A stretch of DNA of 35,250 nt, taken from positions 1 through 35,250 of the IMG/VR virus record IMGVR_UViG_3300035698_000231. One strand, 5' to 3'. The DNA comes from a virus. Under the pieces are notes generated by a model that was given only the letters and a program-made list of their open reading frames with translations, was not told where the DNA came from and ran no database searches. Shown in pieces: positions 1 through 35,250 of the stretch (position 1 is the first letter of the stretch; each line of letters starts with the position of its first letter). A program made the translations under genes and the position numbers.

Positions 1-54
1 AAGGCCATGAAAAAGAAAGGCAAGGCTAAAGCTAAAGGAGCTACATACGAGTAA
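1..54 (+). CDS. 3' end of the small Lys-rich basic protein (complete copy at the right end)
   Basis: The window opens inside a reading frame that ends with TAA at 52-54. It encodes the C-terminal 17 residues, a Lys/Ala/Gly-rich tail ending in ATYE, of the 37-residue protein whole at 35064-35177. The stop codon shares one base with the ATG of the gp4-like gene (TAATG), which suggests coupled translation. It is partial only because the circular genome was cut here. Confidence 0.75.
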   Translation, partial: KAMKKKGKAKAKGATYE

Positions 55-127
55 TGGCTACTGTAGCGCAAGTCGCAAAAGCATCACTCCAGCGAATTCT
101 GGTTCAAGCATCTGAGTCTCCTCTGGA
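1..127. repeat. Terminal repeat, left copy (circular overlap)
   Basis: These 127 bases recur as the last 127 of the window. The repeat covers the end of a small Lys-rich gene and the start of the gp4-like gene. The copies sit in one continuous reading frame when joined, so this is either an assembler overlap of a circular (circularly permuted) genome or a short direct terminal repeat. A length of 127 is a common assembler word size, which favours an assembly overlap. Confidence 0.9.
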
Positions 128-533
128 GCCCGATGAGTACCAAGATTACATATTCGCTCTAAATAATTACATGGCTCAGCTAGATGCTCAGGGCATCACA
201 CTTGGCTATACCGAGGTCGATAACCTTGGAGATGAAATCACTGTACCAACCGGCGCGCTGCGCGGAATCATCGCTAACATGGCGATAGAGGTCTCCCCTG
301 ATTACGGGGGTGTGGTTTCAGAGGGTCTGGTTAAAGCGGCCAGAGAGGGCATGAATACTATGCGTACCATTGGCGGTCGCATGGGTCCAACCTCACTACC
401 GTCAACACTGCCGATAGGCGCAGGAAACGAAGACGACAGCTACGGGCTTTCTGGTCATTTCTACCCAGAACAAGAAGCAGAGATACTCGCCGAATCTACT
501 GGCGCAATTGGATTGGAGCTTAACACGCAATGA
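54..533 (+). CDS. P22 gp4-like head-completion / tail accessory factor
   Basis: The 159-residue product matches the size (P22 gp4 is 166 residues) and layout of packaged-DNA stabilisation protein gp4. It has an N-terminal helical half beginning with a VAKASLQRILV-type segment, the conserved middle GITLGYTEVD, a segment like IAPDYG (here VSPDYGG), and a C-terminal tail GAGNED...HFYPEQE that recalls the P22 end MPTGSGN...WHYFPGEQ. In P22, gp4 binds beneath the portal after packaging to seal DNA in the head and forms the platform for the tail. Here it follows the coat gene and two small genes (across the circular join), as expected, and its end overlaps the next ATG by 4 bases. The role is inferred by family resemblance and position. 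Confidence 0.8.
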   Translation: MATVAQVAKASLQRILVQASESPLEPDEYQDYIFALNNYMAQLDAQGITLGYTEVDNLGDEITVPTGALRGIIANMAIEVSPDYGGVVSEGLVKAAREGMNTMRTIGGRMGPTSLPSTLPIGAGNEDDSYGLSGHFYPEQEAEILAESTGAIGLELNTQ

Positions 534-1375
534 CAATTAGAGCCGATGGTCGCAGGAAAAGCGAGTTCATAGCTAAAGATACCGTCCAAGCCGGCGGCTA
601 TCTTGATTACGTTGTGAACGGGACAAACTACAAGATCAGCTACGATAACTTCGTGGCCAACCTTGGCGTCACTGGCTCAATCGTTCAGACTGGCGCAATG
701 ACTGGCGCCGCCATATTAGATGTTCAAGGATCGGTAAATAATATTCGAAACCTTGAAAGCGGAGCCGGTATAGCAGTCTCGGTATCTCCAGAGAACGGCG
801 CCAAGATCACTCATAATTTTACTGCAAGCGCAGACGGGTTTCCAATCCTTCTAAACACGACCGCAGCATCTCCCACAATTGCAAGCATTGTCGCTGGCGC
901 AGGTATTAGCATTGCCACGATTAATAGTAGCGGCATTCAGATATCATCTATTGCTGATGAGATTTACGCGCAAGTAACAATGCACGGGAATACAACAGCC
1001 ACGGTAATCAGCACTATCAATGTTCCTGTAAAAGTAGCCGGAACATGGGTTGTGGGAACGAACTCAAGCTTCACTGCATCCACAACCGGCAGGCTTACTT
1101 ACACCGGCGGGACAACTGAGACGGTGGCTTTTAGGGCTTCGGTGACTCTGGTTCCGGTAGGAACAAATCAGGTTCTTACTATTCAACTTGCGAAGAACGG
1201 CACGGTAATTCCAGACTCTCGAATAACCAGAACCGTAAGCGCTGGAGCAAGCGGAAACGTATCCGTGTTCTATAACTCAGCCATGACCGCATCTGATTAT
1301 ATGGAGATATTCGTTTCAAACGGTACTAGCACTAATGATATTACGGTAGTGGATTGTTTGTTCGGAGTCTCTTAG
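530..1375 (+). CDS. Virion-associated protein with C-terminal beta-rich domain
   Basis: A 281-residue protein lies between the gp4-like and gp10-like genes, starting in a 4-base ATGA overlap. The N-terminal segment (YVVNGTNYKISYDNF...LGVTGSIVQTG, about residues 28-57) is of a kind seen near the start of many phage tail or fibre proteins. The C-terminal 120 residues are rich in Thr, Ser, Val and Gly with alternating hydrophobic residues, as in a jelly-roll or TNF/C1q-like sandwich. There is no signal peptide or membrane segment. P22 has no gene between 4 and 10, so this is an insertion relative to P22. It is probably a virion decoration or tail-attached protein; I cannot name it more precisely. 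Confidence 0.6.
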   Translation: MTIRADGRRKSEFIAKDTVQAGGYLDYVVNGTNYKISYDNFVANLGVTGSIVQTGAMTGAAILDVQGSVNNIRNLESGAGIAVSVSPENGAKITHNFTASADGFPILLNTTAASPTIASIVAGAGISIATINSSGIQISSIADEIYAQVTMHGNTTATVISTINVPVKVAGTWVVGTNSSFTASTTGRLTYTGGTTETVAFRASVTLVPVGTNQVLTIQLAKNGTVIPDSRITRTVSAGASGNVSVFYNSAMTASDYMEIFVSNGTSTNDITVVDCLFGVS

Positions 1376-2812
1376 ATGCCTGTAACCCAACTGCCTATAG
1401 CGAACGGATTCTATGTTAGTGACTCCCTGCCAATCGCGGCGCAAGAGTGTACCAACTGGTACCCTAACATTGTTCAGGGCACTGGTTTGTCTCAAGAAAC
1501 TCTATTCGGCACTGAGGGCATTGTTCAGCTCGCTTCGTCGGGGATACTTGATAACGTAAACCGTGGCGCTCACGAGATGGCTGGTAAGCCTTACTTCGTG
1601 AATGGCGAGCGGTTATACCGTCTAGATGAGTCTGGCGACGATTACAGCCTAACCTTTATCGGCGACGTTGCTGGCGTTGCTCGCGTCTCTATGGCCGATA
1701 ACGGAACGCAGCTAATGGTGCTCGTGCCTAACGGTAACGGTTATATCTATAACCACGTTACGGACACGTTCGCCCAGATCACAGATTCTGACTTCACAGC
1801 GAATGGTGCCCCTCAGTTCGTTGTGTTTATTGATGGCTACTTCTTAATCACCACAGACTCTAAGAAGTTCATAGTAAGCTCCATCAATGACGGCCTGAGC
1901 TATAACGCTCTAGACTTCGGTACAGCCGAGTCAGACCCCGATGATATTGTGGCTCCAGTCGTCTACAAGAATCAGCTATTCATCTCAGGCGGCCAGACGT
2001 TTGAGGCTTTCCAGAATATCGGCGGAGCTGACTTTCCATTTCAGCGGACCGGACTATTTCTCCAGAAAGGATGCTATGCGCCCTACTCTCTCGTAAACGC
2101 GCAAGACACCTTTATGTGGGTCGGCGGCGGAGAGAACGAGGGACCGGCTATCTGGGCTCTTAACGGTAACAGTACAGTCAAAGTCTCTACGACTGCGATT
2201 GACTCTCTTTTATCAAAGCTGTCAGATACTCAGGTTGCAAGCATCTACTCATGGGCATACGCTAGCAAGGGAGCCTACTTTATAGGCTTCGCCCTGCCCT
2301 CTACAACGCTTGTCTACGATACGACAAGCCAGAGGTGGCATGAACGCAAGTCGTTCTTAGAGGGCAATCTAGGAGCCCTGAGGGTGTCCTCTGTGGTTAA
2401 GGCGTACAATCAGATTCTCTGCGGCGACATCATTGACGGCCGCATTGGTCAGTTTGATCAAAACGTCTACACAGAATACGAAAACACCATCGTGCGCCGA
2501 GTAGCTACACAGCCTTTTCAAAACAATATGCAGTCAGTGTTTTTCCCAAGCTTAGAGCTCACGGTAGAATCAGGCGTTGGGAATGAAGATGTCGTAGATC
2601 CTCAGATCGTGCTCGAGCGGTCCAAGGACGGCAAGACATGGAGCGGGCCCATCTCTCGCAGCATAGGCAAGATTGGTGAGTACAGCCGTCGCGCTATCTG
2701 GCGTCGCAATGGCAGAGCTTCAAGATTTGAGGTATTCCGGTTCACCCTAACGGATGCGGTCAAGCCTGTAATAATACAGCTAACCGCTAACATCATTGGT
2801 GGCGATAAGTGA
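1376..2812 (+). CDS. P22 gp10-like packaged DNA stabilisation protein (tail hub)
   Basis: The product is 478 residues; P22 gp10 has 472. It begins with the family signature PVTQLPIANGFYVSDSLPIA followed by ECTNWYPNIV and a glycine-rich beta pattern. In P22, gp10 forms a hexameric hub under gp4 and holds the tailspikes and needle, closing the head against DNA loss. Here the gene directly follows the 281-residue gene without a gap and overlaps the next start (GTG at 2809). The long beta-rich body with regular YDTTSQRWHERKSF-like turns is consistent with the propeller-like hub fold. The family call is fairly sure; stoichiometry is by analogy. Confidence 0.82.
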   Translation: MPVTQLPIANGFYVSDSLPIAAQECTNWYPNIVQGTGLSQETLFGTEGIVQLASSGILDNVNRGAHEMAGKPYFVNGERLYRLDESGDDYSLTFIGDVAGVARVSMADNGTQLMVLVPNGNGYIYNHVTDTFAQITDSDFTANGAPQFVVFIDGYFLITTDSKKFIVSSINDGLSYNALDFGTAESDPDDIVAPVVYKNQLFISGGQTFEAFQNIGGADFPFQRTGLFLQKGCYAPYSLVNAQDTFMWVGGGENEGPAIWALNGNSTVKVSTTAIDSLLSKLSDTQVASIYSWAYASKGAYFIGFALPSTTLVYDTTSQRWHERKSFLEGNLGALRVSSVVKAYNQILCGDIIDGRIGQFDQNVYTEYENTIVRRVATQPFQNNMQSVFFPSLELTVESGVGNEDVVDPQIVLERSKDGKTWSGPISRSIGKIGEYSRRAIWRRNGRASRFEVFRFTLTDAVKPVIIQLTANIIGGDK

Positions 2813-3063
2813 GCAGCCCTAGGCTTAACGCAGCCCAGCCTATCGTTGAAAGCGATGGGACCATGGCTCAGCCGTTCAGGCAGTTCACTCAGGACGCAAG
2901 CCTAAGCATCCCCATAGTAGGTGTGGGCTCGCCAGAGGGCGTAGTAGAGGCTAGACAGTACAGCCTTTACATTAACTCCGCTGGAACCACAGGATCTATA
3001 GAATATAGGAAAATGCTACCGTCAATTGGTGGCGACGTAACACAGGGCTGGATAGCGGTTTAG
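2809..3063 (+). CDS. Small conserved virion-region protein of unknown function
   Basis: An 84-residue protein starts at a GTG that overlaps the gp10-like stop by 4 bases (GTGA), so it is probably translated by coupling. It contains PFRQFTQDASLSIPIVGVGSPEGVVEA, a segment style found in many small phage tail or fibre-base proteins. P22 places needle protein gp26 here, but this product lacks gp26's long coiled coil and is much shorter. A structural or assembly role is likely from position; the function is unknown. Confidence 0.6.
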   Translation: MSSPRLNAAQPIVESDGTMAQPFRQFTQDASLSIPIVGVGSPEGVVEARQYSLYINSAGTTGSIEYRKMLPSIGGDVTQGWIAV

Positions 3064-3074
3064 CCAGCAAAATG

Positions 3075-3083
3075 TGGTAAAAT
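3075..3083 (+). promoter_or_regulatory. Possible extended -10 promoter (TGG-TAAAAT) before ejection-protein genes
   Basis: The only real gap in the left structural block (3064-3110) is AT-rich and holds TG-N-TAAAAT, an extended -10 like those before TerS and scaffold, with no good -35. The 3111 gene follows with a GGTGGGA ribosome-binding site. It may be a weak internal late promoter. Confidence 0.3.
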
Positions 3084-3110
3084 TAAATAAATTAAGTAGG
3101 TGGGATTAAG

Positions 3111-3857
3111 ATGGATCCAGTAACTGGTGCATTAATTGGCGGTGGAGCAAGCTTGGTCGGCTCCTATATGCAAAACAAAGCCAATGAGAAAATGGCCGAG
3201 CAATCCGCAGCCCAGCGAGCGCAAGAGATAAGCATGATCAAGGACTACGGCCAGCGCGCCACAGAGTCCATGCTCCCTGCCTATCAGGCGGCTCAAGACA
3301 TTCGCCAACAGGGCATGAACCAGAACCTTGCTCTTGCCGGCCAGACTTTCCGACCTATGATAGATGCTACTCAGACTGGCGACTATATGGCGCAGCAGGC
3401 GCTTCTAGCAGGCCTTATGGGGCAGCGGTCCGCAATCCTTGGCGACAACATCAACTACGGCAACTTGCAGGCTCAGAGCGTCCCTATGGACTACTCGCAG
3501 CTAACAGGTTTGACGAATCCTCAAGGGCTAGACTTCAAGCCGTTCGAGCAGATTCAATACTCAAACGCCGGTGTAATGGATTGGGACGCAAACACTGCCC
3601 AGAAATATCTTGCAGCAAACCCAGACATCTCAGCCGATTACCAGTCTAAAAAAGCGCTATTGCTTGAGGGCGGCGATCCTCAGTTTAAGACTGAAGAAGG
3701 CTACGCGAAATGGCACTACGACAACTACGGCAAGCAAGAGGGAAGACCTCTTGAGCCAGCTACTTCAGGCGCTGCAACATCTGGCGTGGCCGGTGAGTCT
3801 TTTTCATCTGAACAAGTAGCCAAGGCGCTAGGCATGATGGGAGGCGAACAACCATGA
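3111..3857 (+). CDS. Putative ejected inner-virion protein (P22 gp7/gp14 position)
   Basis: The 248-residue protein starts with a glycine-rich hydrophobic N terminus (VTGALIGGGASLVGSYMQ) followed by a long Ala/Gln/Met-rich helical region, typical of phage DNA-transfer proteins that insert in or cross membranes. Residues about 165-215 carry YLAANPDISADY...KWHYDNYGKQEGR, a short motif resembling the NPD...HY..YG..EGR repeats of some surface and phage proteins. The start is supported by a GGTGGGA site. It overlaps the next gene by 4 bases. It heads a run of four probable ejection proteins; assignment to a particular P22 gene is not safe. Confidence 0.55.
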   Translation: MDPVTGALIGGGASLVGSYMQNKANEKMAEQSAAQRAQEISMIKDYGQRATESMLPAYQAAQDIRQQGMNQNLALAGQTFRPMIDATQTGDYMAQQALLAGLMGQRSAILGDNINYGNLQAQSVPMDYSQLTGLTNPQGLDFKPFEQIQYSNAGVMDWDANTAQKYLAANPDISADYQSKKALLLEGGDPQFKTEEGYAKWHYDNYGKQEGRPLEPATSGAATSGVAGESFSSEQVAKALGMMGGEQP

Positions 3858-5488
3858 GTATCGCAAAACTAAACGGCCTGCCTAAGAGCAAGGACTACTC
3901 AGCAGAGACAGTGGACCGCGTAAAGGCGCTATTGAACTCTGGCGAGATTGATGTCAATGATGTCTCTCAGTACTTTGGTGTAGGGAAAAACCTTGTTATT
4001 CAAAGCCTTACCAATATACCGCCAGACGCTTTCACTAGCGGAAATCTGACTGCCCCACAAGTAGAGGCGGTTCAGGCGCTTATTCAAAAAGGCGTGACAA
4101 GCACTGGCGATGTTTCAGAGTACTTTAACGCGCCTCAAGAAATCGTAGAGCGCAACCTGACTTCGCAGCTAAACTATACGCCTGCACAGATAGCAGAGGC
4201 TCAGGCTGGTTTGCCTATATCGCCTACTCCGCCTCCAGCGGCAGAGGTGACGCCTACCCCGACGCCTACCCCGACGCCTACCCCGACGCCTACCCCTGCG
4301 GCTACCCCAGCGGCTACCCCGAGCGGTGTCAATGATAACTTTGACGCCTTGGCGGGCAGAAGCTACTCGCTACCTCAAATGGCCACGACGCAATATCAGA
4401 CTGGCAGCGAAATACCTACGGGCCTTCGCGGTTCTGAGATGGCTCTTAAGGGTGGGGCAACTGGCGCGATTGATATGCTGGATATGCTTAACCGTATGGG
4501 TCGCGGCGATTTAGCGCAGCAGTACGGCACAGGGCTAGAGCAGGCGCAAGCAGCGGCCGGCACAGCCTCTGGCTTTATGCAGCCGTACCAGCAGGCAGGC
4601 GAAACAGCTTTACAGCAGCAAATGGCTTTATCTGGCGCTATGGGTCAAGACGCATTTAACCAAGCGTACCAAGAGTCACCACAAATGGCCTTCTTGCGTG
4701 AGCAGGGCATGAGAGCAAATTTGGCCGGTGCTGGCGCTACAGGCGGACTCGGAGGCGGCAATGTCCAGAAGGAATTGCAGCGATTCGGGCAGGGCCTAGC
4801 CTCACAAGGGTTACAGCAGCAGATCGGCAACCTTAGCGCACTGTCTGGCCAAGGCCAGCAAGCATCTGGCTCAATGGCTAACATTGCAACGAACCTTGGA
4901 ACCCAGCAGCTAGGCGCCCAAATGAACCTTGGCAACCAGCTCGCAGCTCAAAATGCTCAGTACGGTTTGCCAGCGGCTCAAAGCATAGGCAACCTTGGCG
5001 TTAATCTTGCCGGCGGCAGAACTCGTGCAGGCGAGCTACTAGCCAACCAGTACGGCAGCGCAGCGTCAAACCTTGCAGATATTTACGCAAACCAAGGCAG
5101 CAACTTAGCGTCTATGCTTGGCGGTCAGCGCAACTTGCTGATGGACCAGTATGGCAACGCAGCTACAAACGAAGCACGAGCTCAGCAGGGCTACGGGTCG
5201 GATATGGCTAACATTCAGCAGAACATAGCGGCAGGCATTTCCGGAACTCCTCAGGCTCAGATCAACGTGCCCAACTACCAAGGCGCGGTGACTAACGCAT
5301 TGTATGCAGGTGGCGCAGGTTATGATTTGTTTAACCAGCCAACTCAACAAAATACGTTTACTCCTACGAATCCGAATCAAACATTTACTCCGGCGCAAAC
5401 CTATGGGTTTAGCCAGTTCATGAATCCGCAAGGCACTATGCCTGCGCCCACCACCGCAGGAATGCCTGCTGGTGGAATAGTTACTTAG
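3854..5488 (+). CDS. Putative ejection/DNA-transfer protein with PT-repeat linker
   Basis: A 544-residue protein in three parts. Residues 10-110 hold two tandem copies of a small helical motif (VKALLNSG...DVSQYFGV and VQALIQKG...DVSEYFNA). Residues about 120-157 are a Pro-Thr linker coded by 12-base tandem repeats. The rest is Gln/Ala/Gly/Asn-rich with a segment MAFLREQGMRANLAGAGATG that recurs in phage inner-virion proteins. Composition and position between other ejection-like genes suggest a virion protein delivered with DNA. The tandem motif could bind DNA (helix-turn-helix-like), but this is inference. The exact family is uncertain. Confidence 0.55.
   Translation: MSIAKLNGLPKSKDYSAETVDRVKALLNSGEIDVNDVSQYFGVGKNLVIQSLTNIPPDAFTSGNLTAPQVEAVQALIQKGVTSTGDVSEYFNAPQEIVERNLTSQLNYTPAQIAEAQAGLPISPTPPPAAEVTPTPTPTPTPTPTPTPAATPAATPSGVNDNFDALAGRSYSLPQMATTQYQTGSEIPTGLRGSEMALKGGATGAIDMLDMLNRMGRGDLAQQYGTGLEQAQAAAGTASGFMQPYQQAGETALQQQMALSGAMGQDAFNQAYQESPQMAFLREQGMRANLAGAGATGGLGGGNVQKELQRFGQGLASQGLQQQIGNLSALSGQGQQASGSMANIATNLGTQQLGAQMNLGNQLAAQNAQYGLPAAQSIGNLGVNLAGGRTRAGELLANQYGSAASNLADIYANQGSNLASMLGGQRNLLMDQYGNAATNEARAQQGYGSDMANIQQNIAAGISGTPQAQINVPNYQGAVTNALYAGGAGYDLFNQPTQQNTFTPTNPNQTFTPAQTYGFSQFMNPQGTMPAPTTAGMPAGGIVT
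4249..4320 (+). repeat. Six 12-base tandem repeats coding a Pro-Thr/Pro-Ala linker
   Basis: Four identical copies of GACGCCTACCCC (4249-4296) are followed by two variants ending GGCTACCCC (4297-4320). Being in-frame and nearly exact, they form a tract that can lengthen or shorten by slippage without a frameshift, changing the linker length of the 544-residue protein. Confidence 0.95.
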
Positions 5489-5497
5489 AGGTTTACC

Positions 5498-6778
5498 ATG
5501 GCGGTAGATGTTGGAAGGGCCTTAATGGGATTAGGAGCAGCGGTAGGTGGTGAAGCCCCGCAGTTCCGTCAGCAGATGATGCAAGAAGACGAGCTCGCTC
5601 GCAAGCGTGGCTTAGAAGATGAGCAGGCGGCAGAGAAGCGCAAGCAGACTTTATTTGCGGACGCATCTGCGGCCAGTAATCTTTTGGATCAAGGTGACGT
5701 TGGCGGTGTTCTTGGTTTGATGCAGGACCGCTTTCAAATACTTAGCCAGATCCCTAACGTAGACACCAGCCATACAAAGCGCTACTTGCAGCTCGCGCAA
5801 GCGGCAGCGGCTGGCGATATGGAGGCCAAGGACCGCCTGAAGACTGAGATGAACAATGCCGTTACCGTTGGTAAGGCTTACAACCAGATTTCCGGCAGCA
5901 CTGACGCTCCTTCATCATTCCGCTCTTTACAGCTACAAGCTCAGGCCGCGGGTCTTAAAGAAGGCGATGAGGATTATCAAGAGTTTATGCGCTACGGCGG
6001 CGCGTCTGGCCAGATGGGCGCAGCGAAAACAATTACATATAATAACGGCACAGTAGTTAAAATTACTCGCACCGGCGCCCCAGAAGTCTACGGGCCCAAT
6101 GGACAGCTAGTAACTGATGAGGCTCAAAAAGAAAGTGTTCTCACAGAGGCTAGAAAGGAAGGTATTGCTTACGAGGCCGATGTTGCTGGAGCCAAGGCGC
6201 AAGGAGCAGGAGAGCAAGGCAGAAAGCAAGAGTTTATCACTAAGGGTCTTGAAGCCGCTGATGCGACCGCCGTTATTCGCAGATCTCTTCAGCTTCTTGA
6301 TAGGGTTGAAACTGGCGGAATAGGTCCGCAGATTGGTCTTGCCGCGCGTAGAATGTTTGGTGTCGAAGGGGCGGACGAAGGAGAGCTTTCTGCAAACTTG
6401 GGCAAAGCTGTTCTTGCTCAGTTAAGAACCGTTTTTGGCGCTGCATTTACAGCGGCAGAAGGAAAGTCTCTTAAAGAGATAGAGGCTGGATTTGGGTCTA
6501 ACGTAGTAACAAACAAACGCTTGCTTAATAACTCTTTAGCAGTGGCACAGAGAGCGGCGGAAAGGGGTATTCGTGCAGCAGAATCTAACAACGACTACGA
6601 GTCGGCTTCAGAGATAGAAATGTCTTTGGAATTTGACCTCAACGGTTTTGAAAATGAATACGCAAGCTATGCGGAGCAGCAGGAAGCCGCTGGAGCTGGA
6701 GCAGGTGAGTCAGAACCCAACCCTCCTCCGGAAGGCCCTAGAGTAATAAGGTTTGATGCCCAAGGAAACAGAATCTGA
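5498..6778 (+). CDS. Putative DNA-ejection / inner-virion protein
   Basis: A 426-residue, mainly helical protein. The N-terminal third is charged coiled coil (REQMMQEDELARKRGLEDE-like pattern). The C-terminal third holds a block with LRTVFGAAFTAAEGKSL followed by AGFGS, a combination I recognise from phage virion proteins near DNA-injection genes. The last 30 residues are Pro/Gly/Glu-rich. It sits in the ejection-protein cluster and its stop overlaps the next ATG (TGATG). It probably corresponds functionally to one of P22 gp7/gp20/gp16, but no one-to-one match can be claimed. Confidence 0.55.
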   Translation: MAVDVGRALMGLGAAVGGEAPQFRQQMMQEDELARKRGLEDEQAAEKRKQTLFADASAASNLLDQGDVGGVLGLMQDRFQILSQIPNVDTSHTKRYLQLAQAAAAGDMEAKDRLKTEMNNAVTVGKAYNQISGSTDAPSSFRSLQLQAQAAGLKEGDEDYQEFMRYGGASGQMGAAKTITYNNGTVVKITRTGAPEVYGPNGQLVTDEAQKESVLTEARKEGIAYEADVAGAKAQGAGEQGRKQEFITKGLEAADATAVIRRSLQLLDRVETGGIGPQIGLAARRMFGVEGADEGELSANLGKAVLAQLRTVFGAAFTAAEGKSLKEIEAGFGSNVVTNKRLLNNSLAVAQRAAERGIRAAESNNDYESASEIEMSLEFDLNGFENEYASYAEQQEAAGAGAGESEPNPPPEGPRVIRFDAQGNRI

Positions 6779-8598
6779 TGGATGAGATTAAAGTAATACT
6801 GGCCGATGGGACTGAGCTATATTTCCCAGCAGGCACAGATGACGCAATAATCGACGCCAAAGTAAAAGAGACTATCTCTGGTCAGCCTCAAGAGTTAGCG
6901 GCTACAGAGAGGCGGGAGCCTATTGGTCTTGGTGCCGAAGCAGCGCTTAGCGCAACTCAGGCTGGCTTTGATGCTCTCGGCGGCGAATCTACTCGAGCTC
7001 AGAAGGCAAACGAAATATTCGCATCTACCCTTAAAGGCGATCAGTCTATTTCAGAGGGTGTAACGCAGGCTTATGGCCAAGGCTTCGCTAGTCTTGGTGA
7101 CCTAGTAGGCAAAGGTATAGGTCTCATCGGTGAAGGGGTGTCTAGGATGACCCCTGACGTTATTGAAGATGAGGTAATGAATCAACTCGGCATTTTCATG
7201 GATCAGCCTTTGATGCGGGCAGGAAAAGAAGCCATAGCAGCCGGCGGTGAGGCATGGGACCAGTTCTCACAAGAGAACCCGCGAGCAGCTCGCAACATTG
7301 AAGCAGTCGTCAATATTTCTGGCGCTACTGGTGTTGGCGGCCTTGGAAAGCAAAGCGCTGGTCGCTACGCGCGGACTTACGAGCCCACTAAGGCTAGAGA
7401 AGCTAGACAGCTTATTGAGGGCGGTGAATCAACAGCTACACGGAATGTGACAGCCCCTTATCGCTTAGAGCAGGTTGAAGGCGCAGAGCCTACCGTTGTT
7501 AGCGAGAGAGGGCCTCTGCCTAAGCCGGAAGTGCCGACTAGAGCGGTTAAGAACCCAACTCAGCAAGCCGCTATCAAGCAAGGTTTTGATGAGGGTTTGG
7601 TCGCCATGATCAGAGAAGCGAGCCCTGCCGATCGCAGAAATATGCTAAGATCCCTTGAGATAATGAAGGACGCCACCGAAGACAAAAGATTCAGCATGAC
7701 CAACAGAACGACGGACATAGCTGGCGAATCCATACTTGATCGGTACAAGCTGATTCGTGACGTAAACAAGCAAGCTGGCGAAGGCATAGATGATTATGCT
7801 GAAAAGAATCTAAAGGGACGTGCAGTAGATTTTGCAGAGCCTGTGCAGAATTTTCAGGACTCCTTGCAGAAATTGGGCGTTAAGTTCAACGACGATCTAA
7901 CTTTGGATTTTGAGTTATCGGCAATCGAGGACGTTGCTCCGGCAGAAAGAATACTTAATCAAATAGTTAAGCGTATGAGAGCCCCTAGGCAAGTTACTGC
8001 TTATGACGTTCACAACCTAAAGCGCTTTATTGACGAGCAGGTAAGCTACGGCAAGGCAACAGAGGGATTGACCGGAAGAACTATCAATGTGATTAAAGAT
8101 CTTCGCCGTCAGCTAGACGGAATTCTGGATAACAAGTTCCCTGAGTATGACAATCTCAACACTACCTACGCCGAAACGATTCAGGCGATGGATGATTTCA
8201 GCACAGCCATAGGTAGGACCATTGACCCTGACAGCCCTAGCGCAGCATCTGCTATCGGCACCTCTCTAAGAGGCTTAGGGTCTAACAGACAGACTCGAGG
8301 AAGGCTTGTTGATTCAGTCGCAGAGTTAAACTCTCTGGGGAACAGGTACGGCAGCTTTGATGACGACGTAATTGCTCAAACCGCTTTTACTATTGACCTT
8401 GATAGAATATTTGGCACTAAGGCTGACACAAGCTTATCAGGGGTGCTAGGCGAGGCAGCGGCTACAATGCCTACAAGCACAGGCCAATTTGTCGGGGCAA
8501 CGGCGCGAGCAGCAGGGAACAAGCTCCGAGGCGTTAATCAAGAAAAGCAATTTGAGGCAATGAGAAACCTTCTCAAGAGCTTTGAGCCCTCAAAATAG
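6778..8598 (+). CDS. Large putative ejection protein (gp16-like position)
   Basis: The 606-residue protein is the last and largest of the ejection-like set. It opens with KVILADGTELYFPAGTDD, a short beta motif common at the start of phage inner-virion proteins, then a Gly-rich region (residues 45-140) with possible membrane-active stretches (GQGFASLGDLVGKGIGLIG), and then a long charged helical body. Its position just before the tail fibre matches P22 gp16, which is needed for DNA to cross the inner membrane. No peptidoglycan hydrolase motif is evident. The role is inferred from position and composition. Confidence 0.5.
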   Translation: MDEIKVILADGTELYFPAGTDDAIIDAKVKETISGQPQELAATERREPIGLGAEAALSATQAGFDALGGESTRAQKANEIFASTLKGDQSISEGVTQAYGQGFASLGDLVGKGIGLIGEGVSRMTPDVIEDEVMNQLGIFMDQPLMRAGKEAIAAGGEAWDQFSQENPRAARNIEAVVNISGATGVGGLGKQSAGRYARTYEPTKAREARQLIEGGESTATRNVTAPYRLEQVEGAEPTVVSERGPLPKPEVPTRAVKNPTQQAAIKQGFDEGLVAMIREASPADRRNMLRSLEIMKDATEDKRFSMTNRTTDIAGESILDRYKLIRDVNKQAGEGIDDYAEKNLKGRAVDFAEPVQNFQDSLQKLGVKFNDDLTLDFELSAIEDVAPAERILNQIVKRMRAPRQVTAYDVHNLKRFIDEQVSYGKATEGLTGRTINVIKDLRRQLDGILDNKFPEYDNLNTTYAETIQAMDDFSTAIGRTIDPDSPSAASAIGTSLRGLGSNRQTRGRLVDSVAELNSLGNRYGSFDDDVIAQTAFTIDLDRIFGTKADTSLSGVLGEAAATMPTSTGQFVGATARAAGNKLRGVNQEKQFEAMRNLLKSFEPSK

Positions 8599-8614
8599 AT
8601 TATAGGAAACTACA

Positions 8615-10417
8615 ATGGCACGTTTCGGCGATTTTGACCAATACCTAGACAACGCTGGCGAACCTTTAGTAGAGGGTAAGCTTTACTTTTACGAGTCCGG
8701 CACTACGACTCTTAAGACGACTTTTGCGGATATCAACAACTCTATCCCGAACACTAATCCCGTTCTACTGTCTGCCGCTGGTCGCCAGCCAAACATCTTT
8801 TTTGACGGCGTGGCAAAGTGCATCCTTGCCGATAATGCCGACGTGCAGATTGCGGTCCGAGATCCTGTAGGCGCGACGGAGTCAGCCTTTGGCGACCAGT
8901 GGGTAGCCACTAAGATCTATTCAGCGACAGACGTGGTTCTGGGCTCTGATGGAACATTCTACCGCTCGCTTATTAACGGCAATCAGGGAAACAACCCGGT
9001 CAGCACAACTGGCGATTGGACCCTGCTTTATTCGGTTGAGTGGAATACAGGCATTACATACGACATTGGCGCGGTGGTTACATATGATAACCAGCAGTAC
9101 CAATCGCTACAGGTAAGCAATACGTCTCACCAGCCAGATACTTCTACAACTTGGTGGGTTCCGCTCAACTTCGCTTGGGTGGCAACTGCGACTTACGCAG
9201 AGGATCAGAACGTCGTCGGTACGGACGGCATCCTTTATACCTCTCTGCAAGCAGCCAACATTGGCAATGACCCTGCAACGTCGCCTGCTTACTGGGTGGG
9301 TACAAGTGCAGCGGCAGCGGCCAGTGCAACAGCAGCAGCGGCATCTGCCACAGCAGCAGCAGCAAGCGAGACAGCGGCAGAGACAGCCGAGACTAATGCA
9401 GCAGCCAGTGAGACGGCAGCAGCAGCCTCTGAGACAGCAGCGGCGGCTAGTGAGAGTGCGGCAGCTACAAGCGAGACTAATGCAGCAAGCTCTGCATCGG
9501 CGGCTGCTACCTCAGAAACCAATGCAGCGTCTTCAGAGAGTGCTGCGGCAACATCTGAAACGAATGCAGCGGCGAGTGAGTCTGCTGCGGCTACCAGTGA
9601 AACTAATGCGGCAACAAGCGAGTCTGCGGCGGGGACTTCTGAAACGAACGCGGCATCAAGCGCATCTGCTGCATCAACATCCGAGACTAATGCGGCATCA
9701 TCCGAAAGTGCGGCGGCTACCAGTGCAACCAACGCGGCTACATCCGAGACTAATGCGGGAACTAGCGAGACTAATGCTGCAACGAGCGCATCGGATGCGT
9801 CTACCTCTGCCTCGGCAGCTTCTGGTTCAGCATCAGCAGCAGCTACCTCAGCGTCAGACGCAGCCTCAACTTATGACGACTTCGATGATCGGTACTTAGG
9901 CGACAAAGCCTCTGACCCTACGCTAGACAATGACGGCAACGCGCTCCTGACAGGCGCTTTGTACTTCAACACTACGTCAGATCAAATGAAGGTTTACACA
10001 GGGTCTTCGTGGGCAGCAGTAGCCCCTACAGCAACCTCTGTAACAGTAAGTCAGATCAGCGACTACACAGGCACGGCGGCAGAGCTTAACTACACAGATG
10101 GTGTGACAAGCGCCATCCAGCCTCAGATAGACTCTAAAGATGACTATCCAATACAGAAGGGCGTGAACTACACGGCCGTATCTGGAGATAACATTGTAGT
10201 CACAGCGGGCAGTATTACTATCACACTCCCAGCCTCTCCAAGCGCAGGTGACACTGTGGGCATTAAAGACGGCACAGGCGCAGCGGCCACCACTACATTC
10301 ACGGTAGCGCGTAACGGTTCTACCATCGCAAGCTCTGCTACTGACCTGATCTTTGACAAGAACTTCGCTGAAATTACTATGATGTACATAGACGGCACTA
10401 TCGGTTGGAGCGTGTAA
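8615..10417 (+). CDS. Tail fibre with lambda Stf-like Ala/Ser/Thr repeat shaft
   Basis: A 600-residue protein with clear modules. Residues 1-110 are a virion-attachment-like domain (YLDNAGEPLVEGKLYFYESG). Residues 110-228 hold two WW-ended units (Y..GAVVTYDNQQYQSL...TTWW and the following copy) resembling carbohydrate-binding ChtBD3-type modules. Residues 230-420 are an Ala/Ser/Thr/Glu repeat (AATSETNAASSESA-type) like the shaft of lambda side-tail fibres. Then comes YDDFDDRYLGDKASDPTLDN, a segment typical of phage fibre C-terminal domains, and a beta-rich tip. It sits between the ejection genes and three propeller-like genes. Its role is probably to attach the receptor-binding apparatus to the tail. 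Confidence 0.85.
   Translation: MARFGDFDQYLDNAGEPLVEGKLYFYESGTTTLKTTFADINNSIPNTNPVLLSAAGRQPNIFFDGVAKCILADNADVQIAVRDPVGATESAFGDQWVATKIYSATDVVLGSDGTFYRSLINGNQGNNPVSTTGDWTLLYSVEWNTGITYDIGAVVTYDNQQYQSLQVSNTSHQPDTSTTWWVPLNFAWVATATYAEDQNVVGTDGILYTSLQAANIGNDPATSPAYWVGTSAAAAASATAAAASATAAAASETAAETAETNAAASETAAAASETAAAASESAAATSETNAASSASAAATSETNAASSESAAATSETNAAASESAAATSETNAATSESAAGTSETNAASSASAASTSETNAASSESAAATSATNAATSETNAGTSETNAATSASDASTSASAASGSASAAATSASDAASTYDDFDDRYLGDKASDPTLDNDGNALLTGALYFNTTSDQMKVYTGSSWAAVAPTATSVTVSQISDYTGTAAELNYTDGVTSAIQPQIDSKDDYPIQKGVNYTAVSGDNIVVTAGSITITLPASPSAGDTVGIKDGTGAAATTTFTVARNGSTIASSATDLIFDKNFAEITMMYIDGTIGWSV
9301..9870 (+). repeat. Degenerate repeat coding the fibre shaft
   Basis: The DNA repeats around GCAGC(A/T)ACAAGCGAGACTAATGC-like units of roughly 42 bases, coding AA-S/T-S-E-T-N-A-A patterns. 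The skewed composition creates long open frames on both strands that are not genes. Confidence 0.85.
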
Positions 10418-11866
10418 ATGAGCAATCTGTCAGAGTTACTACCCTCTGGCGGCGGCCAGAATGCGGTTGATTTTGTTGCGTCTGGGACTCTAGGTAACGG
10501 TCAGGTCGTAGCCTTGAAGACTGATGGCACGGTTGAAGCTGTTGCAGACACGGTTATTCCCGATAGCGCGGCTACTCCCGTTGCGTTTGGGACCAGCACT
10601 TCAGACTACAGCGTGACGTATGACTCTGCTGCTCAAAAAACGGTTATTTCCTATAGAGACGGTGGAAACAGCAACTATGGAACAACAGTAGTGGGAACAG
10701 TTTCAGGCTCAACTATCACGTTTGGGACACCCGTAGTGTTTTATAGCGCACTAACAAGAAATATAGGTAATACTTTTGATGTTGCTGCTGGAAAAATAGT
10801 AGTTGGTTATCGAGGCCCGTCTAACTATGGGTATGGAATTGTAGGAACGGTAAGCGGAACTTCTATATCGTTTGGTTCTCCGGTAGGTTTTAGCGCAAAC
10901 AGGGTGATAACTTATAGCACTAGACTTGTATACGAGCCAGTCGCCCAAAAGATTGTCCTAGTGTATACGGATCAAGGTAACGCGAACTATGGCTCCTATG
11001 TAGTTGGTACAGTTAGTGGCACAGCTATATCTTTCGGAGGGGTGGGTTCTTATAACAACGGCGATACTCAGGGAACATACATTGTTTACGACTCAGTAAG
11101 CGGTAATGTAGTTGTTGCCTATACAAATGGAGCGAGCGGAAGTTACGGGACGGCAAGGGTGGGGACGGTAAGCGGCACTTCAATAACTTGGGGAACCGCT
11201 GTTGCGTATGCGTCTATAAGTCAGCAGTCTTTCACGCTCGCTTATGACTCTACCGCCAAAAAAGTAGCAGTTTCTTACCATTACTATAGCGGGAGCAGTA
11301 AAAGTGAGGCAATAGTAGGAACTGTCAGCGGCACTTCAATTTCGTTCGGCGCAGTTTTTGATCTTGGCTCTGCAAATATAGACTATAATTCCACTTACGA
11401 CCCTGTGGCCAATAAAATTGTGTTAGTCGCTAGGGATTACAACACTACAAATTACGGGGTTGTAAAGCTCGGCACTATAAGCGGAACCTCTATCTCGTTT
11501 GGCGCGAAAATAACCTTTAGCAACAACGTGACCACCTCTGGAGCAATTGGTTGTTTCTACGATCCAGATGCAGGAAAAACCATCATCGCGTACACAGCAG
11601 GAGGTAGCGGCCTTTCTGTTGTTTGGACTACAGGACACACAGCAACAAACAATACCGACTTCATAGGCATCACCGCCGCAGCCATAGCTAACGGCGCTAC
11701 AGGCCCAGTAAATGTATACGGCGGGATTAACGAAGCGCAGACAGGTTTGACCATAGGCTCTGACTACTACGTCCAAGCAAACGGCTCGTTATCTACCACA
11801 GCCTCAAGCGTTAAGGTAGGCCAAGCAATCTCCGCAACCACGATCAACATGATGGATTTGACATGA
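10418..11866 (+). CDS. Predicted seven-bladed beta-propeller tail protein, paralogue 1
   Basis: The 482-residue protein has a conserved N-terminal cap (MSNLSELLPSGGG...FVASGTLGNG...DGTVEAVA), then seven repeats of 50-53 residues (about 65-400), and a C-terminal domain (DFIGITAAAIANGATG...DYYVQANGSLST) known in style from aquatic phage fibres. Each repeat reads roughly YDxxxxKxVIxYxDxGNxxYGxxxVGTVSGTSISFGxPVxF. The last repeat lacks the VGTVSG strand while the N terminus supplies an extra PVAFGTSTSDYS strand, as in Velcro ring closure. It starts directly after the fibre stop. This is the most divergent of the three copies. A host-receptor-binding role is inferred. Confidence 0.7.
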   Translation: MSNLSELLPSGGGQNAVDFVASGTLGNGQVVALKTDGTVEAVADTVIPDSAATPVAFGTSTSDYSVTYDSAAQKTVISYRDGGNSNYGTTVVGTVSGSTITFGTPVVFYSALTRNIGNTFDVAAGKIVVGYRGPSNYGYGIVGTVSGTSISFGSPVGFSANRVITYSTRLVYEPVAQKIVLVYTDQGNANYGSYVVGTVSGTAISFGGVGSYNNGDTQGTYIVYDSVSGNVVVAYTNGASGSYGTARVGTVSGTSITWGTAVAYASISQQSFTLAYDSTAKKVAVSYHYYSGSSKSEAIVGTVSGTSISFGAVFDLGSANIDYNSTYDPVANKIVLVARDYNTTNYGVVKLGTISGTSISFGAKITFSNNVTTSGAIGCFYDPDAGKTIIAYTAGGSGLSVVWTTGHTATNNTDFIGITAAAIANGATGPVNVYGGINEAQTGLTIGSDYYVQANGSLSTTASSVKVGQAISATTINMMDLT

Positions 11867-13317
11867 GTAATCTGACAGATTTATTGCCTGCGGGTGCGGG
11901 TGGCAAGCAAGTAGACTTCGTAGCGTCTGGGACTATAGGCAACGGTGTGACTGTCGGGCTTAACTCGGATGGGACTGTGACGGCGGTTGCGGAAACTAGT
12001 TTATCGGAAGCAATAGGGTCGCCTGTAATTTATGAAAGCATTAGAGTTGAAAATATATCAGCAACATTTGATTCAACAAACGGCAAAGTAGTTATTGCTT
12101 ACAGATTTATAGGAAACGCATACGGAGCAGCAGTTGTTGGGACGGTCAGCGGAACTAGTATCAGCTTTGGCACTCCTGTAGTTTTTGAAAGTGCTAACAG
12201 CAATCAGATTTCCGCAACATTTGATTCAACAAACGGCAAGGTAGTAATAGCTTATAGAGATGACGGTAACTCACAATACGGAACTGCGATTGTAGGCACT
12301 GTAAGTGGAACTAGTATATCTTTTGGCACTCCTGTAGTTTTTGAAACCGCAGAGTCTCGCTGCAACTCAGCAACATTTGATTCTAATTCAAACAAAATAG
12401 TTATAGCCTATCGAGATGGTGGTAACTCTAATTACGGAACAGCTATCGTAGGCACAGTATCCGGAACAAGCATCAGTTTTGGAAGTCCATCAATTTTTGA
12501 AACTGCTACATCTGATTATATATCAGCAACATTTGATTCTAATTCAAATAAAGTAGTTATAGCGTACCAAGACGCAGGCAACTCTACACGCGGTACATCT
12601 GTGGTTGCTACTGTTAGCGGCACTAGTATAAGTTTTGGAAGCCCTGTTGTGTTTGAAACCGGATCGACTTATTTTATTTCGGCAACATTTGATTCTAATT
12701 CAAATAAAACTGCTATAGCTTATGCTGATGCCAGTAACAGCTACTATGGAACTGCGGTTGTAGGCACTGTAAGTGGAACTAGTATATCTTTTGGCACTCC
12801 TGTCGTGTTTGAAAGTGCTAGAGCTAATTACAACGCAGCCACATTTGACTCTAATGCAAATAAAATAGTCATTGCTTATCAAGACGCAGGCAACTCTAAC
12901 TATGGAACACTTGTTGCCGGAACAATTAGCGGCACTAGTATTAGTTTTGGAAGTCCATCAATTTTTGAAAGTGCTGATTCCGCTTGGGTTTACGCAACAT
13001 TTGATTCTAATTCAAATAAAGTAGTTATACCTTATGAAGACGTTGGAAACTCACAATACGGGACAGCAGTAGTGTTTCAGAACGCTTCTGTAAATAACAA
13101 CTCCGCCGACTTCATAGGCATCTCAGACGCTGCCATCTCGGACACTGCATCTGGCTCGGTGACAATCAAAGGCGGCATCTCTACCAACGTCACAGGACTC
13201 ACGGCTAACCAGAATTACTACGTCCAAGATGACGGCACACTGTCTACCACATCCTCAGACGTACTAGCAGGCAAAGCCCTGTCCTCCACTAGCATTAACT
13301 TGGATTACACAACATGA
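11863..13317 (+). CDS. Predicted seven-bladed beta-propeller tail protein, paralogue 2
   Basis: At 484 residues it has the same architecture as its neighbours: N cap, seven repeats, C-terminal FIGISDAAISDTASG domain ending in LDYTT. It has the most regular repeats. The marker beginning CAACATTTGA recurs at 12062, 12215, 12371, 12527, 12683, 12839 (first bases CCACATTTGA) and 12995, giving one 153-base and five 156-base steps. The repeat region looks more AT-rich than the coding ends, suggesting recent repeat amplification or import. It is joined to both neighbours by 4-base ATGA overlaps, so the three are probably made together. No enzymatic motif is visible. Confidence 0.7.
   Translation: MSNLTDLLPAGAGGKQVDFVASGTIGNGVTVGLNSDGTVTAVAETSLSEAIGSPVIYESIRVENISATFDSTNGKVVIAYRFIGNAYGAAVVGTVSGTSISFGTPVVFESANSNQISATFDSTNGKVVIAYRDDGNSQYGTAIVGTVSGTSISFGTPVVFETAESRCNSATFDSNSNKIVIAYRDGGNSNYGTAIVGTVSGTSISFGSPSIFETATSDYISATFDSNSNKVVIAYQDAGNSTRGTSVVATVSGTSISFGSPVVFETGSTYFISATFDSNSNKTAIAYADASNSYYGTAVVGTVSGTSISFGTPVVFESARANYNAATFDSNANKIVIAYQDAGNSNYGTLVAGTISGTSISFGSPSIFESADSAWVYATFDSNSNKVVIPYEDVGNSQYGTAVVFQNASVNNNSADFIGISDAAISDTASGSVTIKGGISTNVTGLTANQNYYVQDDGTLSTTSSDVLAGKALSSTSINLDYTT
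12062..13150 (+). repeat. Seven 156-base repeats inside propeller paralogue 2
   Basis: Seven near-identical units code about 52 residues each, the first one codon shorter and the last losing its final strand. The nucleotide similarity between units is high enough to allow homologous exchange within the gene and with the flanking paralogues. The right boundary is approximate. Confidence 0.88.
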
Positions 13318-14762
13318 GCAATTTGAGCGAGTTACTACCTGCCGGAGCAGGAGCCAAGAGTGCAACCTTCGTGGCTAGTGGCACGTTAGGTAGTGGGGTT
13401 ACTGTCGGGCTTAACTCGGATGGGACGGTTGAGGCTGTTGCGGAGACAGCAATTCCGGAAACTGTAGGCTCTGAGTCTGTTTATGAAGCAGGTAATGCCG
13501 CACCAAACTCTGTCGCTTTCGATTCTAGTAATAATAAAATAGTTATTGCTTATCGAGACGGCAGCAATGGCGGCTATGGAACATCGGTTGTGGGGACAGT
13601 ATCTGGCATTTCAATTAGTTTCGGCACTCCTGTAATTTTTAATAGTGTTAGCTCTGATTACACAAGAGTAGTATTTGACTCTAACGCAAGCAAAGTGGTT
13701 ATTGCATACCGAGGAGCTGTGGGTAGAGGCAAAGCTATAGTCGGAACAGTGTCCGGAACATCAATTAGTTTTGGTACAGAAGAGCAATTTGAATCGGGGT
13801 CTACTGAAAACGTCGATATTGCCTTTAATACCTCAGCCAATAAAATTGTAATATCTTACGCAGATGCCGGTAACTCTGAATACGGCAAAGCCGTAGTTGG
13901 CACTGTTTCAGGAACATCAATATCTTTTGGTACAATTGCAAACTTTAACAACGCAGTAACACAAGAAACTAGAATAGCTTATGATTCAAATGCAGATAAA
14001 GTAGTTATAGTCTACAAAAACCAAGGTAATTTTAGTCGTGGAACAGCAATTGTAGGAACGGTAAGCGGTACAGATATTTCTTTTGGGACGCCTGTTGTTT
14101 ACCTTTCGGCAACAGTCCAAGGTATGTCTATTACGTACGAATCAAACGCTCAAAAAGTAGTAATAGCTTATAGCGATGGAACTAGTGGTAATTATTACGG
14201 AAGAGCAATAGTCGGCACTGTTTCAGGAACATCTATATCTTTTGGGACGCAAGCAACTATTCAAAGCGCTGTTACAAACCGAACTTCTATAGCCTTTGAT
14301 GCAAATGTAAACAAAGTGGTTGTTTCTTATGTAGAAGGCAGTCCGACGTATGCGGGTTCCTCAAGAGTAGGCACTGTTTCCGGAACCTCTATATCTTTTG
14401 GATCGGAATTATCTTTTAACCCTGCAACAACAGACAATATAGCAAGCACTTTTGATTCTAACTCCAACAAAATAATTATTGTTTATAGAGACGGCGATAA
14501 TTCTAACTACGGCACATCGGTAGTGTTTCAAAACGCTTCTACTTCAACCAACGTCACCTCCTTCATAGGCATAACAGACCAAGCCATAGCCGATACAGCT
14601 ACAGGCGCAGCGATTGTGCAGGGTGGGGTTAGTGATAAGGTTACAGGTTTAACTACTGGCTCTGACTATTACGTCCAAGATGACGGCTCATTATCAACAA
14701 CAGTATCTTCCGCCCCCGCAGGACGGGCTTTATCAACAACCTCAATCCTATTGGAAGGATAA
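13314..14762 (+). CDS. Predicted seven-bladed beta-propeller tail protein, paralogue 3
   Basis: The third 482-residue member has an N cap MSNLSELLPAGAG, seven repeats beginning near residue 65 (VAFDSSNNKIVIAYRDGSN...), and the shared C-terminal domain (FIGITDQAIADTATG...DYYVQDDGSLST) ending ILLEG. The cap shares a 26-base exact block with paralogue 2 (11950-11975 versus 13401-13426), evidence of shared ancestry or gene conversion. Repeats are more diverged than in paralogue 2, especially in the loops between the KVVIAY strand and VGTVSG, where receptor contacts would be expected. It probably acts at the tail tip with its sisters. Confidence 0.7.
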   Translation: MSNLSELLPAGAGAKSATFVASGTLGSGVTVGLNSDGTVEAVAETAIPETVGSESVYEAGNAAPNSVAFDSSNNKIVIAYRDGSNGGYGTSVVGTVSGISISFGTPVIFNSVSSDYTRVVFDSNASKVVIAYRGAVGRGKAIVGTVSGTSISFGTEEQFESGSTENVDIAFNTSANKIVISYADAGNSEYGKAVVGTVSGTSISFGTIANFNNAVTQETRIAYDSNADKVVIVYKNQGNFSRGTAIVGTVSGTDISFGTPVVYLSATVQGMSITYESNAQKVVIAYSDGTSGNYYGRAIVGTVSGTSISFGTQATIQSAVTNRTSIAFDANVNKVVVSYVEGSPTYAGSSRVGTVSGTSISFGSELSFNPATTDNIASTFDSNSNKIIIVYRDGDNSNYGTSVVFQNASTSTNVTSFIGITDQAIADTATGAAIVQGGVSDKVTGLTTGSDYYVQDDGSLSTTVSSAPAGRALSTTSILLEG

Positions 14763-14764
14763 TT

Positions 14765-15022
14765 ATGAAAACTATAGTATGCGAAATGAACTGCTCTAAG
14801 TACCTCTTTGCTGACGACAAGCAAGTCAACGTAAAAGACGACTGCATCGAAGTGGGCGACCCTGCTAACTTGGATTTCATCATTGGCGACCTTAACGCTA
14901 GCAACTCTACATTGATTGAAGGCGTTACTACTCCGGACGATTGGTACGGCTGCAAGTACAACTACGTCAATGACGCATGGGAACTTTGCCCTGATTGGAC
15001 TGACCCACGTTTGGAGCCATAA
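14765..15022 (+). CDS. Small conserved protein downstream of tail genes
   Basis: An 85-residue acidic protein, starting two bases after the third propeller gene's stop. It contains DFIIGDLNASNSTL and ends with PDDWYGCKYNYVNDAWEL...WTDP, a Trp-rich ending I recognise from small proteins encoded after tail fibres in aquatic phages. The position is where many phages encode fibre assembly chaperones, but I see no specific chaperone motif. The stop shares one base with the next ATG. Confidence 0.6.
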   Translation: MKTIVCEMNCSKYLFADDKQVNVKDDCIEVGDPANLDFIIGDLNASNSTLIEGVTTPDDWYGCKYNYVNDAWELCPDWTDPRLEP

Positions 15023-16209
15023 TGAGCCTAATAGACTACGCCAAGACAGGCAGACAACGCGAAGCAATAAAAGCGTGGCAAGACTGCGGAGAAGTGGTTG
15101 CTAAAGCGGCGGGTGTCTTGGGTGTTTCTCCGTCTACAGTACGCGACCATATTGGGGCGGTTAAAAACGCTGCGGCTGCGGCTGGCTATAGTGAGAATTT
15201 CGATGCTAGGCGGCTGGTTCCTGAAGGTGAGGTAGTTATTGGTCGCAGTATCTATACCACCACAGACGACAACGAGAAAATCTGGCTAAAGACCAAGAGG
15301 ACAATGACCGAGGCAGAGCGAGACAAATCTCTGCAAGGTTTTGTTGACGGTCTTACTAAAGGGGTTAAACCTTACAAGCCGAAAGACAAGCCCAAGTCAA
15401 AAAAGTTTGCCACCGACCTTTTGCCGACCATCGTAATTGGCGATGCGCATTTTGGGATGCGGGCCGATGCGAGAGAAACAAAGTCTCGCGACTACGATAC
15501 CAAGATAGCTTCGCAAGATATGTTGGCTGCGATAGATTCATTGGTTTCTTTAGCACCTCCTTCTGAGAAATGCTTGTTGGTGAACGTGGGTGATTTTATC
15601 CATGCTAATGGGTCAAGTGGGACCACGTTTGCTGGCACAAAACTCGACGTGGATACCAGAATCGAGGTAGTGCTTGAGATAGCCGCTCAGACTTTCTTGT
15701 TTGCGATAGATAAAATCCTATCCAAGCATAAGAGCTGCGTTGTGGTAATGGCTAGAGGTAATCACGATTCTGATACTGCCATCGCCCTCGCGCTGATCTT
15801 GAAGTTCTATTACTCCAAAGAGCCAAGGGTCACTATTTTAGACCCTCACGGATTCTTTCATACTCTGACCTTCGGACAGAACCTCATAGCGGTTCACCAT
15901 GGCGACAAAGTGAAGGCAGCCAAGCTAGGGGCTATCCTCCCTAAAATGCTACCCGAGCAGTGGGCAGCCACTAACTACCGCAAATGGCTTGTCGGACATA
16001 TCCATCATCAGAACGCTATTGAGGTGGATAATGGATGCAAAATCGAAGCCTTCGGGACCTTGTCTCCACCCGATTCTTGGCACGCAGGGGCCGGCTATGG
16101 CGCGGCTAGTGTGATGAATCAGATTGTATTTCACAAAGATGGCGGCGAAGCTATCCGTCACGTTTATCAAATCAGAGACTCGCGCAAAGTCCCTGACCTG
16201 ACGCTATAG
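15022..16209 (+). CDS. HTH-metallophosphoesterase fusion (calcineurin-like)
   Basis: In this 395-residue protein, residues 15-45 form a helix-turn-helix (AAGVLGVSPSTVRDHI) like those of terminase-small or transposase N termini. Residues 135-335 carry the full metallophosphoesterase motif set: GDAHFG (D141, H143), GDFIH (D191), GNHD (N247, H248), HHGD (H292/H293) and GHIHH. All metal ligands are present, so it should be active as a phosphodiesterase or nuclease; Mre11/SbcD-like nucleases use this fold, but the substrate is not shown. It lies between tail and lysis genes. A DNA-directed nuclease, guided by the HTH, is the simplest reading. Confidence 0.8.
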   Translation: MSLIDYAKTGRQREAIKAWQDCGEVVAKAAGVLGVSPSTVRDHIGAVKNAAAAAGYSENFDARRLVPEGEVVIGRSIYTTTDDNEKIWLKTKRTMTEAERDKSLQGFVDGLTKGVKPYKPKDKPKSKKFATDLLPTIVIGDAHFGMRADARETKSRDYDTKIASQDMLAAIDSLVSLAPPSEKCLLVNVGDFIHANGSSGTTFAGTKLDVDTRIEVVLEIAAQTFLFAIDKILSKHKSCVVVMARGNHDSDTAIALALILKFYYSKEPRVTILDPHGFFHTLTFGQNLIAVHHGDKVKAAKLGAILPKMLPEQWAATNYRKWLVGHIHHQNAIEVDNGCKIEAFGTLSPPDSWHAGAGYGAASVMNQIVFHKDGGEAIRHVYQIRDSRKVPDLTL

Positions 16210-16211
16210 GT

Positions 16212-16469
16212 ATGAAGATGGAAGACCGATTACACCGAGTAGAAGCTAAAATCGACAAACTTCAGGAGGCTGTCATTTCTCTAGCCCGCGTTGAAGAGCA
16301 GTTAGTCACGGTGTTTAATCGCCAGTCTTCAATTGAGTCTAAGGTCAACGGCCTTGATGACAAGGTGGACCGCATGGTCGAGAGCCTTGCTAACGCCAGA
16401 TCTGTTGAAAGAGTGGTATGGATTTTTATCGCTGCGGCCATCGGGGCAACAGTAAAACTCATGGGGTAG
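16212..16469 (+). CDS. Coiled coil with C-terminal membrane anchor (XhlA-like)
   Basis: Of 85 residues, 1-62 form heptad-rich coiled coil (RVEAKIDKLQEAV..., SSIESKVNGLDDKVDRM) and the last 17 are hydrophobic (VVWIFIAAAIGATVKLM). This is the shape of haemolysin XhlA-type lysis accessory proteins. It is the first of the lysis-region genes. A second ATG at 16218 is an equally good start. A membrane-associated lysis role is inferred. Confidence 0.6.
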   Translation: MKMEDRLHRVEAKIDKLQEAVISLARVEEQLVTVFNRQSSIESKVNGLDDKVDRMVESLANARSVERVVWIFIAAAIGATVKLMG

Positions 16470-16472
16470 CAA

Positions 16473-16658
16473 ATGGACGCAATACCGTTTCCGGATACGC
16501 GCAGCGACCGCTTAACAGAGGAAGCCTTAGACAAGCTCGGTGAGTGGGTTGAGCACTACATTGAGCTAGGCGTCAATCAAATCACTATTATCGGGCTGCT
16601 GGATATTTACAAAACCTCTCTCTCATTTAATTTACTGGAAGACGAAGAAGATGATTAA
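16473..16658 (+). CDS. Small acidic hypothetical protein in lysis region
   Basis: A 61-residue protein, helical, with an acidic C terminus (LLEDEEDD) and no membrane segment. It starts 3 bases after the previous stop and overlaps the holin-like gene by 8 bases. I do not recognise it; tight packing and clean start support it as real. Confidence 0.5.
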   Translation: MDAIPFPDTRSDRLTEEALDKLGEWVEHYIELGVNQITIIGLLDIYKTSLSFNLLEDEEDD

Positions 16659-16905
16659 GAAGGCAAAGGCGGCGTTTACGCTATTACAGAAAGGCAAGTC
16701 AGTATCAGACCCAGCCAAGTGGAAAAGCCGTCAGATCACCGCTACGGCGCTCACAGGGGTATTCTGGGCGGCTATACAGGCAGCAGAGGCGTTTGGCTAT
16801 GCAATACCAGTGGATGAGACGACTGTTGATTCTGTCGCTGTTGGGGTTCTTGCTCTCGTCAACTGGGTGCTCACACTATCAACATCTGAGAAGGTCGGGA
16901 TGTAA
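16651..16905 (+). CDS. Holin-like small membrane protein
   Basis: An 84-residue protein with a basic N terminus (KKAKAAF...KWKSRQ), one hydrophobic segment at about 29-47 (ATALTGVFWAAIQAAEAFG) and a second at about 60-77 (VDSVAVGVLALVNWVLTL). Two segments, small size and a location two genes before the lysozyme fit a phage holin, which makes inner-membrane holes at a set time. The topology is predicted only. Confidence 0.6.
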   Translation: MIKKAKAAFTLLQKGKSVSDPAKWKSRQITATALTGVFWAAIQAAEAFGYAIPVDETTVDSVAVGVLALVNWVLTLSTSEKVGM

Positions 16906-17008
16906 TTTGGGAGTAAAGCCTGTTATAGTCAACCCGCACTGGGTACACGTTGTGCCTAATTTGTATGGCGTAGAAGCCATTTTGCTGACTATGGAGTGTA
17001 AGGTATGA
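16814..17008 (+). CDS. Candidate embedded lipoprotein (o-spanin-like), out of frame with the holin-like gene
   Basis: A 64-residue frame begins inside the holin-like gene in another frame: MRRLLILSLLGFLLSSTGC, a lipoprotein-type signal with two Arg, a hydrophobic core and a Cys preceded by SSTG; the next residue Ser would favour the outer membrane. It then spans the otherwise empty 16906-17004 gap and ends in a 4-base ATGA overlap with the next gene. Embedded lipoproteins of this kind are Rz1 o-spanins in lambda. Against it: no clear ribosome site, position -3 is Ser rather than Leu, and no proline-rich mature region. A TG-T-TATAGT extended -10 at 16921-16929 could instead explain the gap. 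Confidence 0.38.
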   Translation: MRRLLILSLLGFLLSSTGCSHYQHLRRSGCNLGVKPVIVNPHWVHVVPNLYGVEAILLTMECKV

Positions 17009-17268
17009 ACATATTTACTTATTTAAGCTGGGTCAAAAAGCTCTGGACGACCGTTGTAGAGATCGTAAAGCTGATTGAAGAAACCATCCCTGATGATGGG
17101 GCCGGCAAGGAGAAACTTGCTGCGTTTGATTTGATGTTAAAAGCCGCGCTGGAAAAGGCAGACGACATTGATGAGAGCTTCGATAAGCTTCAACCAGTAG
17201 CGCACGATATTGTGGGCGCAGTCGTTACTCTCTTTAACGCGACAGGTTTGTTTAAGCGAGCAGAGTAA
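17005..17268 (+). CDS. Small helical protein before lysozyme
   Basis: An 87-residue protein. The N terminus is amphipathic (IFTYLSWVKKLWTTVVEIVKLI), the middle charged (KLAAFDLMLKAALEKADDIDES) and the C terminus again hydrophobic (IVGAVVTLFNATGLF). Its stop overlaps the lysozyme ATG (TAATG). It may act at the membrane in lysis (an antiholin or inner-membrane spanin partner is possible), but there is no diagnostic motif. Confidence 0.55.
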   Translation: MNIFTYLSWVKKLWTTVVEIVKLIEETIPDDGAGKEKLAAFDLMLKAALEKADDIDESFDKLQPVAHDIVGAVVTLFNATGLFKRAE

Positions 17269-17684
17269 TGGATAGGCTACAACGTCTGTTGATCAGGCAT
17301 GAATCTCTCAGGAATAAGCCTTACGAGGATACTGCTGGGAATCTAACTATTGGGGTCGGGAGAAATCTTGATTCACTTGGCTTGTCTCGTGACGAGTGCT
17401 TATATCTGCTTGATAACGATATAGCTCGCTGCGACCGAGAGCTCAGACACAACTTTAAGTGGTACTTAGAGCTCTGTAGGGTCCGGCAGGACGCTATGAT
17501 AAACCTTTGCTTTAATCTGGGTATCACTCGCCTGCTTACCTTCAAAAAGGCTCTGGCCGCGATGGCTGAGGGTGACTTCAGTAAGTCGGCCGACGAGTTC
17601 CTTGATTCTAAGTGGGCAACTCAAGTCGGGCCCACGCGCAGCAGTGATATAGACTGCATGGTGCGGACCGGAAGATACCCGTAA
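17268..17684 (+). CDS. T4-type lysozyme (GH24 endolysin)
   Basis: A 138-residue muramidase. The catalytic triad pattern of T4 lysozyme (E11, D20, T26) is seen as E12, D21 and T27 in RHESLRNKPYEDTAGNLTIGVGR. Further conserved points are the LCFNLG segment and the C-terminal WATQVG..R motif. It has no signal peptide or SAR anchor, so it needs a holin for access to peptidoglycan. It is the last gene of the late-gene run before a hairpin. The call is secure. Confidence 0.93.
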   Translation: MDRLQRLLIRHESLRNKPYEDTAGNLTIGVGRNLDSLGLSRDECLYLLDNDIARCDRELRHNFKWYLELCRVRQDAMINLCFNLGITRLLTFKKALAAMAEGDFSKSADEFLDSKWATQVGPTRSSDIDCMVRTGRYP

Positions 17685-17724
17685 AAAAAAGACCCCTAAC
17701 CGGCGGGAGAACCAGTTAGGGGTC
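17683..17724 (-). terminator. Strong hairpin with U-tract on the minus strand
   Basis: GACCCCTAAC (17691-17700) and GTTAGGGGTC (17715-17724) form a perfect 10-bp stem. The A run at 17684-17690 gives a U-tract only for minus-strand transcription; on + the stem is followed by no T run. It is therefore a minus-strand terminator or a hairpin that protects the 3' end of the lysozyme mRNA. Confidence 0.75.
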
Positions 17725-17800
17725 TGCGGTGGTAGCTGACGGAGATAACCACTCGACAGAGTATATCCGATATTTCTTTTCTTGATGTCATCCATTTTGC

Positions 17801-17829
17801 TTGACAGCAGATACGCATCTCTTTACCAT
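17801..17829 (+). promoter_or_regulatory. Early promoter: TTGACA-N17-TACCAT
   Basis: A perfect -35 (17801-17806), a 17-base spacer and a 4/6 match -10 (17824-17829) lie 32 bases before the ERF gene, which has a GACGGAG ribosome site. This is the likely promoter of the recombination operon 17862-21542. A GATGTCATC palindrome lies just upstream. Confidence 0.65.
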
Positions 17830-17861
17830 CGTCTACGTTATTAACTGACGGAGTAAAGAAA

Positions 17862-18494
17862 ATGACACAACGTACTATCTTCAAAGCGCTCAGCGCTGTC
17901 CAGTCTGATCTATCCAAGGTCGGAATCGCTAAAAATCAAAAGAACAGCCACCAAGGCTACAAGTTCCGTGGTATCGACGACGTGCTTAACACGCTGGCGC
18001 CGATCATTGCTGAGCATGGCGTTCTGATTATCCCTAACGTCCTAAGCAAAGACATCAAGACAACGGCCACCAAGAATGGCGGTGTAGCGTCTCACGTTAT
18101 CCTAGAGGTAGGTTTTGTACTGTATGACAGCGAGGGAGATTCGATCTGTCACACTGCCTACGGTGAAGCTCTGGATACCAGCGACAAGGCAGTAAATAAG
18201 GCCATGACTGCCGCTTATAAATACTTCTTGTTCCAAGCCTTTTGTATTCCTATTGACGGCGTTGAAGACGCTGACAGCGAGCAGATTCAGCAGGTGGCCT
18301 CACAGCCAGCATTGGTAACAGCTGACACCCTTGCTCAGATTATTTCTCTGTGCGAAGAGCTTGGCGAAGACGTTCAGCGCTACACTGCATGGGCTAAAGC
18401 TTCTGAAACAAAGCTAATCCCTCAGGATAAAGCGGTGCGCATTGTCGCTAATCTTATCTCAAAGAAAGAGGCCAAAAATGAAGGGCAGCCATAA
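17862..18494 (+). CDS. erf: ERF-family single-strand annealing protein
   Basis: A 210-residue protein with the ERF signature: FRGIDDVLNTLAPIIAEHGV (residues 32-51), then GEALDTSDKAVNKAMTAAYK followed by YFLFQAFCIP. ERF of P22 binds single-stranded DNA and anneals complementary strands, needed to circularise or concatenate phage DNA. It is paired here with a lambda-exonuclease-type nuclease two genes on, as in Red-like systems. The C-terminal part is variable and charged. It is the first gene after the early promoter. The family call is confident. Confidence 0.9.
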   Translation: MTQRTIFKALSAVQSDLSKVGIAKNQKNSHQGYKFRGIDDVLNTLAPIIAEHGVLIIPNVLSKDIKTTATKNGGVASHVILEVGFVLYDSEGDSICHTAYGEALDTSDKAVNKAMTAAYKYFLFQAFCIPIDGVEDADSEQIQQVASQPALVTADTLAQIISLCEELGEDVQRYTAWAKASETKLIPQDKAVRIVANLISKKEAKNEGQP

Positions 18495-18618
18495 CGCTTG
18501 TGAGGTATGCAAACAGCAGGGGTCGCGCAGTCAAAGCGTCTGCTCGCCCTGCTTAGACTTTTTTAACTACGCACTAGCTTTATGGATAAAGGGAGCTCCA
18601 AATGCCACGAATAATTGA
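18478..18618 (+). CDS. Small double-CxxC zinc-ribbon-like protein
   Basis: A 46-residue frame overlaps the ends of both neighbours (16 bases of ERF, 17 of the exonuclease gene) and fills the gap between them. It has two CxxC pairs (C8-x2-C11 and C22-x2-C25), enough for one zinc site, followed by a hydrophobic helix (FFNYALALWI). The ATG has only a weak GAAAGAGG site upstream. Overlaps on both sides and the paired cysteines suggest a real gene that length cut-offs would miss. Confidence 0.6.
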   Translation: MKGSHNACEVCKQQGSRSQSVCSPCLDFFNYALALWIKGAPNATNN

Positions 18619-19201
18619 TTGTATTCAAGGTAGCGACGATTGGCTTGCGCAGCGCTGCGGAGTCATTACAGCTAGTAACTTCAGCAAGGTATTCACAGGC
18701 GCCGGTAAGGCGTCTACGCAAGCTGACGCGCTTATCAATACTCTTGTAGCGGAACGCATTACCGGCAAGCCAACAGAAACTTTTAAGTCGGACGCCATGC
18801 AGCGAGGCAACGATCTGGAGCCGGAAGCTAGGGATATGTTCGAGCTAGAAACCGGCTTGTCAGCGGAGCTTGTCGGTTTGATCAAGATGGATGATTACGA
18901 GATAGGTTGCTCGCCCGATGCTGTCATAGGAGACGACTCCGGCTTAGAAATCAAGTGTCCTTCTGCGTCAACCATGATAGCATACAAAAGATCAGGCAAG
19001 CTCCCATCGGCATACGTCCAGCAGGTCCACGGTTGTATGCTAGTTACTGGGCGATCTAACTGGTGGTTCTACGCTTACCATCCTGATATGAAGCCTTTTA
19101 TCTTGAACGTCAAGCGGGACGATAAACTGCTGGCCGCAGCGGAAGAGCTGCTAAAAGAAACTGCAATTAAAATTAATGAACTGACGGAGACGTTAAAATG
19201 A
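18602..19201 (+). CDS. Lambda-exonuclease/YqaJ-type recombinase nuclease
   Basis: A 199-residue protein with the YqaJ motifs: QGSDDWLAQR (9-18), ITASNF, RGNDLEPEA (68-76), GCSPDAV with catalytic D106, GLEIKCPS with E116 and K118, and YVQQVHG (138-144). The family degrades the 5' strand of double-stranded ends to give 3' tails for an annealing protein, here the ERF protein just upstream. The length is close to lambda Exo (226). All catalytic residues are present. Confidence 0.92.
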   Translation: MPRIIDCIQGSDDWLAQRCGVITASNFSKVFTGAGKASTQADALINTLVAERITGKPTETFKSDAMQRGNDLEPEARDMFELETGLSAELVGLIKMDDYEIGCSPDAVIGDDSGLEIKCPSASTMIAYKRSGKLPSAYVQQVHGCMLVTGRSNWWFYAYHPDMKPFILNVKRDDKLLAAAEELLKETAIKINELTETLK

Positions 19202-19506
19202 GTAATTACACCACTATATTTGAATACGCACTATGGAAGGACAACGAGCGCAAGAACGACCGAGCTCCTCACACTACGGGCAGCGGAAGCTTTACCTGCC
19301 CTAAGTGCCAGTTCCATATTCCTAAGATCAGGACCAGCGCTTACACGAATAAGCCTGACCCAGCAGCGCCTAATCGCCCGCTAATCAAAGGCGAAGCAAG
19401 CATAGGATCTGACAAGCTGGCAGAGCTCTTAAACGGCCCGAGCACGGTCCCTGTCCCAGCGGTAGAGTCACCTATTGATGACTTTGACGACGACTTACCG
19501 TTCTAA
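19198..19506 (+). CDS. Small CxxC protein with SSB-like acidic C-terminal tip
   Basis: A 102-residue protein starting in an ATGA overlap with the exonuclease gene. The N-terminal part (FEYALWKDNERKNDRAPHTTG) resembles small phage proteins of the LFKNDRKEK...YTGS type, followed by one CPKC pair. The middle is Pro-rich and disordered. It ends DDFDDDLPF, the same form as the C-terminal tip of bacterial single-strand binding proteins, which recruits repair and replication enzymes. No OB fold is visible. It may dock on host SSB partners or deliver them to recombination sites; this is inference. Confidence 0.6.
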   Translation: MSNYTTIFEYALWKDNERKNDRAPHTTGSGSFTCPKCQFHIPKIRTSAYTNKPDPAAPNRPLIKGEASIGSDKLAELLNGPSTVPVPAVESPIDDFDDDLPF

Positions 19507-19515
19507 GGAGCAATC

Positions 19516-19725
19516 ATGGATTTTGGTAAAGCTTTAATAGCGGCCCAAGATCTCAAGGGTGTTCGGTCAGCACAACTGGCCGAGCAACTTGGAGTCAGCA
19601 GGCAGCAGATACACAAATGGCGCACTAAGAAAGACGCGCGGTTGTCACTGGTTGTTAAGTTCTCAAAAGAACTTGATATTGACGTAATGGAATTCTTGGA
19701 GCTTGCCAATGCCAGCAATAGCTAA
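19516..19725 (+). CDS. Cro/C1-type helix-turn-helix regulator
   Basis: A 69-residue protein. Residues 18-37 (SAQLAEQLGVSRQQIHKWRT) form a canonical XRE-family helix-turn-helix. It has no dimerisation or cleavage domain beyond about 20 residues, as in Cro-size repressors. It has a good AAGGAG site. It may act on the dyads seen at 21984-22006 or 23345-23371, but this is untested. With no integrase or CI present, a lytic timing role is likelier than lysogeny. Confidence 0.8.
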   Translation: MDFGKALIAAQDLKGVRSAQLAEQLGVSRQQIHKWRTKKDARLSLVVKFSKELDIDVMEFLELANASNS

Positions 19726-19963
19726 ATTCACTCAAGCTATTGCGGCTATTGAAGATGCTGCATGGCGGGCCTCACAGTATCAAGAGCCCTACGCAGTTAT
19801 AGAGCTCGAGGGCGATTTTGGCGTTTGCTCGTTTGACGACTTAGAGCCCTACGATAATATCTTGGAAATATGCACTCCGACCAAGACCAAAAGCAAATTA
19901 ACGGTGGAAAATGAACAATTTCAAGCGCCCGAGGCAGTACGCCGCAGAGATTATGATGATTAA
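19709..19963 (+). CDS. Small acidic hypothetical protein
   Basis: An 84-residue protein. I chose the ATG at 19709 over an upstream TTG. It starts inside the HTH gene's end and overlaps the following small gene by 53 bases. It contains AAWRASQYQEPYAVIELEGDFGVCSFDDLE and is otherwise featureless. The function is unknown. Confidence 0.5.
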   Translation: MPAIAKFTQAIAAIEDAAWRASQYQEPYAVIELEGDFGVCSFDDLEPYDNILEICTPTKTKSKLTVENEQFQAPEAVRRRDYDD

Positions 19964-20081
19964 GGAAAGGGAGGAGCGCCGCGAGGCGCTTAATAAAGTG
20001 CCCGAGGACCTTCGGGACTGGGTAAAAAAATTGGTGGTGAACGCTTATGAAATTCGAGCAGCTAGAAGAAACAGCGCGTAA
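19911..20081 (+). CDS. Small basic helical protein (conserved phage type)
   Basis: A 56-residue protein overlapping both neighbours. It reads RPRQYAAEIM then EREERREALNKVPEDLRDWV, followed by a basic tail. This RxYAxxIM...REERRxALxxVPxxLRxWV pattern is one I recognise from many short proteins in Pseudomonas and other proteobacterial phages. It has a GGTGGAAA site. Function is unknown, but the pattern makes it very likely real. Confidence 0.72.
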   Translation: MNNFKRPRQYAAEIMMIKEREERREALNKVPEDLRDWVKKLVVNAYEIRAARRNSA

Positions 20082-20364
20082 GTACGCGGAGGCTGAAGCT
20101 AGTCGGCAGTACCTGATGGAGTTTAGAAAGTCTAAGAAAGCTTTGCTCATGGGCGAGGCTGAGCGTGAGAATCCTAAAATGCCTATTGCGGCTCAGGAGC
20201 GTTACGCTTACTCTCATCATGAGTACCTAGAGTTACTTGATGGGCTCAAGGTTGCAATAGAACAGGCCGTCGGGCTCAAGCACCAGCTTGCAGTCTGGCA
20301 GATGAAGTTTGAGACATGGCGCACTCAGGAATCAACCAAGCGCGCGGAGATGAATATCAGATGA
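20047..20364 (+). CDS. Conserved helical early phage protein
   Basis: A 105-residue protein with EFRKSKKALLMGEAE and MPIAAQERYAYSH then a YLELLDGL helix and a final helix with VWQMKFETWR. This is a well-conserved phage protein type of unknown role often found beside recombination genes. It overlaps the upstream small gene and ends in an ATGA overlap with the next. Confidence 0.7.
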   Translation: MKFEQLEETARKYAEAEASRQYLMEFRKSKKALLMGEAERENPKMPIAAQERYAYSHHEYLELLDGLKVAIEQAVGLKHQLAVWQMKFETWRTQESTKRAEMNIR

Positions 20365-20549
20365 TAAATGAGAAAGGTGATTATATTCCGCCGGCGGATG
20401 TTGAAAGGCTGTCTAAGGGATTCTCTGTAATGAGTCAGAAATTCTCACTGGCTTTGTTAAAGTCGCGCTCGTCCAAGATGGACCACGAAACCTTTGACCG
20501 GTGCATTAGAACCATGGCGGCCCTAAAGGGCAAAAGTTATTTCCGATGA
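20361..20549 (+). CDS. Small hypothetical protein
   Basis: A 62-residue protein. I chose the ATG at 20361, which forms an ATGA overlap with the previous stop, over an in-frame ATG at 20316. It contains PPADVERLSKGFSVMSQKF and a basic C terminus. No recognised domain. Confidence 0.5.
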   Translation: MINEKGDYIPPADVERLSKGFSVMSQKFSLALLKSRSSKMDHETFDRCIRTMAALKGKSYFR

Positions 20550-21121
20550 AGACAAGACGCTGCAAACTATGCCGCACCAAGATGCCTGAAGATCAGGTAA
20601 TCATGGGCGGCATTTATTCGTTTTGCTCTTGGGATCATCTGCACGAGTACACCACGACAGATCAAGCAAAAAAAACTGCCAAATTGTCGTATGCTCGTGA
20701 GGCGAAAGCTGTTAAGGAATCCCTGAAGACTGCCTCAGATTACGTCAAAGAGGCTCAGACTGCCTTTAACGCATATATCAGAATGAGGGACCGCAACAAG
20801 CCCTGTATTAGCTGCGGGGCCGCTCAGGGCGATACCGTGCAGGGCGGCAAGTTTGACGCAGGGCATTACCGCTCTCGAGGCTCAGCTGGGCACCTTAGAT
20901 ATCATGTGTTGAATTGCCATAGCCAGTGCGTCAAATGCAACCGATATCTCTCAGGCAACGTCGTAGAGTACCGCAAGGGCCTGATCAATAGGGTCGGATC
21001 CGACAGAGTTTGCCAGCTGGAAAATGATAATTCACAGCTGAAATTTACCATTGAGTACCTGAAGCGGGTAAAAAAGATCTTTAATTACCGGAAACGGTTA
21101 TACGAAAGGAAGTTCAGATGA
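20546..21121 (+). CDS. ninG: NinG/Rap-like recombination nuclease
   Basis: A 191-residue protein of NinG length. It has an N-terminal zinc-binding CKLC (C6, C9) with FCSWDHLHEY, a basic coiled-coil middle, and the NinG core PCISCGA, GKFDAGHYRSRGS, LNCHSQCVKCNRYLSGN and YRKGLI. Lambda NinG (Rap) cuts Holliday junctions and D-loops during Red recombination, which fits the ERF/exonuclease neighbours. It is joined by ATGA overlaps on both sides. Confidence 0.9.
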   Translation: MKTRRCKLCRTKMPEDQVIMGGIYSFCSWDHLHEYTTTDQAKKTAKLSYAREAKAVKESLKTASDYVKEAQTAFNAYIRMRDRNKPCISCGAAQGDTVQGGKFDAGHYRSRGSAGHLRYHVLNCHSQCVKCNRYLSGNVVEYRKGLINRVGSDRVCQLENDNSQLKFTIEYLKRVKKIFNYRKRLYERKFR

Positions 21122-21324
21122 GCGAAAAACATATAATTTCAATGAGTTCTAAAGAGCTGGACACTTTCATGGAGGATGAGTTTAAACAGCTCCCAGAGAG
21201 CTCTCAGAGGGCCGTAGCGACCTTAATGCTTATGTGCTCAGACTACGTGGACTTTATTGTGCAAAGCGATTTATGGGGCAATTTTGAGGACTATATACAG
21301 CTTGACGAAGTGGAGATGCACTGA
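21118..21324 (+). CDS. Small acidic hypothetical protein
   Basis: A 68-residue acidic protein with ELDTFMEDEF and a hydrophobic stretch (AVATLMLMCSDYVDFIV). Starts in a 4-base overlap with ninG and its stop shares a base with the next ATG. The function is unknown. Confidence 0.5.
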   Translation: MSEKHIISMSSKELDTFMEDEFKQLPESSQRAVATLMLMCSDYVDFIVQSDLWGNFEDYIQLDEVEMH

Positions 21325-21542
21325 TGATAAACCCTAGGCGCCAAGTCGGCGGGACTCACTACGAAAAACTTAAGATTCAGCCTATCCAATATATTCTTGA
21401 GAATGATCTCGGTTATTGCGAGGGCAATATTATCAAGTACATTACGCGCTGGAAGGACAAGAACGGCATTGAGGACTTGCGTAAGATAATCCAGTACGCT
21501 GAGTTTCTTATTGATCAAGAGATCTCAGAGCGCAACGTGTAA
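21324..21542 (+). CDS. DUF3310 family protein
   Basis: A 72-residue protein with the DUF3310 pattern VGGTHYEKLKIQPIQYI...LGYCEGNIIKYITRWKDKNGIEDLRK. The family is widespread in phages, sometimes called SaV-like or nucleotide-kinase-associated. Its function is not firmly known. It is the last gene of the early operon and a terminator follows at once. Confidence 0.88.
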   Translation: MINPRRQVGGTHYEKLKIQPIQYILENDLGYCEGNIIKYITRWKDKNGIEDLRKIIQYAEFLIDQEISERNV

Positions 21543-21552
21543 AATTTAGTCA

Positions 21553-21597
21553 AAAAAAAGCCCATACTAACCGTTCGGGGTTTTCAGGGCTTTCCTT
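21553..21597 (+). terminator. Terminator of the recombination operon
   Basis: AAAGCCC (ending 21563) pairs with GGGCTTT (from 21587); an inner AACC/GGTT pairing extends the stem. It is followed by CCTTTTA on + and preceded by an A run, so it can work in both directions. It sits 10 bases after the DUF3310 stop. Confidence 0.75.
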
Positions 21598-21825
21598 TTA
21601 TGAAAGGGTTGGGAAGAACCCCTCCGCGTCATGTCTGGCAATGGTTGCCATCTCTACTATCGATTGAACGCGCTGCGAAACGATGATCAATCGAAGGTAC
21701 TTCTAAAGTCACTACTAAAATCACCAAAGTCGTTTTAACCAAAACTTACAAAGGTCAAAACTCTAAAAACCGCCCCTACCGAGAAGCGAAATCAAATTAT
21801 TGCTTATATTGATTTTTTAATCAAC

Positions 21826-21860
21826 AAAAAAAAGCCCGAGCGTTTCACAACGTGTCGGGA
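21826..21860 (-). terminator. Intrinsic terminator of the minus-strand RNA
   Basis: CCCGA (21835-21839) pairs with TCGGG (21855-21859) and CGTT (21841-21844) with AACG (21849-21852), loop TCAC. On the minus strand the stem is followed by eight T (A run 21826-21833). Confidence 0.82.
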
Positions 21861-21967
21861 CTTAAAAAAAAGAATTAGAATAAAAGCATAGAGATTAATC
21901 ACGTTTTCGCTTGCAGAATTATTTCTGTAAGAGTACTCTGTGAAAGTTAGATGTCGGAAACCCGACA
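21826..21967 (-). ncRNA. Putative small RNA gene, antisense to all neighbouring genes
   Basis: Minus-strand promoter, operator and terminator bracket about 140 nt with no reading frame. With the start predicted near 21967, the RNA would begin with a perfect 5' hairpin (TGTCGG/CCGACA, 4-base loop), then a palindrome AGAGTACTCT (21930-21939), a CAGAA/TTCTG hairpin (21914-21927), and end in a two-part terminator stem with eight U. The ordered hairpins and full transcription unit argue for a regulatory RNA. Targets are unknown. Confidence 0.6.
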
Positions 21968-21973
21968 AGGACT

Positions 21974-22001
21974 ATTCTACACTATATGTTGTGTGTTTCA
22001 A
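21974..22001 (-). promoter_or_regulatory. Minus-strand promoter TTGAAA-N16-TAGAAT
   Basis: Read on the minus strand, TTGAAA (22001-21996) and TAGAAT (21979-21974) each match the sigma70 consensus at 5 of 6 positions, with a 16-base spacer. A start near 21967 puts the 5' hairpin of the RNA at +1. Confidence 0.68.
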
Positions 22002-22006
22002 CATAT
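21984..22006. promoter_or_regulatory. Operator-like dyad over the minus-strand promoter
   Basis: ATATGTTG and CAACATAT form a perfect 8-bp inverted repeat with a 7-base centre, covering the -35 and spacer of the minus promoter. The size suits a dimeric HTH repressor, perhaps the Cro-like protein at 19516. Confidence 0.62.
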
Positions 22007-22313
22007 TTTCTACATAGGCTTAGTCTCTGACTCGACTGCGAAGGATATGTCACCTGTAAAGGGTCTCTCACCGATCGCAGTTTAAAGCCCCAAAAGAGTA
22101 GCGCGGGGGCACCGCAACTTGCTAAAAGTCTGAATGCGGCGCGGGGGGATTGAGCAGAATTCCTTGCAGACTTGCTTGTATCAACTGACTCATTGATACG
22201 GCCTCGCTGTCCATACGACAGGCTCCGAAGGCAATGCAACGTCCCGAAATCTACTTCACTGTGGGTTGGGGCTTGCTTGCTCGCAGAACCGCCAACTCAC
22301 CAAAGGCAATACA

Positions 22314-22511
22314 ATGACAAACACTGAGAACATAGATGATCTTAGAGAGAAGCTATGTAGATGCGGAAAGGTAATGGGTGAAGTGATAGGGTTCAAAGAG
22401 AGAGTGACTGATAACCAGATGGTTATGCACAGAGTCTGCTGGTATTGCCCTGAATGCCACGCGACAGAGAAGGCAATAGGCAGAGAAACTTTTATTAGTC
22501 AGAAAGGTTGA
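22314..22511 (+). CDS. Small zinc-finger-like protein
   Basis: A 65-residue protein; ATG at 22314 has an AAAGGC site. Cysteines occur as CRCGK (15-19) and CWYCPECH (about 43-50), able to form one four-Cys zinc site. It is the first gene after the structured intergenic region. Small early zinc proteins often modify host functions, but no specific role can be given. Confidence 0.55.
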   Translation: MTNTENIDDLREKLCRCGKVMGEVIGFKERVTDNQMVMHRVCWYCPECHATEKAIGRETFISQKG

Positions 22512-22537
22512 CAGTCTAAATAAAAATAAACTAAGAT
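22508..22537 (+). promoter_or_regulatory. Promoter TTGACA-N18-TAAGAT
   Basis: A perfect -35 overlaps the stop of the preceding gene (GGTTGACA), then an 18-base AT-rich spacer and a 4/6 match -10. The GGTTGACA start is shared with the promoters at 23334 and 23989. It would drive the 22585 gene. Confidence 0.5.
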
Positions 22538-22584
22538 TAGGTTATTGGTTGCACAACGCAGCCACTCTTGACGGAGATAATCTA

Positions 22585-22863
22585 ATGGAAGCAATACCTA
22601 AAGGCCGAGAAGAAATCACAGGCCAAATCATATTTACCAAATGGTACGAAAGCGATTATGGTGAAGTGCTCAAATGCACTATCCATGATGATCGAGGCTT
22701 TAAGCTTTTTGGATCAGTTCCCACCATCGTTGTTGATTTCGCTCAATCAGAAAATATTGACCTTAAAGGCCGTCGCATAAAATTGACCGGCACTGTTAAG
22801 CCTAGCGATGACGACCCTCAGTTTGGATTCTATAATCGCCCAGCCAAAGCTCAATTAATCTAA
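22585..22863 (+). CDS. Small OB-fold-like protein
   Basis: A 92-residue protein. ATG at 22585 follows the repeated leader CACTCTTGACGGAGA. It alternates beta strands with FKLFGSVPTIV, RRIKLTGTV then KPSDDDPQFGFYNRP. The GSVP...GxTVxPSxxDxxFGFxxRP pattern resembles small OB-like phage domains linked to nucleic acid binding. It could be a DNA-binding replication accessory; this is by pattern only. Confidence 0.58.
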   Translation: MEAIPKGREEITGQIIFTKWYESDYGEVLKCTIHDDRGFKLFGSVPTIVVDFAQSENIDLKGRRIKLTGTVKPSDDDPQFGFYNRPAKAQLI

Positions 22864-22882
22864 CTTCTCGGGAGACGAAGCC

Positions 22883-23083
22883 ATGAAAAAAGAATTCTAT
22901 TTATTAACGCTTGCAATCATTGTTATTGCTGGGCTCAACTATTCCGGCAAGCTTGAACAGCAAGACGCCGAAATCGCATCTGCTGAATACGCCTCTATGG
23001 TGTGCCTTGGCAGAGAAACAGGTCAGCAATTCGGCTGGCCAAATTACTTAAACCTTGAAATAAACTGTACGGAGATAAACTAA
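22883..23083 (+). CDS. Small membrane-anchored or exported protein
   Basis: A 66-residue protein with a basic start and a hydrophobic segment (EFYLLTLAIIVIAGLNYS, residues 4-21), then a polar tail with two Cys. It could be a type-II membrane anchor facing the periplasm, or a signal peptide. It has a CGGGAGA site and its stop overlaps the next ATG (TAATG). The function is unknown; a superinfection or envelope role is possible. Confidence 0.5.
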   Translation: MKKEFYLLTLAIIVIAGLNYSGKLEQQDAEIASAEYASMVCLGRETGQQFGWPNYLNLEINCTEIN

Positions 23084-23304
23084 TGACTTACCACGTAATC
23101 GAACGCGATGTTGAAATTCCAAAATTAAATCGTAAAAAAGGCGGAGTCTGGGCCGATCTTGCTAACAAAATGTCTGTAGGTGACAGCGTTGAGCTAAGCA
23201 GTACAAGCGAAGTTAGTGGCCTTGTTTCGGCTTTGAAAAAACGTAACTACAACGCATCCCAGCGTAAACACCTTAACAAATACAGGGTCTGGAGAACCCA
23301 GTAA
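23083..23304 (+). CDS. Small basic conserved phage protein
   Basis: A 73-residue protein with VWADLANKMSVGDSVEL then SALKKRNYNASQRKHL and ending YRVWRTQ. This W..LA..M.VGDSV...VWR pattern recurs in small phage proteins of unknown role, in DNA-replication neighbourhoods. It is basic, so nucleic-acid binding is conceivable. The stop is followed by the cassette 1 promoter. Confidence 0.62.
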   Translation: MTYHVIERDVEIPKLNRKKGGVWADLANKMSVGDSVELSSTSEVSGLVSALKKRNYNASQRKHLNKYRVWRTQ

Positions 23305-23333
23305 AAATAATTAGTATTTGTCATTCAAAAGGG

Positions 23334-23361
23334 TTGACACCCCCAGTGGTTTCTATAGAAT
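23334..23361 (+). promoter_or_regulatory. Cassette 1 promoter: TTGACA-N16-TAGAAT
   Basis: Perfect -35 (23334-23339), 16-base spacer and 5/6 -10 (23356-23361). It is embedded in a dyad and followed by an RNA hairpin, and is nearly duplicated at 23989. Confidence 0.75.
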
Positions 23362-23371
23362 GGGAACCACT
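23345..23371. promoter_or_regulatory. Operator dyad flanking the cassette 1 -10 element
   Basis: AGTGGTT (23345-23351) and AACCACT (23365-23371) form a perfect inverted repeat with a 13-base centre containing the -10. The predicted transcript starts within or after it, so it works as DNA, probably a repressor or activator site. Confidence 0.68.
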
Positions 23372-23401
23372 GAGGGGCATGGTGCTCCTCACCAACGGGA
23401 G
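23371..23401 (+). promoter_or_regulatory. Leader RNA hairpin next to ribosome site, cassette 1
   Basis: Bases 23371-23378 pair with 23384-23391 in an 8-bp stem (one G-U) with a 5-base loop. The ribosome site GGGAG (23397-23401) follows. The 3' arm (GCTCCTC) could alternatively pair with GGGAG, giving a possible on/off switch. Confidence 0.62.
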
Positions 23402-23408
23402 AAACATC

Positions 23409-23621
23409 ATGGAACAAGTAACGCTAGAACTTAAAACACTCGAAGGCAAGACAGTCACTCGCACGATTGATATTTCTAACATTCAATTCCCAAGCAAAAA
23501 AATCTGCATAACCGCAACTGACCCAGAGATTCAGCGAACAAAGCTTCTTGAATGGATCGAAGAGCGCGGAAACGAGCAGCACGAAACAGAGCTCTCGTTA
23601 GTAAGCTGGTACGTTCACTAA
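23409..23621 (+). CDS. Cassette 1 gene A, small beta-rich protein
   Basis: A 70-residue protein. The ATG at 23409 is set by GGGAG eight bases upstream; the longer frame from 23334 starts in the promoter and is rejected. The N half is beta (VTLELKTLEGKTVTRTIDIS), the C half helical and acidic (RTKLLEWIEERGNEQHE). It is unlike the gene in the same position of cassette 2. The function is unknown. Confidence 0.6.
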   Translation: MEQVTLELKTLEGKTVTRTIDISNIQFPSKKICITATDPEIQRTKLLEWIEERGNEQHETELSLVSWYVH

Positions 23622-23629
23622 AACCAAAC

Positions 23630-23643
23630 GGCCCTACGGGGCC
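23630..23643 (+). promoter_or_regulatory. Intercistronic UACG tetraloop hairpin, cassette 1
   Basis: GGCCC-TACG-GGGCC forms a very stable 5-bp stem with a UNCG-class tetraloop. It is not followed by a T run. CACTCTTGACGGAGA, the ribosome-site leader of gene B, comes directly after. Confidence 0.65.
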
Positions 23644-23663
23644 ACTCTTGACGGAGAAACATT

Positions 23664-23972
23664 ATGGAAATCAATAACTACACTCTCGAGCTCGAAGCTG
23701 ACAACATTGTTAATCAAGCGCTGGTATCTCACAACGAATTCGGTGAAGACGCCGTACAAGTAATCCACGAGATCTGCATCGCTCACCAATGGGCTACCTA
23801 CTACACCAAGGCTTTTGAGCTTTGCTTAAATTGCGACACCGATCAGGGCGAAGATTACCTCGATGATCAAGGTGATACTCACTTCACCAGTATCTCGGAC
23901 CATGCGACCAAGGTAGCCTACGCCACACTGCTTCAAACCTCTATGAAAAAATATTTCCATTATTTTGATTAA
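23664..23972 (+). CDS. Cassette 1 gene B, acidic hypothetical protein
   Basis: A 102-residue acidic protein with ATG set by TTGACGGAGA. It is mostly helical (DAVQVIHEICIAHQWATYYTK) with an acidic loop (DTDQGEDYLDDQGD). The second gene of cassette 1, it precedes the cassette 2 promoter. I do not recognise it; acidic early phage proteins are sometimes DNA mimics or inhibitors, but nothing specific supports that here. Confidence 0.58.
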   Translation: MEINNYTLELEADNIVNQALVSHNEFGEDAVQVIHEICIAHQWATYYTKAFELCLNCDTDQGEDYLDDQGDTHFTSISDHATKVAYATLLQTSMKKYFHYFD

Positions 23973-23988
23973 TTGTCATCTAAAGTGG

Positions 23989-24016
23989 TTGACACCCCTG
24001 ATGGTTCTGCTAATAT
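23989..24016 (+). promoter_or_regulatory. Cassette 2 promoter: TTGACA-N16-TAATAT
   Basis: Perfect -35 (23989-23994), 16-base spacer, 4/6 -10 (24011-24016), in the same context (GGTTGACACCCC) as cassette 1. Confidence 0.72.
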
Positions 24017-24026
24017 GGGAACCATT
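24000..24026. promoter_or_regulatory. Operator dyad flanking the cassette 2 -10 element
   Basis: GATGGTT (24000-24006) and AACCATT (24020-24026) pair at 6 of 7 positions with the same 13-base centre as cassette 1; GGTT-N13-AACC is shared by both. Confidence 0.62.
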
Positions 24027-24057
24027 GGAGGGGCGCGGTGCTCCTCCCAAACGGGAG
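24027..24057 (+). promoter_or_regulatory. Leader RNA hairpin next to ribosome site, cassette 2
   Basis: Bases 24027-24034 pair with 24040-24047, loop 24035-24039, in the same shape as cassette 1. The outermost pair is G-C here and T-A in cassette 1, a compensatory change. GGGAG (24053-24057) follows, and TGCTCC can pair with GGAGCA around it. Confidence 0.65.
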
Positions 24058-24063
24058 CAAGAC

Positions 24064-24276
24064 ATGAAACTCAATCACTACGAAGAAATAACAATACCCA
24101 ATAAAAAATTTGGTGAATTAGAGATTGCGTTTGAGATTTACACGATAGACGATCGAAAATTTTTTGAAATGAGTCCTAAACACAATGATCTTGGCAATGA
24201 TAGGTACTCTAAATTGTTTGATTCTGAATCAGAGTTTAACGCTTATTTGAAACGGTATAGAGCCAAAGCTATATAA
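24064..24276 (+). CDS. Cassette 2 gene A, small hypothetical protein
   Basis: A 70-residue protein, ATG set by GGGAG. It has a beta-rich start (YEEITIPNKKFGELEIAFEIY) and a helical basic end (NAYLKRYRAKAI). It is the same length as gene A of cassette 1 but not obviously homologous; only the control DNA is duplicated. The function is unknown. Confidence 0.58.
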   Translation: MKLNHYEEITIPNKKFGELEIAFEIYTIDDRKFFEMSPKHNDLGNDRYSKLFDSESEFNAYLKRYRAKAI

Positions 24277-24281
24277 TCACC

Positions 24282-24295
24282 GCCCCTTCGGGGGC
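24282..24295 (+). promoter_or_regulatory. Intercistronic UUCG tetraloop hairpin, cassette 2
   Basis: GCCCC-TTCG-GGGGC, a 5-bp GC stem with a UUCG tetraloop, is followed directly by ACTCTTGACGGAGA. Same position and tetraloop class as in cassette 1, different stem sequence. Confidence 0.65.
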
Positions 24296-24314
24296 ACTCT
24301 TGACGGAGAACACC

Positions 24315-24527
24315 ATGGATCCAGTAATCGCAGACCTTAACCGCTACCTCGACGAGTGCGAAGCTTCTATTGACGAGCAGGAAGCAGCCGAGCTTGAGCT
24401 CTACCGCGATCGCCTAGACTGGGCAACTCGCGTACTGTCAAACGAAACATTGACCATAGCCGAGAAGGCGCGCCGAATTGTTGCCGGCATCGAAGAAGAA
24501 GTAGAAGAGGCAATTGAGCGACTTTAA
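24315..24527 (+). CDS. Cassette 2 gene B, small acidic helical protein
   Basis: A 70-residue protein. The ATG at 24315 is set by TTGACGGAGA rather than the TTG at 24300, which lies in that leader. It is very acidic and helical throughout (DEQEAAELELYRDRLDWATR; IEEEVEEAIERL), with likely coiled coil. The function is unknown. It precedes the iteron region. Confidence 0.58.
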   Translation: MDPVIADLNRYLDECEASIDEQEAAELELYRDRLDWATRVLSNETLTIAEKARRIVAGIEEEVEEAIERL

Positions 24528-24653
24528 TTCGCGTTACATAAGGCGCAACAAAGTGTCGCAATGAAACATATATGGCGCATTAAAGTGTTTTATGTTTCAT
24601 ATAAAGTACAAAGCGTTATATAAGGCGCATTTGAATTAAGATGGGAGATTTTG
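24528..24653. other. Iteron-like repeats and inverted repeat before the helicase (possible origin or control site)
   Basis: GCGTTACATAAGGCGCA (24531-24547) recurs as GCGTTATATAAGGCGCA (24613-24629), and a third partial copy CATATATGGCGCATTAAAGTG-like lies at 24567-24587 (the first copy also ends AAAGTG). ATGAAACATA (24561-24570) and TATGTTTCAT (24591-24600) form a perfect 10-bp inverted repeat. AT-rich DNA with short repeats next to a helicase gene is a typical origin layout, but a regulator-binding site is equally possible. Confidence 0.6.
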
Positions 24654-26156
24654 ATGGAGCTTAGACCTCACCAGCAGAAGGGAATCGACATGGTTCGTCA
24701 TTCCCTTCGTACAGGCCACATGAGGCCACTACTGGCAGCCCCTTGCTCGTACGGAAAAACGTACGTGGCCCTAACTATGATGCTTGCCTACGCTGAGACA
24801 GGGCGTCGTTCGGTGTTTTTCGCAGACAGAGTGAAACTCGTGCAGCAAACAGCTGACACGCTGGACCGCATGGGCATTGATTACTCTGTCATGCAGGCTG
24901 ATGATCCACGGTGGGACCCGCGCAAGCTCATTCAAATTGCGTCAATTCAAACCGCAGTGAATCGCCCTAACTTTGATTTTCACTTTGCCGTAGTGGACGA
25001 GGCCCATACTGTCTACAAGGGGTTCAAGGAGAAATACCTAGATCGCTACGACGCTATCCCGTTTGTTGCGCTTTCAGCCACGCCATTCAGTAAGGGCTTG
25101 GGGCAGGTTTGGGATGATCTATTAATCCCTATCACTAGCGAGGAGCTCACTGAGCTGGGTTACTTGGCGCCGATTGATTACTACGTTGGCAGTTCGGTAG
25201 ACACTTCTGGGATTCGCACAAAGCGCTTGCCTACGGGTGGCACTGAGTTTAATCCTGATGACCTAGGTGCTGCGATGATAGAGGATGACCAGCTTAGCGG
25301 TGACATAGTGGAGAATTACCTCAAGCATTCGCCTGACGGCTCAAAGCGCGCGATCGCATTCTGCCCTACCATTGACCATAGCAAGACACTGGTGGACAAG
25401 TTCAATGCTCATCCTAGCGGAATAAAGGCCCGTCACATTGACGGTTATACCGAAGAGGATCTAAGGCAGGCATTGTACGCAGATCACAAGGCAGGGCTAT
25501 TCTCTGTCCTATCATGCAGTCGCTTGCTCGGGACCGGATACGATGCGCCCTATGTAGAGATGTTGATTGATTGCTACCCCTGCAAATCGAAGATAGATTT
25601 CGTGCAGCGCTGCGGAAGGGTGGCTAGGATATCTCCCGAAACTGGCAAGACTCGTGCGATCTACCTTGATCACGCCGGCAACATTGCAAGGAATGGCCAG
25701 CTACCCGATACGATTGTGCCCTATCAGTTAGACGACGGGACCAAGCGTTACAACGAGGACCGTCTGATACAGCAAGAAGAGCGCCAGCCAGTGCTCAGGC
25801 CGTGCCCAGTCTGCACAACTCAAATGAGCGGTAGACGGTGCAAGGCTTGCGGTTATGAGCTACCTGTAGACTCTGAGATTTACACTGACAACGAGATCCT
25901 CAAGAAGATCGAGCGTGAGAATATGCCCAAGCCTGAGCAGTTCTCAATAGACGATAAGTCTCGCTGGCTGTCAGAGCTCTACCACTACGCAAAGCTAAAA
26001 GGGTTTAAGCAAGGCTGGGCCCACTATAAGTACCAAGAGAAGTTCGGAGTAGCGCCGGCCAGAGTTAATCTGACCAAGGTTGACGGAATCTCTCTCGAGG
26101 TTAAGAACTGGATAACATCAAGGAACATTGCTAATGCACATCGACGAGCTCGCTAA
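24654..26156 (+). CDS. SF2 DEAH-box DNA helicase with C-terminal zinc ribbon
   Basis: A 500-residue protein; ATG chosen over a TTG three bases earlier. Motifs: LRPHQQKG, Walker A SYGKT (32-36), DEAH (115-118), SAT (141-143), and QRCGRVAR for motif VI. After the helicase core, CPVC...CKAC (about 386-402) makes a zinc ribbon. The SF2 family includes UvsW-like and type III restriction-type helicases, which remodel branched DNA. Together with the zinc-finger gene after it, it probably forms the phage's replication initiation or fork-remodelling module, with the host supplying polymerase. Confidence 0.88.
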   Translation: MELRPHQQKGIDMVRHSLRTGHMRPLLAAPCSYGKTYVALTMMLAYAETGRRSVFFADRVKLVQQTADTLDRMGIDYSVMQADDPRWDPRKLIQIASIQTAVNRPNFDFHFAVVDEAHTVYKGFKEKYLDRYDAIPFVALSATPFSKGLGQVWDDLLIPITSEELTELGYLAPIDYYVGSSVDTSGIRTKRLPTGGTEFNPDDLGAAMIEDDQLSGDIVENYLKHSPDGSKRAIAFCPTIDHSKTLVDKFNAHPSGIKARHIDGYTEEDLRQALYADHKAGLFSVLSCSRLLGTGYDAPYVEMLIDCYPCKSKIDFVQRCGRVARISPETGKTRAIYLDHAGNIARNGQLPDTIVPYQLDDGTKRYNEDRLIQQEERQPVLRPCPVCTTQMSGRRCKACGYELPVDSEIYTDNEILKKIERENMPKPEQFSIDDKSRWLSELYHYAKLKGFKQGWAHYKYQEKFGVAPARVNLTKVDGISLEVKNWITSRNIANAHRRAR

Positions 26157-26559
26157 CCTATGCGACAAGCCCCGCAAGAACTCCAAGGGCTGGACCGTAT
26201 GCTGTCCGGTTCACGGTGAGAAGAATCCCAGCATGGGACTTACCCTGGGCCGCAAGGGTGACATCATCGCCAACTGCTTTGCGTGTGGCGCTAACGGTAT
26301 GGACCTCGCTGACGCACTGGGAATCAACAAATCAGAGCTTTTCGCCCAACCTCTGCAAAAGGGGCAGGACAGGCACTGGCAACTAAATTCTACAACGGAC
26401 TCAGATGACGGCTTTATCGTAATACACGAGAGCGCCCTAAAACGCGGCGAGAAGCCACGCTATGACGACATGGTAGAGTATAAGCAAGCAAAGGCTAGAC
26501 GAGCTCAGAGATCCGCTCTGGGCCTAGAACAGACGATAATCCCATGGGAGAAACTTTAA
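26134..26559 (+). CDS. Stand-alone CHC2 zinc-finger primase-like protein
   Basis: A 141-residue protein; ATG at 26134 has an AAGGA site. The N-terminal 60 residues form a DnaG-type CHC2 zinc finger: CPVH (C24, H27) then CFACGANG (C48, C51), with NPSMGLTL between. The catalytic TOPRIM domain of primase is absent; the remaining 80 residues are polar. It overlaps the helicase gene. It may recognise the priming or origin site and recruit helicase or host DnaG. A degraded primase is the alternative, but the zinc finger is intact. Confidence 0.78.
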   Translation: MHIDELANLCDKPRKNSKGWTVCCPVHGEKNPSMGLTLGRKGDIIANCFACGANGMDLADALGINKSELFAQPLQKGQDRHWQLNSTTDSDDGFIVIHESALKRGEKPRYDDMVEYKQAKARRAQRSALGLEQTIIPWEKL

Positions 26560-26774
26560 TGATTAATACAGAGTATGACAGAGAGAAAGAAAGACTGAGG
26601 GCAAAGCTCGCTCAGGACAAGGCGGCTTACTTCGCCGCTGGTGGCAAGGTCACTAACTACCCTGCTCAAACCTTTGCCTCAAACCTTCACAGCGACTACA
26701 ACGCCAGAAACAAGAAGGTAAACCTTCGGTTCGGATCAAGAATAGAGCCTAGTTTCCCTAATGCCGTGTTATAA
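26559..26774 (+). CDS. Small basic hypothetical protein
   Basis: A 71-residue protein. ATG at 26559 (TAATG coupling, GGGAG site) is preferred to 26544. It has a charged helical start (REKERLRAKLAQDKAAYFAAGGKVTNY is the core, split here by a short turn) and a basic C-terminal half. The AAYFAAGGKVT segment recurs in small phage proteins. The function is unknown. Confidence 0.55.
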   Translation: MINTEYDREKERLRAKLAQDKAAYFAAGGKVTNYPAQTFASNLHSDYNARNKKVNLRFGSRIEPSFPNAVL

Positions 26775-26775
26775 T
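26767..26775 (+). promoter_or_regulatory. Extended -10 promoter TGTTATAAT before terminase
   Basis: A perfect TATAAT (26770-26775) preceded by TG-T lies 34 bases before the TerS start, with no good -35. It is the likely start of packaging/head-gene transcription and matches the extended -10 before scaffold. Confidence 0.55.
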
Positions 26776-26809
26776 TCAGCAATATGAAGCATTTACAGGA
26801 TTTATCAAA

Positions 26810-27181
26810 ATGAGCTCAGAAGGTCGTCCGCCTAGGGTGTTCTCACCAGCAGAAATTGAAGAGTGCCAGCGCTTGGCCGCGTCAATAACCAAGCGCCAAC
26901 TCGCAGATTATTTTGGTTGTAGTTTCAATACCTTGCAGGCTGCTATGAAAAGGCAGCCTGAATTTAATGAAGCTTACAGGAAGGGAAAGGCCATGGCGAT
27001 CATTCAGATGGCCGGATCATTGCAGATGAAGGGGCTGGACGGTGACGTGGGAGCTGCTAAGTTCTGGCTGTCTCACCAAGCCGGATGGTCTGAGACCAAG
27101 CGCACCGAGCTCTCTGGTCCTAACGGCGACCCCATTGAGATGGACGTTGACATGAAATGGACTATCGAGGTGGTTGAATGA
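26810..27181 (+). CDS. Terminase small subunit
   Basis: A 123-residue protein. The N-terminal HTH (ASITKRQLADYFGCSFNTLQAAMK, split as two helices) would bind the pac site; the middle helix and GAAKFWLSHQAGWSETKR are typical of phage small terminases, where AAKFWL..R.GW is common. The C terminus is a short beta tail. It is immediately upstream of TerL with one small gene between. Confidence 0.83.
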   Translation: MSSEGRPPRVFSPAEIEECQRLAASITKRQLADYFGCSFNTLQAAMKRQPEFNEAYRKGKAMAIIQMAGSLQMKGLDGDVGAAKFWLSHQAGWSETKRTELSGPNGDPIEMDVDMKWTIEVVE

Positions 27182-27369
27182 GCACGGGCCCATGGGAAGG
27201 CGGCAAGGGCTCTCGGCTCCGCAAGTACAACGTGAAAAAGTATCTGGACAACTACAACAAGATATTCGGCAACGCTAAAGAGCCCGAAGCCAATGAAGAG
27301 CTTGGCAATAAATTTCTTGAGTCCGTAAAAGAAATGAAAGCTGAGATCTCTAAGAAGCGCCAAGACTAA
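27178..27369 (+). CDS. Small basic protein between TerS and TerL
   Basis: A 63-residue protein, starting in an ATGA overlap with TerS and ending in TAATG with TerL. It is basic at the N terminus (GGKGSRLRKYNVKKYLDNY) and helical at the C terminus. No known domain. Tight coupling suggests a packaging or DNA-binding accessory. Confidence 0.55.
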   Translation: MSTGPWEGGKGSRLRKYNVKKYLDNYNKIFGNAKEPEANEELGNKFLESVKEMKAEISKKRQD

Positions 27370-28775
27370 TGCCTAAGATGCAGATTCCCAAGAAGCTTCA
27401 GCCTTTCCTCAAGCCTAAGCGCATAAAGGTCGCGCTGGGTGGTAGGGGAAGTGGCAAGAGCATGAGCATCGCTGACTTGTGCCTGATGGACGCAATGACC
27501 AAGGGAATCAAGACGCTTTGCTTTCGTGAGTTCCAGAACAGCATAGACGACTCGGTGCTTAGTATTCTGCGCGCTGAGATAGATCGCCTTAACCTTGCAG
27601 GCTTTGAGGTCCAGAAGTCTCAAATCCTGTATGACGACGAGCCAGCGTTCCGCTTCAAGGGCATGGCCCGTGACCCAGAGGCCATTAAAAGTGCGCATGG
27701 GTTTCAGCGGTTCTGGGTGGAGGAAGCTCAGACAATCTCCTTTGACTCACTCAAGGCCCTAACGCCTACACTCCGCGAGGAGGGCTCAGAGCTCTGGTTC
27801 TCGGCTAACCCTCGGTCATCACTGGACGCATTCAGCCAGCGCTTCATCAAGCCGTTTGAGAAGGAGCTACTGCGCGACGGGTTCTATGAGGACGAAGACC
27901 ATCTGATCATCATGATCAACATTGAGGATAATGCTCTAGCGCCTGACGTTCTAAAGCGTGAGATGGAGGGAGACAGGGATAGGATGAGCCCTGCCCTCTT
28001 TGACCATGTGTGGCGAGGCCATTTCCTAGATGACGTTGAGGACAGCATCATCCCAGCAGAGTGGTTTGATGCAGCGATAGATGCTCACGTTAAGCTAGGC
28101 TTTGAAGGAACCGGCGCAATCATCGCCTCACACGATCCCTCAGACGAAGGAGGGGACAGCAAGGGCTTTGCTCTACGCAAGGGGTCAGTAGTCCTAGACA
28201 TCTGCGAGAAGGTCACAGGCGACGTTGCAGAGGGTATGGACTGGGCTCTACGCAAGGCCCGCGAGTGTCAGGCCGATTGGTTTGTCTGGGACTGTGACGG
28301 CATGGGCATAGCGCTCAAGCGTCAGGTAGATGCCGAGCTCGAGTCTACTGCAATGCAGAAGCACCAGTTCAGAGGCTCAGAGTCACCTGATGACGCAATG
28401 ATCCCTTACAGCGGCTCAGACTCTAAGACCAACCGCGACACGTTCCTGAATAAGCGCGCGCAGTACTGGTGGAAGCTCAGGGACCGCTTCGAGGCGACCT
28501 ACCGCGCAGTCACAAAGGGTGAGTACATAGACCCCGAGAATCTGATCTCTCTGTCGTCTGAGATCCCCGTATTACAGCAGCTCAGGTCCGAGGTGTGTCG
28601 TATACCACAAAAAAGGTCAAACAATGGTAAAATCGCCATAATGACCAAGATAGACATGGCGAAGAAATATCAATTGCCCTCACCTAACATGGGCGACGCA
28701 CTAATGATGGCGATGTTTTCGCCGAAGCAGATCGCCAAGCAGGCGGTCAAAATCAATTTTCAGGGCTGGGGCTAG
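27369..28775 (+). CDS. Terminase large subunit (packaging ATPase/nuclease)
   Basis: A 468-residue protein. The ATPase half has Walker A GGRGSGKS (24-31), Walker B FWVEEAQ (115-121, catalytic Glu) and a coupling motif FSANPRS. The nuclease half has acidic residues in SHDPSDEGGD and VWDCDGMG. The protein pumps DNA through the portal and cuts concatemers. With no cos-like features seen, headful packaging as in P22 is likely. Confidence 0.93.
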   Translation: MPKMQIPKKLQPFLKPKRIKVALGGRGSGKSMSIADLCLMDAMTKGIKTLCFREFQNSIDDSVLSILRAEIDRLNLAGFEVQKSQILYDDEPAFRFKGMARDPEAIKSAHGFQRFWVEEAQTISFDSLKALTPTLREEGSELWFSANPRSSLDAFSQRFIKPFEKELLRDGFYEDEDHLIIMINIEDNALAPDVLKREMEGDRDRMSPALFDHVWRGHFLDDVEDSIIPAEWFDAAIDAHVKLGFEGTGAIIASHDPSDEGGDSKGFALRKGSVVLDICEKVTGDVAEGMDWALRKARECQADWFVWDCDGMGIALKRQVDAELESTAMQKHQFRGSESPDDAMIPYSGSDSKTNRDTFLNKRAQYWWKLRDRFEATYRAVTKGEYIDPENLISLSSEIPVLQQLRSEVCRIPQKRSNNGKIAIMTKIDMAKKYQLPSPNMGDALMMAMFSPKQIAKQAVKINFQGWG

Positions 28776-28778
28776 ACT

Positions 28779-31040
28779 ATGGCTGAGTACGAGAACGGAA
28801 CAGAAGAGAAAGAAGAGGATCAGGAGTCGGGCCAGTATACCGAGGACGATCTCTCGTACAAGGCTAGTTACGATGAGCATCAAGACGTAATCAACTTACT
28901 GTCTTCTTGCCAAGAGGCGGACCACGACAACCGCGAGAACGCCCGCGAGTCTCACTTGTTCATAGACAAAAGGGACGGTCAGTGGGAGCCCATGTGGTGG
29001 AATTCGAACGCTAATCGTCCGCGCTATCAGTTCGACACAGTGAACCCAATCATTGACCAGATCTCTAGCGGCATCGAGGATGCTGATTACGATATCAGGG
29101 TGAGCCCAGCCGGCGGCAATGCGACGAAGGACGTTGCAGCGACCTATGACGGCATTATCCGCAACATTGAGAACCTATCTAACGCTAAGCAGATCTACTC
29201 TCAGGCAGCTCGTGGCATGGTCACCGGCGGCTTTGATGCGTGGCGTGTATGCCATAAGTATGCAGACGACAACTCATTCGATCAGGACATAATGATCGAG
29301 AAGATCGCTAACCCGCTTGATCGGGTATGGTTTGATCCGGCAGCAGAGAAGCAGGATAAGAGCGACTCTCGCTATGCGTTCGTGCTGCATCCGGTAGCCG
29401 TAGACGAATACGAAAGCCGCTGGCCTGAGGGCTCTGGTGAGTCTGTCTCTGATGACCGTGACGGCGATGCTTACTTTGACAAGGCAGAGGTCATTGTTGT
29501 CGGTGAGTTCCTGTATGTAGAGTCTGAGGACCGCGAGCTCGTGCTCATGAGCAATGGCCAGACCCATGAGGTCAGTGACGACTTTGACAAGATCAAAGAC
29601 GACCTTGAGGCTATCGGGGTGACCGAGGTGAAGCGCCGCAAGCGTAAGATGCACAAGGTCTGCTCTAGGTTCTTTGATGGCAAGGACTGGCTAGAGGATG
29701 ACCGCGACACAGTATTCAACCGAATCCCTGTTGTGCCTGTATACGGCAACTTCAAGATCTTCGAGAATAAAACGATCTACTGGGGCGTGGTTGAGAAGCT
29801 ACTAGATCCGCAGCGCGTCCTTAACTACGCGATGAGCCGTGAGATCGAAGAGGGAGCTCTGGCTCCACGAGCCAAGTATTGGATGACCCCCGCCCAAGCA
29901 TTAGGGCACGAGGACCAGCTACGCACCCTAAACACAAACAATGATCCGGTGCAGTTCTTCAACGCTGACCCTGAGTTCCCATCTGTCCCGCAGCAAAACG
30001 GTGGAGCCCAGATCAACGCAGGTCTGCGCACTGTTGCTCAGGCAATGCAGGGCATGATCAACGCAACGGCTGGTATGTTCGCAGCCAACATGGGCGACAA
30101 CCCTAACGCTCAGTCAGGCGTTGCTATACGCCAGCTACAAGACAAGGGCGACAACGGCACTCTCAAGTACAGCCGATCAATGGAAATTGCCATACAGGCT
30201 ACAGGCCAGCTCATCAAGGACGCCATCCCCAAGGTCTACGATACCGAGCGGACTATTCGTGTTCTCAAGGAAGACGAGTCCTATGACATGGCGGACATTA
30301 ACCAGAAGGTGGTTGATAACGCTACCGGCGAGATCGTGGTGATAAACGACCTGAGCGTTGGTGTCTACGACGTAGTATGCAAGGCCGGCCCAAGCTACAA
30401 GAATCGCCAGCAAGAGACTGTAGAGGCCATCACCAATCTAGCGCAGATAGACCCGTCGCTGATGCAGATCGCCGGCGACCTACTACTGCAAAGCGTGGCT
30501 ACCCCAGCGGCAGGCCAGATCGCAGAGCGCAAGCGGGCCCAAATGATTCAGCAGGGCTTGATCCCTATGAAGCAGCTAACCGAGGAAGAGATGGCCGAAA
30601 TGCAGCAGCAGCAGATGCAGGCACAAGGCCAGCAGCAGCAGCCTGATGCGGCAATGGTTCTCGCTCAGGCGGAGGGCATGAAGGCTCAGGCAGAAATGCT
30701 TAAGGCTCAAGTGGACCAAGCCAAGCTGCAAAATGACCAGATGAAGCTACAGATCGAAGCTCAGAAGCTACAGCTAGAGCAAGCCAAGATCGAAGCTCAG
30801 GTTATGAATTCTCAGTCTAGCGCTCAGATCGACGGGTTCAACGCAGAGACCAAGCGCATTGATTCGCAGATCAAAGCTCAGCAGGCCGGTGCGACTATTG
30901 ACCGAACGCAGATTCAGGCATTCGGTGACGAGCTCGACAATCAGGCCAAGATGAACGACATGATGGATGAGCAGCGCCGCAAGGCCCAACTCGGCATGAT
31001 GAGCCCTGAAGACCTAATGAGGATTGCTAACGGTGGCTAA
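28779..31040 (+). CDS. P22 gp1-like portal protein
   Basis: A 753-residue protein; P22 gp1 has 725. It has the P22-portal features: acidic N terminus, DGQWEPMWWNSNANRPRYQF, NPIIDQISSGIEDADYDI and PVVPVYG..KIFENKTIYWGVV, with a long C-terminal Gln/Lys helix (about 600-720) that corresponds to the barrel of P22 portal. The dodecameric portal is the DNA entry gate and nucleates scaffold/coat assembly. It follows TerL by 3 bases. Confidence 0.9.
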   Translation: MAEYENGTEEKEEDQESGQYTEDDLSYKASYDEHQDVINLLSSCQEADHDNRENARESHLFIDKRDGQWEPMWWNSNANRPRYQFDTVNPIIDQISSGIEDADYDIRVSPAGGNATKDVAATYDGIIRNIENLSNAKQIYSQAARGMVTGGFDAWRVCHKYADDNSFDQDIMIEKIANPLDRVWFDPAAEKQDKSDSRYAFVLHPVAVDEYESRWPEGSGESVSDDRDGDAYFDKAEVIVVGEFLYVESEDRELVLMSNGQTHEVSDDFDKIKDDLEAIGVTEVKRRKRKMHKVCSRFFDGKDWLEDDRDTVFNRIPVVPVYGNFKIFENKTIYWGVVEKLLDPQRVLNYAMSREIEEGALAPRAKYWMTPAQALGHEDQLRTLNTNNDPVQFFNADPEFPSVPQQNGGAQINAGLRTVAQAMQGMINATAGMFAANMGDNPNAQSGVAIRQLQDKGDNGTLKYSRSMEIAIQATGQLIKDAIPKVYDTERTIRVLKEDESYDMADINQKVVDNATGEIVVINDLSVGVYDVVCKAGPSYKNRQQETVEAITNLAQIDPSLMQIAGDLLLQSVATPAAGQIAERKRAQMIQQGLIPMKQLTEEEMAEMQQQQMQAQGQQQQPDAAMVLAQAEGMKAQAEMLKAQVDQAKLQNDQMKLQIEAQKLQLEQAKIEAQVMNSQSSAQIDGFNAETKRIDSQIKAQQAGATIDRTQIQAFGDELDNQAKMNDMMDEQRRKAQLGMMSPEDLMRIANGG

Positions 31041-32442
31041 AACCAATCAGGAGCTCGCTCAGGAGCAGTTAGACTCCATGGGTATACAGTGGAAAGGCGC
31101 AGAGATGAAGCCCTTCTCGCCGTCTATTAACCCGTTCAACCCTAACTTTCGGGCGACGGTAGGTAGCAAGCTGCGTGAGTGGATTGACGATAGTGGTATA
31201 GGCGGTGGTTATAGGCAAGGGCTTATCAACGCTGGGGAAGGCATTGAGACAGCTATAGACTTCACGCCGATTATTGGTGACGCGGTAGGGGTTGGTGATA
31301 CGGCGCAATCTATTCGTCAAGGCGATTTGTTAGGCACTGCAATCAATGGCGGCTCGGTTATGCTTGGCGCTATCCCTATAGCCGGCGATGTCTTGGCTAA
31401 GGGGCTAAAGAACCTGACCAAAGAAGAGATCAATCAGGGCGCGATGTCATCTCTTCGCGAGGCATTGAACGTGCCCATTGAAAGATTTGAGCCATTGGTC
31501 GGCGCCCCGAAGTACAGCGGCCCTCTTGATCCTGCTGGCGTAGATGCTCCCACGGCTCGATTTGCAATGGTGACCGCAGAGAACCCGCCAAACATGAGCC
31601 TGACTGATTCGGAAAATATCCTTAGAAGCGAGCAATTAGGCGAAGAGCTAATAAGGGAATACGGCCCAGACAACGTATCTCTGGTAAAGGGTGATTACGG
31701 AAGTCCTGAGCGAACTTATATGGTCGAAGGCATGGACCCAATTGCTGCGGCCAACATCGGCAACCGCTACGGTCAGGACTCAGTATTTACGGACAGAGGC
31801 ATACTATATACCTCTGGGTCCGGCAGAGCTGGCGCAAGGGAGCAGATCAATCCGCTGACTGGCGAGTACGGGCAGCAGATCTACAAACCTAACATAGACT
31901 CTGAGCTGGACAGTTTCTACACTGAGATACAGCCAAAGCGCGGCGATCCTATCCGGTTTAGTTTTCCTATAGACTTCAACACTAAGCTCGAATACCCCAG
32001 TGGCGAACTGGCACCTGCAAGCGCTAGAGGCGTTCACTTTAGCCGGCAAGAAGGATTGACTGAGACAAACCCAGAATACTACGGCACAGGTTCAGCTGGG
32101 GCAGAGCAGGCGTTTGTAGGTCGCGGGCGTAGAGCGTATGGGGAAGGACCGCTAAGGACGTATTTCTACACGCCCTCAGGTTCTGAGCTTGACGTAAGGC
32201 CAGAGCAAGTAGTGACTGGCGCTAATCGTTACAAGAGCACTCTGAATAACCTATATGACATCAAGAGCGACCCTGAGGGGTTGGTGCCATTTTCTAAGGG
32301 CCGTACTGACTTAGAGCGAATGGTGCAGTCACGAGGCTACTCAGGGATACTAACCGACTCGCTATCCAGCCCAGAAATGGGCAGGTCCGGATCTGCTGCG
32401 GTATTTGGTAATCAACCGGTATCAAGTCTACGGGAGCCCTAG
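31033..32442 (+). CDS. Toxin-like protein encoded between portal and scaffold
   Basis: A 469-residue protein; I chose the GTG at 31033, overlapping the portal stop. Residues 70-125 are a Gly/hydrophobic segment (TPIIGDAVGVGD, LGAIPIAGDVLAKGLK) like the pre-toxin regions of polymorphic toxins. The C-terminal part contains GVHFSRQEGL then YYGTGSAGAE, GRRAYGEGPLRTYFYTP and YSGILTD, a HFSR...GTG.GAE...YFY pattern I associate with phage polyvalent/effector proteins. An ejected enzyme or inner-virion effector is plausible. The enzymatic class (for example ADP-ribosyltransferase-like) is not established. Confidence 0.5.
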   Translation: MAKTNQELAQEQLDSMGIQWKGAEMKPFSPSINPFNPNFRATVGSKLREWIDDSGIGGGYRQGLINAGEGIETAIDFTPIIGDAVGVGDTAQSIRQGDLLGTAINGGSVMLGAIPIAGDVLAKGLKNLTKEEINQGAMSSLREALNVPIERFEPLVGAPKYSGPLDPAGVDAPTARFAMVTAENPPNMSLTDSENILRSEQLGEELIREYGPDNVSLVKGDYGSPERTYMVEGMDPIAAANIGNRYGQDSVFTDRGILYTSGSGRAGAREQINPLTGEYGQQIYKPNIDSELDSFYTEIQPKRGDPIRFSFPIDFNTKLEYPSGELAPASARGVHFSRQEGLTETNPEYYGTGSAGAEQAFVGRGRRAYGEGPLRTYFYTPSGSELDVRPEQVVTGANRYKSTLNNLYDIKSDPEGLVPFSKGRTDLERMVQSRGYSGILTDSLSSPEMGRSGSAAVFGNQPVSSLREP

Positions 32443-32612
32443 TCGGCTCCTGTTAGAATCCTGATCTTTCCTTCGAGCTCTTCTTCGAGCTCTTTGGATC
32501 GCTCAAACTCACCGTAAGCGTGACAGCTCAATATCTCCCCCACCATTGCCATCAAATCATCTGAGATCTGATCGGGATCGTCTGTCTCAAATACTTCGAA
32601 TAAATCACTCAT
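32439..32612 (-). CDS. Minus-strand 57-residue acidic protein (moron candidate)
   Basis: A complete frame on the minus strand begins with ATG at 32612-32610 and ends with TAG, tail-to-tail with the toxin-like gene. The product (MSDLFEVFETDDPDQ start; helix KELEEELEGKIRIL) is acidic and helical with phage-like codon choice. GGTGAT lies upstream as a ribosome site. A minus-strand TAAAAT could be its -10. It is the only protein gene I would place on this strand. Function is unknown; it may be an antidote or regulator for the toxin-like gene. Confidence 0.58.
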   Translation of the reverse strand: MSDLFEVFETDDPDQISDDLMAMVGEILSCHAYGEFERSKELEEELEGKIRILTGAD

Positions 32613-32724
32613 AAATCACCGTTGGTCAAATTGACTAGATTTTGTTGATTTTAACCTGTTTATGCTATAATCACCAACAGGCCACCAGACCTTCATCTGG
32701 GCATTTACCTTTAAGGGGCACAAC
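32613..32724. other. Divergent intergenic region upstream of scaffold
   Basis: About 110 bases between the minus-strand gene and scaffold. It has a perfect GTCAA-A-TTGAC palindrome just left of the promoter, which itself is flanked by an inverted repeat. It can drive transcription both ways. Confidence 0.55.
32645..32681 (+). promoter_or_regulatory. Promoter with extended -10 (TGCTATAAT) and flanking inverted repeat
   Basis: TTGATT (32645-32650), a short 15-base spacer, and TG-C-TATAAT (32663-32671). CCTGTT (32655-32660) and AACAGG (32676-32681) flank the -10 as an inverted repeat, the same arrangement as in the two early cassettes. It probably boosts scaffold and coat expression. Confidence 0.66.
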
Positions 32725-33555
32725 ATGAGCGAGCTGCAACCAGAAGACAACTACGAGTACGAATCCGAGGACGACGTAACCACGGAGCCGGAGGTAGAAG
32801 AAACTGAAGATTCTGCTGAGGGGCAGGATACCGATTCAGCACCGGAGGCGGGGGAGACCCCAGAGAAAGAAATCAAGTTCGATGAAGAGCAGCAGCGTGT
32901 ATTTAACGATGCAGTCGGCAAGAAGGTTTTCAAGCTTCGAGAGAAGGAGCGTGAAGCCGAGTCGCTGAAAAAGCAGTTAGATGAGTTACAGGCCAAGCTT
33001 GGAGAACGTCAGGCGCCAAAGATTCCAGATCTGCCGGATCCGTTTAGACTCTCAGATGAAGAGTATAGACAGAGCCTACATAGAAGGGATCAGGCGCTTA
33101 GAGCCGCTGCGGAATACGATATGCAGCAGCAAGCCGTCCAGCAGCAGCAGCAAGCGCTAAAGCAGCAGGAATGGCAAAAGCAGCAGGAGGAAATGACCAC
33201 TAAGGTTAAGTCCTACTCTGACAGGGCAACTAAATTCGGCATTACGCCGGAGCAGTTACAGGAAGCAGGCAACGCGGTAGCGCAGTTTGGGATCGACGAA
33301 TCTCTCGTGAATATTATTCTTGATGAGACCGACGGGCCCCTGATTACCAAGTACCTTGCCAAAAACCCGTTAGAGCTTGACGCGTTGCGATACCTGCCGC
33401 CAGCGCAAGCAGCAGTAAGGATAGCGACAGAAATCAAGCAGAAAGCTGCATCGCTTAAACCCAAGGTAAATAACGCTCCGGATCCGCTGGAGCAGCCTCA
33501 TGGCGCTGGAAGTGCCCCCAAACCTAGGGGCCCGCAAGGCGCTACATTTGAATAG
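32725..33555 (+). CDS. Scaffold-type capsid assembly protein
   Basis: A 276-residue protein with acidic N terminus (residues 1-50), charged coiled coil (REAESLKKQLDELQAKLGE), Gln-rich helix (115-155) and a C terminus with Pro/Lys. This is the usual scaffold composition, and it lies directly before coat. Scaffold directs coat polymerisation around the portal and then leaves. The assignment is by position and composition; sequence identity to P22 gp8 is not obvious. Confidence 0.78.
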   Translation: MSELQPEDNYEYESEDDVTTEPEVEETEDSAEGQDTDSAPEAGETPEKEIKFDEEQQRVFNDAVGKKVFKLREKEREAESLKKQLDELQAKLGERQAPKIPDLPDPFRLSDEEYRQSLHRRDQALRAAAEYDMQQQAVQQQQQALKQQEWQKQQEEMTTKVKSYSDRATKFGITPEQLQEAGNAVAQFGIDESLVNIILDETDGPLITKYLAKNPLELDALRYLPPAQAAVRIATEIKQKAASLKPKVNNAPDPLEQPHGAGSAPKPRGPQGATFE

Positions 33556-33570
33556 GAAAGGTAATAGATC

Positions 33571-34833
33571 ATGGCTAATAATTTAAACAGTAACGTCACA
33601 CGGAAAGTCGCTCGCGTCTTTCTTGATGCTTTTGAAGCTTCACGAGTTCTAACCAAGACAGTAAACACGCAGCTCCTGAGCGGCAAGTTCAACCCGTCTT
33701 CTGGTTCTAACGTAGACTTCAAGCGCCCGCACGACTACAACTCTATCCGTACTTCTGGTGGTGATATCAGCGGTTCTGATAAGTCAGACATCATTGCAGG
33801 TAAGGCAACTGGTACAGTACAAGACTACTTCACTGCCGCTACTGAGTGGGGCAATGTTGAGGAAGCGCTTGAGCTAGACCAACTCGACCAAATCCTTGAG
33901 CCTATGGCCCGTCGCATTGTGACTGACCTTGAGCTTGATCTTGGCGCGTACATGAACAAAAACGCTTCACTCAAGTATGGTACTCACGGTAATGCCGTTG
34001 ATGCTTGGGGTGACGTTGCTGGTGCTGGTGCATTGATGGACTCTATCGGCGTTCCAATGAGCGACGAGAAGTATTACATCATGAACCCATTCACTACTAC
34101 TGCGCTGTCTTCAGCTCAGAACGGTTTGAATGCGGCTGATGGCCTTGTTCGCACAGCATGGGAAAAAGCACAGATCAGCCAGTCTTTCGGTGGCATGATG
34201 GCGCTTACTTCTAACGCACTGCCTAGCTACACTTCAGGTACTACTACTGACCGTGCCGGCGCACTAGCAGCGGCTCCTGACGCAACTTACGTCACAGCTA
34301 AAGACACTATGACTCAGGTTCTTTCTTTGAACGGTCTGGGTACTGGTACTATCAAAGCTGGTGACATGGTAACTATCGCAGGCGTTAATCGCCTCAACGT
34401 AGCTACTCGTCAGCCTATGATTGACGCAACTGGCGCTGTCGTTCCTTGGACAGGCACTGTGCTCGCAGACGTAACGATTGCAGGCAACGCTGCTACAGTT
34501 ACTGTTTCAGGTGCTGCTATCTACGAGGCCAACGGTCAGTACAACAACGTAGACGCTGCTCCTGCAAACGCTGCGGTTGTAACGATCCTTGGTGCTGCTT
34601 CAACTCTGTACCAGCCTAACCTCTTCTACACGAAGCAAGCGTTCGGCATGGGCACTGTTAAGCTGCCTAAGCTCTACTCAACTGACACTATCGCTACTAC
34701 TAGCGACGGTATGTCAATCCGAGTATCTAAGTACGCAGACGGTGACGCGAATACTCAAAAGATTCGTTTCGACTTACTCCCTGCATACGCAACCTTCAAT
34801 CCGCTGTTTGCGGGTAAGGGCTTCGGTGTATAG
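33571..34833 (+). CDS. P22-type major coat protein
   Basis: A 420-residue protein, close to P22 gp5 (430). HK97-fold features: N-terminal arm, SGSNVDFKRPHDYNSIRTSGGD, and YYIMNPFTTTALSSAQNGL then SFGGMMALTSNALPSYTSGT, matching the P22-coat family. The stretch at about 230-350 (IKAGDMVTIAGVN...VTVSGAAI) matches the inserted Ig-like domain of P22 coat. Strong GGAAAGG site. A terminator hairpin follows. Confidence 0.92.
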   Translation: MANNLNSNVTRKVARVFLDAFEASRVLTKTVNTQLLSGKFNPSSGSNVDFKRPHDYNSIRTSGGDISGSDKSDIIAGKATGTVQDYFTAATEWGNVEEALELDQLDQILEPMARRIVTDLELDLGAYMNKNASLKYGTHGNAVDAWGDVAGAGALMDSIGVPMSDEKYYIMNPFTTTALSSAQNGLNAADGLVRTAWEKAQISQSFGGMMALTSNALPSYTSGTTTDRAGALAAAPDATYVTAKDTMTQVLSLNGLGTGTIKAGDMVTIAGVNRLNVATRQPMIDATGAVVPWTGTVLADVTIAGNAATVTVSGAAIYEANGQYNNVDAAPANAAVVTILGAASTLYQPNLFYTKQAFGMGTVKLPKLYSTDTIATTSDGMSIRVSKYADGDANTQKIRFDLLPAYATFNPLFAGKGFGV

Positions 34834-34847
34834 CACTGACTGATGAT

Positions 34848-34863
34848 GGGGGCTTCGGCCCCC
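34848..34863 (+). terminator. UUCG-capped terminator after coat
   Basis: GGGGGC-TTCG-GCCCCC, a perfect 6-bp GC stem with a UUCG tetraloop, lies 14 bases after the coat stop. The following TGATTCTTTA is a weak T tract, so it may attenuate rather than stop transcription into the tail genes. Confidence 0.75.
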
Positions 34864-34896
34864 TGATTCTTTATGGTAATCAGCAAGGTGCGAATA

Positions 34897-35055
34897 ATGG
34901 CTGGACTGTACGAAAACATCCACAAGAAGCGCAAGCGCATCAAGCGTCAAAAAGCTGAAGGCAAGACTCCTGAAAGAATGAGGAAGGCTGGGTCGAAAGG
35001 CGCACCTACTGCACAAGCGTTTAAACAATCAGCTAAAACAGCAACATTTGAGTGA
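34897..35055 (+). CDS. Small very basic protein after coat
   Basis: A 52-residue protein. ATG at 34897 with an AAGGTG site is preferred to 34873. It has a Lys/Arg helix (YENIHKKRKRIKRQKAEG) and ends KTATFE. Its MAGLYENIHKKRKRI...GSKGAPT pattern is a conserved phage type in head-gene clusters. It might bind packaged DNA or the coat interior; the function is unknown. Confidence 0.65.
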   Translation: MAGLYENIHKKRKRIKRQKAEGKTPERMRKAGSKGAPTAQAFKQSAKTATFE

Positions 35056-35063
35056 GGTGACTT

Positions 35064-35177
35064 ATGCCAATGGTTAAAGGAAAGAAATTCCCTTACACGA
35101 AAGAAGGCAAGGCAGCGGCTGACAAGGCCATGAAAAAGAAAGGCAAGGCTAAAGCTAAAGGAGCTACATACGAGTAA
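35064..35177 (+). CDS. Small Lys-rich basic protein, complete copy
   Basis: A 37-residue protein starting MPMVKGKKFPYTKEG, followed by AADKAMKKKGKAKAKGATYE. The GKKFPYTKEGKxAAxKAMKKKG pattern is common in phages between coat and head-completion genes. It overlaps the gp4-like ATG by one base (TAATG). Its second half is repeated at the window start because the genome is circular. Role unknown; a DNA- or coat-binding function is possible. Confidence 0.7.
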   Translation: MPMVKGKKFPYTKEGKAAADKAMKKKGKAKAKGATYE

Positions 35178-35250
35178 TGGCTACTGTAGCGCAAGTCGCA
35201 AAAGCATCACTCCAGCGAATTCTGGTTCAAGCATCTGAGTCTCCTCTGGA
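35124..35250. repeat. Terminal repeat, right copy (circular overlap)
   Basis: Same 127 bases as the window start. It contains the end of the 37-residue gene and the first 75 bases of the gp4-like gene; that partial second copy (35176-35250) should not be counted as another gene. Confidence 0.9.

Follow-up and report, generated by a model that had tools for sequence, protein, structure and literature searches.

Directly behind the tail fibre gene of IMGVR_UViG_3300035698_000231, an uncultured marine virus of bacteria, lie three tandem genes of almost equal length, which raises the question of what their products are and in which way they could cooperate with the fibre. The window, i.e. the whole stretch of DNA that was analysed (positions 1-35250; 35,250 bases), has head and tail genes of the P22-like podovirus kind and looks like a nearly complete genome in permuted form. 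Head-tail adaptor and head closure genes are located at 54-2812 and those for terminase, portal, scaffold and coat at 26810-34833, the coat (major head) protein sharing 56% identity with its counterpart in Pseudoalteromonas phage H6/1. Past the module of interest, positions 15022-21121 hold genes for a DNA repair exonuclease, an endolysin-like protein, an Erf-like annealing protein, an exonuclease and a NinG/Rap endonuclease. When bacterial genomes were scanned for relatives, four weak or distant matches turned up, in MAGs, and no host was found. The features of the module are given below; E-values of locally run searches relate to very small sequence sets, and L-numbers in the following text are labels of relatives' contigs.

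8615-10417, + strand: tail fibre gene, 600 aa (PHROGs tail fibre protein, 1.2e-59)
10175-10414, + strand: fibre tip domain, about 80 aa, likely docking site, kept in 49 non-redundant modules
10418-11866, + strand: P1, slot-1 scaffold with a predicted seven-bladed propeller in loop 1, 482 aa
10418-10549, + strand: N half of the P1 scaffold (matches PF09956 when spliced to the C half, E 4.4e-4)
11630-11863, + strand: C half of the P1 scaffold (unspliced PF09956 match at 11654-11839, E 5.4e-5)
11863-13317, + strand: P2, slot-2 scaffold with a predicted seven-bladed propeller, 484 aa (AlphaFold2 pLDDT 94.5, fold matches)
12001-13077, + strand: P2 propeller, residues ~47-405 (Z 32.8 to YncE)
13314-14762, + strand: P3, slot-3 scaffold with a predicted seven-bladed propeller, 482 aa
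14765-15022, + strand: 85-aa module gene, conserved beside the scaffold genes, related to the N part of ICBM2 gp48

The preliminary description had proposed three adjacent, coupled paralogues with seven repeats of about 52 residues each, and these points were borne out. The three ORFs (482, 484 and 482 aa) follow immediately on the fibre ORF on the + strand, their 4-base overlaps read ATGA, and a repeat profile search gives exactly seven repeats in each of P1, P2 and P3. Self-identity at the repeat lag amounts to 70, 190 and 101 matches, respectively, versus shuffled maxima of 46-48 (500 shuffles each), and the paralogy is supported; the other two proteins share 57% and 48% identity with P2. 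Searches of Pfam and PHROGs with the whole proteins gave spurious weak matches only, and phmmer of the proteins against the PDB gave no match.

An AlphaFold2 model was made for the middle protein, P2, from 85 relatives (mean pLDDT 94.5, pTM 0.85). Its residues 47-410 match solved seven-bladed propellers with Z-scores of 32.8 for YncE and 29-31 for the Photorhabdus PLL lectins, and WD40 rings with Z about 29. The seven-bladed propeller postulated from the repeats is thus supported by structure prediction, the ring being closed in the P2 model. The predicted strands also agree with the four-stranded blades derived from the seven repeats. The last repeat lacks the D-strand segment, and in the model the N-terminal strand (about 44-58) is positioned to supply it, which supports the suggested ring closure by the N-terminus. 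By homology to P2, the proteins P1 and P3 would be seven-bladed propellers as well. Complete proteins among 80 relatives and their tandem paralogues cluster at seven or 13-14 repeats, as would be expected of closed rings and not of an open solenoid. Within the blade, the variable sites are the D-A and B-C loops (entropy of the D-A loop about 3.3 bits), whereas the C-D turn is nearly invariant (about 0.8 bits). The D-A and B-C loops of propellers sit on one face, and the combination of these variable loops with the near-invariant C-D turn fits a candidate binding face.

In one respect the earlier picture has to be revised, namely that the N cap and the C-terminal domain are not separate units. 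They are two halves of a single small domain with a capsid-cement fold, formed by both termini of the protein, and the propeller sits in loop 1 of this domain. When the N-terminal ~44 and the C-terminal ~80 residues are joined, they match Pfam PF09956 (Phage_cement_2); with E<0.1 this is the case for 13 of 20 spliced scaffolds (best 4.1e-5), and 7 of 12 propeller-free scaffolds match the family, too. For P1, the spliced scaffold reaches 21.0 bits and the C half alone, unspliced, 18.8 bits. None of the scaffolds in the window reaches the curated cut-off of 24 bits (best 21.0), so that the relationship is one of fold and weak sequence kinship and not of family membership. The whole-protein searches mentioned above gave spurious matches, and the scaffold becomes visible only with its halves joined or through an empty relative. 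The AlphaFold2 model of such an empty-scaffold relative (pLDDT 83.6) matches the capsid cement or decoration proteins of HFTV1 (Z 11.9), Pam3 (9.9), XM1 (9.9) and TW1 (8.1), and also the base of the phi29 head fibre (Z 7.5) and lambda gpD (Z 5.7). By homology to this modelled relative, the scaffolds of the window are predicted to have the cement/decoration fold.

Such empty scaffolds of 115-124 aa occur naturally and fill slots of three-gene arrays in relatives (484/119/472 aa in L092, 500/120/510 in L098, 115/488/494 in L105 and 115/505/496 in L111). Among 274 non-redundant scaffold genes, 220 carry an insert in loop 1 only, 32 in both loops and 12 in neither; an insert in loop 2 only was found in 0 of the 274, and 10 could not be placed. 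The inserts have a median length of 378 aa. Some loop-2 inserts are without the propeller repeat (L017, L026, L045, L166). Propeller-sized inserts that the repeat profile missed are present in L054 (8799-10427), L107 (3225-4781) and L132 (1702-3222), and may represent further types of propeller or binding fold occupying that slot. A further protein, encoded at 3882-10934 of L086, comprises 2350 aa with 22 repeats and several scaffold halves; its contig is binned as Euryarchaeota and is probably viral all the same.

The proposed link to the tail fibre is supported by gene context, including the chaperone-like neighbouring gene, and by fusions to fibre shafts in relatives. The 600-aa fibre combines a podovirus-tailspike-like N-terminus, whose first 180 aa share 40% identity with the tailspike of Pseudoalteromonas phage H6/1, with an Ala-rich coiled shaft and a conserved C-terminal tip. 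In the 49 non-redundant modules, the gene immediately preceding the module keeps this tip domain and the rest of the fibre varies, and the tip is, as judged from this conservation, the likely docking site. The module then continues with 1-3 scaffold genes and a gene of 85-95 aa. The product of the latter, for which comparison of the 85-aa protein with solved structures gave no match, could possibly be part of a fibre-assembly chaperone or a terminal cap. In an alternative lineage, a 120/124-aa protein is found upstream, and the 85-95 aa gene often lies between the first and the second scaffold gene; the 120/124-aa protein (841-1215 in L022, and its relatives) belongs to no recognised family and stands in place of the fibre tip. 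As one would expect of tail-fibre adhesins, the scaffold genes are encoded with, or fused to, a tail fibre: L025 and L051 encode scaffold and propeller as a fusion with a fibre shaft (PHROGs tail fibre, 2.5e-21 and 4.6e-33), and L117 has an empty scaffold behind an Mtd_N domain.

Since counting copies by their repeats overlooked members whose insert is empty or divergent (L054, L015), the scaffold genes themselves were counted, in modules that were anchored at the small gene and delimited by the fibre tip. Three scaffold genes are present in 37 of 49 modules, two in nine and one in three. Many contigs are fragments, and tandem repeats are prone to misassembly; five of the two-gene modules (L097, L122, L136, L151, L164), however, have a common small gene of 94-95 aa and are therefore unlikely to be assembly errors alone. 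Of the idea that the three genes represent a set acting as a heteromeric system, the prevalence of three consequently stands, but three is not obligatory.

For 81 of 84 scaffolds, but for only 23 of 84 propellers, the nearest neighbour in another virus occupies the same slot (chance about one third). On trees of the 84 proteins, nine slot-label changes are needed for the scaffold and 38 for the propeller, the slot labels on the propeller tree being no better than shuffled ones for slots 2 and 3. As the propeller tree is poorly resolved and tree counts alone are weak, the nearest-neighbour counts and nucleotide breakpoints were used in addition. The clearest breakpoints are found between the slot-2 gene of L034 and its counterpart in L040, which groups with slot 1: the two share about 80-100% nucleotide identity over codons ~21-420, but identity is only about 47% in codons 1-20 and 40% in codons 421-440. 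Similar, less sharp exchanges are seen between L062 slot 2 and L075 slot 1 and between L007 slot 2 and L009 slot 1. The ORFs of L019 and L152 that seem to be slot chimeras might be products of assembly collapse and are not counted as evidence by themselves. On these sequence comparisons, the scaffold is slot-locked and the propellers have been transferred between slots as nearly complete cassettes. Given this slot-independent exchange and the hypervariable loops on one face, the multi-receptor binding envisaged in the preliminary description appears plausible.

From our point of view, the reading that best accommodates these observations, and to which we would assign a probability of about 0.58, is that trimeric, propeller-bearing beads are stacked serially on the fibre tip and act as adhesins. 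P1, P2 and P3 would accordingly be beads that lengthen the tail fibre in the virion. Each scaffold would trimerise, by analogy with the beads of phage A-1(L) (see below), and the beads would stack in series on the tip in the gene order P1-P2-P3, so that as many as nine propellers, of three kinds, would point outward and could bind host surface glycans or proteins via the hypervariable loops on one of their faces. The propellers would represent plug-ins that may be missing, present a second time in loop 2, or recombined between slots and phages with assembly undisturbed. The scaffolds are probably specialised by slot because their neighbours differ (tip of the fibre, adjoining bead or chain end). 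A chain further allows for a variable length of one to three beads; in its simple form it does not account for the preference for three.

This preference can be turned into an argument for a different architecture, in which one copy each of P1, P2 and P3 would assemble into one cement-fold trimer (1:1:1) at the fibre tip, every arm bearing a different propeller. Three is the commonest gene number (37/49), there are three slot-specific scaffold lineages, and three slots are retained even if one of them is empty. Several contigs have two-gene modules, however, and single-gene modules exist too, a homotrimer would better suit the three-fold symmetric fibre tip, and the beads that serve as precedent in A-1(L) are homotrimeric. 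We hence regard a heterotrimer as rather doubtful, and its obligate form, which the triplets had suggested, was demoted by the complete two-gene modules, whose existence makes it unlikely. A broader version, namely an asymmetric slot-specific complex (up to 1:1:1) in which exchangeable propellers shuffled by recombination would give each virion combinatorial specificities, appears unlikely to about the same extent. Less probable still is that the scaffolds decorate the capsid and display their propellers there. Capsid proteins are otherwise the best-known examples of the scaffold fold, and the empty-scaffold model indeed matches mainly capsid decoration or cement proteins, the phi29 head-fibre base included; the genes, however, lie beside the fibre tip and the 85-aa gene, far from the head genes, scaffold plus propeller is fused to fibre shafts in relatives, and the same fold makes the fibre beads of A-1(L). 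On gene context, in particular, capsid display is less likely than a location on the fibre. Finally, the propellers could be imagined as enzymes, e.g. glycan hydrolases, and not as passive adhesins, since tailspikes often bear enzymes and sialidases are among the top Foldseek matches. The latter are mostly six-bladed, though, the Pfam search found no catalytic family, and the conserved residues recur in every blade, as structural ones would, which makes an enzymatic role the most improbable of these alternatives.

The serial-bead reading draws on a known fibre, in that the neck fibre of the Anabaena phage A-1(L) has been modelled as a chain of beads from gp82, gp81 and gp80 trimers (PMC10966104). 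In both cases consecutive genes build, or would build, a fibre, and the bead protein gp81 is related in sequence to the scaffold (hhalign to the scaffold profile: probability 96.4%, P 1.3e-9). In contrast to the present case, the A-1(L) structure is a neck and not a tail fibre, gp81 has no propeller, and PMC10966104 reports no slot-locked set of paralogues. The members of the Phage_cement_2 family (PF09956) and the TW1, Pam3, XM1, HFTV1 and phi29 gp8.5 base proteins have a like fold with weak sequence similarity, whereas the scaffolds of the window score below the family cut-off, hold a large propeller in a loop and are encoded among fibre genes instead of head genes.

As regards the propeller, the Photorhabdus PLL/PHL lectins are likewise seven-bladed (Z 29-31), but share only about 6-11% identity with P2, have no scaffold and are built from another repeat, so that the likeness is one of predicted fold. 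The receptor-binding protein of Staphylococcus phage phi11 reportedly contains a propeller within this host-recognition protein, and receptor-binding proteins of that type are not known to us to have nested insertions, empty slots or paralogues that are slot-locked. Among cultured phages, Lentibacter phage ICBM2 encodes a scaffold-propeller protein, gp49, followed by the chaperone gp48. Here the scaffold-propeller gene is single-copy (26% identity), and gp48, whose N part is like the 85-aa protein of the window, retains a C-terminal chaperone domain (Phage_tail_APC, PF16778, E 9.8e-19) that the 85-aa gene lacks. Adjacent to the scaffold-propeller gene, ICBM2 also encodes gp51 (L084, 3276-4487), which resembles a propeller (Lactonase, 7-bladed, E 3.6e-7) and is accompanied by a fibre-assembly gene of its own; repeats of similar appearance occupy loop 2 in L017 and L026.

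The search of open-licence full texts yielded no report of a propeller embedded in a cement fold. Overall, the present analysis divides a putative phage adhesin into an assembly part, the slot-locked scaffold, and a binding part, the mobile propeller, and suggests that a capsid-cement fold has been reused for the beads of a fibre. In many marine viral contigs, genes without an assignment in Pfam or PHROGs thereby gain testable names and a structure. Should several propellers be displayed jointly, a single phage could hold several specificities and renew them by cassette exchange, which, if true, would bear on how marine phages keep pace with their changing hosts.
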